A DNA stretch of 63,631 nt from Planctomycetales bacterium (GCA_027449865.1 DAIDKV010000134.1:1-63631); one strand, 5' to 3'; shown: positions 1 through 63,631, counted from the first letter of the stretch. The notes: a model not told the origin generated them from the letters alone. Program-made: numbers and translations.

Positions 1-351
1 GCCCACATCAAGGCTCTCGGCGGAGAGAAGCTGGCGACGCTCCGGGCGGCTGGCATGGGCGAGTCCGACGCCGCTCGTGAAGTCGAGGAAAAATGGGTCC
101 GGTGGGCCAGCAAAGTAGGAAACGAGGGGTGGTACGTTAGCCCGGAAGGTTTTCAGGAGCTAATCGAAGCTCAAAAAGTGCGTACCGACAGGAAAGAGCG
201 GGCTAACGGTTCACCGGTAGGTGGCACAATCAAGGCGACGTCAGGGGTTGAGAATACCGGCGACGGTAAGGAAACATGGGCCTCTCGCACGGGTTCAACG
301 AACCCCGGACCCATGCCCCCGAAAGGCCGCGGCCGAGGCGAGGAGCGGTGA
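1..351 (+). CDS. C-terminal end of an unidentified protein (5' end outside window)
   Basis: The frame is open from base 1, so the ATG at 55 is probably internal and the gene starts left of the window. The visible 116 residues begin AHIKALGGEKLATLRAAG and include a Trp-rich stretch (EEKWVRWASKVGNEGWYVS), then a Gly/Pro/Arg-rich tail ending GRGRGEER. No catalytic motif or known domain is recognisable. It lies at the left edge of the accessory region. It could be a phage or mobile-element structural protein, but nothing in the residues proves this. Confidence 0.45.
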   Translation, partial: AHIKALGGEKLATLRAAGMGESDAAREVEEKWVRWASKVGNEGWYVSPEGFQELIEAQKVRTDRKERANGSPVGGTIKATSGVENTGDGKETWASRTGSTNPGPMPPKGRGRGEER

Positions 352-734
352 ACACACTAATCAAGTCCGGTATCGGAGTCCGTATCGCCCCCGGCTGAGA
401 ACTCGCGGGTCTGCTGGAGGAGGTAGACTGTCGCGTAGTGGCGTGCGGGGTTGGTTCCTTTCTGGTGATGGGCGGCCTCATCGCCCGCCCCGGTTAACCA
501 GTCGGTTGGTCCTTCCCCGCAGTGGCGACGCCGACAACTCAGAAGACCAGCATCCGGCACCCCCGCTTACGCGTTCGCGTGATATATCTTAAGCAAGCTT
601 TAATCCAGCAGTGGGATACATGATGCGGAATGACGCCCGGGTCGGGTCACAAGACTGGGGACTCTTGCCCTGACCGGTTGGCATCCTAACTTGGATCACG
701 CGCTACGGATCGCCTCCGTGGAAGTAAGGGGACT
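352..734. other. 383-bp gap, no gene recognised
   Basis: No frame here looks like a protein. The only local structure I see is a short CGGA/TCCG hairpin close to the start of the next gene, which is itself preceded by an AAGGGGAC ribosome-binding sequence. The short open frames on both strands are Arg/Pro/Ser-rich, as expected from chance in GC-rich DNA. Confidence 0.5.
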
Positions 735-1595
735 ATGCTTAATTTGATTGGCCGCTGGGTAGTGCTTGGAGGAATTTTCTTGCCAACGATGACTTATGCT
801 TATGGCGACAAGGGGTCTTTCGACCTGTTCCGGCCCACCCCGCCGGATCTCATGCGGGAGTTGTCCACGGACCGCCCCGACCAGACGGAGAGCGCCTACA
901 CAGTCGATGCCGGCCATTATCAGATTGAAGCCGACATCATCAAGCATACCTTCGATCGTCACAAGGTGAGGGGCAAGGATGTCGTCGACAAGTCGTGGAA
1001 CATCGCGCCGGTGAACCTCAAGGCCGGGCTGACGAACGACACGGATCTGCAGGTGGTGCTGGACGATTATCTCGGCCAAGTGGAGAGCGACAAGGTCGCC
1101 GGCACGCGCGAGAAGAAACACGGTTTCGGAGACGTAACCATTCGCCTCAAGCATAACTTCTGGGGCGATGACGGCGGCCGGACGGCGTTCGCGCTAATGC
1201 CCTTCGTCAAGCTCCCCACCAACCAGCATCATTTAGGAAACGACCAAATCGAGGGAGGGCTGCTTGCCCCTTTTGCTTTCAGGCTTAGCGATGGTTTTGA
1301 CCTCAGCACGACGAGCGAGGTGGATATACTGAAAGATGCCGATGATCGGGGCTATCATCCCGCAGTTGTCAACTCGGCCAGTCTGGGGGTGGAATGGACG
1401 GAATCGCTCGCGGCCTACTACGAGATCTTCACCGAGAAGGGCACCGACTCCGGCGACCGCTGGGTGGTCTCGCTCGACACGGGGTTCACCTACGCGCTGG
1501 CCAAGAATATCCAGCTCGACGCTGGCATTAATGTTGGCGTCACGAAGGCCGCCGATAACTACCAGCCCTTTGTCGGGGCGTCCTACCGCTTCTGA
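735..1595 (+). CDS. Outer membrane beta-barrel protein of the transporter / phenol-MetA-like family
   Basis: A 286-residue protein with an N-terminal hydrophobic signal (LIGRWVVLGGIFLPTMTYAYG) and a mature part starting near the typical family sequence STDRPDQTESAYTVDAGHYQIEAD. It continues as alternating polar/hydrophobic strands and ends in an aromatic residue (ASYRF), the usual outer membrane insertion signal. These features fit the 'putative MetA-pathway of phenol degradation' porin family (PF13557-like), whose substrates are mostly unknown. It lies upstream of the copper export genes on the same strand, so a role in metal stress or efflux is possible but unproven. An AAGGGG ribosome site precedes the ATG. 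Confidence 0.7.
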   Translation: MLNLIGRWVVLGGIFLPTMTYAYGDKGSFDLFRPTPPDLMRELSTDRPDQTESAYTVDAGHYQIEADIIKHTFDRHKVRGKDVVDKSWNIAPVNLKAGLTNDTDLQVVLDDYLGQVESDKVAGTREKKHGFGDVTIRLKHNFWGDDGGRTAFALMPFVKLPTNQHHLGNDQIEGGLLAPFAFRLSDGFDLSTTSEVDILKDADDRGYHPAVVNSASLGVEWTESLAAYYEIFTEKGTDSGDRWVVSLDTGFTYALAKNIQLDAGINVGVTKAADNYQPFVGASYRF

Positions 1596-1672
1596 CGGGC
1601 AGCACCCAGGGACGGGCGGCGGATCGGTTAGGGTGACTAACATCCGGTAACCGATGAGGGTTTGCGATTTTG

Positions 1673-1701
1673 TTGATTAAGCGCGGGTTCTGTGCTACTG
1701 T
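1673..1701 (+). promoter_or_regulatory. Sigma70-like promoter, apparently giving a leaderless transcript
   Basis: TTGATT (1673-1678), 17 bp, then TACTGT (1696-1701). The ATG of the Cys-rich protein starts at 1708, only 6 bases after the -10 box, so the transcript would begin at or next to the start codon. I see no Shine-Dalgarno sequence between them. Confidence 0.4.
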
Positions 1702-1707
1702 CCTGGC

Positions 1708-2058
1708 ATGCCGTTCGTGAAATGGATAGCAGCCTTCGTGCTGTGCCTCAGCATCGCCTCCGCCGGCTTCCCGGCGCAGGCGAGGGCGGCTTGTGCCATG
1801 CCCGGGGCGACGCACATGCAGGCCATGACGGACTGCCACCAATCCCCAGGCCAGAAGCCCGCCAAGGGCTGCTGCTGCGAGGACCTGGCCTGCGCCGCCA
1901 AATGTTCGCCCCCTGGCGGCGTCAGCATGGACCTGCCGCGCGGCGATGGCCTGATGTCAGGCCCGGCCGGGCCGAACCGGCTGGCGCAGAGTAACGACGC
2001 CCCCGCAGCCTCCGTCTCCCCCTACAGTCAAGAACGACCCCCACGCCTTCTCGCGTAA
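1708..2058 (+). CDS. Small Cys/His/Met-rich exported protein, probable copper-binding
   Basis: A 116-residue protein with a clear signal peptide (FVKWIAAFVLCLSIASAG, cleavage near AQA-RA). The mature part carries clustered metal ligands: HMQAMTDCH, then GCCCEDLACAAKC, giving a dense Cys group around residues 58-70. It precedes a CusC-cupredoxin-CusB-CusA block on the same strand, so a periplasmic copper/silver sequestration role is a reasonable inference. I do not recognise a named family; similar small Cys-rich proteins occur beside metal efflux genes. The C-terminal third is Pro/Ser-rich and looks disordered. Confidence 0.6.
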   Translation: MPFVKWIAAFVLCLSIASAGFPAQARAACAMPGATHMQAMTDCHQSPGQKPAKGCCCEDLACAAKCSPPGGVSMDLPRGDGLMSGPAGPNRLAQSNDAPAASVSPYSQERPPRLLA

Positions 2059-2117
2059 GGGTGAGCCTGTCTTGAGCGCGGCGCCACGCCCGTGCGACAG
2101 ACACGGCTGATCCTCCG

Positions 2118-2145
2118 ACGCCGCACGCCCCTGGTGGTGCGGCGT
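2118..2145. other. 9-bp hairpin between the Cys-rich gene and the cusC-like gene
   Basis: ACGCCGCAC (2118-2126) pairs perfectly with GTGCGGCGT (2137-2145) around a 10-base loop. There is no T-run, so it is not a classical intrinsic terminator. It ends about 25 bases before the cusC-like start and could protect or attenuate the message. Confidence 0.4.
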
Positions 2146-2170
2146 GATTGCTTGCAACGCGAGAGGATAC

Positions 2171-3385
2171 ATGCGGTCAATCCTGATCATCCTGCTCCTC
2201 GCCGGCGCGGCATCGCCCGCGCTGGCGAAGGACATCCCTGAAAAGTCCGCCCCGGCGTCCTTCGATGCGCTGGTCGAGCGCCTTCGCGACCACCCGGAGG
2301 TGCGGGCCTATGCCGAGAAGGCCGAGTCGCAGCGCCTCTACGGCGACGGGGAGAGGGGGCTTCCCGACCCGATGCTGATGCTGGGCGTGCAGGACTACGC
2401 CATCGGACGGAGCATGTCGCGCGACCAGCAGCAGAAGATGATCGGCTTCCGGCAGGAGATCCCGCAGGCCAGCGTACGCGAGGCGAAGGTCGCGCGCGGC
2501 CATGCCGAGTCGCAGAAGACGCGCCTGGCTGCAGATTACGCGCTTGCGGCCATGAAGGCCAAGCTGATTGCGGCGCTCGCCGAGCTGCAGCGGATCAGGG
2601 CCCAGGAAAAGATCTACAAGCAACAGGAGGCGATCTTCGCCACCGAGAGGCGGAGCCTCGCCGGGCGTGTCGCGTCGAATCAAGGGAGCGTCGGCACTAT
2701 CGCCCTTCAGCAGGCCGACCTGACCGAGATTGATCTCGCGCTGAATGACCTTCATGAGCAGAAACACGAGGTCGAGGCCATGCTCGTCGGCATGCTGGGC
2801 GAGACGACCGCCATCGCGCCCCCGGAGGTCAAGCCGGTGTCCTGGACGCGGGATGTGGCGGGCACCTATCCGGTCGGGATCGCGGGCCAGGACGTCGCGA
2901 TGTCCAGGCAGGAGATCAAGCAGCGCGAGGGCGAATTCGGCCCGAGCTTCCAGGTGCAGGGCAACTATTCCCGGATGTATGGCGGCGACAACGCGGGCAC
3001 GATCACCCTGGGCGTGAGCGTCCCCCTCTGGGCTTCCGAGAGCCAGAGGCCGAAGCTCGCCGGCGCCAAGGCGGGCCTGCGTAGCGCCGAGTCCGACCTG
3101 GACAACGCCAGGCGGCAGGTGACGGAGCGCCTGTCGCATCTTCAGGCCCAGATCGCGACGAGCGCCAAGAAGATCGAACTGCTCACATCGAAACAGCATT
3201 CCCTGGATCAAGCGGCCGACGCCATGCTCCGGGAATACGAGGCCGGCAAGGCGGACCTGCCCGCCGTCCTCAAGGCCAAGCGCGACGCTCTGGGCGTGCA
3301 GGCCATGATGGCCGAAGAGAGGGCCAAGCGCATCTCTCTGATCGCCGATTTCAACCGCTATTTCATCAAGGAAAAGAATTTATGA
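2171..3385 (+). CDS. cusC: TolC/CusC-like outer membrane efflux protein
   Basis: A 404-residue outer membrane factor with a signal peptide (MRSILIILLLAGAASPALA). The mature protein has the two long alpha-helical halves of the OEP family, rich in Ala/Glu/Gln/Lys coiled coil (FDALVERLRDHPEVRAYAEKAE near the start; a second repeat around residues 270-390 with LAGAKAGLRSAESDLDNARRQV). I chose the ATG at 2171 because it is preceded by GAGAGGA and begins the signal peptide; an in-frame ATG at 2144 would add a non-signal extension. It overlaps the next gene by 4 bases (ATGA). Family and context (CusB, CusA downstream) make it the outer channel of a tripartite Cu(I)/Ag(I) exporter. Confidence 0.85.
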   Translation: MRSILIILLLAGAASPALAKDIPEKSAPASFDALVERLRDHPEVRAYAEKAESQRLYGDGERGLPDPMLMLGVQDYAIGRSMSRDQQQKMIGFRQEIPQASVREAKVARGHAESQKTRLAADYALAAMKAKLIAALAELQRIRAQEKIYKQQEAIFATERRSLAGRVASNQGSVGTIALQQADLTEIDLALNDLHEQKHEVEAMLVGMLGETTAIAPPEVKPVSWTRDVAGTYPVGIAGQDVAMSRQEIKQREGEFGPSFQVQGNYSRMYGGDNAGTITLGVSVPLWASESQRPKLAGAKAGLRSAESDLDNARRQVTERLSHLQAQIATSAKKIELLTSKQHSLDQAADAMLREYEAGKADLPAVLKAKRDALGVQAMMAEERAKRISLIADFNRYFIKEKNL

Positions 3386-3813
3386 GACATTCCGCATTGC
3401 TCAGCATCGTATTCGGCCTGGCCGCCCTCCACGCTCCCTCGGCCTTCGCCAAGGACTATCTGGTGAGGGCCGTGTCGAGGCCGGACGGCTCCTTCGCCTT
3501 CGAGCCCAGCACCCTTCGGATCAAGTCAGGCGACACCGTGGCCTGGGTGAACGCACAGGACGACAGCCACAACGTCATGGCCGAGAGCGTGCCGGAGGGG
3601 GCGGAGAATTTCGAAAGCCCAATGTTCGAGAAGAAGGGTGACCGCTGGACCTATGCCTTCAAGACGTCGGGCACTTACGTCTATCACTGCCACCCCCACG
3701 CCGAGAACGGCATGCGCGGCACGATCATCGTCGATCACCCGTCGACGCCCGTGCCCGTGGCGGATCACGGCGAGCATTCGCATCACGGCGAATCTTCCGC
3801 TCATAAGCACTGA
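3382..3813 (+). CDS. Exported cupredoxin (plastocyanin/amicyanin-like) with His-rich tail
   Basis: A 143-residue protein with a signal peptide cleaved after residue 23 (AFA-KD). The type 1 copper site is complete: H63 in DDSHN, then C103, H106 and M111 in YHCHPHAENGM. The last 20 residues are His-rich (HGEHSHHGESSAHKH) and could bind extra metal. The gene overlaps the outer membrane factor by 4 bases and is followed by cusB, so it is co-transcribed. In E. coli the periplasmic copper carrier of this system is CusF, which is not visible here; this protein may take that place, as carrier or electron acceptor. That role is inferred. Confidence 0.85.
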   Translation: MRHSALLSIVFGLAALHAPSAFAKDYLVRAVSRPDGSFAFEPSTLRIKSGDTVAWVNAQDDSHNVMAESVPEGAENFESPMFEKKGDRWTYAFKTSGTYVYHCHPHAENGMRGTIIVDHPSTPVPVADHGEHSHHGESSAHKH

Positions 3814-3859
3814 TGGCCGGCCGGGGTAATAAGACATCGAGATCGATGGAGGACAATGT

Positions 3860-5317
3860 ATGAGACGTCTGCTACCGCTTCTGATCGTGCTGCTGGCCGT
3901 GCCGCTGTGGCTGGGGCTGCGGGGGACTACCCCGGAGAAATCCGCCACAACAGGCGGTGAGGCAGCGCATGCCGAGGAGGCGGTAGCAACGCGATACACC
4001 TGCCCGATGCACCGGCAGGTCATTTCCGACAAGCCCGGCCAATGCCCGATCTGCAGCATGGACCTGGTCGCCATCCCTGCGCAGGAACCCGCCTATCAGA
4101 CGAGCAAGCCGACGCTGGAGGGGCAGAGCGCCGCCGGCAAAGATTCTAGTGACAAGAGCGATCGCAAGGTTCTCTACTGGTACGACCCCATGGTCCCGGG
4201 CTCGAAATTCGACAGGCCGGGTAAGTCGCCCTTCATGGATATGGAACTGGTACCGAAATACGCCGATGAGGGCGGCGGTGACGCGGAGCGCGGCGGCACG
4301 CCCGTAGTCACGCTCGGGGCTGAGACGGTGCAGAAGATGGGGGTGCGCGTTGAGAAGGCGTCGAGGGGCGGCGTGCGCCGATCGATCCGCTCGACCGGGG
4401 TCGTGGCCGAGAACGAACGCGCCCGCCGGGAGGTGTATACCCAGGTGGAGGGGCGCGTGACGGAACTCAAGGTCAGCGCCGAAGGGGACACCGTGAGGAA
4501 GGGGCAGCCCTTCTACTCGCTCTATAGCCCTGAGCTGCTCACCCTGCAGAACGACTATCTCGCCGCACTCGAGGCGGGCCTCAAGGACGTCGCGGGGGCC
4601 GCGCGGCGGCGAATGGAGCTGCTCGGGGTGGACGCGGCCGTCATCGACGCCGTCGCCAAGCGGCGTAAAGCCCTCGACGAGATACCGTTCGCCGTCCCGG
4701 CCGACGGCATCGTGAGCAAGCTCGCGATGCGCAAAGGCTCCTACCTCACGGCCAACGCCATGATCGCGGCGATCCAGGACCTCGCCACCATCTGGTTGGA
4801 CGCCGCCGTGCCGGAGGGGGATCTCCCCGCAATTCAGCCGGGGGCGGAGGCGACCGTCACCTTTGCCGGCGATCCCATCCCGCACGCGGCCCGGGTGGAT
4901 TATGTCTACCCCGCCGTCACGCCGGAGACACGCACCGGCAAGGTGCGGCTCGTGCTCGACAACCGGGACGGGGCCATCAGGCCCGCCGCCTACGCCGAGG
5001 TGAGTTTCGGCACGCAAGCATCCGATGCGCTCTCGGTGCCGAGCGAGGCCGTGCTTCGGACGAGCGGCGGCCAGCATGTGATCGTCGCGCTGGGCGAGGG
5101 GAGATTCCAGCCGCGCGAGGTGACGACGGGAGCGTCGGGCGACGGCAGGACGGAGATCACGGACGGGCTGCGGGAAGGCGAGGAGGTCGTCACCAGCGCG
5201 CAATTCCTGATCGACTCCGAATCCTCACTCCGGGAGTCGTTGCAGAAGCTGGACGGCGGGGACGCGCCGATGCAGGACAAGTCCACCGCCATGCCGGGGA
5301 TGGGCCATGGCAGGTAA
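3860..5317 (+). CDS. cusB: CusB-like periplasmic adaptor with two metal-binding motifs
   Basis: A 485-residue membrane fusion protein. Residues 4-20 form a membrane anchor. Two heavy-metal-binding modules follow: YTCPMHRQVISDKPGQCPIC at 47-66 with CSMDLV after it, and YWYDPMVPGSKFDRPG at 107-122 with FMDMELVPKY. Next come the barrel-sandwich and hairpin regions (GRVTELKVSAEGDTVRKGQP; alpha hairpin near YLAALEAG) and the beta-barrel/proximal domain. The first module keeps the C-P-M/C-P-I-C-S-M-D signature of CusB/SilB proteins. AGGACAAT precedes the ATG. It overlaps cusA by 11 bases, so the two are translationally coupled. Confidence 0.9.
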   Translation: MRRLLPLLIVLLAVPLWLGLRGTTPEKSATTGGEAAHAEEAVATRYTCPMHRQVISDKPGQCPICSMDLVAIPAQEPAYQTSKPTLEGQSAAGKDSSDKSDRKVLYWYDPMVPGSKFDRPGKSPFMDMELVPKYADEGGGDAERGGTPVVTLGAETVQKMGVRVEKASRGGVRRSIRSTGVVAENERARREVYTQVEGRVTELKVSAEGDTVRKGQPFYSLYSPELLTLQNDYLAALEAGLKDVAGAARRRMELLGVDAAVIDAVAKRRKALDEIPFAVPADGIVSKLAMRKGSYLTANAMIAAIQDLATIWLDAAVPEGDLPAIQPGAEATVTFAGDPIPHAARVDYVYPAVTPETRTGKVRLVLDNRDGAIRPAAYAEVSFGTQASDALSVPSEAVLRTSGGQHVIVALGEGRFQPREVTTGASGDGRTEITDGLREGEEVVTSAQFLIDSESSLRESLQKLDGGDAPMQDKSTAMPGMGHGR

Positions 5318-8300
5318 CCTCTCGCACGACCCTACGAAGACGCATGTCGCCCGCGTGATCGAATGGTCCGTCCACAATGCATTGCTGGTGTCCGTCCTGG
5401 CGCTGGCGATCCTGGCGGGCGGGATCCTCGCGCTCAATCGCACGCCGCTCGACGCGATCCCCGACCTTTCGGACACGCAGGTCATCATCCGCACCGATTT
5501 CGAGGGGCAGGCGCCGCAGATCGTTGAGAACCTGGTAACCTATCCGCTCTCCTCGGCGATGCTGGGCTTGCCAAATGCCAAAGTGGTGCGCGGCTTTTCC
5601 ATGTTTGGCGCGTCCTTCGTCTATTTGATCTTCAAGGATGGCACCGACCTGTATTGGGCGCGTTCGCGCGTCCTCGAAGCGCTTTCCAAGATCCAGTCCT
5701 CGCTGCCGGCCGGCGCCAAGGCGCGGATCGGCCCCGACGCCACCGGTGTGGGCTGGGTGTTCCAGTACGCGGTCGTCGATAAGAGCGACAAGCATGACCT
5801 TGCCCAGCTGAGGAGCCTCCAGGATTGGTTCCTGCGCTTCGAGCTTGCCACCGTGCCGGGCGTCTCGGAGGTCGCGAGCGTCGGCGGGTTCGTGAAGGAA
5901 TACCAGGTGCTGGCCGATCCGGTGAAGCTCAAGGCCTTCGGCCTCCCGCTTTCGCGCCTGCGGGAGTCGATCAGGGCGTCGAGCCAGGAGGCGGGCGGCC
6001 GCGTCATCGAGCAGGCGGAGACCGAGTTCGTGGTGCGTTCGAAAGGCTACGTGACCCAGGCCTCCGATCTGGAGAAGCTGGTGGTGAAGGCCGAGGGCGG
6101 TACGCCGGTGTATCTCTCCGACGTGGCGCGCGTCGTCGAGGGGCCGGAGTTGCGCCGGGGCGTCACGGAACTCAACGGCGAAGGCGAGGTGGTCACGGGC
6201 ATCATCATCATGCGTCCAGGGCAAAACGCGCTGAGCGTCATCAAGGCCGTGCGGGAGAGGATCGACGCCCTGAAGCCCGGCCTGCCCGAAGGCGTGGACA
6301 TCGTCCCGGTCTACGACCGCAGCGGCCTGATCGAGGGATCGGTCGGCTACCTGGAGCACAAGCTGGTCGAGGAAGCCGTCGTGGTGGCGTTGGTATGCCT
6401 CGTGTTCCTGCTGCACGCGCGCTCGGCCTTCGTGGCCATCGTGACCCTGCCGCTGGGCGTTCTTGCCGCCTTCATCGTCATGTCCTGGCAGGGCATCACC
6501 GCCAACATCATGTCGCTCGGCGGCATCGCGATCGCCGTCGGCGCGATGGTGGACGCCTCGATCGTCATGGTCGAGAACGCCCACCGCAAACTCTCCGAAC
6601 TCCACCCCGGTGCCGGCCGCGAGGAGCGGCGCGACGCGCTTGTGCTGGCGGCCAAGGAGGTCGGCCCGGGGCTCTTCTTCTCGCTGCTGATCATCACCGT
6701 CTCCTTCCTGCCCGTCTTCGCCCTCACCGGGCAGTCGGAGCGGCTCTTCGCCCCGCTCGCCTTCACCAAGACCTACTCGATGGCGGCGGCCTCGATCCTG
6801 TCGGTGACGGTGGTGCCGCTCTTGATGCTCTGGCTGATTCGCGGCCGAATCCGCGCCGAGGACGCCAATCCCATCAACCGCTTCTTCATCGCGCTTTATC
6901 GGCCGCTGCTCGCGGCGGCCCTGGACGCGAGGGGGCTGACCCTCGCCCTGGCCGGCGTGCTGCTCGCGAGCACAGCCGTCCCCTTCTGGCGCAGCGGCTC
7001 GGAATTCATGCCGGCGCTGTACGAGGGCGACCTGCTCTACATGCCGACCACCCTGCCCGGGGTCTCCATCACCAAGGCAAAAGAGATCCTGCAGACGACC
7101 GACCGCGCGATCAAGCAGACGCCGGAGGTAGCCTCCGTGTTCGGCAAGGCCGGCCAGGCGGAGACCGCGACCGATCCCGCGCCGCTCTCGATGATCGAGA
7201 CCTGGGTGAGGCTCAAGCCCCGCTCCGAATGGCGCCCCGGGATGACCACCGAGAAGCTCATCCGGGAGATGGACACCGCCACCCGCATGCCGGGCCTCGT
7301 CAATAGCTGGGGCTACCCGATCAAGATTCGCCTCGACATGGTGACGACCGGCATCCGCACGCCGGTCGGCGTGAAGATCTCCGGGCCGGATCTGAACACG
7401 ATCGGCAGAATCGCCGTGCAGGTCGAGCAGGCAGTCAAAGATATTCCCGGTACCCGCTCGGCCTTCGCCGACCGCGTCGTGGGCGCGAAATACCTGGAGA
7501 TCGAGCCGAGGCGCGACGCCTTGGCCCGCTACGGCCTCGACATGGGGACGGTGCAGGAGGTGATCGCCACGGCGCTGGGCGGCATGCGCATCGCCGAGGC
7601 GGTGCAGGGCCGCGAACGCTACGGCATTATGCTGCGCTACGACCGGCCCTACCGCGAGTCGATCGAGGACGTCGGTAACATCCTTGTCGCCGCCGAGGGG
7701 CAGGCGCAGATCCCGCTGGGCGAGCTCGCCGACATCCGCCTGGCGGGCGGCCCGCAGATGATCGTCTCGGAGAATGCGCGCCTGAACGGCTGGGTGTTCG
7801 TGGACATCAGCGGCCGCGATATCGGCGGCTACGTGAAGGAGGCACAGAAGCTCGTCGCCGAGCGTGTCAAGCTGCCGGCGGGCTATTCGATCGGTTGGTC
7901 GGGCCAGTTCGAGCAGATGCTCGAGGCCCGCGCCCGGCTCGACATCGCCGTCCCTGCGACCATCGCCATCATCTTCCTCCTCCTGATCCTGCATTTCGGG
8001 CGGCTCGACCGCACGCTCATGGTCATGCTCTCGCTGCCATTCGGCCTGGTCGGGGGTGCCTGGGCGTTGTATCTGGCCGGCTATAATTTTTCCGTGGCGG
8101 TGGCGGTCGGCTTCATCGCCCTGGCCGGCATCGCCGTCGAGACGGCGGTAGTGATGCTGATCTATCTCGACCACCAGGTGCGCCAGCACCCGCCGAAGAC
8201 GACGGCCGAGCTGTTCGACGCGGTGATGCACGGCGCGGTGTTGCGGGTGCGGCCCAAGCTCATGACCGTCTCGGTGATACTCGCCGGCCTCCTGCCCATT

Positions 8301-8474
8301 TTCTTCACCGAAGGCTACGGCTCAGACGTCATGCGCCGCATCGCCCTGCCGATGGTCGGCGGCATGGTGACAACGACGCTGCTCACGCTGATCGTCATCC
8401 CCGTCGTCTACTTCCTCTACGAGGGCCGGCGTCTGGAAGGCGCGTCCCGGCATGGGACGGATTCCACAACGTAA
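5307..8474 (+). CDS. cusA: CusA-type heavy-metal RND efflux pump
   Basis: 1055 residues, full length for the HME-RND family. It has an N-terminal membrane helix (HNALLVSVLALAILAGG), the porter domain with the family sequence DFEGQAPQIVENLVTYPLSS, the intramembrane helix with AIAVGAMVDASIVMVENAH that supplies the proton-relay Asp, and a second porter half with the CusA-like RLKPRSEWR region. This sequence type belongs to the monovalent-cation (Cu+/Ag+) branch rather than the divalent CzcA branch, judged by overall similarity. With CusC and CusB it would span the envelope and expel metal driven by protons. It is the last gene of the operon. Confidence 0.92.
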   Translation: MAGNLSHDPTKTHVARVIEWSVHNALLVSVLALAILAGGILALNRTPLDAIPDLSDTQVIIRTDFEGQAPQIVENLVTYPLSSAMLGLPNAKVVRGFSMFGASFVYLIFKDGTDLYWARSRVLEALSKIQSSLPAGAKARIGPDATGVGWVFQYAVVDKSDKHDLAQLRSLQDWFLRFELATVPGVSEVASVGGFVKEYQVLADPVKLKAFGLPLSRLRESIRASSQEAGGRVIEQAETEFVVRSKGYVTQASDLEKLVVKAEGGTPVYLSDVARVVEGPELRRGVTELNGEGEVVTGIIIMRPGQNALSVIKAVRERIDALKPGLPEGVDIVPVYDRSGLIEGSVGYLEHKLVEEAVVVALVCLVFLLHARSAFVAIVTLPLGVLAAFIVMSWQGITANIMSLGGIAIAVGAMVDASIVMVENAHRKLSELHPGAGREERRDALVLAAKEVGPGLFFSLLIITVSFLPVFALTGQSERLFAPLAFTKTYSMAAASILSVTVVPLLMLWLIRGRIRAEDANPINRFFIALYRPLLAAALDARGLTLALAGVLLASTAVPFWRSGSEFMPALYEGDLLYMPTTLPGVSITKAKEILQTTDRAIKQTPEVASVFGKAGQAETATDPAPLSMIETWVRLKPRSEWRPGMTTEKLIREMDTATRMPGLVNSWGYPIKIRLDMVTTGIRTPVGVKISGPDLNTIGRIAVQVEQAVKDIPGTRSAFADRVVGAKYLEIEPRRDALARYGLDMGTVQEVIATALGGMRIAEAVQGRERYGIMLRYDRPYRESIEDVGNILVAAEGQAQIPLGELADIRLAGGPQMIVSENARLNGWVFVDISGRDIGGYVKEAQKLVAERVKLPAGYSIGWSGQFEQMLEARARLDIAVPATIAIIFLLLILHFGRLDRTLMVMLSLPFGLVGGAWALYLAGYNFSVAVAVGFIALAGIAVETAVVMLIYLDHQVRQHPPKTTAELFDAVMHGAVLRVRPKLMTVSVILAGLLPIFFTEGYGSDVMRRIALPMVGGMVTTTLLTLIVIPVVYFLYEGRRLEGASRHGTDSTT

Positions 8475-8659
8475 GCTCGTGAAATTCCACGTTAAAACTT
8501 GACGCATACGGATAATGCTCATAGCGTCCCGCGACGGGTGCCATCCGGGTTCGGCGAGATGGCGCCCGGATCGCCTCCCGCATCAGATCGCGTGGCGGCG
8601 GAGCGGCACGCGCAGCACCTTCCGAGTCAGATACCGTGTAATACGCGTGGTTCGGATCT
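8475..8659 (+). other. Candidate oriT region upstream of the relaxase gene
   Basis: This 185-bp gap precedes a MobF relaxase gene. It holds an 11-bp stem with one G-T wobble: CGGGTGCCATC (8535-8545) and GATGGCGCCCG (8558-8568), loop 12. Just upstream is a short GACGC/GCGTC inverted repeat enclosing GCTCATAGCG (around 8517-8526), loosely like the R388-family nic core TCT-ATAGC. MobF origins usually lie next to the relaxase gene. The assignment is from position and structure only. Confidence 0.3.
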
Positions 8660-11317
8660 ATGTTGCGGGTCATCCAGAACACGTCGGCCGCCGGGGCGAA
8701 GAGCTACTACAGCACGGCCGATTACTACGTGGAAGGGCAGGAGCTGGCCGGTGAGTGGCGCGGCCGGGCCGCGGCGTCTCTGGGCCTCACCGGCGAGGTC
8801 GGACGTCAAGCCTGGGAGGCGCTCTGCGACAACCGCCATCCCGGCACAGGCGCGCCGCTGACGCTCCGGAGCAAGGACAACCGCACCGTCGGCTACGACA
8901 TCAATTTCCACGTGCCCAAGAGCGTCTCGGTGCTGCACGGCCTCACGGGCGAGGAGCGCATCCTGGATGCCTTCCGCACGGCCGTGCGCCGGACCATGGC
9001 CGACATCGAGGCCGAGGCCCAGGCCCGCGTCCGCAAGGGGGGCAAATACGCCGACCGGGCGACGGGCAACCTCGCCTGGGGCGAGTTCATCCACTTCACC
9101 TCGCGGCCCGTGGACGGGGTGCCCGACCCGCACCTGCACGCCCATTGCTTCGTCTTCAACGCCACTTGGGACGCCGAGGAGGGTGCATGGAAGGCGGGCC
9201 AGTTCCGGGGCATCAAGCGGGACGCGCCGTATTTCCAGGCGGTGTTCCACTCGCACCTGGCAGACCTCCTGGATCGGGAGGGTTACGGCGTACGGCGGAC
9301 GCCCAAGGGCTGGGAGGTGGAGGGAGTCTCAGACCGGATAATCGGTTTGTTCTCGCGCCGGCGCGACGTGATCGAGAAGGCCGCGCGGGACGAAGGGATC
9401 TACGACGACAGGCAGAAGGACCGGCTCGGGGCCAAGACCCGCGAGCGCAAGGCCGCGAACCTGACGGGGGATCAGCTGCGGTCGGAGTGGCGGTCGCGGC
9501 TGTCGTCGGAAGAATGCGAGTCCGTCGCGCAAACCTCGCGGGCCGCGGTCGCAGGGCAGCGCCCGCGGGAAGAGGCCCACGCCGTAAGCGAGGCGATGCA
9601 GTTCGCGATCGACCATTGCTTCGAGCGCCGCTCGGTCGTGCCCGAACGGCAGCTGTTCACCGAGGCCCTGAAGCAGTCGGTGGGGCGCGCCTCGGTCGAG
9701 CAGGTCATCCGCTCGCCGTCCCCGCGGGGGCTGGTCGTCGGCACCGCCAAGGGCCGCCGCATGGCCACGACTTCGTCCGTGCTGGCCGAGGAGCGCCGCA
9801 TGATCGACTTCGCCCGCAAGGGGCGGGGCACGCGCAGGTCCCTGGGCGATTCCGACCGGCCGCCCACCCGCGCCTGGCTGAATCCGGGGCAGATCCGCGC
9901 GGTGCGCCACGTCCTCTCCTCGCGCGACCGGGTCGTCGTCATTCGCGGCGCCGCGGGCGTCGGCAAGACGTCGCTCATGCAGGAGGCGGCCGAGGGGATC
10001 CGCGCGGGAGGCCGGGAGGTCTTCGTCTTCGCCCCGACGGCCGGGGCCAGCCGCGGCGTGCTCCGCCAGGAGGGATTCGCGGACGCCGACACGGTGGCGC
10101 GGCTGCTCCTCGACGAGACGCTGCAGGAGCGGACCCGCGGGCAGGTCATCTGGATCGACGAGGCGGGATTGATCGGCACGAAGACGATGGCCAAGGTCTT
10201 CGACCTCGCCGAGCGCACCGACGCGCGCGTGGTGCTTTCGGGCGATCGCCGGCAGCATAAATCGGTCGAGCGCGGCTCGCCGCTGCGCCTGCTCGAAGAG
10301 GAGGCGGGCGTCGTCCCGGCCGAGGTGCGGGACATCCAGCGGCAGAAAGGGCTGTACCGGGAGGCCGTCAAGGCCCTGAGCGAGGGGCGGGCGGAGGAGG
10401 GGTTCGACCGCCTCGACGGATTGGGCTGGGTCCGGGAGATCGGGGAGGGGGACCGCTACCGGCGTCTGGCGGGGGATTATCTCGAAGCCGTCCAGGAGGG
10501 CGAGACGGCCCTGGTCGTGTCGCCCACGCATCTGGAGAAGGACCGCATCACCCGCGAGATCCGCCAGCTCCTCCTGGCCGAGGGCCGCCTGGACGGGGAG
10601 GGGCGCGAGGTCCCGGTGCTCGTCCCCCGTAAGCTCACGGAGGCGGAGAAGGCCGATCCCGCGCAATACCTGCCCGGCGACGTCCTTCAGTTCCACCAGA
10701 ATGCGAAGGGCTTCCGCAAAGGAGACCGTCTCGCGGCGACGGGCGATTCGGCCCTGCCCCTGGGGCAGGTGGGACGGTTCGAGGTCTTCCACCGTGGAAA
10801 ACTCGCCCTCGCGCCGGGCGACGTGGTTCGCGTGACCAGGAACGGCACCACGGAGGACGGTAGGCACTCCTTGCATAACGGCGACCTGCACCGGGTCCGA
10901 GCGATCGACGCCGAGGGAGGCATCGTGCTGGCGAACGGCTGGAAAGTCGCCAAGGACTTCGGGCACCTCGATTACGGCTATGTCGTGACCTCGCACGCCG
11001 CGCAAGGCAAGACCGTCGACCGCGTCTTCGTCGGCCAGTCGGCTGACTCCTTCGCAGCGACTTCGCGCGAGCAGTTCTACGTGAGCTGCTCGCGCGGGCG
11101 TAAGTCGGCCGTGGTCTACACGAACGACAAGCGGGCTTTGCGGGCGCAGCTGGCGCGCAGCGAGCAGCAGCTCGCGGCCGGGGATCTGGTCCCCGCCGCC
11201 CATGGAATCCCCGCGCGTAAGATCCGCCTACGTCTTAAGGAGGCGGAGCGGCGCAGGCTGACGCAGCTCGACGCACGGGCCACCCAGCCGAAACAGGAGC
11301 GGCATCATGAGCGATAG
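8660..11317 (+). CDS. traI: MobF conjugative relaxase-helicase (TrwC/TraI-like)
   Basis: 885 residues. The N-terminal TrwC relaxase domain (1 to about 300) has paired tyrosines Y16-Y17 and Y22-Y23 that can attack the nic site, and the metal-binding triad H158-L-H160-A-H162 in PDPHLHAHC. The second half is a RecD/TraI superfamily 1 helicase: Walker A GAAGVGKTS (about 430-438), Walker B VIWIDEAG, motif III GDRRQHKSVERG, and C-terminal motifs VTSHAAQGKTVDRV and YVSCSRGR. It would nick oriT, stay on the 5' end and unwind the transferred strand. The length is slightly below that of TrwC (about 966). It overlaps the next gene by 11 bases. Confidence 0.93.
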   Translation: MLRVIQNTSAAGAKSYYSTADYYVEGQELAGEWRGRAAASLGLTGEVGRQAWEALCDNRHPGTGAPLTLRSKDNRTVGYDINFHVPKSVSVLHGLTGEERILDAFRTAVRRTMADIEAEAQARVRKGGKYADRATGNLAWGEFIHFTSRPVDGVPDPHLHAHCFVFNATWDAEEGAWKAGQFRGIKRDAPYFQAVFHSHLADLLDREGYGVRRTPKGWEVEGVSDRIIGLFSRRRDVIEKAARDEGIYDDRQKDRLGAKTRERKAANLTGDQLRSEWRSRLSSEECESVAQTSRAAVAGQRPREEAHAVSEAMQFAIDHCFERRSVVPERQLFTEALKQSVGRASVEQVIRSPSPRGLVVGTAKGRRMATTSSVLAEERRMIDFARKGRGTRRSLGDSDRPPTRAWLNPGQIRAVRHVLSSRDRVVVIRGAAGVGKTSLMQEAAEGIRAGGREVFVFAPTAGASRGVLRQEGFADADTVARLLLDETLQERTRGQVIWIDEAGLIGTKTMAKVFDLAERTDARVVLSGDRRQHKSVERGSPLRLLEEEAGVVPAEVRDIQRQKGLYREAVKALSEGRAEEGFDRLDGLGWVREIGEGDRYRRLAGDYLEAVQEGETALVVSPTHLEKDRITREIRQLLLAEGRLDGEGREVPVLVPRKLTEAEKADPAQYLPGDVLQFHQNAKGFRKGDRLAATGDSALPLGQVGRFEVFHRGKLALAPGDVVRVTRNGTTEDGRHSLHNGDLHRVRAIDAEGGIVLANGWKVAKDFGHLDYGYVVTSHAAQGKTVDRVFVGQSADSFAATSREQFYVSCSRGRKSAVVYTNDKRALRAQLARSEQQLAAGDLVPAAHGIPARKIRLRLKEAERRRLTQLDARATQPKQERHHER

Positions 11318-11735
11318 CATCCTGAAGCGCTACGCGACGCCCCGCGCGCAACTCGTCCCGCGCGACGTCGAGGCCGGAGAGGGCGACGATGCGGCGGAGG
11401 ACCTCGGCTGCTACGGCTGGCTGCGCGGGCTTCGGGAGCGCTCTCCGATGCTCGAGTTCCGCCGCAAGGATGGGCGGAGCGTCGCTTTCGATTATGCGCT
11501 GCTGCGCAAGGTCGAGTACGACCCGTCGGAGGGCATCACGCTGCATTTCGACGCGGAGATCGTCCGCATCGAGGGTCGCAATTTGAGCGAAGAGCCGGTC
11601 CCGGGCATCCAGCTGCTGCGGGGCCTCCACAACCACCGCGTCCCCTGGATCCGGGAACTGTGCGAGGGGGATGTCGTAGGGGCGGCGGAGGACATGCTCG
11701 TGATCGAGCGATTCGCATTCACCGAGGCGAAGTAG
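11307..11735 (+). CDS. Unrecognised 142-residue protein coupled to the relaxase
   Basis: It overlaps the relaxase gene by 11 bases and has ordinary acidic/hydrophobic codon content, so it is probably a real gene. The middle (MLEFRRKDGRSVAFDYALLRKVEYDPSEGITLHFDAEIVRIEGRN) reads as successive beta-strands, perhaps a small PH- or barrel-like fold. There are no membrane segments or catalytic motifs. Translational coupling to the relaxase suggests a mobilization accessory role, which is inferred from position alone. Confidence 0.7.
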   Translation: MSDSILKRYATPRAQLVPRDVEAGEGDDAAEDLGCYGWLRGLRERSPMLEFRRKDGRSVAFDYALLRKVEYDPSEGITLHFDAEIVRIEGRNLSEEPVPGIQLLRGLHNHRVPWIRELCEGDVVGAAEDMLVIERFAFTEAK

Positions 11736-11874
11736 CGTCTCGGTCGCCGCGTGGCCTTTCGTATCGCCTATTACCGAATCAGCTTCTACGATGGGGAGTT
11801 AGTCCGTCCGCGAGGACTCGGGAAAGGGAAGCCGGGACAGTTGTCTGCGGGAAACCTCTGGGGAGGGCCAGCAC

Positions 11875-12078
11875 ATGCCCCGCGATATCCGCGAGCTATC
11901 GCCCGAACAACTCGACCGCCTCCGCCGGACGATCGAGGCGACCATCGAAGACTGGCTCCAGGATTACGGCCTCCCGCCAGACAAGCCGCACCGGCAGCTG
12001 GTGAACCGCGTCGTCGGGGCGATCCTCGCCATGCACCAAAGCGATTTCCTGGTGGTCCAGCCGATCCATGATAGATAG
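11875..12078 (+). CDS. Small acidic/helical protein of unknown function
   Basis: 67 residues, MPRDIRELSPEQLDRLRRTI at the start, predicted helical and amphipathic (LRRTIEATIEDWLQDYGLPPDKPHRQLVNRVVGAILAMHQ). GGGAGGG lies upstream of the ATG. It is the last plus-strand gene of the relaxase block and lies convergent with the following minus-strand gene. No family is recognised. An overlapping frame starting near 11751 is less protein-like. Confidence 0.5.
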   Translation: MPRDIRELSPEQLDRLRRTIEATIEDWLQDYGLPPDKPHRQLVNRVVGAILAMHQSDFLVVQPIHDR

Positions 12079-12215
12079 CGCCGAGAGTGGCGGGGACCGC
12101 TTCAGCGTCTCACCAATCGGCATCGTGGCACGCCAGGACGATGGGCAGCGGATCCATTACCCGCAGCGGCCGGGGGCTGGTAGCTATCGGGCCTCATTGT
12201 GCTCGCATAGAAACG

Positions 12216-14084
12216 TCACATTGATGCGCCATGCCGTGACACGGCGGGCTTGGGTCGCAAGGACGGCAGCCTGTCGGACTCGACCATCTCCTTGAACTCT
12301 CCGTCCAGGCGCTGCATGAGCGTGTAGGTCCGAGGGAACATAAACGCGGCGGCCTTTTCGCCGAAGACCATCACGGTCTCGTCGATCCGCAGGAAGGCCT
12401 CCTCCAGCCGCGACGCTTCGGAATTGTAGGCGACGCCGGCGCCGTTCGCAGGCGTCGTTTCAGGGGCGGGGGCGGCGAAGCGCTCCAGCCAGGCGTCGTT
12501 GATCCGGCCAAGCCGCTGGAATGCCTCCGGCAATGCCTTGGCATCCGGCAGCTGCAGCGCGGCAGCGGCGTCTCGGATGACGCCCTGCTGCCCGGGGCCC
12601 GGATGCTCCTCCATGACCGCCGCCCTCAATTGCCGGTAATGCTCGCGGTCATGCGCGACGGCGGTCTTCAGCTCCGGGTGATTCACGCCGTCCATGCGAT
12701 CGGACCAGTAATGCCGATACTCGTGGCGCGCGACCTGGCCCAAACGCTCGCTGCCGAAATCGCTCAGCATGTCGTTGGACAGGGCGATGAAGGGATGCGC
12801 GTACGCGTCCCAGTGGTATCCGCCCTTGCGCATCAGGCCCTCGGGACCGGCCTCCGCCAGGAAGTCCCGGCTCTTGCCCGGGTCGCCTACGTCGACGGCG
12901 AGCTTCAGCCCGTCCTTGCAGCCCTGGCGGAGGATATGGGGCGGCACGCAGGCGACGATCTCTTCGGCGACCTCGGTCTCCGCTCTCGTCAGCGTCGATC
13001 CCTTGAAAGGGTTGCCCAGCCGCTTGGCGCAATTTGACAGGTGCATCAGGGCCCGCTCTCGCTTCCCCCGGGCGATCAACTCTGCGGTGGGGCGGCTCGC
13101 GTCGTTATGCAGCGCCTCCAGGCCCACGCTCAGGTTGCTGAGCTGCTGGGGGTCGTAACCCAGCGGCTTCAGATCCTCCATGAACCGCTTTATCACCCGG
13201 GCTGGCGCCCGCACGCTCTTCTCGAGATACTCCCGTGCGTCCAGCTCGAAGACCTTGCGCTCGGCCATGGCATCGTATTCGTCGCGGAGCAGCGCCGTCC
13301 TTTCCGCATCGTAAAGCCCGTATGCCCCTTTGGCGTCCTTCCCGGTCCGCTCGCTGATAACGCGGAGCACATCCCCCATGATGTTGTCGAGCACGAGGAC
13401 GCGCTCCGGGTCGTGTGACAGCCGTTCCCGCTCCGCCGCAGCCGCCCGGGACAGGCAGCGCTCCAGGCCCTCCCGGTCCACGGAATTATCGTCGCGGAAG
13501 GGGTTGCGGATCCGCTCTGCCTCGCACAGCGGCGCGAGCATGTCGCGGTAGATCCCGGCGACCCGCGGGTCCTGCGCCACGCCTGCCATGATCTGCTCGA
13601 CTTGACCGCGGATCATCTCGTCCGCGTCATGCAGCAGGCGGTGCTGCTCGGCACCGGCCCGCGCGGCAGCGTCGTTATAGAGCCGCTTGATCCCCGCCCC
13701 GGGCAGCGCCCTGTCGAGCCGGGAGACCATCTTGCGCTCGAAGCTCTCGGGAGTCATCTGGCCCAGCGCAATCTGCGGTTTCCGTTCCTCCAGGGATTCG
13801 GGGCCCAGGTGGTACTCGACGACGGCGATGGCCGACTCCTTGAACGGCTGCCTGCCGAGGACCCGGTAATTCTCGCCGTGCTCGACGATCAGCCTCCCGT
13901 CCTCGCCGAACCGCGCATGCTTCTCCTCCAGCAGGTCGCGGCCGTGGATGAACACGCCGTGCCGCGAATCGGGCACATAGGCGACATAATTGGAAAGCGT
14001 CGTGCCGTCCTGGTGCAGTGAAACGCCGATGGCGTTATCGGTCAGCATGATCTGCTTGAGGGTGGACGGGGAGGGGGTTGGCAT
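12216..14084 (-). CDS. 622-residue protein with HEYRH zinc-protease-like motif, unknown function
   Basis: A long soluble protein without signal peptide or membrane segments. The N-terminal 100 residues are beta-rich (DNAIGVSLHQDGTTLSNYVAY, FIHGRDLLEEKHARFG), the middle (120-380) is helical and rich in Arg/Glu, and near residues 450-462 is VARHEYRHYWSDR, an HExxH pattern (H454, E455, H458) followed by AHDREHYRQL, which could give a third ligand. HExxH is shared by many zincins but also occurs by chance, so activity is only suggested. It is divergent from the DUF932-side genes only by its AT-rich upstream region (14104-14155). I do not recognise the family. Its place beside the relaxase suggests a plasmid or ICE accessory function. 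Confidence 0.75.
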   Translation of the reverse strand: MPTPSPSTLKQIMLTDNAIGVSLHQDGTTLSNYVAYVPDSRHGVFIHGRDLLEEKHARFGEDGRLIVEHGENYRVLGRQPFKESAIAVVEYHLGPESLEERKPQIALGQMTPESFERKMVSRLDRALPGAGIKRLYNDAAARAGAEQHRLLHDADEMIRGQVEQIMAGVAQDPRVAGIYRDMLAPLCEAERIRNPFRDDNSVDREGLERCLSRAAAAERERLSHDPERVLVLDNIMGDVLRVISERTGKDAKGAYGLYDAERTALLRDEYDAMAERKVFELDAREYLEKSVRAPARVIKRFMEDLKPLGYDPQQLSNLSVGLEALHNDASRPTAELIARGKRERALMHLSNCAKRLGNPFKGSTLTRAETEVAEEIVACVPPHILRQGCKDGLKLAVDVGDPGKSRDFLAEAGPEGLMRKGGYHWDAYAHPFIALSNDMLSDFGSERLGQVARHEYRHYWSDRMDGVNHPELKTAVAHDREHYRQLRAAVMEEHPGPGQQGVIRDAAAALQLPDAKALPEAFQRLGRINDAWLERFAAPAPETTPANGAGVAYNSEASRLEEAFLRIDETVMVFGEKAAAFMFPRTYTLMQRLDGEFKEMVESDRLPSLRPKPAVSRHGASM

Positions 14085-14103
14085 GCGCTCGATGAGCCGA
14101 TCG

Positions 14104-14155
14104 GGACTAAAAATTAATGTAATATTATGTATTACTATTAATTAATAAATTCCAG
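14104..14155 (-). promoter_or_regulatory. AT-rich upstream region with inverted repeat
   Basis: About 50 bp of nearly pure A+T in GC-rich surroundings, immediately upstream of the 622-residue protein gene on the minus strand. It contains the inverted repeat GTAATA (14119-14124) / TATTAC (14130-14135). This is the likely promoter and perhaps an operator; the start codon of the gene is 20 bases away. Confidence 0.4.
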
Positions 14156-14274
14156 GAAAAAGGAGGGCCTCCCGCGAGCGCAGTGAGCGGCGAGCCGCAG
14201 CGGGGTAGGAAACGTACCTCGTGCGGCGGTAGGGGCGGCCGTCCGTGACCGCCCTCGACCGGTCATACCGGCCT

Positions 14275-15081
14275 TCAAACCCCCGTCAGGCTGGCCATCT
14301 CCTCCGCCAGTCGCCAGAGCGACCGGTTGATGCGGATGTCTGCCTCGACAGAGCGGACCGGCCGGGTGCGGATGCGCCGCCCGCTTGCGTTCCTGGCGCG
14401 AAGGTCGCCCTTGATCACGTTCTCCTGCACCCGGTTCAGCGTGTGCCAGAGGTCGGGCCGGTCGTCCTCGGCGCGGCACGGGGTGAGCAGCTGGGACGGC
14501 GTGATGCTCGGATTCGGCTTCAGCTCCGACGCGGCGGCGGCGAACGCCTCCTGCTGCGGCCTGGTCAGTCCGATCAGCTTCCACGCCCCGATCTTCTCCA
14601 GGGTCCGGGGCGTCTCCTCGACGACCTGGTAAGTCGCGTCGATGATCCTCTCCGCGAAGTCGCCTCCGCCCGCGTGCCTGACGCTGATGCTGCCGAAGTC
14701 CGCGGACTGCACGGTCAGGCCATTGCCGCACACCAGGCGGAAGATGCCGGCCATGAAGCGGTAGGCGGAGCTGCCATCATGCGAGTTGGTCAAGACCAGC
14801 TCGGGCGTCTCCTGGCCGACCGCCAAGGGCTCGACGTGGTCGGCATGCCGGAAGCGGATCAGGTGGCGGGTGAAGTCGCCCTTCTCCGGCGTGCGGGTGC
14901 GGGACTGCTGGGCCTTCACGGGGAAGAACCCGCGCTCGCGGAGGATGTCCACGACCTCGATGGTCGGGACCATGCGGTAGCGGCCCGACATGCGGTGCCA
15001 GGGCTCGGAGGCGAACACGCTCGGGGCGAGGCGTCGCAATTCGTCGCGGTTGAGGACGGAGGGAACGGTCGCGGTCGTCAT
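14275..15081 (-). CDS. DUF932 family plasmid/phage-type protein
   Basis: 268 residues starting MTTATVPSVLNRDELRRLAP. The sequence follows the DUF932 pattern: SVFASEPWHRMSGRYRMVPTI near the start, then RTPEKGDFTRHLIRFR, LVLTNSHDGSSAYRFMAGIFRLVCGNGL in the middle, and HTLNRVQENVIKGDL near the end. Family members are common on plasmids, ICEs and phages, and their biochemical role is not established. An open frame extends upstream to 15417, but the extension is Arg/His-rich and does not resemble the family, so I take the ATG at 15081. Confidence 0.85.
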   Translation of the reverse strand: MTTATVPSVLNRDELRRLAPSVFASEPWHRMSGRYRMVPTIEVVDILRERGFFPVKAQQSRTRTPEKGDFTRHLIRFRHADHVEPLAVGQETPELVLTNSHDGSSAYRFMAGIFRLVCGNGLTVQSADFGSISVRHAGGGDFAERIIDATYQVVEETPRTLEKIGAWKLIGLTRPQQEAFAAAASELKPNPSITPSQLLTPCRAEDDRPDLWHTLNRVQENVIKGDLRARNASGRRIRTRPVRSVEADIRINRSLWRLAEEMASLTGV

Positions 15082-15146
15082 GGGGTTGGGCTCCGTAAGC
15101 TCGTGGTGAGGGACGAGGGGAATGGGCCTCCGTGCCCCGGATCGGT

Positions 15147-15356
15147 TCAGGCGGTGGCAGCCTCGGGGTGGTCGATCGGGGTCAGCAGAATGGGGAGGTC
15201 TTTCGCCTTCCTGATGGCGGTGTGGTTGACGTTCCGCCACCAGTGGAGGCCGTTGTAGCGCCACCCGGCGGCGGTCAGGGCCTTTCGCGTCGCGGCGTCG
15301 GGGCGGGCGGTGAAGGCGAGCTTCTCGGTGTGCGATGTGCGGTGGACGATCTGCAT
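15147..15356 (-). CDS. Small conserved-looking protein upstream of the DUF932 gene
   Basis: 69 residues: MQIVHRTSHTEKLAFTARPD, then ATRKALTAAGWRYNGLHWWRN with a WRYNGLHWWR core, ending in LLTPIDHPEAATA. The pattern 'LTAAGWRYNGLHWWRN' resembles short single-domain proteins found beside DUF932 and relaxase genes on mobile elements. It is on the same strand as the DUF932 gene, 65 bases upstream, so probably co-transcribed. Function unknown. Confidence 0.6.
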   Translation of the reverse strand: MQIVHRTSHTEKLAFTARPDAATRKALTAAGWRYNGLHWWRNVNHTAIRKAKDLPILLTPIDHPEAATA

Positions 15357-15599
15357 GGCTGGTCTCCTGATGCTTCGTTGCCTGTTGGCGGGTCATGTCG
15401 TCACGCGCGACATTCAACCGGCCAACGGCGGCACCAGGTGCCGGATTGGAGTAGAATGGGTGAATTCGTCACAGGGACGAGCGGAGCGGCTGCACACGGA
15501 GCGCAGCGACACGGAAGCTGCGGGAGAGAGCGCCCTTGACGAAGAGGGCGACGCCCTTCCGGACAGCGTGGTCTGCCGGAGTGGTGTTGATTCTGCCGC

Positions 15600-15646
15600 T
15601 TGACCTGATCCCCGCCCCTGGCTATATTCGGCTATGCGGATGAAAG
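15600..15646 (+). promoter_or_regulatory. arsR promoter with overlapping ArsR operator candidate
   Basis: TTGACC (15600-15605), 17 bp, TATATT (15623-15628). The sequence ATATTCGGCTATGCGGATG overlapping the -10 and the arsR start resembles the clearer ATACATCCGCTTAGACGGATG operator between arsR and arsC. The ATG lies 5 bases after the -10, so the arsR message is either leaderless or starts at the second ATG (15640). Repressor binding here would block polymerase. Confidence 0.5.
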
Positions 15647-15993
15647 AGCCATCGACGGATAGCCTGGAAGGCAGCAGCGAACTCTTCAAGGCGTTCGCTG
15701 ACCCGGTACGCCTGCGGCTTCTGAACCTGCTGGGCGGGGGCGAGGTCTGCGTCTGTCACCTCCACGAGGCGCTGGAGTTGCCGCAATCGACGGTCTCCCG
15801 GCACCTTGCCTATTTGCGGCAGCGCGGACTGGTCGCGGGCCGGAAGGAAGGGCTATGGGTGCATTACCGGCTGGCCAAGCCGGTGAGCGTTTTGCACCGA
15901 AGGCTACTCGACTGCTTGGGCGGCTTTGGGGATGCCGAGTGGGTGGAGCGGGACCGGAAGCGGCTCGCCAGCCGTACCTGCTGTGAAGGCTGA
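15634..15993 (+). CDS. arsR: ArsR-family arsenic-responsive repressor
   Basis: 119 residues, normal for ArsR/SmtB winged-helix repressors. SSELFKAFADPVRLRLLNLL forms the N-terminal helices; the metalloid-sensing pair is in EVCVCHLHEAL (C-V-C-H at the alpha3 position, like the ELCVCDL of E. coli ArsR); LPQSTVSRHLAYLRQRGLV is the recognition helix and KEGLWVHYRLA the wing. A further Cys pair (RTCCEG) ends the protein. It would repress the ars operon until As(III)/Sb(III) binds. It is the first gene of arsR-arsC-acr3. Confidence 0.93.
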   Translation: MRMKEPSTDSLEGSSELFKAFADPVRLRLLNLLGGGEVCVCHLHEALELPQSTVSRHLAYLRQRGLVAGRKEGLWVHYRLAKPVSVLHRRLLDCLGGFGDAEWVERDRKRLASRTCCEG

Positions 15994-16010
15994 GTTTTTT
16001 TAATCTGATA

Positions 16011-16028
16011 CATCCGCTTAGACGGATG
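16011..16028 (+). promoter_or_regulatory. Probable ArsR operator between arsR and arsC
   Basis: Perfect inverted repeat CATCCG (16011-16016) cttaga CGGATG (16023-16028), 17 bases before the arsC start. Imperfect 12-2-12-type repeats of this kind are typical binding sites of ArsR/SmtB repressors. A T7 run lies just upstream (after the arsR stop). Confidence 0.5.
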
Positions 16029-16044
16029 CAATTGGAGAGAATGG

Positions 16045-16464
16045 ATGAAATACATCGTGTATGTCTGTGTCCACAACGCCGGTCGCTCACAGATGGCCGA
16101 AGCCTTCACCAATTTCCTTGCGGCAGACCGTGGCCTTGCGGTTCGTGGCCTTTCGGCCGGGACGGAAGCGGGCGAACGGGTTAATCCGCTCGCCGTAAAG
16201 GTGATGGAAGAGATCGGGATTTCGCTCGAAGGGCAGTCGCCTAAACAGCTTACGCAGGAGATGGTGGATTCCGCCAGCCGCATCATCACGATGGGGTGTG
16301 GCGTTGATGCCACCTCATGCCCGGCCCGGATTCACCTTTCGGAAGATTGGGGCCTGGATGATCCGGCGGGCAAACCTGTCGAGAAGGTGCGGGAAATCCG
16401 CGACCAAATCCGGCGGCGGGTGGAAGGGCTGCTTTCGGAAATCGCGGCGGAAGGGGAGAAATGA
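16045..16464 (+). CDS. arsC: Thioredoxin-coupled arsenate reductase (LMW-phosphatase type)
   Basis: 139 residues with the phosphatase loop [10 protein letters not shown] (nucleophile C8, R14) and the two redox cysteines C85 and C92 in [10 protein letters not shown]. The spacing matches the S. aureus pI258 ArsC triad (C10/C82/C89), and SEDWGLDDP supplies the catalytic Asp. It reduces As(V) to As(III) using thioredoxin, supplying substrate to the exporter encoded next. GGAGAG precedes the ATG at 16045; another ATG at 16041 is out of frame. The stop overlaps closely with the acr3 start. Confidence 0.93.
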
Positions 16465-16465
16465 C

Positions 16466-17572
16466 ATGAGCCAGGCGACCACCTGCCATCCCAAAGCGAC
16501 CGGGAGTCTTTCGTTCCTGGATCGCTACCTGACGCTGTGGATTTTCGCAGCCATGCTGCTCGGCGTCGGGCTTGGCACTTTCGTTCCGGGCGTGGCAAAG
16601 GGCATCACGCGGCTTTCGGTCGGCACCACCTCGATTCCGATTGCGGTAGGGCTGATCCTCATGATGTATCCGCCTCTGGCCAAGGTGCGTTACGAAGAGC
16701 TTGGGCAGGTTTTCCGCAACGTGCGAATTCTCGGCCTCTCGCTGTTGCAAAACTGGATCATCGGGCCGGTGCTGATGTTCGGGCTGGCTCTCGCGTTCCT
16801 GGCCGATAAGCCGGAATACGCCATCGGCCTCATCATGATCGGCCTGGCCCGGTGCATCGCAATGGTGATCGTCTGGAACGAGCTGGCGAAGGGCGATTCC
16901 GAATATGCGGCGGGCCTCGTGGCCTTCAACTCGGTGTTTCAGGTGCTTTTCTATTCGCTGTATGCCTGGCTGTTTATCAAAGTGCTGCCGCCTCTGGTGG
17001 GCGTCCAATTCGGCGACGTGGACTTGTCGCGTATCACCATCGGGGCGATTGCCCAAAGCGTGTTTATCTACCTGGGCATACCCTTCCTGGCCGGGATGGT
17101 GACGCGGCTGGTGCTGCTAAAGGCCAAGGGGAGGGATTGGTACGAAAAATTATTTATTCCTACAATTAGCCCAATCACGCTTATTTCGTTGCTCTTTACC
17201 ATCGTCGTGATGTTCTCGCTCAAGGGTGAAACCATCGTCCGTATCCCGCTCGACGTGCTGCGGATCGCGGTGCCGCTGCTGATTTACTTCGTCGTGATGT
17301 TCCTGGTGTCCTTCTACATGGGCCGGAAAATCGGGGCCGACTACTCGAAAACGGCCACGCTCGCCTTTACGGCGGCGAGCAATAATTTCGAGCTGGCCAT
17401 TGCCGTGGCGGTGGCGGTCTTCGGCATCAACTCCGGGGCCGCGTTCGCGGCCGTCATCGGCCCTTTGGTGGAAGTGCCGGTGTTGATCGGCCTGGTCAAC
17501 GTCGCGTTTTACTTCCAACGTCGGTATTTCCAGGACTCGGGGCCGCGAGTGGCCGAAGTGGATCCCGTCTGA
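16466..17572 (+). CDS. acr3: ACR3-type arsenite exporter
   Basis: 368 residues, about ten membrane helices ([34 protein letters not shown]; and so on). The family signature [22 protein letters not shown] contains the conserved Cys needed for As(III) transport, and [15 protein letters not shown] is a second conserved helix. It exports arsenite from the cytoplasm, driven by the proton gradient. I start it at the ATG 1 base after the arsC stop; the frame is open further upstream but runs through arsC. Confidence 0.93.
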
Positions 17573-17693
17573 CGGATCGACCAGTACGCCGAATCGGGGC
17601 TAGTGAAGACATGGATGGTATTCTGCAATTGTTGACTCGTTCATTTTATTAAGTTAATTTTTTATTCGATAAAGCTATTTCGTTCGAGGAATA

Positions 17694-17981
17694 ATGAGCG
17701 AAGAGTCCCGGCAAGTTCCATCATGGCGCAGTACGGTTTTGAGTTTCGCGGGCATCCTGACCGGGATGGCGCTGGTCCGTTCGGGTGCCATAGACCCGGT
17801 AGTACGTAAGGTCAAAGAATGGCTCGGAGCCGGCAGCCGCGTTCGAGCGGCAGATGGTCTTTGGGACTCCACGTCACCGGCGGACTCGGACTCGGTTGTT
17901 CGTCCGAACCACGTCGGCGTCCTCGATGACATCAGGGTGCCGATCACTCCTGGCGGCCACAACTTGACCCGGGGGCGGTGA
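17694..17981 (+). CDS. Small putative membrane protein
   Basis: 95 residues. A hydrophobic segment (TVLSFAGILTGMALVRSGAI) covers about residues 14-33, followed by a hydrophilic Ser/Asp-rich tail ending LTRGR. TCGAGGAAT gives a ribosome site, and the region before it is AT-rich (possible promoter). No family is recognised. It stands alone between the ars operon and the minus-strand outer membrane protein. It may be a chance frame. Confidence 0.4.
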   Translation: MSEESRQVPSWRSTVLSFAGILTGMALVRSGAIDPVVRKVKEWLGAGSRVRAADGLWDSTSPADSDSVVRPNHVGVLDDIRVPITPGGHNLTRGR

Positions 17982-18141
17982 GTCTCGCCAGCCGACCCTT
18001 GCCTGCGAAGACCCCCAGAAAGCCCTTCCATTTAATTTGCATAGGCGTACCCCATGCCACAGCTCTGACCGGGGAGCGAACAGGCTTGTATGTAACCGCA
18101 CGGTTTGACGACCGGTGCGCTTCCGCCTGGCGGGGTCCGCG

Positions 18142-18903
18142 TTAGAGATGGATCTCGTATTCCAGCTGGGCGACGGCCTCGCCGTTGCTAGCCGCCCGGG
18201 AGACGCCGAAGAGATAGCCGATCCGATACTTGATGCCGTCGGCCGTTCCGGGCAGGTTCAGGGGGATCTTGCCGTAGGCCATGGGCCCGGCGTAGTGGTC
18301 CTGGGCGTCGAAACTGCCCGTGTGCCGGATCTCTCCGAGCGTGCTGTTGATCTCGAACCCGGGCTGGAAATAGGGGCTCAGTCGGTAGCGGCTGCTCCAG
18401 ATCCCGCCGGCCTCGAGCCCGGCCTTCGGCCCCGCCCCGACGTCCTTCTCAAGGATGATGTTCAGGACGTGCGACGTCAGGCCGAGGTCCTTGGCCAGGA
18501 GCAGACGGGTCTCGACCGTGTCCGGGTGTCCCCTCTGCGGCGTGTATTCGTAATCGAGGGCCGCCCCGACATCGACCCAGTATTCGCCCGGTTCAGTGAG
18601 CTGGAAGATATTCTCGAACTCGTATTTATCCAGCTTCGTCTCGCCCTGCGGTTCCCGGGCATACTTGGTGTAGACCTCGGCGTGCCACCAGTCATTCACC
18701 CCGTAGCCCACCGAGAACTGGTGTTGCTGGCCGTTGTCCTTCGCCGGGTCGCCGTCGTTGCTCCGGCTCCCGAAATACTCGAGTTCAAGCTCGCCCTTCT
18801 CCACGTAAGGAGAATACAGCTTTTCCGCGGCGTATGAGGCGGACGTCGATGCGGCCAAGACGGCCAGAATACTAAAGTTAAGGAATTTTATATTATGCGA
18901 CAT
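18142..18903 (-). CDS. Outer membrane beta-barrel protein, function unknown
   Basis: 253 residues with a signal peptide (FLNFSILAVLAASTSASYAA). The mature part starts EKLYSPYVEKGELELEYFGSR and continues as alternating strands with many aromatics (QHQFSVGYGVNDWWHAEVYTKY, YWVDVGAALDYEYTP), ending QLEYEIHL. This is typical of a small 10-14 strand outer membrane protein. Its upstream region is AT-rich (18885-18925). It may help the metal resistance cargo at the outer membrane; nothing shows a substrate. Confidence 0.7.
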   Translation of the reverse strand: MSHNIKFLNFSILAVLAASTSASYAAEKLYSPYVEKGELELEYFGSRSNDGDPAKDNGQQHQFSVGYGVNDWWHAEVYTKYAREPQGETKLDKYEFENIFQLTEPGEYWVDVGAALDYEYTPQRGHPDTVETRLLLAKDLGLTSHVLNIILEKDVGAGPKAGLEAGGIWSSRYRLSPYFQPGFEINSTLGEIRHTGSFDAQDHYAGPMAYGKIPLNLPGTADGIKYRIGYLFGVSRAASNGEAVAQLEYEIHL

Positions 18904-19025
18904 AACTTTCTCTAATAATTAATTGCATTTGAAAATCATTCGCATCTCTACATTGCCAATCAAGGGTTGTCAATATGGTAAGCAATCTTCCGTCCTGGAG
19001 GCAGGAAAGGGACAAACGCAGAGGA

Positions 19026-19289
19026 TGAATAGGGATATCATTCTGAGTGAAGAGCTGGCGCAGGTCTTGTCGTCTGCGATCTACGATCGCCGCTCCCGCT
19101 GGAGCGACGAGACAAGAACCTCAAGGCGGATACCGCCCAGGGCTATGCCGCCAGGGCCGCGTTGACGAATTACCTGATGTCCGCGGTGAAAGAAAGGATT
19201 CAAATAGTTGTCGTGCCACCGGCGGACTACGCCAAAGGGTTGCAGGGCATCAACACGTCTTTCGCGGTCCTGGCTGCCTTTGGCCGCCG
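19026..19289 (+). pseudogene. Degenerate gene fragment next to the integrase
   Basis: The N-terminus MNRDIILSEELAQVLSSAIY is protein-like, but this frame turns into Arg/Pro-rich sequence after about 20 codons. In another plus frame the following bases encode LERRDKNLKADTAQGYAARA and then LMSAVKERIQIVVVPPADYA, which also looks real, and this runs to the end of the minus-strand integrase gene. A frameshift near 19083-19100 would join the two. The piece ends where the integrase gene begins, so it may have been cut when that gene arrived. Confidence 0.35.
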
Positions 19290-20306
19290 TCAGTATTTGA
19301 TGCGTTCGATCTCGTCGAGCGTGACCTGGTCGTTGGTCCGGTCGTAGAGCTTGGTCGTGCGCGGGCTGGCATGGGCGGCCATCTGTTGGGCCTTCTCCAG
19401 CGTGCCGTCGTGCTCCAGGTAGTTGGTGATGCCGGTGGCGCGGAAGCTGTGGCAGCCGATCGGCGTCCTGATCCCCGCCTTCTGCGCCCGCCTGCGGACC
19501 ATCCGCCAGACATCCGCGGTCGACATCGGGCTCGCAGTCAGGCCGCCGCCCCTGCGCGTGGCTGTGCGGAAGAGGGGCCCGCGCCGATCGGCCTGGATCC
19601 CCGCGGCCTCGACATAGGCGTCGAGGAACTCCTCGAGTTTGTGGTGCGCTGGCATCTCGTGCTGCTTGCCGCCCTTTTCCTGGAGGCGGAGCCACATGCG
19701 TTTGCCCTGCGGGTAGTAGTCCTCGACCGTCATGGTGACGACGGCACCGACTCGCGCGAAGGTGAAGAACATGGCCGCGATGACGGCCCGATCCCGCTTG
19801 TCCACCACGGAGACCGGCGCGATGCTCTCGAACAGGGTCCGCGTCTCCTCGGGCGAGAGGATCGGCGTCTTCCCCTTGGTGACGACGTGCTTCGGCCCGC
19901 GGACGGCGTGCGCGGGGTTCGCCGGCACGACCTGGCCGGTCACGAGCCAGTCGAAGAGCATGCGGACCGTGGCCAGGTGCTGCTTCACGGTCGGCTTGGA
20001 GTGCGTTTTCCCCAAGGCCTCGATATAGGCCGCGACCGTCACGGGCCGGATGTCCTTCAGGGCGTGGATGCCACGGCCCTCGCACCAGCCCAGGAAGGAC
20101 ATGGCGTTGCGGAGATAGGCCCGGCGGGTGTGCGGGTTGCGGATCTGAGCGGCGAAATACTCGACGAACCTCGTGACGGCGTCCTCGCCGGCGGAAGTCA
20201 GGATCGCGGGCACGCGTATTGTCGGGGCTGGATCCGCGGCCGGCAGCAGGTGCTCCGGGATGAGGGCGACCCCCTTCGGGTCAGGCGGCGAGGACTGCGA
20301 TACCAT
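19290..20306 (-). CDS. Tyrosine recombinase (XerC/D-like, site-specific)
   Basis: 338 residues with an N-terminal SAM-like core-binding domain (about 40-135) and a catalytic domain. Catalytic residues visible: R185 in FTFARVGA, K211 or K214, H286 and R289 in CHSFRATGI, H312 in AAHASPRTT, and nucleophile Y321 in KLYDR. It could excise or rearrange DNA, or resolve dimers. It overlaps the vapC gene by 26 bases and lies last in a vapB-vapC-int operon, an arrangement that keeps the recombinase with an addiction module. It is not next to a tRNA or other visible attachment site. Confidence 0.88.
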   Translation of the reverse strand: MVSQSSPPDPKGVALIPEHLLPAADPAPTIRVPAILTSAGEDAVTRFVEYFAAQIRNPHTRRAYLRNAMSFLGWCEGRGIHALKDIRPVTVAAYIEALGKTHSKPTVKQHLATVRMLFDWLVTGQVVPANPAHAVRGPKHVVTKGKTPILSPEETRTLFESIAPVSVVDKRDRAVIAAMFFTFARVGAVVTMTVEDYYPQGKRMWLRLQEKGGKQHEMPAHHKLEEFLDAYVEAAGIQADRRGPLFRTATRRGGGLTASPMSTADVWRMVRRRAQKAGIRTPIGCHSFRATGITNYLEHDGTLEKAQQMAAHASPRTTKLYDRTNDQVTLDEIERIKY

Positions 20307-20658
20307 ACTGTGACAGGACCGGGTTGCGGGAGACGAGCGTCATCCCCTCCGCGAGCGCCTGTGCGACCAGCAGCCGATCGAAGGGGTCGTTGTGAACGGG
20401 GGGCAGGTTGCGCAGGGCCGCATCGTGGGAGATCTTCAGGGGCAGTTCATGGAAGCGGCAGGTGGCCAGCATGTCGCCGGGCGGCGCGGTCACCCTGACC
20501 TTTCCCCGCGCCTGCTTCAATGTGATCTCCAGCGTTGTCGCGGCGCTGACGAAGACGAAATTGCGCGGGTTGGCGATGGCGGCTCTCGCCTCGCGGGAGA
20601 GCTGGGCCGGGTCGTCGAGCCATTCTATATATATGATCGTGTCGAGGAGGAGCTTCAC
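20281..20658 (-). CDS. vapC: PIN-domain toxin of VapC type
   Basis: 125 residues. PIN-domain acidic residues are in place: D6 in KLLLDTIIYIEWL, E44 in TTLEITLKQ, D91 and D94 in HNDPFDRLLVAQA. These would bind Mg2+/Mn2+ for ribonuclease activity against tRNA or rRNA. The start overlaps the antitoxin gene by 4 bases (ATGA), typical of vapBC pairs, and the end overlaps the recombinase gene. Dormancy or plasmid/ICE stabilisation is the known role of such pairs. Confidence 0.9.
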   Translation of the reverse strand: MKLLLDTIIYIEWLDDPAQLSREARAAIANPRNFVFVSAATTLEITLKQARGKVRVTAPPGDMLATCRFHELPLKISHDAALRNLPPVHNDPFDRLLVAQALAEGMTLVSRNPVLSQYGIAVLAA

Positions 20659-20894
20659 GGCGTGACGCCACCGAAGATCGCATCGATCGCGGGGTCGGGC
20701 TCGTCGAAATCCATCCCGATCCAGACCTGGCCCTTGAGCTGGCCTCCCTGACGCGGCTGCGTGTTTATGTCGACCGGAACGAGACGCACGAGCGGTTCAC
20801 CAGCGCGAGCAATCTGGACGTCCTCTCCCGCGAGCGCCAGCTCGATGAGGCGGGATAGGCGGGCTTTCGCCTCGTGAATATTCGCGATCTCCAT
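20655..20894 (-). CDS. vapB: Phd/YefM-type antitoxin
   Basis: 79 residues from MEIANIHEAKARLSRLIELA, the conserved Phd/YefM N-terminal DNA-binding fold, then GEDVQIARAGEPLVRLVPVD and a toxin-neutralising tail ending IDAIFGGVTP. An upstream in-frame ATG at 20912 would add six residues (VHRGF). It overlaps the toxin gene by 4 bases. Antitoxins of this family also repress their own promoter. Confidence 0.88.
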   Translation of the reverse strand: MEIANIHEAKARLSRLIELALAGEDVQIARAGEPLVRLVPVDINTQPRQGGQLKGQVWIGMDFDEPDPAIDAIFGGVTP

Positions 20895-20981
20895 AAACCC
20901 CCGATGGACCAACCGGGACCAACCATAGACTATTCCGAAGCCACGCGCAACCCCCGTAGGCCCGCGGCTGGCGGTGCATAT

Positions 20982-21005
20982 GAAAGATAACGTCCTTTAT
21001 CTTTC
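20982..21005. promoter_or_regulatory. 9-bp inverted repeat between vapB and the csoR-like gene
   Basis: GAAAGATAA (20982-20990) and TTATCTTTC (20997-21005) around a 6-base loop. It lies between divergently transcribed vapB and csoR-like genes and could be the antitoxin operator, or a terminator arm. No T-run beyond the stem. Confidence 0.4.
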
Positions 21006-21053
21006 CTATTGCAGCAGCACGGCGGCTTGGCGTCGCGGCCGAATGTCGCGTTC

Positions 21054-21116
21054 TTGAAAAAATGATCGCTGATTAATAATTAGTGTGATAATGATCCTAT
21101 CCTCACCTGGAGGATA
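21054..21116 (+). promoter_or_regulatory. Promoter and operator of the csoR-like/NicO unit
   Basis: TTGAAA (21054-21059), 17 bp, TAATTA (21077-21082). Downstream, TATCCTC (21098-21104) and GAGGATA (21110-21116) form an inverted repeat around ACCTG, overlapping the ribosome site of the repressor gene (GGAGG). CsoR/RcnR-family proteins bind TA-flanked C/G-tract palindromes of this shape, so autorepression is likely. Confidence 0.5.
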
Positions 21117-21124
21117 CGATACCA

Positions 21125-21394
21125 ATGGCACGGCACACCTCTCATCCCGGCATCATCAAGCGGCTCAGGAGAGTCGAAGGCCACCTCAAGAGCATCATCG
21201 CCATGCTCGAGGAGGATCGCGACTGCCTGGACATCGCCCAGCAGATGCAGGCCGTAGAGAGCGCGATCGTCAGCGCGAAGAAGACCCTGGTGCACGACCA
21301 TATCGACCACTGCCTGGGCCATGCCGCCCCCAAAGGCGGGCAGGACGCCGCCGACGCGCTTCGCGAATTGAAGGCTATCACCAAATACTTGTAG
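21125..21394 (+). CDS. CsoR/RcnR-family metal-responsive repressor
   Basis: 89 residues, all-helical DUF156 fold (HPGIIKRLRRVEGHLKSIIA; DCLDIAQQMQAVESAIVSAK). The sensing residues are C34, H59 and C63 (spacing 25 and 4), the same triad as CsoR copper sensors (C36/H61/C65 in M. tuberculosis). It also has His residues at 4 and 7, as in RcnR/NreA nickel sensors, and extra His at 57, 62 and 66. The gene precedes a NicO/RcnA-like exporter, which argues for nickel/cobalt. The metal is therefore ambiguous from the sequence. Confidence 0.88.
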   Translation: MARHTSHPGIIKRLRRVEGHLKSIIAMLEEDRDCLDIAQQMQAVESAIVSAKKTLVHDHIDHCLGHAAPKGGQDAADALRELKAITKYL

Positions 21395-21408
21395 AAAAGG
21401 CCCGTGTC

Positions 21409-22513
21409 ATGAATGACTTCTCCTCCCTCCTGCAGCAAGGCAACGCCTGGCTCTTCGTCCCGAGCGCGATCCTGCTCGGCGCGCTGCACGGCCTCGAGCC
21501 GGGCCACTCCAAGACCATGATGGCCGCGTTCATCGTCGCCATCCGCGGCACGGTCATGCAGGCCGTGCTCCTGGGCTTGTCGGCAACGATCTCGCACACG
21601 GCGGTTGTCTGGGCGATCGCCATGGGCGGCCTGTATTTCGGTCGCAACTGGGACGCGGAGGCGACCGAGCCCTATTTCCAGGTGGCATCGGCGGTGCTCA
21701 TTGTGGGCGTGGCCGTGTGGATGATCTGGCGCACCCGGCGTGACCAGAGGGGTGCGCACGACCACGGCCATCACCATCGCGACGACGCCAAGCGCATCGA
21801 CACCGGCCACGGGGTGGTCCGGCTGGAGGTCTTCGAGGACGGCGTCCCCCCCCCGATTCCGCTTGTACTCGGAGGCTAGGCACGGCCATGCGTGGTCGCC
21901 CGACCAGATCGCGATCGAGACGGAACGGGCGAACGGCCGCCGCCAGAGCTTCACGTTCGTGCAGCGCGGCGGCTTCGTGGAATCGGAGCAGGAGATCCCC
22001 GAGCCGCACGAGTTCACGGCCCGGCTCCGCCTGGGGCACGGGCATCACAGCCACAGCTTCGACATCGAGTTCGTCGAGCACGGCCACCACCACGAGGCCG
22101 AGACCGGCCAGGGCCGGAGCGCATCGGCACAGGGCTACCAGGACCCGCACGAGTTGGCCCACGCCAACGACATACGGCGGCGCTTCGCCGATCGCGAGGT
22201 GACCACGGGCCAGATCGTGGTGTTCGGGTTGACCGGCGGCCTCGTCCCTTGCCCGGCCTCGATCACCGTGCTCCTGCTCTGCCTGCAGCTCAAGAAGATC
22301 GCCCTCGGCGCCACCCTGGTGCTCTGCTTCAGCATCGGGCTGGCGCTGACGATGGTGGCTTCCGGCGCGCTGGCGGCGTTGAGCGTGAGGCACGTCTCCA
22401 GGCGGTGGGGCGGCTTCGGCGAGTTCGCCCGAAAGGCCCCCTACCTTTCCGCGGGGCTCATCATCCTGGTCGGTATGTACGTGGGGTATCAGGGGTTACG
22501 CGCCCTGGCCTGA
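21409..22513 (+). pseudogene. NicO/RcnA-type nickel/cobalt exporter split by a frameshift
   Basis: The first part (21409-21879) begins MNDFSSLLQQGNAWLFVPSA and has the family helices LLGALHGLEPGHSKTMMAAF and GLSATISHTAVVWAIAMGG, then a His-rich linker (AHDHGHHHRDD). It runs into a nine-C tract (21846-21854). With eight C the frame would continue as FEDGVPPRFRLYSEARHGHA into the second part, which has a large His-rich insert and the helices VVFGLTGGLVPCPASITVLL and LCFSIGLALTMVASG, ending 22513. Both halves are intact apart from the tract. The split may be real (inactivation or phase variation) or a sequencing error; the sequence alone cannot decide. Confidence 0.8.
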
Positions 22514-22579
22514 CCCGCGCAGCCTTTAAATGTGTAACATTGCGCCTAAACAGGCAACGACGTGTGTAGAGGGAGTACT

Positions 22580-22894
22580 ATGGGGCGGTTAACTTTCAAG
22601 GCGACGGTGAAGATCGAGCAGGAAACCGGTTGGGCCGTCCGGGAAGTCACAGTCCGGGCGGATTCATTTGGAGAAGCCAGGAAGGCGATAGACTCCAGAT
22701 ACGGGGAAGGATCGAGAATTTCTCAACCAGCGATCGTGCTCGACCCGAAGAACCATGAAGCATCTATCAAAATTGCATACAAGAATTCGGTGTCCGGTCA
22801 CCACCCAGATGGCCACGCTTCACTCGGGACAGGGACGCGGAATCGACTATGGGCGATTATGAGATGGTTACTGCGTATGGGGAGATCCCCCTGA
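22580..22894 (+). CDS. Small hypothetical protein
   Basis: 104 residues from MGRLTFKATVKIEQETGWAV. The first 60 residues look like an alternating beta/alpha domain (TVKIEQETGWAVREVTVRADSFGEARKAIDSRYG), while the end (NRLWAIMRWLLRMGRSP) is a basic amphipathic helix. AGAGGGAG precedes the ATG at 22580. No family recognised. Confidence 0.5.
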   Translation: MGRLTFKATVKIEQETGWAVREVTVRADSFGEARKAIDSRYGEGSRISQPAIVLDPKNHEASIKIAYKNSVSGHHPDGHASLGTGTRNRLWAIMRWLLRMGRSP

Positions 22895-22917
22895 CCAGCC
22901 GGCATCGCACTCACCGT

Positions 22918-23256
22918 TCATAAAAATTCCTGGGCAAGACCGGCCATCACATCCCCGGGCAGCCAATCCAGGGGATCGACCCCAGGAGCGGCGCTAAACG
23001 CCGCCAGCCGGTAGGAACAGCCTATCCGCCTCGGTGCCGTGAGGCGGCGCCCCAGCCGCTCGCGGATGATGGCCCGGATGTCTTCCGCCGCGGCCGAAGC
23101 ATAGCGGACCTCCCGCCCGGGCTGCCCGGTGCGGCCGTAGCTGATCGCGACCGTCCACGCCTGCAGCAGGTCTCGCCCCACCGTCACCTGGTAGCGCCTG
23201 TGGTGGTTCCTTACGACGTTATGGGCCTCGAAGGCCACAGTCAGAAGATTCTCCAT
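22918..23256 (-). CDS. WGR-domain-like protein
   Basis: 112 residues from MENLLTVAFEAHNVVRNHHR. The middle follows the WGR pattern: RRYQVTVGRDLLQAW, then VAISYGRTGQPGRE, then a helix (SAAAEDIRAIIRERLGRR) and IGCSYRL. WGR domains occur in PARPs and in small bacterial proteins next to mobile genes, and are thought to bind nucleic acid ends. I used the internal ATG at 23256 because the longer frame (to 23304) adds an Arg/Ser-rich leader. Convergent with the gene at 22580. Confidence 0.65.
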   Translation of the reverse strand: MENLLTVAFEAHNVVRNHHRRYQVTVGRDLLQAWTVAISYGRTGQPGREVRYASAAAEDIRAIIRERLGRRLTAPRRIGCSYRLAAFSAAPGVDPLDWLPGDVMAGLAQEFL

Positions 23257-23330
23257 AATGCCATGGAACCGAGAGAATCGATCGGACCGGGGGGCCGGGG
23301 GCAACGGCCCACACGCCTGGCTCCGCCGGA

Positions 23331-23831
23331 TCAGTAGAGGGAGCGTACGGGGACCGAGTAGGTGACCAGGACGGACTCTTCGCCGGGGTTGCGGCCATAG
23401 ATGCCGGCGTTCGAGATGTGGTTGAGCGCCACGCCGACCTGATGCGCGTTGGGCAGCTGGTAGTCGAGCTCGATGCCCGAGCGGAATTCCAGCGTACCCC
23501 CAAGGTTCTTGCCGCCGCCGTCACGATAGGCGCCGACCGCGAAATTGGGGACGATGTAGAGCTGGTTCGGGAGCAGGGCGATGTCCCAGTTCAGGCCGCC
23601 ATACCCGTATGCCCCGCCGTCGCTTGTGCCGAAGCCGCCGACAATGGGGTGGATGCCGTAGGATATTTCATTGAAGCGGTATTCCAGGCCGTATTGCCAG
23701 GCGCGGTCGGGATTGTTCTTGCGCAAGGCGTTATACCGGCCGGCATTCAGGCTCAAGTAATCGTCGGCATGCGCCAGCGAGGTGGACAGCAGTATCGAGG
23801 CCAGTGCCATTGCGGCGCATTTCATGGTCAT
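23331..23831 (-). CDS. pagL: PagL-like lipid A deacylase (acyloxyacyl hydrolase family)
   Basis: 166 residues with a signal peptide (ALASILLSTSLAHA). The barrel ends with the PagL active-site pattern: H and S in NHISNAG, followed 14 residues after the His by Glu in RNPGEESVL, matching the H126/S128/E140 spacing of Pseudomonas PagL. It would remove the 3-O-acyl chain of lipid A in the outer membrane. The gene has its own AT-rich upstream region. In this resistance island it may change envelope permeability to metals or host factors; that link is inferred. Confidence 0.75.
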   Translation of the reverse strand: MTMKCAAMALASILLSTSLAHADDYLSLNAGRYNALRKNNPDRAWQYGLEYRFNEISYGIHPIVGGFGTSDGGAYGYGGLNWDIALLPNQLYIVPNFAVGAYRDGGGKNLGGTLEFRSGIELDYQLPNAHQVGVALNHISNAGIYGRNPGEESVLVTYSVPVRSLY

Positions 23832-24111
23832 TTAGGGTGATTCCTTTCAGGTCGCGGTTCTCAGGTCGAACGCGTCATAATTATGTATAGTTCAACAAAT
23901 GCCAATTGCAAACGATAAACCGATCACGAATCCCGCTTCGCGGTGGAGACGCCCGGATAATTTGGGTTTGAGGATCGGCCCTTGTTGCGTTTTGGTGTGG
24001 GATGACGAGGCCATGACCCAGCGACCCGCAGCCGGAGCCGAGCGGATCTCGGAGGTGATCGCGATCAGGCCGCCGGCGATCCCTCGACTGGTCGAGGCGC
24101 CCGATCCCCCT

Positions 24112-24121
24112 GGTCCGGAGG
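24112..24121 (+). repeat. Left target-site duplication of the IS element
   Basis: GGTCCGGAGG, directly repeated at 25312-25321 on the other side of the element. The perfect 10-bp match indicates transposition rather than chance and, with no mismatch, fairly recent insertion. Confidence 0.8.
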
Positions 24122-25311
24122 CTGACCAGCCGACACTTTTTACCTGATCGGAAAAGGCGGACGCTCATGAGCTTGCGTAGAAGGGATATCACAACACCCT
24201 TCGGGAGCCAACCCATGAGCGCCCTCTCTCTGTTACGCGATTGGCGGCGGCAGGTTCAAGACGAACTTCTGCCAGGTCTTCACGGTCACCAATCCAAGGC
24301 CCTGGCCGACATGAGCTTCGCCATGACCATCGCCGATCACTGCTGGGCCGGTAAGCTCGCCGTCGCGGTCCCCGGCGACGCCCGACCGGCCAGCGTCGAG
24401 CGGCGGCTCGAACGGACCTTGGCCAACGACCGGATCGACCCCGCATCGGTCTGGCCCCAGTTGGCCCGGGCGATCCTCAGCGGCTGGGCCGGTGGCCCCA
24501 TCGTCCTGATCCTCGACGAGACACCCAACCACAATGACCTGCGGTGCATGAAGATCACCCTGGCGTATCGCAAGCGGGCCCTGCCGATCTGCTCGGCCTG
24601 CTATGCCCTGGGAGGTCAGCCCGAGCCGATGCCCGAGCTGATCATCGGCCTGTTCCGGCAGGTGGCCGCCTGCTTGCCCGAGGGGGCCGAGGTCACGCTG
24701 CTGGCCGACCGCGGCCTGGCCTGGCCGCGAATCGTCGATGCCTGCCGGGAGTTGGGCTGGCACTTCGTGATCCGGCTCCAGGGTCAGACCCGGGTCCGCA
24801 CCCCCGACGGCCGGGAAGGCTCGGCGGCCGAACTGGCCCCGAACCCCGGAGCCCGATGGTGGGGCCAGGCGGAGGTCTTCAAGAAGTCGGGATGGCGGAC
24901 GGCTCAGGTCGCCGCCTGCTGGGAGAAGGATCAGAAAGGGCCGTGGTTGCTGGTCAGCGCCCGGCCCGAGGGGGTCCGGCTGTTCCGTCGTTACGCCACG
25001 CGGGTCTGGACCGAGGAATTGTTCCGGGATGAGAAGAGCCAGGGATTTCACTGGGAGCTGAGTCATGTGACCGACCCGGCGCACGCGGCGCGGCTGGTGC
25101 TGCTGATCGCGTTGGCGACCTACCTCGCCTTGACCCTGGGATCGCGCGTGATCCAGGCCGGGCTGAGGCGCTGGCTGGAATCGACTCGCCAGCGGATGCT
25201 GAGCCTGTTCACGATCGGGATGAGGTGGATGATGTTCTGTCTGACTCATGAACGCTCCCTGCCGAATAACTTGTCCCCCGTACCGTCGTAGAAAAAGTGT
25301 CGGTTGGTCAG
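24122..25311 (+). mobile_element. IS4-like insertion sequence, 1190 bp
   Basis: Bounded by inverted repeats: CTGACCAGCCGACACTTTTT at 24122-24141 and its complement with one mismatch at 25292-25311, and flanked by a 10-bp direct repeat. IS4-family elements duplicate 9-12 bp of target. It carries one transposase gene that ends at the right inverted repeat. Confidence 0.85.
24215..25291 (+). CDS. IS4-type DDE transposase
   Basis: About 358 residues from MSALSLLRDWRRQVQDELLPG; an upstream in-frame ATG (24167) is possible but adds a non-homologous leader. The DDE triad is visible as ILDETPNHNDL (first Asp), LLADRGLAWPRI (second Asp) and TEELFRDEKSQGFHWE (Glu within the IS4-type E-K region). The C-terminus contains a hydrophobic helix (LVLLIALATYLALTLG). 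The stop codon directly precedes the right inverted repeat. Intact, so possibly active. Confidence 0.9.
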   Translation: MSALSLLRDWRRQVQDELLPGLHGHQSKALADMSFAMTIADHCWAGKLAVAVPGDARPASVERRLERTLANDRIDPASVWPQLARAILSGWAGGPIVLILDETPNHNDLRCMKITLAYRKRALPICSACYALGGQPEPMPELIIGLFRQVAACLPEGAEVTLLADRGLAWPRIVDACRELGWHFVIRLQGQTRVRTPDGREGSAAELAPNPGARWWGQAEVFKKSGWRTAQVAACWEKDQKGPWLLVSARPEGVRLFRRYATRVWTEELFRDEKSQGFHWELSHVTDPAHAARLVLLIALATYLALTLGSRVIQAGLRRWLESTRQRMLSLFTIGMRWMMFCLTHERSLPNNLSPVPS

Positions 25312-25321
25312 GGTCCGGAGG
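25312..25321 (+). repeat. Right target-site duplication of the IS element
   Basis: GGTCCGGAGG, identical to 24112-24121. Confidence 0.8.
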
Positions 25322-25477
25322 TGCGGGGACAAGCCGCGGTCGCGCTCGGCAAGATGGGGCCGACCGCTTCGGCCTCGATCCCGCGACTGATCGTCGGTTC
25401 CCGCCCGGCGGAACACGGGATAAAATAGGGCTCGGGGCTTCGGATAGAGTACCGGCCGGATCGTCGGGGAGCCTGGC

Positions 25478-26551
25478 ATGAAGTCGCCGCAAAAACGGGA
25501 GAAAAATGACGTTCCCGAATTCAGGGTTCTGGTCGTCGAGGACAATCCTCAGCATCAAGAATTGCTGGAATTCTATTTTGCAGAAGATAACATTTGTTTC
25601 GATATGGCTTTTAATGCGATGGAAGCCCTGGAGCGCCTTTCCAAAACGGCATACTCCGCCATCCTGGTCGATCTGGGCCTGCCCAAAATGAAGGGTCAGG
25701 ACTTCATCCACGAGGTCCGCCGCCGCTACGGCTCGGTGAAAATCATCGTGATTTCGGCGACCGATTCCTATGGCGACCTGCTGGACTCGTACGAGAGCGG
25801 TGCCGACTACTTCGTCAGCAAGCCCTACAAGAAGGATTACGTCCGGGTCCTGGTCCATCGGGCACTGGAAAACAAGGAGTTTTTCAAGGAGCATTGGGCC
25901 GCGATCCGCGAGGCATGGGCCGAAAGCGTCCCCAAACAAAGGCTCCTGACGGAAAAGAATATCATTGAAGATACCGACGATTTTATTAATAATCGCATTT
26001 TCACTCCTAATAAACCTAACAGGATTGGGCCTCTGGCTGATCGCTCGCAACCGTTCTCCCAAGAAACGCCCTCTCCTCCTGGCGACAAGCGGCGGGAGCA
26101 TCTTGCCGCCCTGCTGGCCACGGTCCCGGATAGCGGCGGCTACGTCGAGCAAGCCCAAAGCCTGCAAGAGCTACACCACGATTTTCGCCGGGAAATGGCC
26201 GCTCGGCTTCAGCCGCTCTTGAATGTCCACATCCAGGCGATGCCTCATGACACCTATGAGGAAAAGAAGGCCCTGGCCCGCTTGGTCAATGATGAATTGC
26301 GGCGTTTCGATTTAGCGATCAAGTGCCCGAAGACTGGCTTGCCTGCTCTTCTCGTCGGCGATCCTGGAAATCACCCTGAGATTGGCCGTTTCTGCATCGA
26401 AATCAAAGCCGAAGACGGCAAGCGAAAACGGACCGTGAACACGCCGCAACTCCCACAGTTGGAGTTGATGGAAGCGGCCCCACGCCGGGAAGCCTTGTCC
26501 GAATGGCATGATCGAGTCGGCCGCCCACGCGGCGGGGCACAGCGGGGCTGA
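25478..26551 (+). CDS. Response regulator receiver domain with unrecognised C-terminal region
   Basis: 357 residues. Residues 15-130 form a REC domain: E21-D22 in VVEDN, phosphoacceptor D65 in ILVDLGLP, S/T in VISATDS, and K115 in VSKPYK. A low-complexity, lower-GC linker follows (150-190), then a helical region (HLAALLATVPDSGGYVEQAQ...FRREMAARLQPLLN) and a beta-type end (CPKTGLPALLVGDPGNHPEIG). The C-terminal part looks like a separate planctomycete domain, so the gene may be a recent fusion, or a frameshift may lie in the linker. No output DNA-binding domain is seen. It stands alone on its strand just after the IS. Confidence 0.7.
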   Translation: MKSPQKREKNDVPEFRVLVVEDNPQHQELLEFYFAEDNICFDMAFNAMEALERLSKTAYSAILVDLGLPKMKGQDFIHEVRRRYGSVKIIVISATDSYGDLLDSYESGADYFVSKPYKKDYVRVLVHRALENKEFFKEHWAAIREAWAESVPKQRLLTEKNIIEDTDDFINNRIFTPNKPNRIGPLADRSQPFSQETPSPPGDKRREHLAALLATVPDSGGYVEQAQSLQELHHDFRREMAARLQPLLNVHIQAMPHDTYEEKKALARLVNDELRRFDLAIKCPKTGLPALLVGDPGNHPEIGRFCIEIKAEDGKRKRTVNTPQLPQLELMEAAPRREALSEWHDRVGRPRGGAQRG

Positions 26552-26762
26552 GGAGTGGATTCGCGGAAAAATTCGCACCGGGGTATTGATAGTTCCCCCG
26601 CCAGTTAGCATAATCCTCACTAGACGCGAATCGCCCCGTTCCTTCCTCTTCGGATGGGCAACCCTGCAAACCCTCGGACCTGACCGCCGCTGGCGGTCCT
26701 GATCGACGTCCGCACTGGCTCAAGGCTCCTGCCCTTGGCTCTCGCCGTTTTCTCGTCCAAAT

Positions 26763-26812
26763 CTGCCGCGTGCGGCTGGCCGGTGTCGCACGCCCTGGGC
26801 AAACCACCCGGC
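26763..26812 (+). repeat. Leader repeat copy A (upstream of the 38-codon ORF)
   Basis: CTGCCGCGTGCGGCTGGCCG... matching copy B at 27049-27096 at about 80 per cent over about 48 bases, with the shared core CGCACGCCCT and GGGCAAA. It ends 18 bases before the start of the small membrane ORF. Confidence 0.5.
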
Positions 26813-26829
26813 AAACAGAGACTGGACCC

Positions 26830-26946
26830 ATGAACAAAATCCTGGCTCTTCTCGGCCTCGTGATGGGAGTTTTCTTCCTGCCGTTCTTCGGGGCCGGAAT
26901 CCCGGTGATCTACGTTTCGTGTCGGGAACTGATGAAGGAGGGGTAA
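26830..26946 (+). CDS. 38-residue membrane microprotein
   Basis: The frame is MNKILALLGLVMGVFFLPFF followed by GAGIPVIYVSCRELMKEG, then TAA. It is one hydrophobic segment with a short charged end, typical of a single-span microprotein. It has an ATG start but no strong ribosome site (AGACTGGACCC). It sits between the two leader repeats and in front of the parB gene on the same strand. Confidence 0.45.
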   Translation: MNKILALLGLVMGVFFLPFFGAGIPVIYVSCRELMKEG

Positions 26947-26957
26947 TACGTTCCTCC

Positions 26958-26976
26958 CCGGTCGCATGGCGACCGG
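26958..26976 (+). terminator. Hairpin after the microprotein frame
   Basis: CCGGTCGC (26958-26965) and GCGACCGG (26969-26976), loop ATG. Short T-poor stem of 8 bp; a weak terminator or an mRNA end structure. Confidence 0.35.
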
Positions 26977-27048
26977 ATTCCCGCCCTTCTCCAATGATCT
27001 TGTGGCCCTCGCCTGTTACCGGCCGCCGATATCGTGCCCGTCGTCGCC

Positions 27049-27096
27049 TGCCGCCTGCCGTTGGCTGGTGCCGCACGCCCTAGGGCAAATGACCGG
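27049..27096 (+). repeat. Leader repeat copy B (upstream of parB)
   Basis: CTGCCGCCTGCCGTTGGCTG... with the shared core CCGCACGCCCTAGGGCAAA. It lies about 115 bases before the parB start. The two copies suggest a conserved leader element used twice in the same locus. Confidence 0.5.
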
Positions 27097-27210
27097 CCGT
27101 CGGTCGGCCTTCAGGGCGTCGCTGCATCCCTGAGTGCGGCCCCGATCGGGGTGCGCGCAGCAGGCATCCGCCACCAGCCCGCACTCGTCGCTCCTCACAG
27201 GAGAAAGAGC

Positions 27211-28143
27211 ATGGCCCCGGAACTGATTCAGAAGGTCCCGATCGCGGAGATCGAGTTGGTCCCGCTCAACAGGAAGTCGATCGACGAGGAGGCCCTCGCC
27301 GGCCTGATCCAATCCTTCCAGGAGGTCGGGATGCTCTATCCCCCCCGCCTCACGCGCAAGGGGGGGAAGTACATCCCGGCGGACGGGTTCCATCGGGTGC
27401 TCGCCGCCATGAAGCTCGGCTGGGAGGAGATCCTGGCGATCATCGAGGAGAAGCCCCTGGACGAGGGCGAGCTGATCCAGAAGGGCCTGATCGCCAACTC
27501 GCACCGGATCGCGAACACGCCGCTGGAGAAGGGCGAGGCGATCAAGCGGCTCATGGATGTCACGGGCTGGAACGCCTCTACGGTGGCCGACAAGCTCGGA
27601 TTCTCGAACGCGACCGTCTCGCGGCTGCTCTCGCTCCTGGAACTGCCCGAGCCGATCCGCGAGCGGGTCCATCGCGGCGAGATTCCGCTGAGCGCGGCGA
27701 GCGAGCTGGCGCGGGTCAAGGATGGGGAGGAGCAGGCGGAGCTGGCCGCGAAGGTGGCCTCCGGCAGGCTCACGCGGGACGCGCTCAGCGGGTCGCTCAA
27801 GTCGAGGAAGAACGGCACCGCGCCCGAGGCTCCGGCCGCCGGGGTGGCTCCCTCCCCATCCCGGGTTACGGCCAAGCTGGCCGGCGGGCGGGCGGTCACC
27901 GTGGCTGCGGATTCGGTCGACCTGGACGCCTTCATCGCCGTGCTTGAGGACGTCCTCGGCAGGGCGCGCAAGGCGCGAACCCAGGGGATCGAGCTCGGCA
28001 CCTTCGCCAAGATGCTCCGCGACCAGGCGGGTGGGCCGAAGCGTAATCGCCGGTCCGAGGGGCAAGGCATTCTCGCGAACAGTTGCAACACGGCCATCGG
28101 GGGGCGGGCCCATGATGTGGCGGCGCAGGGTGGAGATGCCTGA
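27211..28143 (+). CDS. parB: ParB-like partition/segregation protein
   Basis: 310 residues. ParB/Spo0J N-terminal domain: PIAEIELVPLNRKSIDEEALAGLIQSF, then GKYIPADGFHRVLAAMKLGW (the G-x-R-R-like box is GFHRV here), then the HTH region WNASTVADKLGFSNATVSRLLSLLELPEPIRE. The C-terminus is long, Ala/Arg-rich and not clearly a dimerisation domain. AGGAGAAAGAGC precedes the ATG at 27211; the frame is open upstream but the earlier codons are atypical. No parA is next to it. In this locus it may regulate or help maintain the element rather than segregate a plasmid. Confidence 0.85.
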   Translation: MAPELIQKVPIAEIELVPLNRKSIDEEALAGLIQSFQEVGMLYPPRLTRKGGKYIPADGFHRVLAAMKLGWEEILAIIEEKPLDEGELIQKGLIANSHRIANTPLEKGEAIKRLMDVTGWNASTVADKLGFSNATVSRLLSLLELPEPIRERVHRGEIPLSAASELARVKDGEEQAELAAKVASGRLTRDALSGSLKSRKNGTAPEAPAAGVAPSPSRVTAKLAGGRAVTVAADSVDLDAFIAVLEDVLGRARKARTQGIELGTFAKMLRDQAGGPKRNRRSEGQGILANSCNTAIGGRAHDVAAQGGDA

Positions 28144-29599
28144 GCGGCGGGAGCCGTGGGGGTTGGCCGAGCCGCTGCTGGCACTGTCCGAGGCGGACCC
28201 CTGGACCCTCGCGGATGCCTGCGAGGGCACGCTGGTGCTCGGGGCTACCGGCAGCGGCAAGTCCTCGGGCAGCGGGCGGACGCTGGCGCTCGCCTTCCTG
28301 CGGGCGAGGTTCGGCGGCCTGGTGCTCACCGCCAAGCCCGACGAGCGGGCCGTCTGGGAGGCGTATTGCCGCGAGGCGGGGCGCGAGGACGACCTGCTCG
28401 TCTTCGGCCCCGACCGCGCGCTTCGCTTCAATTTCATCGACCACGAGCTGAAGCGGCCCGGCCTCGGGGCCGGGCTCACCGAGACCATCGTCAACCTCCT
28501 CTCGACCGTCCTGGAGGTCGCGGAGCGCGGCACGGGCAGCGGCCAGGGCGGGCGCGAGGACGAGGGCTACTGGCGGCGGGCGATGCGGCAGCTCATGCGC
28601 AACCTGGTGGACCTGCTGGTCCTCGCCAAAGGGAGCCTCTCCATCCCGGACCTCTACCGGCTGATCGTCTCGGCGCCGACCTCCCTCGAAGAGGCGCGGT
28701 CGCCCGAATGGAAGCGGGATTCCTTCTGCTACGCCTGCCTCAAGCAGGCCGACGAGCGCGAGAAGACCCCGCGTCAGCTGCGTGATTACGAGATCGTGGC
28801 CGACTACATGATGCTCGAATACCCCGCGCTTTCGGACAAGACCCGCTCGGTGATCGTCTCGACCTTCACCAGCATGATCGACGTGCTGAACCGCGGCATC
28901 CTCCGCGACCTCTTCTGCGGCGAGACTAACGTGACGCCGGGGGCGGTGGAGTCGGGCCGGGTGCTGGTGATCGACCTGCCGGTCAAGGAGTTCGCCGAGG
29001 TCGGCGTCTTCGCGCAGGTGCTGTGGAAATACGTGTTCCAGCGCTCCATCGAGCGTCGCGACACAGCCGCCAATCCCCGGCCGGTCTTCTTCTGGGCGGA
29101 CGAGGCCCAGAATTTCGTGACATCCTACGACATGCAGTTCCAGACCACCGCCCGCAGCTCGCGAGTGGCCACGGTGCTGCTCAGCCAGAACCTCTCGAAT
29201 TTCTACGCCGCGCTCGGCGGCGGCGACCAGGGCAAGGCCCAGGCGGATTCGCTCCTGGCGAACCTCAACACCAAGGTCTTCCACGCCAATGGCGACCCGG
29301 TCACCAACGAGTGGGCGGCCACGCTCATCGGCCGCACCCGGCAGTTCCTCATCAACGGCGGCAACAGCTACCAGACGCCCGATTGCACGGCCCTCCCCTG
29401 GATGCGGTCGCTCCCCTCGGTCAACGCGGGCATCTCGGAGACCTTCGAGTTCGAGGTCCAGCCGGGCGCGTTCACGGCCCTGCGCCGCGGAGGCTTCGCC
29501 AGCGGCGGCGAGGTCGACGGCATCGTTTTCCAGGGCGGCAGGCGGTTCCGCGCGACCGGCCGGTCGTGGATCCGCCGGACGTTTCTGCAGCGCGGTTAG
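28112..29599 (+). CDS. traD: TraD/VirD4-like type IV coupling protein
   Basis: 495 residues. Walker A GATGSGKSS at 44-52, Walker B VFFWADEAQNF near 325-335, and the TraD/TraG family central sequence KRDSFCYACLKQADEREKTPR. It has no clear N-terminal membrane helices, unlike many T4CPs, so it may be the cytoplasmic type or rely on the membrane protein encoded next. It would present the relaxase-DNA complex to a secretion channel. The start is uncertain: M at 28112, 28115 and 28136 are possible, all overlapping the end of parB. Confidence 0.88.
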   Translation: MMWRRRVEMPERREPWGLAEPLLALSEADPWTLADACEGTLVLGATGSGKSSGSGRTLALAFLRARFGGLVLTAKPDERAVWEAYCREAGREDDLLVFGPDRALRFNFIDHELKRPGLGAGLTETIVNLLSTVLEVAERGTGSGQGGREDEGYWRRAMRQLMRNLVDLLVLAKGSLSIPDLYRLIVSAPTSLEEARSPEWKRDSFCYACLKQADEREKTPRQLRDYEIVADYMMLEYPALSDKTRSVIVSTFTSMIDVLNRGILRDLFCGETNVTPGAVESGRVLVIDLPVKEFAEVGVFAQVLWKYVFQRSIERRDTAANPRPVFFWADEAQNFVTSYDMQFQTTARSSRVATVLLSQNLSNFYAALGGGDQGKAQADSLLANLNTKVFHANGDPVTNEWAATLIGRTRQFLINGGNSYQTPDCTALPWMRSLPSVNAGISETFEFEVQPGAFTALRRGGFASGGEVDGIVFQGGRRFRATGRSWIRRTFLQRG

Positions 29600-29679
29600 C
29601 GGACGGTTTATGCCGTCGTTCATCGTCGGCGCGAGGTTCCCCGCGAGCCTCGCACCATCCATCAGATCGGGAGTTTTCC

Positions 29680-30264
29680 ATGCCCAACCCGTCATCGCAG
29701 GCCCCCCACGGGGCCGGGAGGCTCACATTCGCGGAACTCCTCTTCATCCCCCGCGCCCTCGCCTTCTCGGTCGAGGTGTTCCTTCACACCCGGATGGGCG
29801 AGCGCTACGCCGACGTCCAGGCCGCGGCCGTCCTCGTGATCCTTCCCATTTACGCGGTGCTGTGGGACGGGCGGGGGGTCCGGCCGCTTTTCCTCTTCCT
29901 GCTGGCCTATGTCGCGATGTGCGCGCGCAACCGCGTCGAGGACCTCCTCCGCCGCGGCCGCGCGCCCTCCGGCCACTCCCGCTACACGGGCGAGCCCCGC
30001 CTCATGGCGCGGTTCCCCGGGCGCACCGAGTTGGAGGTCAAGCGCTTCTGCGAGCCCGCCCTCGTGTTCTGGCTGGGCGCCGCAGTCTGGCTGTTCACGC
30101 GCCCGCTCGGCGTGTACCTGATGCTCTCGGCCGCCGCCCTGTTCGTCACGGTGACGGCCTCGGAACTCATCGACCGGCAGCAGCTGCTCGACCTCAACGA
30201 CCTGATGATCGAGAACCAGCAGCGCGCGGAGCGGTTCCGCGCCATGCGTGGGGACCAGCCTTGA
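29680..30264 (+). CDS. Polytopic membrane protein of unknown function
   Basis: 194 residues with about four hydrophobic segments: VLVILPIYAVLW, PLFLFLLAYVAMC, ALVFWLGAAVWLF and LGVYLMLSAAALFVTVTA. Short basic loops between them (NRVEDLLRRGRAPSGHSRY) suggest the cytoplasmic side. I begin at the ATG at 29680; the open frame upstream is antisense-like. It follows the coupling protein and could be its membrane partner, an inference from position and from the apparent lack of membrane helices in that protein. Confidence 0.65.
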   Translation: MPNPSSQAPHGAGRLTFAELLFIPRALAFSVEVFLHTRMGERYADVQAAAVLVILPIYAVLWDGRGVRPLFLFLLAYVAMCARNRVEDLLRRGRAPSGHSRYTGEPRLMARFPGRTELEVKRFCEPALVFWLGAAVWLFTRPLGVYLMLSAAALFVTVTASELIDRQQLLDLNDLMIENQQRAERFRAMRGDQP

Positions 30265-30278
30265 AATGGAGGTGATCG

Positions 30279-30581
30279 ATGTCGAGAGAGCAGGATCCCA
30301 AGCCCAAGATCGGCGCCGGGCACGCCTCAGCCATGTGGCGCCAGGGCCTGCGCGAGCTGCGGGCGGCCGTCTATCCCGAGTCGAACGTCGCGCAGCCGCC
30401 GGAGTACGGCGCCTACGGCACCAAGACGCCCGGCGAGGTCGCGCACGACAGGCGGAGCGAAGCCCGCGACCCCGAAGACGAGAAGGCGACGGGCCGCGGC
30501 TCGGTCCTGGAGAGCCGCTCGCGCCAGGCCGAGGCCCGGTCGGAGCGGTCCGACCGCGGCAAGGGGATGGAGCGCGGCTGA
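30279..30581 (+). CDS. Small hydrophilic protein
   Basis: 100 residues, MSREQDPKPKIGAGHASAMW at the start, then mostly charged (RSEARDPEDEKATGRGSVLE; RSRQAEARSERSDRGKGMERG). Probably disordered. TGGAGGTGATCG gives a good ribosome site. Tightly packed between two membrane protein genes, so probably a real member of the cluster. No family recognised. Confidence 0.5.
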   Translation: MSREQDPKPKIGAGHASAMWRQGLRELRAAVYPESNVAQPPEYGAYGTKTPGEVAHDRRSEARDPEDEKATGRGSVLESRSRQAEARSERSDRGKGMERG

Positions 30582-30731
30582 CCGCCCGTCCCGGCGACCT
30601 TGCCCACAATCGGCCCCGCGCGCATCCGCCTGCGGGGCCCCGTCCGACATGCGCGCCCCGTGAGACTTACAGGGCGAAATCCGGGCACGGAGGCCCCCTG
30701 TTCTTACCCCAGAACCCGAGGAGTCGCGACG

Positions 30732-31910
30732 ATGACGACCGCAACCACAGTGCTGAAGACACAAGGCCGCCTCCGGCCGAATCGGGTCGCGCTCGGCGTG
30801 ATCGCGGGCCTTGTCCTCGCGGCGGGCGGATACGTCCTCTACCCGCGCTACGACCCGGTCCGCCTCGCGGCCTGGCGGAAAGTCGAGCCCCGGCTCGCCG
30901 AGGCGGAGTCGGGCTCGAAGGCGGACGTCCACGAGGCCGTGTCTCAGGTCCAGGCGTTCTTCGCCGAGCGACGCCAGGGCGCCCGCGTCTTCGCCGCGGA
31001 CCTGCTCTCGCTCGAGGGCAAGTGGGCCTACGTCAGGGACTATTACGACCCGGGCAGCCACAACCGCTATATCGAAGACGCCTTCGTGCGGCGCATCTTC
31101 AACCCCGACGAGCTGAGGGCGATCGTCGACTCCGCGGCCTCGGGCTGCATCGGCAAGCTCCAGGGCCGCGAGAACCGGCTCCTCGTGGATATCCGCGCCG
31201 ACCTCTCCGACGGCGATCCGGCCGCGCCCGGCCTCCTGCCCGCCCTGCAGGACGAGGCGGCATTCCGCAGGCAGTACGAGGCCATGCTCGAGAGCGTCAT
31301 GCCCGTCGTCTCGCGCGACATCGGCTTCAGCGTGACGAGGGAGGCGGTCTCCTTCGTGGGCTCGGAGATCGCCGCCCAGATCGTCGCGCAGATCGCGCAG
31401 GCGCTGGCCGTCCGGCTCGGCGTCTCCGGAGGCATCCTCGGGACGGGCGCCTCCTCGGGGACCGTGACCTTCGGCATCGGCCTCGTCGTCGGGATCCTGG
31501 TGGACATGGCCCTCGACTGGGCGATCCGCGAGGCCGGATACGACCCGGAAGGGGCGATCGCCGCCAAGGTGGAGGAGACGCTCGGCCGCCTCGAGTCCAC
31601 GATCCTGGACGGCCCGTCCGCCGCCGATTTCCCCGACTACCCGTCACCCCACCCTTTGACGGACGAGATCGCGCGCATCCTGATCCCGGCCCGCGGGGCC
31701 CCCGAGCCTTCCGCCGAGGAGGAAGCGGTCAGGCGCGAAGTTGCCGTGAAGTATTTCGCGGCCAGGGACCGGTGGTTTCTGGCCAAGGCGGCCCACGAGG
31801 ACCCCGGGAGCCTCGGCCTGCGGAACCGGCTCAATAGGCTGAGCGAGGCCCGCGCCCGGCTGCGCGAGACGGCGCTCAGGACGCTGATCCTGGAAGGGGG
31901 TGCAAAATGA
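30732..31910 (+). CDS. Membrane protein with Gly-rich hydrophobic core, unknown function
   Basis: 392 residues. One N-terminal membrane segment (RVALGVIAGLVLAAGGYVLY, 18-37) followed by a helical region. Residues about 210-262 (GSEIAAQIVAQIAQALAVRL, then GVSGGILGTGASSGTVTFGI and GLVVGILVDMALDWAI) are hydrophobic and very Gly-rich, like glycine-zipper membrane inserts. The C-terminus is helical and charged. It overlaps the next gene by 4 bases (ATGA), so the two proteins are probably made in fixed ratio. No family recognised. Confidence 0.7.
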   Translation: MTTATTVLKTQGRLRPNRVALGVIAGLVLAAGGYVLYPRYDPVRLAAWRKVEPRLAEAESGSKADVHEAVSQVQAFFAERRQGARVFAADLLSLEGKWAYVRDYYDPGSHNRYIEDAFVRRIFNPDELRAIVDSAASGCIGKLQGRENRLLVDIRADLSDGDPAAPGLLPALQDEAAFRRQYEAMLESVMPVVSRDIGFSVTREAVSFVGSEIAAQIVAQIAQALAVRLGVSGGILGTGASSGTVTFGIGLVVGILVDMALDWAIREAGYDPEGAIAAKVEETLGRLESTILDGPSAADFPDYPSPHPLTDEIARILIPARGAPEPSAEEEAVRREVAVKYFAARDRWFLAKAAHEDPGSLGLRNRLNRLSEARARLRETALRTLILEGGAK

Positions 31911-32782
31911 GGCGCCTCCTCCCCCTCGCCCTGTTGGTCGCCCTGGCCGCGGCTCCCGGGGCGGTCCGTGCCGACATCCGCTCCAAGGCGGCCCGCGAGG
32001 CGGCCGAGTACGTCCTGAAGAAGTTCGGCCGGACGGCGGTGCGCGAGGGCACCGAGACGCTCGCCGAGCGCATCGCCGCCAAGGCCGCGCGCCACGGCGA
32101 CGACGTCTTCGCGGCCGTCCGAAAGGTAGGCCCGAAGGCCCTGTCCCTGGCCGACGAGGCCGGGGAGCAGGCCCCCGCGGCGCTGCGGCTGCTCTCCCGG
32201 CACGGCGACGACGCGACCGTCTGGGTCCTGAGGCGCCCGGGGGGTATGAAGCTCTTCGCCCGCTACGGCGACGACGCGGCGGAGGCCCTGGTCAAGCACA
32301 AGGGCCTGGCCGAGCCGGTGATCGAGCGGCTGGGCGGCCCGGCGGTGGACGCGCTGCGCGCCGTCGGCCCGCAGGGCGGGCGCCGGCTCGCCATGATGGC
32401 CCAGGAGGGCGGCGAATTCGCCGCAATCGGGCGCACGCCCGAGCTGCTCGGCGTGATCGGCCAATACGGCGACCCGGCCATGGACTTCATCTGGCGGAAC
32501 AAGGGGGCGCTGGCGGTCGGGACCACGCTCACCGCCTTCCTGGCCCAGCCCGGGGCGTTCATCGACGGCACCAACCGGCTGGCCGGCACCGTCGCCGAGA
32601 ACGCCGTCAAGCCGGTTGTCCAGGAGGCGGCCGGCGCCCTCGCCTGGCTGCTCCGCGCGGTGACCGCCCTGGCGGTCCTCGTCCCGGCCGCGCTCGGACT
32701 CCTCGCGGTCCGCTACCCGCGGGCGGCGGTTACGGCGGGCAGAGCGGCCTTCGTCCACATGGCCAAGATGCGCGGTTCGTGA
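31907..32782 (+). CDS. Secreted/anchored protein with repeated R-H/Y-G-D motif
   Basis: 291 residues. Signal peptide (LLPLALLVALAAAPGAVRA). Four copies of a short motif: RHGDD at 62, RHGDD at 98, RYGDD at 119 and QYGDP at 186, each followed by a hydrophobic helix (VFAAVRKVG; ATVWVLRRPGG; AAEALVKHKG; AMDFIWRNKG). A C-terminal membrane segment (LLRAVTALAVLVPAALGLLAV, about 248-268) would anchor it. Coupled by ATGA overlap to the preceding membrane protein. Function unknown. Confidence 0.65.
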   Translation: MRRLLPLALLVALAAAPGAVRADIRSKAAREAAEYVLKKFGRTAVREGTETLAERIAAKAARHGDDVFAAVRKVGPKALSLADEAGEQAPAALRLLSRHGDDATVWVLRRPGGMKLFARYGDDAAEALVKHKGLAEPVIERLGGPAVDALRAVGPQGGRRLAMMAQEGGEFAAIGRTPELLGVIGQYGDPAMDFIWRNKGALAVGTTLTAFLAQPGAFIDGTNRLAGTVAENAVKPVVQEAAGALAWLLRAVTALAVLVPAALGLLAVRYPRAAVTAGRAAFVHMAKMRGS

Positions 32783-32839
32783 GGCTAAAGCTTCTCGGGC
32801 GGGTCCACGGCCCGTCCAACATCCCCGAGGATATCCAGC

Positions 32840-33022
32840 ATGTTCGCAGAATCGAAGCCCGCCGACCCGGCGGTCCACCAGCTCAGCATCCGCATCGCGC
32901 GGCGCTGCGTGTTCATCATCCAGGCGGTGCTGCGCGAGGAGGAACGCGGCGACGCACTGCGGGAGTTCTACCGGGTGTGCCGGGAGGAGCTCGACAAGCC
33001 CCAAACCGTGCCGGAGGTGTGA
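32840..33022 (+). CDS. 60-residue protein, unknown function
   Basis: MFAESKPADPAVHQLSIRIA at the start, then RRCVFIIQAVLREEERGDAL, an amphipathic helix with charged ends. It ends 1 base before the next start codon, so the two are an operon. No family recognised. Confidence 0.55.
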   Translation: MFAESKPADPAVHQLSIRIARRCVFIIQAVLREEERGDALREFYRVCREELDKPQTVPEV

Positions 33023-33023
33023 C

Positions 33024-33356
33024 ATGCCCGACAAGATGTTCTGGTCCGACGAGGAAATCCGGGCACTCGGCGCCGAATGGGAGGCCGATGAGCACGCCGC
33101 CAGGGTCCGCGACTATGGCGAGGCCGACGCCGCCACGTATCAGGCCAGGATGGCCGAGGCCTACCGGTTCCGGGCGGAGGCGATCGGCCCTTCGCCCCCC
33201 GATCCGCCCCCGGTCGGCGATGAGGAGCTCGACCGCATCATCACCGAACTGGAGCGGGGGTGGCGCGAGCAGGCCAAGTCCGACAGCGTCCTGGAAAAGG
33301 CCTCCGCCCGCCTGGCCGCCCGGCCCAAGGAGCCGGATGATGGGCGGGAGCGGTGA
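33024..33356 (+). CDS. 110-residue acidic protein, unknown function
   Basis: MPDKMFWSDEEIRALGAEWE, rich in Glu/Asp/Ala, Pro-rich middle (PSPPDPPPVGDEELD), then a helix (RIITELERGWREQAKSDSVLEKASARL). Starts 1 base after the previous stop. Predicted soluble and helical. No family recognised. Confidence 0.55.
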   Translation: MPDKMFWSDEEIRALGAEWEADEHAARVRDYGEADAATYQARMAEAYRFRAEAIGPSPPDPPPVGDEELDRIITELERGWREQAKSDSVLEKASARLAARPKEPDDGRER

Positions 33357-33379
33357 GGATAGCACGAGGTTAGAAGCAC

Positions 33380-33757
33380 ATGACCGAAGGCCCACACGCC
33401 GCACCCAGCGCCCTGGAGACCCGGCTCCGCGCGATCGACGCCGTCTACCGCCGTTACGGGCGGGACGGCCTCAAGGATTACCCGCTCGGCGACGTGACCC
33501 TGCTCCTTGAGTCGAAGCGGCTGGAGCTGCGCGACGCGCCGGCGGGCCGGGAGGTCGGCGAGCCGCAGAGGGCGGCGAACCGCCTGCTGGAGCTGGAGAT
33601 CCGGGACCTGTCCGGGCATGTCGACTCCCTGCTGTCCGGGGCGGGCCTGTCCTCGCTCCGTCGGACCGAGTCGCGGCTGCAGGCGCGTGCCGACCGCCGA
33701 GAGTCCGCCGGGCAGCAGCCTCCGAAGCCGGGCCGGGGCTTCGAACGCGGGGGCTGA
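33380..33757 (+). CDS. 125-residue helical protein, unknown function
   Basis: ALETRLRAIDAVYRRYGRDG and LLLESKRLELRDAPAGREVG suggest two helices, then a helix LLELEIRDLSGHVDSLLSG and a disordered basic tail (RADRRESAGQQPPKPGRGFERGG). It lies in the same block as the preceding two small genes and just upstream of the excisionase gene. Confidence 0.5.
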   Translation: MTEGPHAAPSALETRLRAIDAVYRRYGRDGLKDYPLGDVTLLLESKRLELRDAPAGREVGEPQRAANRLLELEIRDLSGHVDSLLSGAGLSSLRRTESRLQARADRRESAGQQPPKPGRGFERGG

Positions 33758-33805
33758 ACCGGCCGCAACATGGCGAGATCACCCCGTGAAGAGGAGGAAT
33801 GCCGA

Positions 33806-34000
33806 ATGGAAACGCGAGAGAGGGCGGCCGTTCTGATCCCCGCCGAGGAGGTGGCGGCGATGCTCGGCGTGTCGGAGCGGACGCTGTGGCGGTTGCTCAG
33901 CGCCGGGAAGCTGCCCGAGCCCGTGCGGATCGGTCGCAGCACGAGGTGGCGTGCGGCCGAGGTCCGGGAATGGATCGAACGCGGGTGTCCGCGGCCGTGA
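33806..34000 (+). CDS. AlpA/excisionase-like helix-turn-helix protein
   Basis: 64 residues. LIPAEEVAAMLGVSERTLWR is a MerR-type HTH_17 helix-turn-helix, and RIGRSTRWRAAEVREWIERG a beta-turn-helix end; the whole resembles AlpA/Xis proteins. GAGGAGG lies upstream. It precedes the integrase gene by 72 bases on the same strand, the classic xis-int order. It would bend attachment-site DNA and direct excision. Confidence 0.82.
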   Translation: METRERAAVLIPAEEVAAMLGVSERTLWRLLSAGKLPEPVRIGRSTRWRAAEVREWIERGCPRP

Positions 34001-34072
34001 CTGGCGCGATGGGGATAATGGACTTATAATCAGGGGACGGTCGCCCGTCCCCGCTTCTTTGGAGCCGACCCG

Positions 34073-35656
34073 ATGGCCTCGATCTTCAAGCTGAGCCGCG
34101 ACAAGGGGAAGAAGAACCGCCCGTACTACATCCAGTATTTCGACCACGAGGGGAAGCGGGTCACCGCGAAGGGCTTCACCGACAAGGGCCTGACCGAGCA
34201 GCTCGCCGCCAAGCTCGAGAACGAGGTGATGCTCCGCAAGCGGGGGATGATCGACCCCGCCCAGGAGCGCCTCCTGGCCATCAAGCAGGCCCCGATCGAC
34301 GGGCATCTCGACGCCTTCGACCGCTCGCTCGCCAACAACACGGCGAAGCACCGCAAGCTCACCATGACCCGCGTCCGCCGCGTCGTCGCAGGCTGCGGCT
34401 TCCGCACGCTCGCCGAGATGGACGGCGAGAAGGTGGTGGAATGGCTGAACGCCGTCCGCGACGCGGAGGACATGGGGGCCCGCACCTACAACCACTACCT
34501 GCAGGCGGCCGACGCCTTCGGCAAGTGGCTGGTGGCGACCAAGCGGCTGCCCTCGAACCCGCTGGCCGGCATGGAGCGGCTCAACAGCGAGACGGACGTC
34601 CGGCACAAGCGGCGTGCGCTCGCGACGGAGGAGGTGTCCCGGCTGGTGGAGTCGGCCCGGTCGAGCGGCGTGGAGGTCCAGGGCTACGACGGGGAGTTGC
34701 GGGCGCGCGCCTACCTGGTGAGCTTCTTCACGGGACTTCGCCGCCAGGAGATCGGCAGCCTCACCCGCCGCTCCTTCCGGCTCGACGACCCCCAGCCGAC
34801 GGTCACGGTCGAGGCCGCGTGCTCGAAACACCGCCGCAAGGACGTCCTGCCCCTGCACCCGGAGCTCGTCGCCCTGGTGCGTGAATGGGTGCGGGACCTC
34901 GGCCCGGACGACCTCCTCTTCCCCCGCATCGAGCGGAAGAAGACCTGGCTCATGGTGAAGAAGGACCTGGAGCGGGTCGGCATCCCCTACGAGACGCCCG
35001 ACGGCATCGCCGACTTCCACGCCGCCGGCCGGCACAGCCACATCACGGGGCTGGTCCGCTCGGGGGCGTCGATCATGGAGGCGAAGGAGCTCGCCCGGCA
35101 CGCCGACATCCGCCAGACCGCGAAATACACCCATATCGGGATGAAGGACCGGGCGGAGGCCCTGGGGAACCTGCCGTCCCCTTTCGCATCAGCGGGCGTT
35201 GATCGTCTGCACTATGTCTGCATTCCGGGCGGCGCCGCGAGACACCGCCTGGCGGCGGATGGCAACGACGGCGATTCCGACGGCACCCCGGAAAACGAAC
35301 AAGCCCCGGCGGGGCCGGGGCTTGCGTCGTCTGTTGTCGCAAACTGTCACCAGTTAACAGTTTGCGGCGGAGTGGAGGCGGCGGGAATTGCACCCGCGTC
35401 CCGAGAAGCTCTGATGACGGCCTCTACGTGCGTAGCCGATCTTTTGATTGTCGGCCTCGGGGCCCCGGTCGGCAGGGTCCCGTTCAGCTTATCCAACTAT
35501 GAATTTAAATCGAGCAGCAGTCGGAAGTTAGGCTCGATCGATCCCGAATTGGCGTCCCCGGCCGTACCTCTCGGGAGAAGGCACGTCGCGAGGCCGTTGC
35601 TGCTGTTCAGGCAGCGAGACGGAGACCAACAGTGTTGTTGGCAGTTATGGTTTTAG
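34073..35656 (+). CDS. int: Tyrosine integrase adjacent to ssrA; open frame continues through the attachment site
   Basis: Catalytic residues visible: R223 in TGLRRQEIGSL, K256 in HRRKDVLPLH, H316 and R320 in DFHAAGRHSHIT, H343 in ARHADI and nucleophile Y352 in AKYTHIG. The second box has one more residue between His and Arg than the usual HxxR. The domain ends near residue 371 (35186). The frame has no stop before ssrA, and residues from about 434 are translated from the strand opposite ssrA, ending inside it at 35656. In the circular form the tail would differ. The integrase probably recombines the 3' end of ssrA. Confidence 0.85.
   Translation: MASIFKLSRDKGKKNRPYYIQYFDHEGKRVTAKGFTDKGLTEQLAAKLENEVMLRKRGMIDPAQERLLAIKQAPIDGHLDAFDRSLANNTAKHRKLTMTRVRRVVAGCGFRTLAEMDGEKVVEWLNAVRDAEDMGARTYNHYLQAADAFGKWLVATKRLPSNPLAGMERLNSETDVRHKRRALATEEVSRLVESARSSGVEVQGYDGELRARAYLVSFFTGLRRQEIGSLTRRSFRLDDPQPTVTVEAACSKHRRKDVLPLHPELVALVREWVRDLGPDDLLFPRIERKKTWLMVKKDLERVGIPYETPDGIADFHAAGRHSHITGLVRSGASIMEAKELARHADIRQTAKYTHIGMKDRAEALGNLPSPFASAGVDRLHYVCIPGGAARHRLAADGNDGDSDGTPENEQAPAGPGLASSVVANCHQLTVCGGVEAAGIAPASREALMTASTCVADLLIVGLGAPVGRVPFSLSNYEFKSSSSRKLGSIDPELASPAVPLGRRHVARPLLLFRQRDGDQQCCWQLWF
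35301..35323 (-). terminator. 10-bp GC hairpin downstream of ssrA
   Basis: AAGCCCCGGC (35301-35310) and GCCGGGGCTT (35314-35323), loop GGG. Read on the minus strand, it lies about 50 bases beyond the tmRNA 3' end and is followed by a T-containing stretch (TTGTTCGTTTT), which fits a terminator for ssrA. The plus strand would also form it. Confidence 0.55.
35339..35365. other. 9-bp inverted repeat beside the ssrA 3' end, candidate att core
   Basis: GCAAACTGT (35339-35347) and ACAGTTTGC (35357-35365) around 9 bases. It sits 7 bases from the ssrA discriminator base. Inverted repeats of this size around a 6-9 base overlap are typical of tyrosine recombinase core or arm sites, so it may be a binding site of the integrase. 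Confidence 0.4.
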
Positions 35657-35737
35657 TCGGCTTTTTACGAGGCCTGCTGACCAACCTCGGCACGCCACCT
35701 GTCACCTCGGACATCCGGTCGATCCTGGTTCGCCCCC
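35373..35737 (-). ncRNA. ssrA: Transfer-messenger RNA
   Basis: 365 nt. The 5' end GGGGGCG (35731-35737 complement) pairs with CGCCTCC near the 3' end (with one G-U), followed by discriminator A; CCA is not encoded. The T arm GCGGGTGCAATTCCCGC is perfect (35381-35397). The tag reading frame (35642-35607) encodes ANNTVGLRLAA then TGA, starting GCC. A promoter lies upstream at 35781-35810. It rescues stalled ribosomes together with SmpB, whose gene is 110 bases upstream. The 3' end coincides with the end of the accessory element. Confidence 0.93.
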
Positions 35738-35780
35738 TTCAAGGTCCTGGAACGGTGGAATGATATCCCCCGTCTCCATC

Positions 35781-35810
35781 ACATTATTCGCTCTCGGTTC
35801 GTCCGGTCAA
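35781..35810 (-). promoter_or_regulatory. ssrA promoter
   Basis: On the minus strand, TTGACC (35810-35805), 18 bp, TAATGT (35786-35781), about 43 bases before the mature tmRNA 5' end. The extra 5' sequence would be removed by RNase P. Confidence 0.55.
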
Positions 35811-35847
35811 GTCGGTCGGTTGTCGTCGGCCGACAATCCGTCCCCTC

Positions 35848-36339
35848 TCAACGCCGGCGGAGTGCCCGGTCCATGTCTCGCTTTGCTTCCTGCTTCTTGA
35901 TCGCCTCACGCTTGTCGAAGGTTTTCCGGCCACGCGCCAGGTAGATCTCGACCTTGGCGATCCCCTTCTTGAAATACAGCGAGACCGGAACGATCGTGAT
36001 CCCCTTCTCGTTCGTTCGAGACTCCAGCTTGCCTATCTCACGGCGGTGGAGGAGCAGCTTCCTGGGCCGCTTGGGGACGTGGTTCATCCGATTCGCCTGG
36101 ACGTACTCGGGAATATCGCAGCCGAGCAGCCAGACTTCTCCCCTGGTGACCTCGGCGTAGGCGTCTTCCAGGTTGGCCTTTCCGTTACGAAGGCTTTTGA
36201 CCTCGGTCCCGGTGAGGACCAGCCCCGCCTCGACCTTCTCCAGAAGGTCGAAGTCATGCCGGGCCCGGCGGTTGCGCGCGACAACCAGGATTCCCGAATC
36301 CTCGGCCTTCGCCTTTGCGGCTGATTTCTTCGAGGCCAT
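35848..36339 (-). CDS. smpB: SmpB, tmRNA-binding protein
   Basis: 163 residues. Core signatures: RHDFDLLEKVEAGLVLTGTE, SLRNGKANLEDAYAEV, MNHVPKRPRKLLLHRREIGK, and the basic C-terminal tail KREAIKKQEAKRDMDRALRRR that acts in the ribosome decoding centre. The N-terminal extension (MASKKSAAKAKAEDS) is Lys-rich. It lies directly upstream of ssrA on the same strand, a natural pairing. Confidence 0.95.
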   Translation of the reverse strand: MASKKSAAKAKAEDSGILVVARNRRARHDFDLLEKVEAGLVLTGTEVKSLRNGKANLEDAYAEVTRGEVWLLGCDIPEYVQANRMNHVPKRPRKLLLHRREIGKLESRTNEKGITIVPVSLYFKKGIAKVEIYLARGRKTFDKREAIKKQEAKRDMDRALRRR

Positions 36340-36445
36340 CGCCGGGACGTCCTGACAGGAGTAGAAATCGGGTCGGGTGCCTTCCTCGCCACGCGAGACT
36401 GCGAACGAATGATAAAGGCCCGATGCCCCATGGACAAGAGGCCCA

Positions 36446-36928
36446 TTATCCGGTCGGTCTGTCCCCGATCAGGTCGCTCAGGAGTTCCGAAACCGATCGC
36501 CCCGTCCTCGGCACAATCGCCTCGGGTGCAATCTCGGCGAGCGGCTCCAGAACAAAGCGACGCTCAGTCATTCTTGGATGGGGTATGGTCAATTCCTCGG
36601 ACTCAACGATCGCGTCGTCGAAGAGGAGCAGGTCGAGGTCGAGGGTGCGCTCGCCCCATCGGACGGATCGCGTCCGGCCGGCTCGGTTTTCGATGGACTG
36701 TAAAGTCCGGAGGAGTTTGGCTGGGTCCAGTGTGGTCTCGACCGCGACGGCCGCGTTGAGGTAGGGACCTTGACCGTCGGGTCCGCCAACCGGCTCTGTC
36801 TCTCGGAATGAGCTTACCCGGATGACGCGGAGACCGGGGCTGGCATCCAGGGCGGCGATCGCGCCATTGAGCCAGACCCGGCGATCTCCGAGGTTGCTCC
36901 CCAGCCCGATCAGGGCCGTCGAGGCCAT
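36446..36928 (-). CDS. folK: Hydroxymethyldihydropterin pyrophosphokinase
   Basis: 160 residues. LIGLGSNLGDRR at the start, FRETEPVGGPDGQGPYLNAA, then SVRWGERTLDLDLLLFDDA with the Mg2+-binding Asp pair, and TIPHPRMTERRFVLEPLAEI. It transfers pyrophosphate from ATP to the pterin in folate synthesis. Sixteen bases separate it from the preceding aminotransferase gene on the same strand. Confidence 0.93.
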   Translation of the reverse strand: MASTALIGLGSNLGDRRVWLNGAIAALDASPGLRVIRVSSFRETEPVGGPDGQGPYLNAAVAVETTLDPAKLLRTLQSIENRAGRTRSVRWGERTLDLDLLLFDDAIVESEELTIPHPRMTERRFVLEPLAEIAPEAIVPRTGRSVSELLSDLIGDRPTG

Positions 36929-36944
36929 CCTTTTCGACCCTCGG

Positions 36945-38108
36945 TCAGAGTTTGAGCTTGCCGATCCGATCGACGGCCTCGAGCAGCCTTGGAGTTTCGA
37001 CGGTCAGGGCAGCCCGAATGTAACCCTCGGCCGACTTGCCGAAGCCGATACCGGGGGTCGTGACGACGTCGGCCTCCTCAAGCAGGCGTGTGCAGAGATC
37101 GGTCGAATTGTAGCCCGAGGGGCAGGGGATCCAGACGTAGAATGTCGCCCCGGCCGCGGCGACCTCCCAGCCGATCTTCCCGAGCGCGGAGACGAAGGCG
37201 TTGCGACGTTCCCGGTAGAGCGCCCGGATTGGAGGGGTTAGCTCCTGGTACTGGTCCAGAGCGGTCTTCGCGGCAAACTGGATCGCGGTGAAGATGCCTG
37301 AATCCACGTTGGCCTTGAGCTGACCGAGCGCGGCGATCAAGGGGGCTCCGCCGATCGCGAATCCGACGCGCCAGCCGGTCATGTTGAAGGTCTTGGAGAG
37401 GCTATGGAACTCGATCGCGCGATCCTTGGCCCCGTCCACCTGAAGAAGGCTGGGCGGTGGCTCGTCGAAATACATTTCGTTGTAGGCGGCGTCCTGGGCG
37501 ATCACCAGGTCGTGCGACTGAGCCAGTTCGACGATTCGCTCGAAGAACGGACGGTCGGCGGTCGCGCCGGTTGGATTGTTGGGGTAATTGAGGAACATCA
37601 GGCGCGCCCGGGCGTAGACGTCGGCCGGGATGGCGTCGAGGTCAGGGCGAAAGCCGAGGTGGGGCTCCAGCGGCATGCTGTAGACGTCGGCGCCGGCGAA
37701 CATGCTACTCGATCGGTAGACCGGATAGCAGGGGTCGGGCACCAGGCTGATGTCGCCGGGATTCAGGACGGCCAGCGGGAGGTGGGCGATTCCCTCCTTG
37801 GAGCCGATGAGGGGAAGGATTTCGCTTTCCGGGTCGAGCTCGAGTCCGTAGCGGGCCTTGCAGAACGCCGCGATCGACCGCCGCAATTCGGGCGCCCCCT
37901 GATCGAGGGCATACTGGTGAAACGCGGGATTTTCCACGTGATGCTGAAGGCTTCGGATGATCGGCTCCGGGGTCGGTCGGTCGGGATCGCCGACGCCCAG
38001 GTTGATCACATCGCGACCGGCGGCGATCGCGGCCTTCTTCTTCCGGTCGATCTCGGCGAACAGATAAGGCGGGAGCCGTCGCAACCGCTCCGACTTCACG
38101 AATGACAT
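36945..38108 (-). CDS. dapL: LL-diaminopimelate aminotransferase-like (DapL)
   Basis: 387 residues, class I/II fold type I PLP enzyme. Start RLPPYLFAEIDRKKKAAIAA, NLGVGDPDRPTPEPII, PLIGSKEGIAHLPLAVLNPG, YPNNPTGATA and SLSKTFNMTGWRVGFAIG (PLP lysine), close to DapL signatures. It would make L,L-DAP for lysine and peptidoglycan. Planctomycetes often use DapL. Its paralogue is encoded at 54135-55394, and substrates cannot be separated by eye. Confidence 0.85.
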   Translation of the reverse strand: MSFVKSERLRRLPPYLFAEIDRKKKAAIAAGRDVINLGVGDPDRPTPEPIIRSLQHHVENPAFHQYALDQGAPELRRSIAAFCKARYGLELDPESEILPLIGSKEGIAHLPLAVLNPGDISLVPDPCYPVYRSSSMFAGADVYSMPLEPHLGFRPDLDAIPADVYARARLMFLNYPNNPTGATADRPFFERIVELAQSHDLVIAQDAAYNEMYFDEPPPSLLQVDGAKDRAIEFHSLSKTFNMTGWRVGFAIGGAPLIAALGQLKANVDSGIFTAIQFAAKTALDQYQELTPPIRALYRERRNAFVSALGKIGWEVAAAGATFYVWIPCPSGYNSTDLCTRLLEEADVVTTPGIGFGKSAEGYIRAALTVETPRLLEAVDRIGKLKL

Positions 38109-38109
38109 C

Positions 38110-38163
38110 TTCTTTGGTCCTTGGTCCTTGGTCTGTGGTCGGTTGTCCGTGGTCCGTTGCGGG
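38110..38163. repeat. Degenerate heptamer-like repeat
   Basis: Reading plus strand: TTGGTCC TTGGTCC TTGGTC TGTGGTC, then GGTTGTCCGTGGTCCGTTG. Units of GGTCCTT/GGTC(C)GTT are tandemly arranged upstream of the dapL start. Similar low-complexity spacer repeats are known from planctomycete genomes, from memory. Confidence 0.45.
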
Positions 38164-38286
38164 AGCTGCCGCTCCGTCGCGCGACCGACCGCCTGTCCTT
38201 ACCGGTTCCGCCGTCGATCGATTTTCGATCGAGGCCCGCTTCTGGCGGAGAGCGAACCAGGGACGACGGGCCAGGGTCAACCCGGA

Positions 38287-39024
38287 TCAGGCCATCGCCT
38301 CTTCGGGGATGTTGTCGTTGGCGTAGACGTTCTGGACGTCGTCGTTCTCGTCAAGCTGGTCGCGAAGCTTGAGCATCTTCTTCGCGTTTTCGAGGTCGAG
38401 GTCGACGGAAGTGGTGGGGATGTAGCTGGTTTCCGCGGATTCGGTGGGGATTCTGGCGTCCTCAAGGGCCTTGCGCACGGATTCGAAGATTTTGGGGTCG
38501 CAGGTGACCTCGAAGGTTCCCTCGACCAGTTCGACGTCGTCGGCACCGGCCTCGATGGCCACCTCCATCAGCCGGTCTTCCTCGACGTGCTTCGGATCGA
38601 CGATAAAGAGGCCCTTGAAGTTGAAGAGGTAGCTGACGCAGCCGCTTGCGCCGAGGTTGCCACCGGCGGCCTCGAAGAGGCGGCGGAGCTCGCCGGCGGT
38701 TCGATTCCGGTTGTCGGTGAGGGCCTCGCAAAGAACGGCGACGCCTCCGGGTCCGTAGCCCTCGTAGACGACCTCCTCGAAATTCTCGGCTCCGAGTTCG
38801 CCGGTGGCTCGTTTGACGGAGCGTTCGATGTTGTCCTTGGGGACGCTGAACGACCGGGCCTTGTCAATCGCGTAGCGGAGCCTCATATTGGCCGCGGGGT
38901 CGCCGCCGCCGGTGCGTGCCGCGACGTAGATCGCCCGGCAGAGTTTGGTGAAGAGCTTCCCGCGCTTGGCGTCGACCAGTCCCTTGCGATGCGCGATGTT
39001 AGCCGAGTGCGAATGTCCTGCCAT
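38287..39024 (-). CDS. yebC: YebC/PmpR-family protein
   Basis: 245 residues. MAGHSHSANIAHRKGLVDAK, KLFTKLCRAIYVAARTGGGD, and YEGYGPGGVAVLCEALTDNR with NRTAGELRRLFEAAGGNLG are signature stretches of the family. Members act as regulators or help translation of proline-rich stretches. Full-length and intact. Confidence 0.94.
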   Translation of the reverse strand: MAGHSHSANIAHRKGLVDAKRGKLFTKLCRAIYVAARTGGGDPAANMRLRYAIDKARSFSVPKDNIERSVKRATGELGAENFEEVVYEGYGPGGVAVLCEALTDNRNRTAGELRRLFEAAGGNLGASGCVSYLFNFKGLFIVDPKHVEEDRLMEVAIEAGADDVELVEGTFEVTCDPKIFESVRKALEDARIPTESAETSYIPTTSVDLDLENAKKMLKLRDQLDENDDVQNVYANDNIPEEAMA

Positions 39025-39103
39025 CTCTCTCTGCGGCTCCCTTGCTCGTTCTGCGGGTCAGGTCCGTGTTCGGGGGTCGTCGGGCCCTCGGATCGGTCGA
39101 GGC

Positions 39104-41551
39104 TCAGGGGGATGGGTGGGCCGAGGCCCGAGGACGGGGGCCGAGTTTACGCAGGTCGTCGAGCTTCTTGCGGATCTCGGAGGCCCGACGAGCGGGCGGG
39201 ATCGATTTTCCGGCCACCTCCAGCGCCTTTTTCCACGACTCCTCGGCATGGGGGGCGTCCTGGAGCTGGAAGTAGATGTCGCCCAGGTGCTCGAACATGA
39301 CGACGTCGGGCTCGGATCGCTCGACCGTCATCCGCTCGACGGCCTTTTTCATGGCCTCGAGCGCTTCCTTGAGTTTGCCCCGTTTGTAGAGAACCCAGCC
39401 GAGGCTATCGAGGTAGGCGGAGTTCTCGGGATCTTCCTGGAGGGCTTTCTGGATCATTGCCTCGGCCTTCTCCAGGTTCTTGCCCTGTTCGGCGTAGAGG
39501 TAGCCCAGGTCGTTGTTCGGGCCGGCCTCGTCCGGGTTGCGCTGGAGGAGTCGTTCCAGTTGGGCCTCGCCCTTGGGGTAATCGCCCATGTTGACGTAGA
39601 CGCCCGAGAGCCCGGCCCGGGCGAACTTGACGGCCTCGTCGTCATTGCCGAACCGCTTGAGAATTTCCTCGTAGAGCTGGATCGCCTCCTGGTTGCGATC
39701 GAAGCGGCCGAGGATTTCCGCGCGGGTCAGATCGTAAACCCAGTTGTTGGGCTCGCGTTTCGCTTGCTCGGCGAGGATGAGATTGGCCTGGTCGACATTG
39801 CCGACATCGGCGAACCGGAGGGCGAGGATCCGCATGGCATCGGGCTCATTATTGGCCCCAAGCTTCAGAGCCTCGGCCAGGGAGGCGCGGGCGGCGTCTA
39901 GCTGGCCGGCCCTGCGCTGGAAGTCGGCCAGGAAGACGAGCGTGCCGACATTCTTGTCGGTCGGATACTTTTCGAAGAGTTCCTTCACGGTGGCGGCGGC
40001 CTCGGCATACTTCCCGAGCCGGCTCTGAGTATCGGCGATCTGGCGATAGATGAGCGAGGGTGGTGACTGTGCCAGCTCGATTCGGTGGAGTTTCAGCAGT
40101 CTTTCGATTCTCTCGGGCCGGACCGCGGCGGCCTTGTCGGCGGTTGCGATCTCGTTGAGGACGCGGAAGGCGACGGGTGGGAGACCCGGTGAAGGGCGTG
40201 AAAGCTGCTCGATGCCTGCGTCGAGCATGGCGAGGGTGAGTTCGTTGTCCTGGGCGACGGAACCGGCCTGCGGGAGGATGGCCGAGCGGGTGAGGTCCTG
40301 CGTCCAGGCGTCGCAAAACACCTTGAGCAGGTCATTCGCCTTGCGTCGCTTGAGAAGGGAGGCGGCCAGCGCGCGGTAGGTTTGCGGGGTTGGCTGCGAT
40401 TTCAGAAGCGATCGGTAGAGGGCGTCGGCCTTGTCGACCTGGCCGGTCTCGCGGTATCGGTCGGCGAGTACATACTGAAGCGGGACATTCTTGTCGTCGC
40501 GGCGGGCGGCTTCCTCGAGCCGGGGAGTGATTTCGGCCTCTCGACCCATCGCCTTGAGGACGCGGGCGAGCAGGTCGTAGGGCTCGACACCCTGTGGTTG
40601 CCGGCGGATGATTCGCTCGACGAGTTCCAGGGCCCGGTCGGCCTTTTTCTCGCGGAGGAGAGCCTCGGCGAGTTTGAGGGCGATCTCGGGGTTGTCTTCG
40701 TCGTAGACGAGCCCGCGTTCCAGGGCCTTGATGACCAGGTCATCGCGGTGGGCCGCGAGAAAGACGAGACCAAACTTGAGGTAGGCGTTGGAGGGGTCGG
40801 AGCCGAGGATGCGGTGGATGTCGGCCTGCGAGAGGCGGTTGGCCGCCTTGCTGTCGAGTTCCTCGATGACCTCGGCGTAGGCGTCGGCGGCCTTTTCCAG
40901 GTTTTTGAGCCGAACCGAGTAGAGGCGTCCCAGCTCGTACTCGGCGACGATCCGCCCTGGCGAGTGAGCGATGAGTTTGGGGTTGGCGAGGACCTGATGG
41001 AGTTCCGATTCAGCGGCCTCGGGCATTCCTCGCTTGAGGAAGTAGTCGATCAGGCGGGCGAGGGTCTCGGTATCGTCAGGGTCGACCGAGAGGACGCGTC
41101 TGGAGTATTCGACGGCCTGTTCCGGTCGGCCGAGGGCGCCCACGTAGATTCGGGCGAGGCGCCGGGCGATGGCGACGGAATCCGGATCGAGACGGGCCGC
41201 GTCTTGCAGCATCGCGACCGCATCGGACCACTGGCCGCGATCTTCCAGGGCCCGGGCAGCGGTATACAGTCGGGTGGCTTCGAGACGTTGCCGATCGTCG
41301 ACGGTCGCGGGCCGGAGCGGGACCGAAGGCTGAGGCGGGTCGTCGCCGGGTTGAACAAGCAGGCGAAGGATCGACGACGCAGTCCGGCCCTTGACGTCGG
41401 CGGAGGCTTTCTTTTCCAGGTCGGGCTTGCTGTTGGTCTTCGCCTTTTCTTGAGGTTCCGCGGCCGACCCGGGCAGTGGGGCCATCGCGGCCCCGGCGAG
41501 CAGCCCGAGCAACGCGACCGCCGATCGATTCCATCCCGACGACGCGCCCAT
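39104..41551 (-). CDS. Secreted TPR-repeat protein
   Basis: 815 residues. Signal peptide (VALLGLLAGAAMAPLPGSAA). Many tetratricopeptide repeats (for example AARLDPDSVAIARRLARIYV, EDNPEIALKLAEALLREKKA, NPDEAGPNNDLGYLYAEQGKN), with small helical pairs over most of the length. It would act as a periplasmic scaffold or assembly factor. No enzymatic domain. Confidence 0.85.
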   Translation of the reverse strand: MGASSGWNRSAVALLGLLAGAAMAPLPGSAAEPQEKAKTNSKPDLEKKASADVKGRTASSILRLLVQPGDDPPQPSVPLRPATVDDRQRLEATRLYTAARALEDRGQWSDAVAMLQDAARLDPDSVAIARRLARIYVGALGRPEQAVEYSRRVLSVDPDDTETLARLIDYFLKRGMPEAAESELHQVLANPKLIAHSPGRIVAEYELGRLYSVRLKNLEKAADAYAEVIEELDSKAANRLSQADIHRILGSDPSNAYLKFGLVFLAAHRDDLVIKALERGLVYDEDNPEIALKLAEALLREKKADRALELVERIIRRQPQGVEPYDLLARVLKAMGREAEITPRLEEAARRDDKNVPLQYVLADRYRETGQVDKADALYRSLLKSQPTPQTYRALAASLLKRRKANDLLKVFCDAWTQDLTRSAILPQAGSVAQDNELTLAMLDAGIEQLSRPSPGLPPVAFRVLNEIATADKAAAVRPERIERLLKLHRIELAQSPPSLIYRQIADTQSRLGKYAEAAATVKELFEKYPTDKNVGTLVFLADFQRRAGQLDAARASLAEALKLGANNEPDAMRILALRFADVGNVDQANLILAEQAKREPNNWVYDLTRAEILGRFDRNQEAIQLYEEILKRFGNDDEAVKFARAGLSGVYVNMGDYPKGEAQLERLLQRNPDEAGPNNDLGYLYAEQGKNLEKAEAMIQKALQEDPENSAYLDSLGWVLYKRGKLKEALEAMKKAVERMTVERSEPDVVMFEHLGDIYFQLQDAPHAEESWKKALEVAGKSIPPARRASEIRKKLDDLRKLGPRPRASAHPSP

Positions 41552-41778
41552 GGTTGATCCTCCCCTCGATCGGGTCCGGGCCGATGGCCCCGCCCATTCC
41601 GAAATCGATACGGAACCCTCATCCCCACGCCGACGATTGCGCCGGAGGAGGGAGCCGGCGGCGGGCCGCGCGAATCGCGGGAGAGTATCGGTTCCGTTGT
41701 TAGCCCCGAACTGCCACCATGTTAGGGTATGGTATCACGGCGCGGTCGGGGCTGCCAAGATCCAGGGGGGATCGAGGC

Positions 41779-42387
41779 TCACGATGAGGCCCGTCGGAGA
41801 GGCAGAACCCGGTTGTTGTAGAACGAGACCATATGCCGGTAGTCGGGGCCTCGATTCACCTGAAACAGGCCGATCGTCCGGTCGATCTCCTCGGTGGCTC
41901 GATCGAGGGTCCAGCCGCAGAATTTCGTCCGATAGGCGATCTGGACCATCGTGGTCCGGTTCAGTCCGTGATGACAGTGGAAGAAGAGGGGATAGAGTGA
42001 GGTATCGGAAAGGGCGGCGGCCGCACGATCGAGCAGGTCGGAGATCGCCTCCTCCGCAGCCCGGTCGCCGGTTCCTCTTTGGTCGATGATCGGGATGTGG
42101 ATCCAGCGGAACCCCATTTCGCCGGCGAGTGCTCGTTCGCGGACAGAGAGCGGGTGATCGGGGGGATGGGCCAGGGCGACCACCGTTCGAATGTTTCGGT
42201 CGCGAATGAGTCGTCGCATGGGCCAGGGCTTTTGCCAGGCGCCCCGGTAGAGTCGGCCAGGCTCGACGACCCGGAACTGTTCGAGGAAGACGTAATCGTG
42301 GCCGTGCCGCCAGAGTTGTTCGGCGCCGAGTCCGGCGCCGCCGGCGAGCAGGGCCCGCCGGATCCAGGTGCGTCGATCGATCGACAT
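41779..42387 (-). CDS. Dual-specificity/tyrosine phosphatase-like protein
   Basis: 202 residues. N-terminal RRTWIRRALLAGGAGLG looks like a signal or Tat-like leader; phosphatase loop FFHCHHGLNRTTM with C138 and R144 (CX5R) preceded by H137. The rest (EPGRLYRGAWQKPWPMRRLI) matches the fold of the DSP group. An open frame upstream continues to 43836 but runs antisense to the next gene, so I start at the ATG at 42387. Confidence 0.75.
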   Translation of the reverse strand: MSIDRRTWIRRALLAGGAGLGAEQLWRHGHDYVFLEQFRVVEPGRLYRGAWQKPWPMRRLIRDRNIRTVVALAHPPDHPLSVRERALAGEMGFRWIHIPIIDQRGTGDRAAEEAISDLLDRAAAALSDTSLYPLFFHCHHGLNRTTMVQIAYRTKFCGWTLDRATEEIDRTIGLFQVNRGPDYRHMVSFYNNRVLPLRRASS

Positions 42388-42720
42388 GGCGACGACCTCC
42401 TTCGAGCCAATGGGGGGGCTCTGAACCCTTGGCGGTGGTCTGGCGTCTTTTCGAGGGGCGGGATCGTAGCAGGACGTCAGAAGGGCGACAAGCCCGGTCG
42501 TCGACGCCCAAATCCCTGAAATCGTCGCTCGACCGCCCCCAACTTGAATCTCGACGGTGGGTGGCCCTTCCGGTCGCCATCCGCGTAGGAGCCGATAGAA
42601 TGCGACGGGTCGGCCGCAGATCGGGCTGGTCCTCGTCGCATAGACCGTCCCGGCCGGACGATCTTCTCTGGATCGACCAGCCTCCCGGCGGGACAATTTA
42701 CGGACGAGGGGAGGCCCGGT
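42388..42720. other. Divergent intergenic region, 333 bp
   Basis: Between a minus-strand phosphatase-like gene and a plus-strand DAC-like gene. It should hold both promoters. I see no clear -35/-10 pair or repeat. Confidence 0.4.
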
Positions 42721-44262
42721 ATGCTCCGTCCATTCGATTGGATCGACGCCCTGATCGGCGAGCTGGAGCAGGGGCCGGCCCGGGTCGTCAGCCGGACCGA
42801 GCCGCGTCGGATGGAAGCGGAGGTGGTCTTGGATCGCCAGTACGAGCACCAGCCAGACCGAGAACTGGAGGCAGCGCGGGGCGATCGCCTGGGCGAGCCC
42901 ATCTCGCGGATTGTCGGCTTCTACCAGATGCTCCTTCGGCGGACTCTCGAGCACTTCTTCCCCGGCGCTCAGCTTGAGGTTGTTGGCGACCGGAGCCTGA
43001 TCGACTGGGCCGCCTCGCCCGATGAGAGCTACTATCGCCTGCACGACGATCCCGGCGGTCTTGGTGTCGAGATTGAGTGGCTGGGCACCCGCCTGGCCTT
43101 TCAGTCCGGTAGTCCGATGCCGCTGCTCCCCTCGGAGCGCAGAATGGTCGAGGTGATTGTCGAGGCGATCGACCTTCGCCTCCGCGGCCTGATCAACGCC
43201 GATGTGACCAACCGGCTCGACCGCTTCAGTTTCACGCCCGAGGACCTGATCATCGCCGATTATCTCGGCGCGATTCGACCGTATCGCGTGGCCGCGGCGC
43301 TGGAGGCCCTCCGGATCGCTGCCCTGTCGACTTACGAGAATCGACGTGTCTCCATGGGGGCGATGCTTCTCGGCACCGACGATGACCCCGCCGCGCCACG
43401 GCGCGAGAACCCCGGCGCCCCGAACTTCAACGCCCGGCTGACCGCGATCAAGGGCTTCCATCGCCTTTGCGACGGCGTTCGGACGGTCTTTCTGGTCGAT
43501 CGGCAAGGGGACTTGCTCCGCCTGATCGACGTCGCGCGGTGGGCTGAGGCCGTCGGTGGCGACGAGCCGCTTTCGCACCCCTGTCCCGTCCTCTACCGCG
43601 ATCATGCGCGTGCCACTCGGTCCGGCGGTCATGTTTGCCTGGTCCTTACTCCCTTGCAGGAGATCAAGGTCTTCGCCAATGGAACGCTCGCCTTCAACTT
43701 CAGCGACGCCCGATGGCGGCTCCTTGACATCCCCAGCAAGTTCGCCGTCTGGTGCGAGGCGGTTGGGACCTCGGGATGGCCGGGCCTTGCCGAGGCACTT
43801 TTCCAGGCAGCGCTCAACCTGATGGAATCGCGTCACGGCGCGCTTTTCGTGGTCCTACGCGACCCGGAAGCTTCGGTTCCCCAATTGCTGACCCTTCCCG
43901 ACCAGATTGAGCGCGAGATCGTGGCCGATGACCCCGAAGATCCTGACAACCTCTCGCCGAAGCACGCCAAGCGGTCGCTGCACCACGTCGTTCGCGGGCT
44001 AACCCTGGCCGAGATCGAGCCCTCGGTGCTGGAGGCCATCGCCAGCCTCGACGGCGCGGTGGTCACCGATCTCGATGGCCGGCTCCTCACCTTCGCCGCG
44101 ATTCTTCGGATTGCTCCCGAGACCCTGGAACTCGGCCGGGCCGTTCAGGGGGCCCGAACGCTCGCCGCGCTCGCCGCATCGCTCCACGGCCCGGTACTAA
44201 AGGTCAGTGAGGACGGATACCTGACCATGTTCCTGAAGGGCCGTCGTGTCTGGGAACTTTGA
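42721..44262 (+). CDS. Protein with a DisA/DAC-like C-terminal domain
   Basis: 513 residues. The C-terminus resembles the diadenylate cyclase domain: SLDGAVVTDLDGRLLTFAAI (DGA box, near residue 444), then VQGARTLAALAAS (near 477) where the RHR box would be, then LKVSEDGYLTMFLKG. The arginine is kept but the following His-Arg is Thr-Leu, so catalysis is doubtful. The upstream 400 residues are unrecognised (they include ADVTNRLDRFSFTPEDLIIA). Possibly a c-di-AMP-related sensor or an inactive relative. Confidence 0.55.
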   Translation: MLRPFDWIDALIGELEQGPARVVSRTEPRRMEAEVVLDRQYEHQPDRELEAARGDRLGEPISRIVGFYQMLLRRTLEHFFPGAQLEVVGDRSLIDWAASPDESYYRLHDDPGGLGVEIEWLGTRLAFQSGSPMPLLPSERRMVEVIVEAIDLRLRGLINADVTNRLDRFSFTPEDLIIADYLGAIRPYRVAAALEALRIAALSTYENRRVSMGAMLLGTDDDPAAPRRENPGAPNFNARLTAIKGFHRLCDGVRTVFLVDRQGDLLRLIDVARWAEAVGGDEPLSHPCPVLYRDHARATRSGGHVCLVLTPLQEIKVFANGTLAFNFSDARWRLLDIPSKFAVWCEAVGTSGWPGLAEALFQAALNLMESRHGALFVVLRDPEASVPQLLTLPDQIEREIVADDPEDPDNLSPKHAKRSLHHVVRGLTLAEIEPSVLEAIASLDGAVVTDLDGRLLTFAAILRIAPETLELGRAVQGARTLAALAASLHGPVLKVSEDGYLTMFLKGRRVWEL

Positions 44263-44412
44263 AAATCCTTGTAAATCACCTGGGAGGAGACGGGTCGGCG
44301 GGACCCACGCGGCGATCAATCCGCGTGCAGGAGGGATCGCGACGTGCTAGGATGTCCCGGTCAGGGAGCGAAGGCTGGTGTTGAACGTCCCCAGTTCAAG
44401 GAGTCCCGTGTG

Positions 44413-45666
44413 ATGTCCCACGACCAGACCGGCGGCACCGACCGCCGAACGTTCCTCCAGGCCGGTGCCGTCGCGACGGCCGCGGCCATCGGCGCGACCG
44501 GAAGCCCGATCGAGGCCCAGGCCCAGGAGGCCGCGAAGAAGGCCGAGATCCTGCCGCGCAGGAAACTCGGCCGGACCGGGCTAGAGATCACGATGCTCGA
44601 GATGGGCACCGGCGCCCTTCGCGAGCGTGGTGTGCTGGAGCGACTGCTCCGGCTCTCTTACGCCAACGGCGTTCGGACCTTCGACACCGCGAAGGCCTAT
44701 GGCACCGAGCCCGGCTTCAAGCGGTGGTTCGAGCAGTCGCCCGAGGTCCGCAAGGAGATCGTCCTCGTCACGAAGGACGGCCCGCGCGAGCCGAAGGACA
44801 TGATCCCGATGCTCGACAAACGGCTCGAAGCCCTCGGGACCGACTATGTCGACCTGTTCTTCATCCACGGGATGGGCGACGACCACGGGACCGCGGGAGC
44901 CATCGCGTTCCTCAAGAATCCTGAGCTGAAGGACGTGGCCGAGAAGATTCGAAAGTCCGGCAAGGCCAAGGGGATTGGCTTCTCGACCCACCACAAGGAC
45001 CGCGCCGCGATCATCGATGCGGCGGCCGAGGCCGGCGTCATCGACGCGATCATGCTCCAGTACACCCCCTGGCTCGACAAGGACGCGCCACTGAACAAGG
45101 CGCTCGACGCCGCCCATGCGAAGGGGATCGGCCTGATCTCGATGAAGCAGGTCGCCGGCCGGTTCCCGGCCGTCCCGAAGATGGACGTGCTCACGGAAGT
45201 CAAGAAGCGGGTGCCGATGCTGGCCGAGAAGAATCTCTCGCCGTACCAGGGCCTGCTGCACGCGATCTGGAGCGATGAGCGGATCAGCGGCTCGTGCGTC
45301 TCGATCAAGACGACCGAGCAACTCCGCGAGGACGCCGACGCCGCCCGCCGCTACGAGCCCCTCAAGACGGCGGAACTCGACCAGCTTCGCGACGCGATCC
45401 TGGCCTTCGGCTCGACGATGTGCGCCGACTGCGAGGGCCGATGCTCCGTCGCGGCCGGGACGAAGGCCGAGCTGGGGAACCTGACGCGGTTCCTGACCTA
45501 CTACCAGCACCACGGCATTCGGGCCGAGGCGCGTCGGCAATACGCCGCGATGGCCGACGAGGCCCGCGACTGGAAGGGCGCCGACCTCGAAGCCGCCCGC
45601 GAGGCGTGCCCCAACAAGCTCGACTTCGCCGCGCTCCTGCCCGAGGCCGATCGCTGCCTGGCGTGA
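44413..45666 (+). CDS. Aldo/keto reductase with Tat signal and C-terminal Cys cluster
   Basis: 417 residues. Tat motif DRRTFLQAGAVATAAAIGAT. AKR catalytic residues: D and Y in TFDTAKAYGTEP, K in VLVTKDGP, H in FFIHGMG. The C-terminus has CADCEGRC, suggesting a metal or Fe-S site as in some secreted AKRs. Exported, so the physiological substrate is unclear. I chose the ATG at 44413, at the start of the Tat signal. Confidence 0.82.
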   Translation: MSHDQTGGTDRRTFLQAGAVATAAAIGATGSPIEAQAQEAAKKAEILPRRKLGRTGLEITMLEMGTGALRERGVLERLLRLSYANGVRTFDTAKAYGTEPGFKRWFEQSPEVRKEIVLVTKDGPREPKDMIPMLDKRLEALGTDYVDLFFIHGMGDDHGTAGAIAFLKNPELKDVAEKIRKSGKAKGIGFSTHHKDRAAIIDAAAEAGVIDAIMLQYTPWLDKDAPLNKALDAAHAKGIGLISMKQVAGRFPAVPKMDVLTEVKKRVPMLAEKNLSPYQGLLHAIWSDERISGSCVSIKTTEQLREDADAARRYEPLKTAELDQLRDAILAFGSTMCADCEGRCSVAAGTKAELGNLTRFLTYYQHHGIRAEARRQYAAMADEARDWKGADLEAAREACPNKLDFAALLPEADRCLA

Positions 45667-45950
45667 GTGATGCGGGGGCCGGGGGATACGCCCCCCGGCC
45701 TCCTTCTCTCACGGCCCGATACATGCCCGAAGCTCGATCTCGACGCGTCGCACCCCGACTCAACTCAGCGGCTCGCATTGGTCGATATTCGACGTCGTCT
45801 ATCGATCCGGGATCCTCTCTGGCTCGAAGCCTCGACGATGTTCCGAGAGCGATCGTCGAGTTGACATCCGCCAGGGGGCATGCGCCAATTAAGAGCGTGG
45901 ACGCTCGGGCGTTGCGCATGGGGACCAGGAAGGTCCCGAGGAAGAAGAAC

Positions 45951-46337
45951 ATGGCTCCGACCGCTTCCGACAAGGAACTCGCCGGGGAGATCCACGATCT
46001 CCGATCGGATTTCCACGACTTCCGGGTCGAGATCGCCGAGAAACTTGGTGCGATCAACGCGAACCTGGAAGGGTTCCGCGGACGCGTGGAGACCAGCCTG
46101 GGCGTCGCGAAATGGGTCGCCGGGATCGCGGCGGGGATTGGGGTCGCGCTGGTGGGGTGGGGCTACACGCAGGCCCAAAGAGCGGCCCATGTCGAGGACG
46201 CCGTTTCCTCGCTGGAGAAGTTCGTCGGGAAGCAGAGCGAGCAGATTGCCAGGCTGATCGAGTTACGAGAGCCTCGCGGTCACGAGCAGCCTGGCAATAG
46301 GATACCGCCCGATGGCAACCAGGGGCCCAGGCCCTAG
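45951..46337 (+). CDS. Coiled-coil membrane protein, unknown function
   Basis: 128 residues from MAPTASDKELAGEIHDLRSD. A heptad-like coil (LRSDFHDFRVEIAEKLGAIN), one hydrophobic helix (VAGIAAGIGVALVGWGYTQA), another coil (VEDAVSSLEKFVGKQSEQIA). GAGGAAG precedes the ATG; an upstream in-frame ATG at 45918 is possible. The topology recalls small membrane coiled-coil proteins of the DUF1640 type. Confidence 0.55.
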   Translation: MAPTASDKELAGEIHDLRSDFHDFRVEIAEKLGAINANLEGFRGRVETSLGVAKWVAGIAAGIGVALVGWGYTQAQRAAHVEDAVSSLEKFVGKQSEQIARLIELREPRGHEQPGNRIPPDGNQGPRP

Positions 46338-46411
46338 GGCGAGGAAGCCCAGGTCAGGACCACCGACCGGCAAACGCCGCCCGACCATCCTGCGCGGCTG
46401 CTGGCTCCATG

Positions 46412-47059
46412 TTAGGACGCCGCGTGCACAGAAGGCTCGGCGACCCGGCCTGCCAGCCGCATCTCGCCCGCCGGCTCCAGCTCATCGAGCCGGCGTCGGG
46501 CGAGATCGGCAAGCCGGGCGATCGTGCGGTCGTCGGCGCCCCGGGCCATCGCGAGGATCTGCCCTCGGTCGTCGATGAGGACGTGGACCGGAGGATCGGC
46601 TGAACCCGCGCGGAAGCGCCGGCAGGTCTCGGGCACGGCCAGATAGACCGGCCTTGGGAAGCCGGCATCGCGTGCCTCGGACCGAACCAGCGCCGCCTGT
46701 TCTACCTCGATTGCCGCGGCGACGATCGCGAATCTCTGATGCCGTCGGAGCTTCCGCGTGGCCGATTCGACCTGGCGCAGACATGCACGACCCGAGGCCA
46801 CCCCGGCCGACCAGAAGACGACCCAGGCGACCCGGTCATGCAGTCCAACCATCACCACCGGCTCGGACGTTGCCGGATCGATCAGGCGGAGTGGCGGGGC
46901 CTCGGAGCCGACGGCGGCAGTCTGGGAGACCTGAGCCGTCGGCGAAGACCCGAACTGGAGCCAGCCGGCTCCGATGAGCGCGGTGAGGGTAACCAGAAGC
47001 ATCAGACCGGGCACGGGATCGACCCGGCGCCTGGGGAAGGGCTCGCCGTTGGGGTCCAA
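46412..47059 (-). CDS. Thioredoxin-fold (TlpA-like) protein lacking the CXXC motif
   Basis: 215 residues, N-terminal membrane anchor (VPGLMLLVTLTALIGAGWL), then GSEAPPLRLIDPATSEPVVM and AWVVFWSAGVASGRACLRQV, where family members have WCPPC. Only one Cys is left in this spot, so disulfide exchange is unlikely. IDDRGQILAMARGADDRTIA is the end of the fold. It starts 9 bases after rpmB on the same strand. Confidence 0.6.
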   Translation of the reverse strand: MDPNGEPFPRRRVDPVPGLMLLVTLTALIGAGWLQFGSSPTAQVSQTAAVGSEAPPLRLIDPATSEPVVMVGLHDRVAWVVFWSAGVASGRACLRQVESATRKLRRHQRFAIVAAAIEVEQAALVRSEARDAGFPRPVYLAVPETCRRFRAGSADPPVHVLIDDRGQILAMARGADDRTIARLADLARRRLDELEPAGEMRLAGRVAEPSVHAAS

Positions 47060-47068
47060 CGATCGACC

Positions 47069-47389
47069 TTAGATCGGATAGAGGTTCTTGAGCCGCTCGC
47101 GGGCGGCAGCGCTTCCCTTGGCCGCCTTGATCAGCGGGAAGGTCTGCATTTTGCCGTCGACCTCGAGGGTCAGGACACCGGTCCGGATCACCGAGGTCGC
47201 CACCCGGACGTAGCGAGTGGTCCCGTTCGGCAGCCAGACGTGGATCCACTGCAAATTCGGCTTGAACGTCCGGCGGCTCAGGCCGGTCGTCTTCTTACCG
47301 ACGCCGCCGAGGTACTTCGCCTTGCCTCGCTCGGTCTTGTGGTTGCCGAACGAGGTCTTCTTGCCACTGACGGCACATTCGCGGCCCAT
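47069..47389 (-). CDS. rpmB: 50S ribosomal protein L28
   Basis: 106 residues. MGRECAVSGKKTSFGNHKTE, then RRTFKPNLQWIHVWLPNGTT and VRVATSVIRTGVLTLEVDGK. Typical L28 pattern, longer than E. coli's but of the normal bacterial range. A hairpin at 47437-47459 separates it from rpmF upstream. Confidence 0.9.
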   Translation of the reverse strand: MGRECAVSGKKTSFGNHKTERGKAKYLGGVGKKTTGLSRRTFKPNLQWIHVWLPNGTTRYVRVATSVIRTGVLTLEVDGKMQTFPLIKAAKGSAAARERLKNLYPI

Positions 47390-47436
47390 CGTCTTCCGCC
47401 CCTGATTCGACTGGAGTTCGATCGATCGATCCTCAA

Positions 47437-47459
47437 CCCCCGACTCTCAAGGTCGGGGG
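47437..47459 (-). terminator. GC hairpin between rpmF and rpmB
   Basis: CCCCCGAC (47437-47444) and GTCGGGGG (47452-47459), loop 7. On the minus strand it is downstream of rpmF and about 48 bases before rpmB. Confidence 0.45.
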
Positions 47460-47484
47460 GCCGGCCGTTGGCTCACTTGCCGGT

Positions 47485-47688
47485 CTAGTCCTTGTCCCGA
47501 GCCGCCGCCGGGCGGTGGGTCTTGCTCCGCTGCACGTTGCCGCACTCCTCGACCAGGTCGCAGACCTTGTGGGGAGGGACCGCCAGCTTGCATTGCGGGC
47601 AGATATTCAATGCGGGAGCGACCAGGAAATCGTGGCTCCTCCGCATCCCTTGCTTTGATGGTGACTTACGCCTCTTTGGAACAGCCAC
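47485..47688 (-). CDS. rpmF: 50S ribosomal protein L32
   Basis: 67 residues. MAVPKRRKSPSKQGMRRSHD at the start is the L32 signature. A CPQC pair then a C-x5-C-like region (HKVCDLVEECGN) form a partly altered zinc ribbon; the usual second pair is C-x2-C. Possible zinc ribbon with unusual spacing. Confidence 0.88.
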   Translation of the reverse strand: MAVPKRRKSPSKQGMRRSHDFLVAPALNICPQCKLAVPPHKVCDLVEECGNVQRSKTHRPAAARDKD

Positions 47689-47765
47689 GTCCGCTCACTC
47701 CCGGGCCAGGTCGTTGCACAGAGCTTCGAGGGAAAAGTCTTATTATCCGAATCGCGGATTCAATT

Positions 47766-50006
47766 TCAAGGGCGGTTGTTCGCGGAACTCGTCGGGCGGC
47801 CGACCAGATCCTCGAACGCCGAGGGGGCCCAGCGCGGCAGGCCCGAGATGGAAGCCCGGGCGGACTCGCTGGTCGGAACACCCCAGGTCTGGAAGAACGG
47901 ACCCAGATCGCGTCCGACGGCCTTCGAGAACCGGATCAGCCACTGGTCCCGCTTCTCGTCGTCGGTCCTGGGACGCTGATCCGGAGGGAGACGTCGATAC
48001 TCGGCGAAGACTCGCTCAAACGGCTCCCAGCCAAAGCCCTCGTAGAGCTGAATGTACATCATCAGTGCGAGGAACGGGTCATCCTTCCACACGGCGAACG
48101 GGGCCCTGGAGGTCATGTGCCGGCGGATGCGCACCTTTCGTTCCAGACGGTCTCGGATGGCCGGATGGCCCGAGTCATACGGCAGGCCAAGCACCTTGTC
48201 GAAACAGTAGACGACCAGGACGTTGTTCGTCACCTCGCCGGTGCCTGCGAACGTCCAGTCGGGGGCCTGATGGTTGTGGCCGATTTCATGCAGGTGGCCC
48301 CAGGATCCCTCTTGCCTCAACCGCTTCTCCGAGAGCGCCAGTGCCAGTGAATCATCGACCGGGACCATGATCGGATAGCCTGAGTGCATGTATCCCGCCG
48401 AGATTTGCGCGTCCGCGACGATCCGCTCGGGCCGGTCTCGACGTGGCAGGCTTACCAACCGGTCCTGCGCCTCGACGAGCCGGTCCCAGAGCTTCAAGAG
48501 CGGCTCGGGGTCGTCAAGTTTCTGGATCGCCTGAGTGGGAACGGTCCAGATCAGGCGATGTCCTTCTAGCTCAGCCCAGGGCACAGGGAGCTTTCGGAGA
48601 GCCGCCCATTCCTGGCGAGTCGTCCGGCCGAGGACATACCGGGGCGCCTCGACGCCGCCGATCACTGCGACATCAACCCTTTGCGCCGGTCTACCTTCTG
48701 GAACGTCGATGTAGATTGTCCCACCGAAGGCATTGGCGGCAGGGGTTCGCGTCCCTCGGATCGGGAAGCGTCGGACAACCTCCGGAGGACGCTCCCAGGC
48801 CGGCAGGTGCCAGAGCGTATCCGTGTGGCTGCCAATCCGGACCGCCAGATTCATTGCGATCGCCGAACTGGGAACGCTCACCTCGATCCGGTCGCCGGGC
48901 GCTGCGTAGAGGCCCAGGCCGTGCCAGCCGGGGACGGAAACGTCGACCGTGGCGGTCCGCCGGACGTGTCGGGCCGTGTCCGGGACGGCCCCTGGAAACG
49001 CGAAGGAGGTCGTCGTCGCGCGTGTCTCATCAACGGTCGCCTCGATCGCGATCATCGTTTCGAGGCCGAGAGCGAGGCGTCGGCGGACGTCCTCTACGCG
49101 AAGGGGATAGGCTTTCGACGGGATGGGTCCCGACCGCCCGACCGCCCGGATCTTCCGCAGCAATTCGTCGCGGAGCGGCCGGTCCTCGGGCGTGAGGCTC
49201 GACAGGGCGAGGCGAATGTTTTCGGTTGCGGTCGCGGCGTCGGCTGGCTTCAGGCTGCCGCCGGACTCGATTCGGCGGAGGGCCGACGAGGCGTTGGCGA
49301 AGGGCGAGATGTCTCCCTCGACGGTAAAGCCGCCTGGCCGGGTCGCAGGGGCCATGCCGTCGGTCCAGGCGAGTCCCGTCTCGGCGAAGAGGTGGTTGCC
49401 GGGGAACTCGGTCATCGGCCGATTGTGGTTCAACTGACGCCATCCCCAGCCGCAGGCGCCGCCGACCACGCCGCCGCCGGCTCGGACCCATTCTCGGATT
49501 CGGCGGATGGCCGTCGGATTCACGTTCGCCGAGAACAGTAGCAGGACGTCGAAGTTCTGCAAGGAGCCCGAGGGATCGGCCTGGCCGACCTCGAAACCCT
49601 TATCTTCCAGGAGATCACGGAGATTGAGTCTGTCCACCAGTCCGACTCTCGGTCTGGTCCGGTTGCCGGCGGCCCATCGAAGGGCGTTGGCCATCAGGGT
49701 ACCGGTGTTCTCCAGGCTGAGGGCGTCGCGGGTCAGGTATCCGTCGTGCCCGAAGGCGACCACTCGACCTCGCCCGAGGTGACCCGTCGCAATCACCGCG
49801 ACCTGGGCGCCGGATTCCGTCTTCCCCGCCACGACCACTCCCGCTTGCGGCGAGAACACGGCCACCGCACCCGGGAGCCCGGGAGCGGCGATCGACCGGA
49901 CACCCGCGACCAGCCGGCCCCGATCCTCTTCCTGCGCCTGGCCCATGCCTCGGAGCGTTGCCAGCATCGCGAGGACCATGGCCCATCTCCATCGATTTTT
50001 CAACAT
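47766..50006 (-). CDS. M60-like metallopeptidase with GATase-like N-terminal domain
   Basis: 746 residues. Signal peptide (WAMVLAMLATLRGMGQA) at the start from ATG 50006. The N-terminal half has a class I glutamine amidotransferase-like fold (VAVIATGHLGRGRVVAFGHD; WVRAGGGVVGGACGWGWRQL). The C-terminal half has the M60 zinc motif HEIGHNHQ with the GEVTNNVLVVY sequence downstream (near residue 573). M60 peptidases often act on mucin-type O-glycoproteins. Secreted. Confidence 0.8.
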   Translation of the reverse strand: MLKNRWRWAMVLAMLATLRGMGQAQEEDRGRLVAGVRSIAAPGLPGAVAVFSPQAGVVVAGKTESGAQVAVIATGHLGRGRVVAFGHDGYLTRDALSLENTGTLMANALRWAAGNRTRPRVGLVDRLNLRDLLEDKGFEVGQADPSGSLQNFDVLLLFSANVNPTAIRRIREWVRAGGGVVGGACGWGWRQLNHNRPMTEFPGNHLFAETGLAWTDGMAPATRPGGFTVEGDISPFANASSALRRIESGGSLKPADAATATENIRLALSSLTPEDRPLRDELLRKIRAVGRSGPIPSKAYPLRVEDVRRRLALGLETMIAIEATVDETRATTTSFAFPGAVPDTARHVRRTATVDVSVPGWHGLGLYAAPGDRIEVSVPSSAIAMNLAVRIGSHTDTLWHLPAWERPPEVVRRFPIRGTRTPAANAFGGTIYIDVPEGRPAQRVDVAVIGGVEAPRYVLGRTTRQEWAALRKLPVPWAELEGHRLIWTVPTQAIQKLDDPEPLLKLWDRLVEAQDRLVSLPRRDRPERIVADAQISAGYMHSGYPIMVPVDDSLALALSEKRLRQEGSWGHLHEIGHNHQAPDWTFAGTGEVTNNVLVVYCFDKVLGLPYDSGHPAIRDRLERKVRIRRHMTSRAPFAVWKDDPFLALMMYIQLYEGFGWEPFERVFAEYRRLPPDQRPRTDDEKRDQWLIRFSKAVGRDLGPFFQTWGVPTSESARASISGLPRWAPSAFEDLVGRPTSSANNRP

Positions 50007-50278
50007 CGCCCTCGTCTCCGAGAGACAGCGTTTCCGATCCAGATGATGCATCATGGTCCGACACGGTCGACGCCTGAGTCAAGCCGGCGGCACGGTGTTC
50101 TTGACGTCTTCCGCTGGTTAAAATGTCGTGTGGATGCGGGGCGTCGCGTTTGTTCGGGTGGGCCATGAATCCGAGGCCGGCGTTCGACTTCAGGGTATGC
50201 CCCGCGACGGAACCTTGGCGTGGGTGAGACTTGCCCCGTCGACAGGTCGGGCTTTGCACGTTTTGAGGGACCATCGGG

Positions 50279-51196
50279 ATGCCGCGCTGGGGTTTCATCG
50301 GATCAGGGAAGATGGCGACGGCGCTCGTTCAGGGGATGATCCGCTCGGGGCTTGCTCCGCCGGAGACCATCCACGCGAGCGACCCGTCTCCGGCCGCGCG
50401 CGAGGCTATTCGCGACGGGTCCGGCATCCACGTTCACGACGTCAACGCCGAGGTCGTTCGACGAGCCGAGGTGCTCGTCGTGGCGGTGAAACCACAGACC
50501 ATGCGCGAGGTACTCGCCGAGCTTCGACCGATGATCCACGAGGGCCATCTCGTGATCTCGGTCGCGGCGGGAACCACTCTCGCGAGTCTTGACGAGGGCC
50601 TTGCCGCACGGGGGCGGATTGTCCGGGTGATGCCGAACACGCCGGCTCTGGTCGGCAAGGGGGCGTCGGCCTACGCGATGGGCCCCCGGTCGACCGTCGA
50701 GGACGAGGCCACCGTCCGAGGCTGCCTGGAGTCTGTTGGCTGTGCGGTCCGCGTTCCCGAGTCGATGCTCGACGCCGTCACCGGGCTCTCGGGGAGCGGA
50801 CCGGCGTTTGTTTACCTGATGATTGAGGCCCTCAGCGACGGCGGAGTCCGGGCCGGCCTACCGCGTGAGGTCGCCACCATGCTCGCCGCCCAGACCGTCC
50901 TCGGCGCTGCGGCGATGGTCCTGGAGACCGGGCTTCATCCCGGAGTTCTCAAGGATCAGGTCGCCTCGCCGGGCGGAACGACGATCGCCGGGTTGCACGA
51001 GCTGGAGCGCGGTCGGGTGCGCGGGACGCTGATGGACGCTGTTGAGGCTGCCGCGCGTCGATCGTCGGAGCTGGCCCGACCAGCGTCCTCTCCACCGACG
51101 CTTCCACCACCAGGCGGGCACACCCCGCCTCCGCCACCTCACCTGCCGAGACCCCGACCCAGGCGCCCCGGACGCGGGCCGGAGGACCCGGAATGA
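50279..51196 (+). CDS. proC: Pyrroline-5-carboxylate reductase
   Basis: 305 residues. NAD(P)-binding GFIGSGKMATALVQGM at the start, MPNTPALVGKGASAYAMG, and DAVTGLSGSGPAFVYLMIEA, then SPGGTTIAGLHELE. The end is a Pro-rich tail (PPTLPPPGGHTPPPPPHLPR), absent from usual ProC proteins. Final step of proline synthesis. The last 4 bases overlap the next gene (ATGA). Confidence 0.92.
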   Translation: MPRWGFIGSGKMATALVQGMIRSGLAPPETIHASDPSPAAREAIRDGSGIHVHDVNAEVVRRAEVLVVAVKPQTMREVLAELRPMIHEGHLVISVAAGTTLASLDEGLAARGRIVRVMPNTPALVGKGASAYAMGPRSTVEDEATVRGCLESVGCAVRVPESMLDAVTGLSGSGPAFVYLMIEALSDGGVRAGLPREVATMLAAQTVLGAAAMVLETGLHPGVLKDQVASPGGTTIAGLHELERGRVRGTLMDAVEAAARRSSELARPASSPPTLPPPGGHTPPPPPHLPRPRPRRPGRGPEDPE

Positions 51197-51810
51197 AGCT
51201 CGGCGTGATCTCCGACGTCCACGGTGACCCCATCGCCCTGGAGCTGGCCTGGGCCCATCTGGTCGTCATGGGAGCCGACCGGATCGTTTGCGCGGGCGAC
51301 CTGGTCGGTTACGGTCCCTTTCCCGACCGCGTAGTCGCGTTTGTCCGCGATCGAGGAATCGCCTCGGCGCGCGGCAACCATGATCGATGGGCCCTGGAAC
51401 GTGGTCCTGGCGTCGCGGACGAGTTTGGCGGTGGGACTCCCTCCATCGAGACGCTCGAATTCCTCCAGTCGCTCCCGTTCGACCTTCAGGTCGTCGATGG
51501 CTCGACGATCGGCGTGATCGTTCACGGCTCGCCCCGATCCGACATGGAGTTCGTCAATCGATCGAGCCACGTCCCTGACATCCTCCGCGGCGACCTCGCC
51601 GCCCTTCAGTGCGATCTGCTGGTCGTCGGCCACACCCACCGCCCGTTCTGGTATCGCTGCCCCGAGGGTCTGGTCATCAACCCCGGCTCGCTGGTCTCGA
51701 TGCCCGTGGTCGAGACCTCGCGCACCTTCGCGCTGATCGACCTCGACACGATGGAACCGACATTCCACGACGTCGAGACGGGTCAGCTTGTCGAAATCGA
51801 GCCCTGTTGA
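51193..51810 (+). CDS. YfcE-like metallophosphoesterase
   Basis: 205 residues. Binuclear metal motifs in order: GVISDVHGDP, CAGDLVGYG, ARGNHDRWA, VHGSPRSDM and VVGHTHRPF, then INPGSLV. It fits the calcineurin-like phosphodiesterase family. Starts 4 bases before the end of proC, so translationally coupled. Confidence 0.9.
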   Translation: MKLGVISDVHGDPIALELAWAHLVVMGADRIVCAGDLVGYGPFPDRVVAFVRDRGIASARGNHDRWALERGPGVADEFGGGTPSIETLEFLQSLPFDLQVVDGSTIGVIVHGSPRSDMEFVNRSSHVPDILRGDLAALQCDLLVVGHTHRPFWYRCPEGLVINPGSLVSMPVVETSRTFALIDLDTMEPTFHDVETGQLVEIEPC

Positions 51811-52180
51811 ACCCTCACTGCATGATTCCGTCAGTGGGTTTGGCCCAGGGAAATCCGGGTCTCGATCGAGAATCCGAGAGGGACCCTTCCCATCGAGACC
51901 GGTCGTCGGGTTCGCGACGGCCGGACGACTCCGTGGGACGCTCTTGCCGTGATCGGGCGGCTGGTGTACCAGAATTGCTGGGGTGTCCTCCTCGAGAATC
52001 GCGCCGGGAGGGCTGCGAGATCGGCCCTCGCTATTGTCGGATCAGGGGAATTGGAGCCAACCTTCCGAATATCCCGAGCGTAACAAGGAAGTACCTCTTG
52101 GGCGTCCTTGGGCGGGTCGGTTCCCCGCGCCAGCGAGCCCGGGCAGGGCCAGATCCCACATCGAAGGAGATCGAACGAGA
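51811..52180. other. 370-bp gap before the HtrA gene
   Basis: Arg/Gly-rich frames only; nothing protein-like. No clear terminator or promoter pair. It should carry the htrA promoter. Confidence 0.4.
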
Positions 52181-53767
52181 ATGAAGCGCAATCCAGTCGC
52201 ATGGGCGGCGTTGATCGTCGCGACCGCGGCGCTGGTCAGTTCCTCGGGCTTCCTCCGCCCGATGCCGGCGGCGCCCAAGGCTCCGCTGGAAGGTCAGCAG
52301 GCGGCACGCGCCCTCTCCGAGGCTTATGAGGCGGTGGCCGAGTTCGTCCGGCCGTCCGTCGTCCAGATCACAGTGCAGAAGAAGGCCGGCAACATCACGC
52401 AGTTTCCTGGGCTGCCCGGTCTTCGGCCGTTTCCCGGCCAGCCCCGCGGCAACGGCAACATGACTCCCCGCGACTTCGAGGACATGCTCCGCAGGTTCCT
52501 CAAACCCGAGGGGAACGATGAGGAAAACGGAAAGGGCTCCCAGAAGGAACAGTTTGGCCGGATGAACGTTGGCGTCGGCTCCGGTTTCATTTACGACGAC
52601 CGCGGCCACATTCTGACGAATAACCACGTCGTCGATAACGCTGAGAAGATCACGGTGACCTTCTATGACGGCGTCGAGTCGTCCGCGAAGGTCGTCGGTG
52701 CTGATAAGCAGACCGACGTGGCTGTCATCCAGGTCGAGAACACCAGTTACCAGGCTCTCCCGCGTGGCGATAGCGCCAAGCTGAAGGTGGGCGAACTGGT
52801 GATGGCGATTGGCTCTCCGTTTGAATTGAGTCAGAGCGTCACCACGGGAATCGTCTCGGCGCTCGACCGGAACAACCTCGGGATCAACGGTGCGACCGGT
52901 TACGAGTCGTTCATCCAGACCGACACGCCGATCAACCGGGGGAACTCGGGCGGCCCGCTGGTCAACATGAACGGAGAGGTGGTCGGCATTAATTCCGCCA
53001 TCCTCAGCGGAGGCTCAGGTAACGACGGGATCGGGTTCGCGATCCCGATGAAGCTGGCTCACAGCATCGCCGAGATGCTGATCAAGGACGGCAAGGTACA
53101 TTACGCCCGGATCGGCATTCAGCTCCAGGCGCTGGATCCGAGGCTCACCCGGCAGTTCGGCATCAAGGCCGGGACCAAGGGTGTGCTGGTCGGCGATGTT
53201 GTGCCCGGGAGCCCGGCCGACAAGGCGGGTCTCAAACAGGGCGACGTGATCACCTCGTTCGCTGGCGAGCCGATCCACGACGCCGCGTCGTTCCGGCTCC
53301 GCGTCGCGACGAGCGAGGTCAATCGTTCCTACGAGATGGGATACCTCCGCGATGGCAAGTCGCGAACGGCCAACATCATCCCCGCGCCCGCCGAGAACGT
53401 CCACTTCGCCATCGAGGGGGATTCGGGCCAGGGCCCAAGCGCGGAGAAGGCCGAGCCCGAGAAGACCGCCATCGGCGCTTTCGGTCTCGAAGTTCAGCCG
53501 TTGACGAGCGACCTTGCGAAATCGCTTGGACTCGCCGCCGAGACGAAGGGCCTGGTCGTTTCCTCCGTCAAGGAGGGCAGTCCCGCCGCCGAGGCCGGCG
53601 TTCGCGAGGGCGACGTCATCACCAAGGTCGTCCGCGACCACCGGATTCAGTCCGTGAAGGGCGTCGAGGACCTTCAGGCCATCGCCTCGAAGGATAGTGA
53701 ACTGGCCCTGTACGTCATGACGGGCAAGGCCGGCCGCTTTGTCACGCTCTCAAAGGCCCCGAAGTAA
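52181..53767 (+). CDS. htrA: HtrA/DegP serine protease with two PDZ domains
   Basis: 528 residues. Membrane anchor or signal (VAWAALIVATAALVSSSGF). Catalytic triad H149 (LTNNHVVD), D179 (QTDVAVIQV) and S256 (NRGNSGGPLV). Two PDZ domains follow (QLQALDPRLTRQFGIKAGTK; LEVQPLTSDLAKSLGLAAET). Periplasmic quality-control protease. AAGGAG lies upstream of the ATG; the open frame starting at 51983 is longer but is not signal-like. Confidence 0.93.
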   Translation: MKRNPVAWAALIVATAALVSSSGFLRPMPAAPKAPLEGQQAARALSEAYEAVAEFVRPSVVQITVQKKAGNITQFPGLPGLRPFPGQPRGNGNMTPRDFEDMLRRFLKPEGNDEENGKGSQKEQFGRMNVGVGSGFIYDDRGHILTNNHVVDNAEKITVTFYDGVESSAKVVGADKQTDVAVIQVENTSYQALPRGDSAKLKVGELVMAIGSPFELSQSVTTGIVSALDRNNLGINGATGYESFIQTDTPINRGNSGGPLVNMNGEVVGINSAILSGGSGNDGIGFAIPMKLAHSIAEMLIKDGKVHYARIGIQLQALDPRLTRQFGIKAGTKGVLVGDVVPGSPADKAGLKQGDVITSFAGEPIHDAASFRLRVATSEVNRSYEMGYLRDGKSRTANIIPAPAENVHFAIEGDSGQGPSAEKAEPEKTAIGAFGLEVQPLTSDLAKSLGLAAETKGLVVSSVKEGSPAAEAGVREGDVITKVVRDHRIQSVKGVEDLQAIASKDSELALYVMTGKAGRFVTLSKAPK

Positions 53768-54134
53768 TCCGCTGGGCTTCGGCTCAGCCGATCGCCAAAC
53801 GAAAGGGGCGAGACGGATCACTCCGTCCCGCCCCTTTTTTATGATAATCCAGATGGACCCGAATCCGTGGGGCCGATCGAGGCGTGACTTGCAGAGTCGG
53901 CTGGGCCGCCTGGTGGTACACCGTGTATCGACCCTCGACCCCTAACAGATCACCGAAAAGTCGAATCGACCGAGCCGTCGCTCCTGTCATCCACGGCATA
54001 ACCCCTACAAACCTCCTTTCCCCGGATTGCGATTCCTGAGGTGGCGGGCCCGATCGCGATGTTCGATAATGAAGAGATCGGGCCGGCGCGCGCCGTGCCG
54101 ACCTCCCCTCGATGGCCGAGCGATCGTCGCGAGA
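53768..54134. other. Intergenic region after htrA
   Basis: Contains the htrA terminator described separately. The rest has no gene I can support. Confidence 0.5.
53802..53840 (+). terminator. Intrinsic terminator of htrA
   Basis: Stem AAAGGGGCG-x-GACGG with CCGTC-x-CGCCCCTTT, a loop of six bases (ATCACT) and six T's at the end of the stem. Confidence 0.85.
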
Positions 54135-55394
54135 ATGAGCATGACGGAGCACAGCACCAATCCCGGTTCCGAGGAGCACGAATCGATCGAGCGCTACGAC
54201 CTGGAAGTCGCGCCGAGAGTCCGGAGCCTCCCGCCTTACCTTTTCGGCAAGATCAATGAGCTGAAGTATCGGATGCGACGCGAGGGGATCGACGTCATCG
54301 ATCTGGGGATGGGCAACCCGACCGATCCGCCCGGCGAGCCGATCATCGAGAAGCTTTGCGACGCCGCCCGCGATGCGCGGAATCACCGGTACAGCGTCGC
54401 CACGGGTATCTACAACCTCCGCAAGGAGGTCGCCGCACGCTACGAGTCCCGGTTCGGCGTCTCGCTCGATCCCGACCAGGAGGTCGTCGCGACGATCGGA
54501 TCGAAGGAAGGCTTCAGTCACATGTGTCTGGCCCTGCTGGGGCCGGGGGACACCGCACTCGTGCCGGCGCCCAGCTTCCCGATTCACATCCACGCCATCG
54601 CCCTGGCCTCGGCCAACGTGATCTCGCTGGACGTCCGAGACGGCCAGGCCTTCTTGGCGAACATCGCCCGAACCTGCGAGAGCCTCTATCCCCGCCCCAA
54701 GATCCTGGTGTTGAACTACCCCCATAACCCGACCGCCACCGTAGTTGAGCCGGCCTTTTTCGAGGAGATTGTCGGGCTTGCGAAGAAGTACCGGTTCTTC
54801 GTCATTCATGACTTCGCCTACGGCGACATCGGGTTCGACGGCTACCAGCCGCCAAGCTTCCTCTCGGTGAAGGGAGCCAAGGGGGTCGGCTGCGAGTTCA
54901 CCACGATGTCGAAGGGGTATAACATGGCGGGCTGGCGAGTCGGCTTCGCGGCTGGAAACCGTGAGATGCTCGCCGCGCTGAAGGCGATCAAGGGCTATTA
55001 CGACTACGGGATCTTCCAGGCGGTGCAGATCGCTGCCATCGTGGCCCTTCGACACGGCGAGGAGGTCCGGTTGGCCCAGGTCGCCGAGTACGAGTCGCGA
55101 CGAGACGCGATGGTCCGCGGCCTCCGACGGATCGGATGGGAGGTCGAGTCTCCCCGCGCGGGAATGTTCGTCTGGGCACCGATGCCCGAGCCCTGGCAGT
55201 CGCGCATGGGATCGATCGACTTTGCCATGAAGTTACTGGAGGAAGCACACGTGGCGGTCAGCCCCGGGCGCGGCTTCGGTGAAACGGGCGAGGGCCACCT
55301 TCGGCTTGCCCTGGTCGAGAACGCCCAGCGACTCCAGCAGGCGGTCCGTCAGATCGGGCGAAGTCTCCGCCCGGCGGGCGCGGTCTCCTCCTGA
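54135..55394 (+). CDS. Class I/II aminotransferase, AlaC/DapL-like
   Basis: 419 residues. [76 protein letters not shown], and [16 protein letters not shown] with the PLP lysine. Closest by pattern to AlaC (glutamate-pyruvate) aminotransferases; the DapL-like paralogue is at 36945-38108. ATG at 54135 (or 54141). Confidence 0.85.
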
Positions 55395-55417
55395 GCCGGT
55401 CGACGGAGACGATCGCC

Positions 55418-55621
55418 ATGGTCCCCTGCGCCTATTGCGAGAAGCCCCTCATCTGCGAGGGGTGCGGGGCGGAATTCGTCCCACCCACCGACGAACACTA
55501 CCGGGCGCTTTTCGAACCCGGTCGTACCCTCGAATGCCCCGAATGCGGCGAGGTCCTCGTCTGCCACTGGTGCAAGACGCCCTACGCCGCTTCGGATGAG
55601 GAGGAAGTGGGGGCCGATTGA
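55418..55621 (+). CDS. Small zinc-ribbon protein
   Basis: 67 residues with four Cys pairs: CAYC, CEGC, CPEC and CHWC. Two zinc-binding ribbons are likely. It follows the aminotransferase by 23 bases. Function unknown. Confidence 0.7.
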   Translation: MVPCAYCEKPLICEGCGAEFVPPTDEHYRALFEPGRTLECPECGEVLVCHWCKTPYAASDEEEVGAD

Positions 55622-55637
55622 AGCCTCGACGCCAGCC

Positions 55638-56783
55638 TCATTCCCCCGGGCGAGGCGGGCCGCCGTGCGAGGGGGCATGATGACTGCGCCCTGGGCCGGG
55701 GCGCTGATGATCGTCGGGATGGTTCGGCGAGGCCGAATTGGCGATGGGGCGGTTGCCTGGACCTGGTCCCGCGCTATCGAGCTTGCCGAAGATCATCCGG
55801 CCCGCGCTGGTCTGCAGGACGCTGGTCACTGTCAATCGAACCATATCTCCGAGGTGGTACGCGCCCTGCTCGGCGACGACCATGGTGCCGTCGTCGAGGT
55901 AACCGACGCCCTGGCCAGGCTCTTCACCTCGCTTCAGAAGCTTCACGCTGAGCGGTTCACCAGGCAGGACGATCGGCTTCATCGCGTTGGCCAGATCGTT
56001 GAGATTGATCACCTCAACCCCCTGGAGCTTCGCGATCTTGTTGAGGTTGTAGTCGTTGGTGACAACCTTTCCGCCGAGGTGCTTGGCCAGGATCACCAGG
56101 CGCTGGTCCACCTCGCGGACGCCCGCCAGTTCGGGAATCTCCCCATCGTGAATCCGGACCTCGATTCCCTGCGACTTCTGGAGCCGGTTGAGAATATCGA
56201 GTCCACGCCTCCCCCGGTTGCGCCGAAGCTTGTCGGAGCTGTCGGCAATGCTCTGCAGCTCCTGGAGGACGAAGCGGGGGACGACCAGCGGCTGGTCAAT
56301 CACCCGGGTCTCGGCGACGTCGGCCACCCGGCCGTCAATCACGACCGAGGTATCCAGCACCAGCGGACGGGCGCCTTTGACCTCTTTCGAGAATTCCATG
56401 TAAGGGATGATGAAGCGAAAATCGTCCTTGGTCTGAAGCAACGTGGAAATGCAGATGTAGCAGATGAAGATCATCAGAAAGCCGGAAATGATCACATGCA
56501 CCCGAGGGTCGAGCATATTTTCAAGGGTCGGGCGCAGGGCTTCGTTGATGAGATTGGTCAGGAAGAGCCCCACGATGACCCCAAAGTAGAGCGCCGAGAT
56601 GACGGCGATCCGTTTGCGTGGGGTGAAAACGTCCACGATCAAGAGAACGACGGCCAGCAGCATCACGCCGATGAACAGCACGGCCGGGTTGGCGAGTTCA
56701 TGGGTACTGACGATCCGGACAGCCCGGACGCCGAACCCCGCGACCACGATGAGGAAGACAGCTCGGATGAGCGTGAGAAGCAT
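55638..56783 (-). CDS. PIN-TRAM membrane protein (YacL-like)
   Basis: 381 residues. Four N-terminal membrane helices (TLIRAVFLIVVAGFG; AVLFIGVMLLAVVLLIV; SALYFGVIVGLFLT; IISGFLMIFICYICIS). Then a PIN domain with LVLDTSVVIDGRVADV and VVTNDYNLNKIA, and a TRAM domain (DDGTMVVAEQGAYHLGDM). Candidate RNA-processing nuclease at the membrane. Convergent with the zinc-ribbon gene. Confidence 0.88.
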   Translation of the reverse strand: MLLTLIRAVFLIVVAGFGVRAVRIVSTHELANPAVLFIGVMLLAVVLLIVDVFTPRKRIAVISALYFGVIVGLFLTNLINEALRPTLENMLDPRVHVIISGFLMIFICYICISTLLQTKDDFRFIIPYMEFSKEVKGARPLVLDTSVVIDGRVADVAETRVIDQPLVVPRFVLQELQSIADSSDKLRRNRGRRGLDILNRLQKSQGIEVRIHDGEIPELAGVREVDQRLVILAKHLGGKVVTNDYNLNKIAKLQGVEVINLNDLANAMKPIVLPGEPLSVKLLKRGEEPGQGVGYLDDGTMVVAEQGAYHLGDMVRLTVTSVLQTSAGRMIFGKLDSAGPGPGNRPIANSASPNHPDDHQRPGPGRSHHAPSHGGPPRPGE

Positions 56784-56874
56784 GGCGGAAGACCCTTACC
56801 GGCCAGAGATGGTGAGACGGTCTGGTCGGGGATGAAGGGGGTCGTCGCCCGTCCGCGACGACCGCAAGGGACGA

Positions 56875-57396
56875 TCAGGTGTACGCGGGCGCCTCGACGT
56901 CGAGCCGGAGTTCCTCAATCAGCCGGTCATAGAACGAATCCAGGCTCTCAACGATGACCTTGGTCTCGCCCAGGATCGGCATGAAATTGGTGTCTCCGTC
57001 CCAGCGAGGGACGATGTGCCAGTGGAGATGACCGGGGAGTCCGGCACCGGCCGACTTCCCCTGATTCAGCCCGACATTGTAACCCTGCGGCCTGAGCATG
57101 CGGTCAAGGAGGATTGTCATCCGCCGGACAACCCGGACGGGCTCGATCAACTCCTCACCTTCCAGGTCCGCCAGGGTCCCGCGATGAACCCGTGGAGCCA
57201 CCAGCAGGTGACCGTTATTATATGGATACCGATTGAGCATGACGACAGAGAACTGGTCGCGGAGGACCAGGTAATGAGCCCGGTCGTCACTCGCCTCGAG
57301 CGCCTGGCAAAAGAAACAACCCCCGTGTGAAGCGGGTGAGGTTGTACTTTGATGGATGTATTGAGCCCTCCAGGGGGCCCAGATGCGATCCAGCAC
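56875..57396 (-). CDS. HIT-family hydrolase/Ap4A phosphorylase-like
   Basis: 173 residues. The histidine triad is HLHWHIVPRW. The start sequence VLDRIWAPWRAQYIHQ resembles Rv2613c-like Ap4A phosphorylases. I chose the GTG at 57396, preceded by GGAG; the longer frame to 57465 adds a non-homologous leader. CFFCQALE adds a Cys pair. Confidence 0.85.
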   Translation of the reverse strand: MLDRIWAPWRAQYIHQSTTSPASHGGCFFCQALEASDDRAHYLVLRDQFSVVMLNRYPYNNGHLLVAPRVHRGTLADLEGEELIEPVRVVRRMTILLDRMLRPQGYNVGLNQGKSAGAGLPGHLHWHIVPRWDGDTNFMPILGETKVIVESLDSFYDRLIEELRLDVEAPAYT

Positions 57397-57568
57397 GTTC
57401 TCCGTTCCCCCTTCCGCGAGCCGGAGGTTCACCGAGGCCAGAGGGCCCGGTCTCCGTTCGGCCACTCATGGATATTCATTCTGGCGGAAGGAGCCTCGAC
57501 TCGCAATGCCATCCCTGGCGATCCGTGACCGAGCCTCTGGGCTTTCTTCCCCGTCCCCGTTCGGCCGA

Positions 57569-58345
57569 TCAGAGTAGGCGGCGGTCCCAGACCGGATAGT
57601 AGCGGACCCAGGCTCGTCCGACCACCCGATCCCTCGGAACCAGTACGAGCGATCCGGTGGTCGGAGGGACGCCACCGTCCTCCTCGGGCTCAACAAGGAT
57701 CTGGCCGGACGGTACGTGGAACCGGCAGCCCCGGGGCCAGGAGCTTTCACGGCGTGGGACGATCCGGCGCGGCATTCGGCCATCGACCCTCCAGTCATGG
57801 CCGTCCCATTCGAGTTCCTGGCCCGAAACCGCCACGACCCGGGCCGCCCGTGCACGGCCCGTCGGGACAAGACGGAGCCAGACCCAGTCTCCCCGGTGCG
57901 GCCCCGCTCCCCGATAGGCCCAGCAGTTCACCAGGTAGGCTCGACCGGATCGGTCGGGTGACGAACCGGGCCAGGCGATCTCCAGGAGCGTCAGCAGGAT
58001 GGGAAGGTAGATTGCCGCACCAAGGACCCCGGCGATGAGCGGGGCCGCACTCTTTTTGTAAAAGGGAAACGAGGACTGCTGAATGGCGTCCGACGCGGAA
58101 CCGACGTGCGTCAGAAAGGCAAAGGCCAGAAGCAGCCACGCCAGCCAGGTGCCCCAGGCCATCAGCGCGGTCGCGACGGCGACCAGGAACGATCCGAGCA
58201 GCACAAGGCCCCGGGTCGACTGGCCCCAGGCCATCTGCGGCCAGCCCGGTACGAGGAGGCGCACCCCAGCCGGAGACTCGAAGGGCCGACGACCGGTCGT
58301 TGGCCCCGTGCTCCTCGCAATCCGACGCAACGGCGCCTCGATCAT
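57569..58345 (-). CDS. Signal peptidase I-like protein lacking catalytic residues
   Basis: 258 residues. Several membrane helices first (TRGLVLLGSFLVAVATALMA; LAWLLLAFAFLTHVG; LIAGVLGAAIYLPILLTLLE). The C-terminal region follows the S26 fold (GDWVWLRLVP; ARVVAVSGQELEW; DRVVGRAWVRYYPVW), but the catalytic Lys of the KR box is Ala-Arg and no Ser-Met box is seen. So inactive or divergent. Start ATG 58345 has GGGGAA upstream. Confidence 0.6.
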   Translation of the reverse strand: MIEAPLRRIARSTGPTTGRRPFESPAGVRLLVPGWPQMAWGQSTRGLVLLGSFLVAVATALMAWGTWLAWLLLAFAFLTHVGSASDAIQQSSFPFYKKSAAPLIAGVLGAAIYLPILLTLLEIAWPGSSPDRSGRAYLVNCWAYRGAGPHRGDWVWLRLVPTGRARAARVVAVSGQELEWDGHDWRVDGRMPRRIVPRRESSWPRGCRFHVPSGQILVEPEEDGGVPPTTGSLVLVPRDRVVGRAWVRYYPVWDRRLL

Positions 58346-58976
58346 ACGCAGTTCCCCTAGATTTCTCTTCAAATCAACTACGGGAGCCACTCTCTCGTGC
58401 AATCCGGACGCCGCCGGTTCTCAGATCCCCGATCAGCGCCGCCCACCTGATCGCCTACTGGTTTTCTCGGAAGCCTGACCATCCGGCCGCCATCGTTCCT
58501 GTTCGCCTGAAGTCCTCCTCCGAAAAGATGGATTCATTATGGCCTGAGCGCATCCGTCCGCAAGTGCCGGCATGGCCCGAACTCCCGGAAAACCTCGAGC
58601 CCAGCCCGTTTTGTGGTCGCCGATCCTCCCGCTTCTCCCGGAAATCGCCTGATTTCTCCGATCTTCGTCTACACCCCAGGCGTAAGATGTGTATGATAGA
58701 GAGAGTCGATCCGGCCTTGACGCTGAAAACTCCGCTGTTAGAATATCTTGCTCTCATTCACGAGGTCTCCTCGGATTCTTCTCATGGCCCGCACCGATAT
58801 CGATTAAAATCCCGTGATCGATCGGGTGTGCGGCCGAAGTTTTCCCCCGGCCTACCCCTCAGCTCGCGTTGGAACGGCGGGCTGAAATCAACCCGGCGAA
58901 TGATGTGGACGTGGGTCTGTCTCCCGGTCCTGGGGCGTTCCACCCCGCGGATCGTGGCCGAGCAAACAAAGCGACC
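58346..58976. other. 631-bp gap upstream of fusA
   Basis: Divergent with the peptidase-like gene. It holds the fusA promoter at 58717-58744. No gene recognised; weak frames on both strands are Ser/Arg/Pro-rich. Confidence 0.5.
58717..58744 (+). promoter_or_regulatory. Sigma70-like promoter of fusA
   Basis: TTGACG (58717-58722), 16 bp, TAGAAT (58739-58744). A leader of about 225 bases separates it from the fusA ATG. Confidence 0.6.
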
Positions 58977-61064
58977 ATGGAAAACCTTCGCAACGTACGC
59001 AATATCGGCATCTCGGCCCACATCGACTCGGGCAAGACCACGCTCACCGAGCGGGTTCTGTATTATGCCGGCCGCACCCACGTGATCAAGGAGGTCAAGG
59101 GTGAAGGCGCGGTGATGGACCACATGGAGCTCGAGAAGGAGCGGGGAATCACCATCACCTCGGCCGCCACCACCGTGCAGTGGGGCGAGCACAAGGTGAA
59201 CATCATTGACACTCCGGGTCACGTCGATTTCACGGTCGAGGTCGAGCGATCGCTCCGGGTCCTCGACGGCGCCGTTCTGGTTCTCTGCGCGGTTGCGGGC
59301 GTGCAGTCGCAGTCGATCACGGTCGACCGCCAGATGAAGCGGTACGCTGTCCCCCGGATCGCGTTCATCAACAAGATGGACCGGACCGGGGCCAATCCTC
59401 AGAATGTGATTCAGCAGCTTGAGAGCAAGCTTGGACTGACGGCCGTTCCGCTTCAGATCCCGATCGGCCTGGAATCGAACTTCCAGGGCGTGATCGACCT
59501 GATTGATCGGCAGGCGGTTTACTTCGACGGTGAGAAGGGGGAGACGGTCCGGACCGAGCCGATCCCCGCGGAGTTCGCGGACGCCGCCGAGCGTGCCCGT
59601 CAGGGGATGCTCGAGGCTCTCTCGATGCTCTCCGACGAGATCATGGGCCTACTCCTCGAGGAGCAGGAGATCCCGATCGAGCTGATCCACAAGACGATCC
59701 GTGAGGGAACGATCGCCCAGCAGATTTGCCCGGTGATGATCGGCACGGCGTACCGAAACAAGGGTGTGCAGTGCCTTCTCGACGCCGTCGGCCGCTATCT
59801 GCCCAGCCCGCTCGACCGCGAGGTTTTTGCCCGAGACAACAGCAACGGCGGCGCGGAGGTTCCGCTCGCGCCTGATCCAGACGCCCCGCTCGTCGCAATG
59901 GCGTTCAAGCTGGTCGAGGAGCCGTTTGGCCAGGTGACCTTCGTCCGGATCTATCAGGGAACGCTTCAGAAGGGAACGTTCTACTACAACACTCGCCAGC
60001 GAAAGCGGGCACGGATTAGCCGGATCCTTCGGGTCCACGCGGACCAGAAGGAAGACATTGACTCGGCCTCCGCTGGCGACATCGTCGCTGTGATGGGGAT
60101 CGAGTGCGCGACTGGTGATACCTACTGCTCCGAGGGGAGCGATCTCTCGCTGGAGAGCATCTACGCGGCTGAGCCGGTCATCGATCTCTCGATTCAGCCG
60201 GCCAAGCGGGCGGATTACGACAAGCTCTCCAAGGCCCTGAATCGCTTCATGCGAGAGGATCCGACCTTCCGGGTTCACGTCGATCACGAGACGAGCGAGA
60301 CGATTATCTCGGGAATGGGCGAATTGCACCTGGAGATCTACGTCGAGCGGATTCGACGCGAGTACAAGGTCGAGTGCACCGTCGGAATGCCGAAGGTCAG
60401 CTATCGCGAGGCCCCGACGGTGGAAACGCCGTTCAACTACAAGCACAAGAAGCAGACCGGCGGTTCGGGGCAGTACGCTCATGTCGTCGGCCGGCTGATT
60501 CCGATGGACCCCCAGTCGCCCGACCCCTTTGTCTTCGATAACAAGGTGACCGGCGGCCGGATTCCGAACGAGTACATCCCCTCGGTCGAAAAGGGTTTCC
60601 GCGAGTCGATGCACAAGGGGCCCGTCGCCGGCTACGAGGTCATGGGCGTCCACATGATCCTTGAGGACGGCTCGTACCACGATGTCGATTCCTCGACGAT
60701 GGCCTTCGAGATTTGCGCCCGTGACTGCTTCCGCGAGACCTTCCGGAAGGCGGAGCCCGTTCTCCTTGAGCCGATCATGAAGGTCGAGGTCGAAATCCCG
60801 ACCGAGTTCCAGGGACCGGTCACCGGAACACTCTCCTCCAAGCGGGGCGTGATCCTCGGAACCGAGTCGCGCCAGGGCTACACGGTGATCGTCGCCGAGG
60901 TTCCGCTCGCGGAAATGTTCGGCTACTCGAACGATCTCCGCAGCTCGACCCAGGGAAAGGGGGGCTTTAGCATGGAGTTCCTCAAGTACCAGAAGGTCCC
61001 CTCGCGGTTCCAGGAAGAGATCGTCAAGCAGGCCCAGACCCTCGCAAAGGCCGGGGCCAAGTGA
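58977..61064 (+). CDS. fusA: Elongation factor G
   Basis: 695 residues. G1 AHIDSGKTT, G2-region RGITITSAATT, G3 DTPGHVDF, G4 NKMDRTGA. Domains II to V follow (GQVTFVRIYQGTLQKGTFYY; PTFRVHVDHETSETIISGMG; MKVEVEIPTEFQGPVTGTLS). The frame is open to 58869 but EF-G conservation starts at MENLRNVRNIGISAH. Translocation factor, core gene. Confidence 0.95.
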   Translation: MENLRNVRNIGISAHIDSGKTTLTERVLYYAGRTHVIKEVKGEGAVMDHMELEKERGITITSAATTVQWGEHKVNIIDTPGHVDFTVEVERSLRVLDGAVLVLCAVAGVQSQSITVDRQMKRYAVPRIAFINKMDRTGANPQNVIQQLESKLGLTAVPLQIPIGLESNFQGVIDLIDRQAVYFDGEKGETVRTEPIPAEFADAAERARQGMLEALSMLSDEIMGLLLEEQEIPIELIHKTIREGTIAQQICPVMIGTAYRNKGVQCLLDAVGRYLPSPLDREVFARDNSNGGAEVPLAPDPDAPLVAMAFKLVEEPFGQVTFVRIYQGTLQKGTFYYNTRQRKRARISRILRVHADQKEDIDSASAGDIVAVMGIECATGDTYCSEGSDLSLESIYAAEPVIDLSIQPAKRADYDKLSKALNRFMREDPTFRVHVDHETSETIISGMGELHLEIYVERIRREYKVECTVGMPKVSYREAPTVETPFNYKHKKQTGGSGQYAHVVGRLIPMDPQSPDPFVFDNKVTGGRIPNEYIPSVEKGFRESMHKGPVAGYEVMGVHMILEDGSYHDVDSSTMAFEICARDCFRETFRKAEPVLLEPIMKVEVEIPTEFQGPVTGTLSSKRGVILGTESRQGYTVIVAEVPLAEMFGYSNDLRSSTQGKGGFSMEFLKYQKVPSRFQEEIVKQAQTLAKAGAK

Positions 61065-61166
61065 CGACGGGCCCATCTCGCTGAGCGGAGATCCATCCAG
61101 AATGGCCCGGCCCTTCTCGATAGGGAAGCGTTGGGCCTTTCTCCATTTTTCGGCGAGGAGCTTCCC

Positions 61167-62264
61167 TTGCTCGATCCCCGGGACATGGCTCCGACCGAAT
61201 TCGAGGCCCATGCCCGCGCACTTGGGGCGAATGATCTCGCGATCCGGCGCCTGCTCTCGGCAGTGGTCGGGCAGGGGGTTCACGATCGAGGAATCTGGGG
61301 GGCCCGCTTTCAGGTCCCTCGCCGGCTCTTCGAGGCCATCCGCGACCCGTTGCCACGTCTGGCCCTGGAGCGTGTAGAGACCTCTCCGATCGACGGTTTC
61401 AGCAAGCTCCTCTTTCGGACGGTCGATGACCTCGCGTTGGAGACTGTCCTGATCCCGTTGCATCGTCCGGGGGCGGTCAGCGTCTGCCTTTCCTCGCAGG
61501 TCGGCTGTGCGATGGGGTGTGCCTTCTGCGCCACGGCGAGGATGCCAAGACGCCGCAACCTGGAGGTCTGGGAGATTGTCGATCAGCTTGTGCAGGCGCG
61601 CGAGCGTGTCCGCGCCGAAGGGCGACGGGTCACGGGTGCGGTCTTCATGGGGATGGGTGAGCCGTTCCTGAATTACGACCGTGTGCTGGTTGCGGCCGAC
61701 CTGCTCCGTTGCCCCTTCGGCGCCGCGATCGGGGCTCCCGCGATCACGATCAGCACGGTCGGCCTGGTCCCGGAAATCGACCGATTCACACGGGAGCGGC
61801 GGCCGTTTCGGCTTTCGATTAGCCTGGGAGCCGCGACCGATGCCAAACGCGCCGAGCTGGTCCCGATTGCGTCGAGAACGCCGGTGTCGGAGGTCATGGC
61901 GGCGGCCCGCCGGTATGCACTGGATCGCAGGACACGCGTGATGCTGTCCTACGTCTGCATCTCGGGTCGGAACGTCGGCGAGGACGACACCCAGGCCCTG
62001 GGCGACCTGATCGGCGATACCCCGGTCCGGCTCGACCTGATCGACGTCACCGACCCGACTGGCCGCTTTCGTCCACCTGACGACGACGAGCGGAGAACCT
62101 TCCGAGACGCCCTGAGCCGGTACGTCGGTCAGCCGGTGGTCCGGAGATACTCGGGTGGGAAGGACATTCAGGCAGCCTGTGGGACCCTCGCCGGCACCGC
62201 TCTGGGCACGGTCCGCGGCGAGGGATCGCGAGTCCTTGATCGGCTCAGTGCCGACTCGCTCTGA
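61167..62264 (+). CDS. rlmN: RlmN-like radical SAM rRNA methyltransferase
   Basis: 365 residues. Radical SAM cluster CAMGCAFC in VGCAMGCAFCATARMPRRRN; GAVFMGMGEPFLNYDRV; and the methyl-carrying Cys region KDIQAACGTLAG. It would methylate A2503 of 23S rRNA and a tRNA. I place the start at TTG 61167, which has GAGGAG seven bases upstream; other in-frame starts are 61131 (TTG) and 61185 (ATG). Confidence 0.85.
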   Translation: MLDPRDMAPTEFEAHARALGANDLAIRRLLSAVVGQGVHDRGIWGARFQVPRRLFEAIRDPLPRLALERVETSPIDGFSKLLFRTVDDLALETVLIPLHRPGAVSVCLSSQVGCAMGCAFCATARMPRRRNLEVWEIVDQLVQARERVRAEGRRVTGAVFMGMGEPFLNYDRVLVAADLLRCPFGAAIGAPAITISTVGLVPEIDRFTRERRPFRLSISLGAATDAKRAELVPIASRTPVSEVMAAARRYALDRRTRVMLSYVCISGRNVGEDDTQALGDLIGDTPVRLDLIDVTDPTGRFRPPDDDERRTFRDALSRYVGQPVVRRYSGGKDIQAACGTLAGTALGTVRGEGSRVLDRLSADSL

Positions 62265-62850
62265 CCTTCACGGTCGCTTTCCCCTCGCCGAGAATGGAAG
62301 TCCTCGAAGCGCACGCTCATCGGCGCTGGGCAGCCGATGAGCGCGTAAAGTCCGAAATTGAGTGTCGCGGGATAGGAAGGTTCCATCGGTTCGAGGCGCG
62401 ACCACGTCTTCCCATCACGGCTCGTGTACCCGAGGAGTCGATTGTACCTGCGATCGTCGCCCTGGCAACGCCCGTCTTGCCGGCTTTCCCCACCAGAAAG
62501 CCCGTGCCGGTGACCGATTGCCTTTCCTCGTCGGGCAGGATAACCCGGAGGAAGACCGTTGCCTGCTAGACCCGCTCCACCGCTTCGGCATGGATGGCAT
62601 CCTGGGCACGGACGCTGGCGGTCGTCGACAACCAGGCGAGAGTCATCGACGTCCAGAACAGGCGGATGGAGCCACTCCGCGCGAGCCGAGGATCCGGAAT
62701 CCGGCGGCCCTGGCGAGGGCCGCCGAAACGATTCGGACCGTACTCTAGCAGTCGCGTACGGCGAAGTCCAGCATCAGATATCCGGTTTGGTGGCGAAGGA
62801 GCCGCGATTGGACGAGAAGCGGCGGGACAGCGGGGCGTCCTTCGGTCCGA
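62265..62850. other. 586-bp gap after rlmN
   Basis: No gene recognised. It contains the hairpin at 62702-62725. The short frames look like noise. Confidence 0.5.
62702..62725. terminator. Perfect 10-bp GC hairpin
   Basis: CGGCGGCCCT (62702-62711) and AGGGCCGCCG (62716-62725), loop GGCG. It lies downstream of the minus-strand gene at 62851. Little T follows. Confidence 0.45.
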
Positions 62851-63240
62851 TCAGACCTGTCGGGAATGGGTCCGTCGCTGGAGTTCCAGCCGAAGGGCCT
62901 GGAGGAATTCCAGGATGGGTCCGCGATAGGGACGGAGCGAGGGCTGATCCTCGCACCAGCTTTCGGCGTGGGCGAGCGGTTCGTAGACGCGGCGTCCTCG
63001 GCGACTCGTCCGTTCGACGACCCCTCGGTCTACCAGGAAGAGCAGTACGGCGGCTCGCTGGTGCAGCGGTGATCGCGACCAGAAGTCAGAGCGACACAGA
63101 TCATTCTCGAGGTGCAGCCCGGCGTATCGAGCGGCCTCTTCGAGCAGGGCGTTCCGGTGCTCGTCGTTACGATGAGCGGCGTAGTGAGCCAGCCGCCCGG
63201 TCCAGTCGCGAGCCAGTTGATTGACGAATGAGGCGGACAC
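62851..63240 (-). CDS. Hypothetical protein with a winged-helix-like end
   Basis: About 129 residues from a GTG at 63240 (GAGAGG upstream), though the frame stays open to 63519. SASFVNQLARDWTGRLAHYA, LLEEAARYAGLHLENDLCRS, and LHQRAAVLLFLVDRGVVERT with SRRGRRVYEPL, a winged-helix-type end. No family recognised. Confidence 0.5.
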   Translation of the reverse strand: MSASFVNQLARDWTGRLAHYAAHRNDEHRNALLEEAARYAGLHLENDLCRSDFWSRSPLHQRAAVLLFLVDRGVVERTSRRGRRVYEPLAHAESWCEDQPSLRPYRGPILEFLQALRLELQRRTHSRQV

Positions 63241-63631
63241 GTACGGGGGGTTCCTCTCGGGACGTCGGGATCGATGGAACGGGCCGGCCCTCAAGACCGT
63301 TGTCGGGCCCTGGGCTCGGATGGGACGGGGCCAGCGAAGGGAGAGGGAAGCCCATTCGCTTCCCCCTGGGCCAGCCCCCGGATCTCTCCTACCAGAATTC
63401 CTAGGCCATTCGTGACGCCACGGCAAGTGGCTCGTCCCGGAATCGACGTTTTCCGCCGGGAGAGCCAACCAGGTTTTCCTCGCAGGAATGAGGCCGTTCA
63501 CCTCGGGCACGCCGATCAAATCCTTTGACAGTCGGTTCCACTTCGACTATGTTCGGCTATTGCGCCAGGGACGGCGGCGACCGAGGGTAGGGGAGGTGCG
63601 CGACGGGTGGTCCGTGGCCCTGGACCGGGCC
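63241..63631. other. Right edge of the window
   Basis: Contains the likely promoter at 63525-63553. The minus frame from 62851 continues to 63519 but is Arg/Pro-rich. Nothing else. Confidence 0.4.
63525..63553 (+). promoter_or_regulatory. Strong sigma70-like promoter reading out of the window
   Basis: TTGACA (63525-63530), 17 bp, TATGTT (63548-63553). The -35 is a consensus match. The gene it serves is outside the window on the right. Confidence 0.6.

Follow-up and report, generated by a model that had tools for sequence, protein, structure and literature searches.

A ParB and coupling-protein gene run in a Planctomycetales bacterium forms the right-hand end of a mobile element integrated at the tmRNA gene

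The nine-gene run and its parts

What is a run of nine genes, headed by those of a ParB protein and a coupling protein (T4CP), doing directly ahead of the excisionase and integrase genes of a Planctomycetales bacterium? The original prediction, which had described this one-strand run with its short gaps or overlaps ending at xis-int correctly, and had rightly noted the lack of any visible VirB4, VirB6 or pilin-type gene in it, saw in it a single candidate for an undescribed transfer or maintenance module. In the window (the whole stretch of 63,631 nucleotides that was analysed), all nine genes are open, lie on the plus strand and are tightly packed between positions 27211 and 33757, followed by xis and int. 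Within this series, overlaps do not exceed 8 bases and gaps do not exceed 150 bases; the reading frames of ParB and T4CP overlap by 8 bp, and those of the 392-aa and 291-aa proteins (P392 and P291) by 4 bp (Table 1).

The search of other planctomycete elements that had been proposed for this gene order finds the run again, nearly gene for gene, in G306, G332 and, as far as it was fetched, G360, and the order is therefore not due to chance. Such conservation across genera already suggests that the module is under purifying selection. A simple gene caller served for establishing gene order and for counting membrane proteins, and for nothing else.

The run is composed of a mobilization core (ParB, T4CP and the 194-aa and 100-aa proteins), a separable P392-P291 pair and a tmRNA-specific xis-int integration module. 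Part of the original reading thus survives, as the run belongs to the mobilization module of an integrative element; its treatment as one block does not, since there are three separable parts. Homologues standing alone and unlinked, which had been named as evidence against a common module, are found to some extent: the mobilization core occurs without the rest of the run (L085, L086, L089, L091 and L093), and the pair occurs alone in chromosomes.

Table 1. Positions of the features discussed, counted from the first base of the window.
Feature	Position	Strand	Basis or remark
Conserved block just 5' of the MobF gene; candidate oriT or promoter	8462-8528	+	alignment of MobF upstream regions from the window, G306 and G332
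MobF relaxase-helicase, 885 aa	8660-11317	+	NCBIfam MobF 193.7 bits (cut-off 100); relax_trwC 148.9 (cut-off 145.5)
142-aa gene after MobF	11307-11735	+	relatives adjoin relaxase genes elsewhere, on MOBP, MOBQ and MobA/L plasmids among others
XerD-like recombinase and PIN/VapC-like gene, accessory stability unit	19290-20658	-	same pair in G306
ParB	27211-28143	+	TIGR00180 82.1 bits (cut-off 58.45); HTH_ParB 56.5 (cut-off 22.6)
T4CP, class I, without TM segment	28136-29599	+	Pfam TraG-D_C 28.5 bits (cut-off 22); hydropathy
194-aa polytopic membrane protein	29680-30264	+	directly 3' of planctomycete class I T4CPs
100-aa hydrophilic protein	30279-30581	+	relatives in 17 loci, mostly adjoining the T4CP or its membrane partner
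P392 (392 aa)	30732-31910	+	alignment A3; AlphaFold2
P291 (291 aa)	31907-32782	+	alignments A1 and A4; AlphaFold2
60-aa small protein	32840-33022	+	relatives in 11 loci
110-aa small protein	33024-33356	+	relatives in 5 loci
125-aa small protein	33380-33757	+	relative in G332 only
Xis / AlpA-like excisionase	33770-34000 (start may be 33806)	+	HTH_17 and Phage_AlpA above cut-off; PHROG excisionase
Tyrosine integrase of the tmRNA site	34073-35656	+	XerC/XerD-type matches below family cut-offs
tmRNA (ssrA), integration target	35372-35737	-	ARAGORN
Attachment-site core, tmRNA 3' end, right end of element	35374-35395	+	exact repeat in relatives

An element integrated at the tmRNA gene

The run is the right-hand end of a mobile element integrated at the tmRNA gene. 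The integrase reading frame crosses the attachment site (att) into the antisense strand of the tmRNA, and smpB, recognised from its translation, adjoins the tmRNA beyond the run. Two more exact copies of the 22-base att core are present on C178, another contig of this draft genome; an overlap joining C178 directly to the left end of the window was looked for and not found. The features expected of a mobilizable integrative plasmid-like element (IME), namely an excisionase and an integrase, a defined insertion site and directly repeated att copies, are present, with the other repeats of this genome on another contig. The window contains about 35.4 kb of this copy of the element, provided that everything up to the contig start belongs to it; the left end is on unplaced contigs.

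Identical att cores bound stretches of 39.0 kb (G314), 49.1 kb (G306) and 115.5 kb (G332) in three other genera, and in each of these the same integrase adjoins the tmRNA. The recurrence of the same core and integrase in several genera therefore defines a family of tmRNA-integrating elements. G368 carries a single copy of the core and has related genes elsewhere. G306 and G314, both of them complete relatives, have the following backbone in common: RPA replication initiator, ParA, ArdC anti-restriction protein, MobF, ParB, T4CP, the 392/291-aa pair, xis and int. RPA, ParA and ArdC are typical of plasmids that enter by conjugation.

MobF relaxase and candidate transfer origin

The element encodes a relaxase, as an IME should. 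The window MobF protein carries an HLHAH metal motif and a Walker A motif, and its relatives are found in complete tmRNA elements. Its gene sits 16 kb to the left of the mobilization core; both this relaxase, in the same element, and the tmRNA attachment site had been overlooked originally.

The conserved block just upstream of the MobF gene is a candidate oriT or promoter, as judged from sequence. A degenerate pattern derived from its core matched two fetched loci only, both of them MobF upstream regions. The 142-aa protein encoded after MobF has no Pfam match and is possibly a relaxosome accessory protein, given the position of its relatives.

MobF matches above the cut-off numbered 46, in 17 of the 31 genomes searched. 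They were present in 14 of the 16 genomes with a T4CP-linked P392-P291 pair, compared with 3 of the 15 in which the pair is unlinked.

A coupling protein with a separate membrane partner

Both nucleotide-binding motifs of the window T4CP are intact (Walker A, GATGSGKS; Walker B, WADEA), and hydropathy analysis reveals no TM segment, so that the protein has the motifs and the missing N-terminal TMD of a TMD-lacking T4CP. The gene of the 194-aa membrane protein directly follows most planctomycete class I T4CP genes (L055, L056, L058, L068, L074, L085-L089 and L091-L093), L090 being an exception. T4CPs of class II, which have their own N-terminal TM segment or hairpin, adjoin the pair in ten loci (L018, L057, L059, L062, L070, L072, L075, L077, L082 and L084), and beside them the 194-aa gene is never present. 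Because it accompanies the TMD-less class I proteins and is absent beside class II, the 194-aa protein likely stands in for the missing membrane domain; on the strength of this gene pairing it is probably the membrane partner or anchor of the T4CP, with which it would form a complex.

A TMD-less T4CP together with a small membrane protein is an already known category of coupling protein. T4CPs lacking a TMD, some of them paired with small membrane proteins, are listed in a review, with TraJ and TraI of pIP501 as examples (PMC7434980). The TraG-J pairs described there include a TraJ of about 200 residues with at most five TM helices (PMC7434980). As in these pIP501-type and TraG-J systems, the window ATPase would work with a small membrane protein, and TraJ-like partners resemble the 194-aa protein in size and number of TM helices. 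However, these systems are distant from the window proteins in sequence, the window T4CP gene has no adjoining mating-pair-formation (MPF) operon, and TraG-J coupling proteins are VirD4-like and keep their own TMD beside the adjacent TraJ, whereas the window T4CP has none. A relationship between the 194-aa protein and the protein encoded downstream of the Nitrosospira T4CP was rejected, as no sequence similarity was found.

The P392-P291 pair

P392 is predicted to consist of an N-terminal TM anchor, a helical bundle and a Gly-rich hydrophobic hairpin that is conserved in alignment A3; its AlphaFold2 model has a mean pLDDT of 76, with low confidence for the hairpin itself. P291 is predicted, with a mean pLDDT of 90.7, to have a signal sequence, alpha-solenoid repeats and a C-terminal TM helix. 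Both are probably envelope proteins. The window P392 and P291 match no Pfam or NCBIfam family above cut-off and gave no significant Foldseek, PDB-sequence or PADLOC match. Resemblances to TALE-like proteins, dynamin stalks and pore toxins were judged to reflect common helical arrangements; against alpha-pore-forming and dynamin-stalk proteins, the best match of P392 was VIA with a Z of 10.5, below the level that is meaningful for helical bundles.

The two genes are same-strand neighbours in all 32 distinct loci compared. In 17 of these, a same-strand T4CP gene is no more than 2 kb away from the pair, in three gene orders and always with ParB within 4 kb. The other 15 pairs have no T4CP and lie among housekeeping chromosomal genes without fixed neighbours; of the 15 genomes concerned, 12 gave no match to MobF and 11 none to the T4CP. 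As most of these genomes lack both, the pair must have some further role that is unrelated to transfer.

Loci with T4CPs of class I and of class II are intermingled in three groups of the P291 tree (support 98/94, 99/96 and 98/97), from which it follows that the T4CP was exchanged while the pair stayed. Its retention through a change of T4CP type argues for a functional link between the pair and the T4CP. Within the class, 45 of 297 genomes have P291; more distant members occur in Akkermansia and in records labelled Bacteroidetes.

Search for VirB channel genes

VirB4 (PF03135) gave no match in this genome, nor in any of the 49 searched genomes with the T4CP or the pair; across the whole class it was detected in 3 of 397 genomes. 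VirB10 gave no match in this genome or in the element-bearing genomes searched; its one occurrence, among 40 genomes, is in G471, which is also VirB4-positive and served as the positive control for searches in this class. These counts refer to draft genomes and to VirB4 and VirB10 models that cover T4SS classes unequally. Below-cut-off VirB4_CagE matches were rejected as VirB4, those examined being HerA-like or FtsK ATPases wherever the family could be named; the only such match in this genome is a HerA-like ATPase in a defence-like island.

No VirB set was seen in the relatives that are complete between att repeats. Genes with TM-like segments number four in the complete 39-kb element and six in the 49-kb element, including the members of the pair and the T4CP or its partner. 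Involvement of a prepilin or type IV pilus was rejected, as prepilin motifs show no enrichment (6 in 1.16 Mb). The element therefore has the relaxase and the integration genes of an IME without MPF genes, and shows none of the MPF/VirB4 genes that an integrative conjugative element would bring, with the left part of this copy on unplaced contigs. The original concern that standard VirB genes just left of base 1 might reduce the run to cargo is not borne out, as the genome has no VirB4 or VirB10 family match and none was seen in the att-complete relatives either.

Proposed function and alternatives

With reasonable though not high confidence, we interpret the element as an IME that brings a MobF relaxase, a TMD-less T4CP of its own and, as an accessory, the envelope pair. 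Xis and Int would excise it at the tmRNA core repeat, for which the att repeats and the open genes are observed. From what is known of the family, MobF would nick an oriT near its own gene and remain bound to the strand. With the 194-aa protein holding it at the inner membrane, the TMD-less T4CP would then receive the relaxosome and pump the strand, and ParB may serve partition or the relaxosome. P392 and P291, by their predicted topology, could form an inner-membrane-anchored and mostly periplasmic unit that assists whichever T4CP is present, for example by linking it to outer layers or by stabilising the mating pair. The mating channel, which the element does not encode, would have to be supplied by a rare helper or by a source that is still unrecognised; a conventional helper is hard to find because nearly all searched genomes of the class lack VirB4. 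Against this interpretation stand the further role that the pair must have outside transfer, the existence of the core without the pair and the lack of a confident structural homologue of either protein.

That P392 and P291 are instead mere cargo, an envelope, stress, exclusion or defence pair that happens to lie beside the T4CP of an otherwise ordinary IME, is unlikely but deserves consideration, as 15 of the 32 loci are of chromosomal type with housekeeping surroundings and no fixed neighbours, and the window proteins have no PADLOC, Pfam or NCBIfam function. This explanation is disfavoured because cargo seldom keeps one partner so strictly: where linked, the pair is invariably on the strand of the T4CP gene, at most 2 kb from it and with ParB, through three gene orders and two T4CP classes. 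The same attachment to T4CPs of two classes would also be expected if the T4CP, its membrane partner and the pair made up a complete or near-complete DNA conduit that replaces the VirB channel. MobF is common (46 matches in 17 of 31 genomes) while VirB4 (0/49 and 3/397) and VirB10 (1/40) are not, the 39-kb and 49-kb elements have merely four and six TM-like proteins, and the hydrophobic Gly-rich hairpin on the helical bundle of P392 is conserved. However, the pair is missing from other MobF/T4CP elements (L086, L088 and L089), neither relaxase nor T4CP is present in most of the genomes in which the pair is unlinked, and an outer-membrane component is not apparent, so that we give such a VirB-independent machine a rather small chance.

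A plasmid maintenance module, in which ParB and the envelope proteins would position or partition the excised plasmid and the T4CP-like ATPase would act in segregation and not in transfer, agrees with the ParB that accompanies every T4CP-linked pair and with the RPA and ParA genes of two complete relatives. It is nevertheless improbable, given that MobF and ArdC belong to the same backbone and that, on small plasmids, relaxases of several families are found close to relatives of the T4CP. Least credible, and in our view very improbable, is a former integrative conjugative element, degenerate after the loss of its VirB genes: such loss can leave relaxase and T4CP without MPF, but the genes of the run are all intact and conserved across genera, and the same VirB-less design is seen in many relatives, small plasmids included.

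Comparison with known elements and significance

The favoured IME interpretation has precedents. Putative streptococcal IMEs and plasmid CloDF13 (MOBC1) encode a relaxase and their own coupling protein without MPF (PMC5704250, PMC7434980). The window element has this in common with both, and an integrase in common with the IMEs. Those elements are, however, described with MobC and a VirD4-type coupling protein, whereas the window relaxase is MobF and not the MobC of MOBC1. What is new here, relative to the described MobC/VirD4-type elements, is the combination of MobF and ParB with a TMD-less T4CP, its probable separate anchor in the membrane, and the P392-P291 pair of probable envelope proteins.

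Singulisphaera plasmid pSINAC03 carries ParB, T4CP, the 392/291-aa pair and MobF, as does the window element, but its T4CP is of class II with its own TM segments, unlike the class I protein of the window. Synteny between pSINAC03 and Paludisphaera pPALBO2 and a probable chromosomal integration have been described (PMC5352709); a text search of that paper finds no mention of conjugation or relaxase. Plasmid pSINAC03 also carries a recombinase and VapC system. Among cultured relatives, the module occurs in Tautonia sociabilis GM2012 (L096) and in Singulisphaera acidiphila DSM 18658, in the latter on pSINAC03. A class I T4CP and a relaxase occur together on Nitrosospira plasmid 1, Runella pSP2_3, Skermanella pSM-4, Acuticoccus p4 and K2D pK2D_1. 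These five small plasmids have no annotated VirB genes, and in several of them the gene that follows codes for a small protein containing TM segments; they differ from the window element in having other relaxase families in some cases and no P392-P291 pair.

Mobilization genes are thus common in these planctomycetes where conventional channels were not found, which means that a large pool of elements is either mobilised by rare helpers or transferred by an undescribed envelope machine. The element offers a compact gene set for probing the transfer route. Related elements bear resistance and defence cargo in several genera, and the cargo of the window element comprises metal-efflux and arsenic-type genes, recognised from their translations (NicO by Pfam).

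Integrase frame and att-flanked stretches

The integrase ORF of the element runs across the 22-base att core at the tmRNA 3' end and continues into antisense tmRNA, an arrangement also present in three genomes of other genera (G306, G314 and G332). Because the frame crosses the core, host DNA supplies the C-terminus of the integrase, and excision should alter it. On contig C178 of the same draft genome, a 7.7-kb stretch encoding Cas10/Csm1, Csm2, a RAMP protein and a Card1-like effector (type III-A CRISPR) has a copy of the att core on either side; no integrase was seen within it, and the stretch may represent a second, dependent island that uses this tmRNA site.

Coordinates of the features discussed
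Feature	Location	Positions	Strand
Integrase ORF	window	34073-35656	
622-aa protein	window	12216-14084	-
DUF932 protein	window	14275-15081	-
XerD-like recombinase and PIN/VapC-like gene	window	19290-20658	-
P291 gene	window	31907-32782	+
Type III-A CRISPR stretch	L004 (C178)	480-8225	
HerA-like ATPase and helicase-like genes	L152 (C31)	6380-15415	
smpB and 392/291-aa pair	L083 (G299)	9439-12051	

Accessory genes

The paired XerD-like recombinase and PIN/VapC-like genes recur together in G306, and the Singulisphaera plasmid pSINAC03 also has a recombinase and VapC. Genes of similar look to the DUF932 gene lie near the MobF relaxase gene in G306 and G332. The 622-aa protein gave no match in Pfam, PADLOC or NCBIfam searches and has no relative among the loci compared.

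In genome G299, smpB directly adjoins the uncharacterised 392/291-aa pair, with no transfer genes near the pair at this locus. A repeat segment of P291 (about residues 180-200) resembles aureocin-like bacteriocins, with Pfam Bacteriocin_IIi matching 8 of the 22 family members (best E 2.6e-5) and NCBIfam aureocin_A53 scoring 20.2 bits, under its cut-off of 27. The clustered HerA-like ATPase and helicase-like genes on contig C31, from the same draft genome as the window, resemble a defence island.
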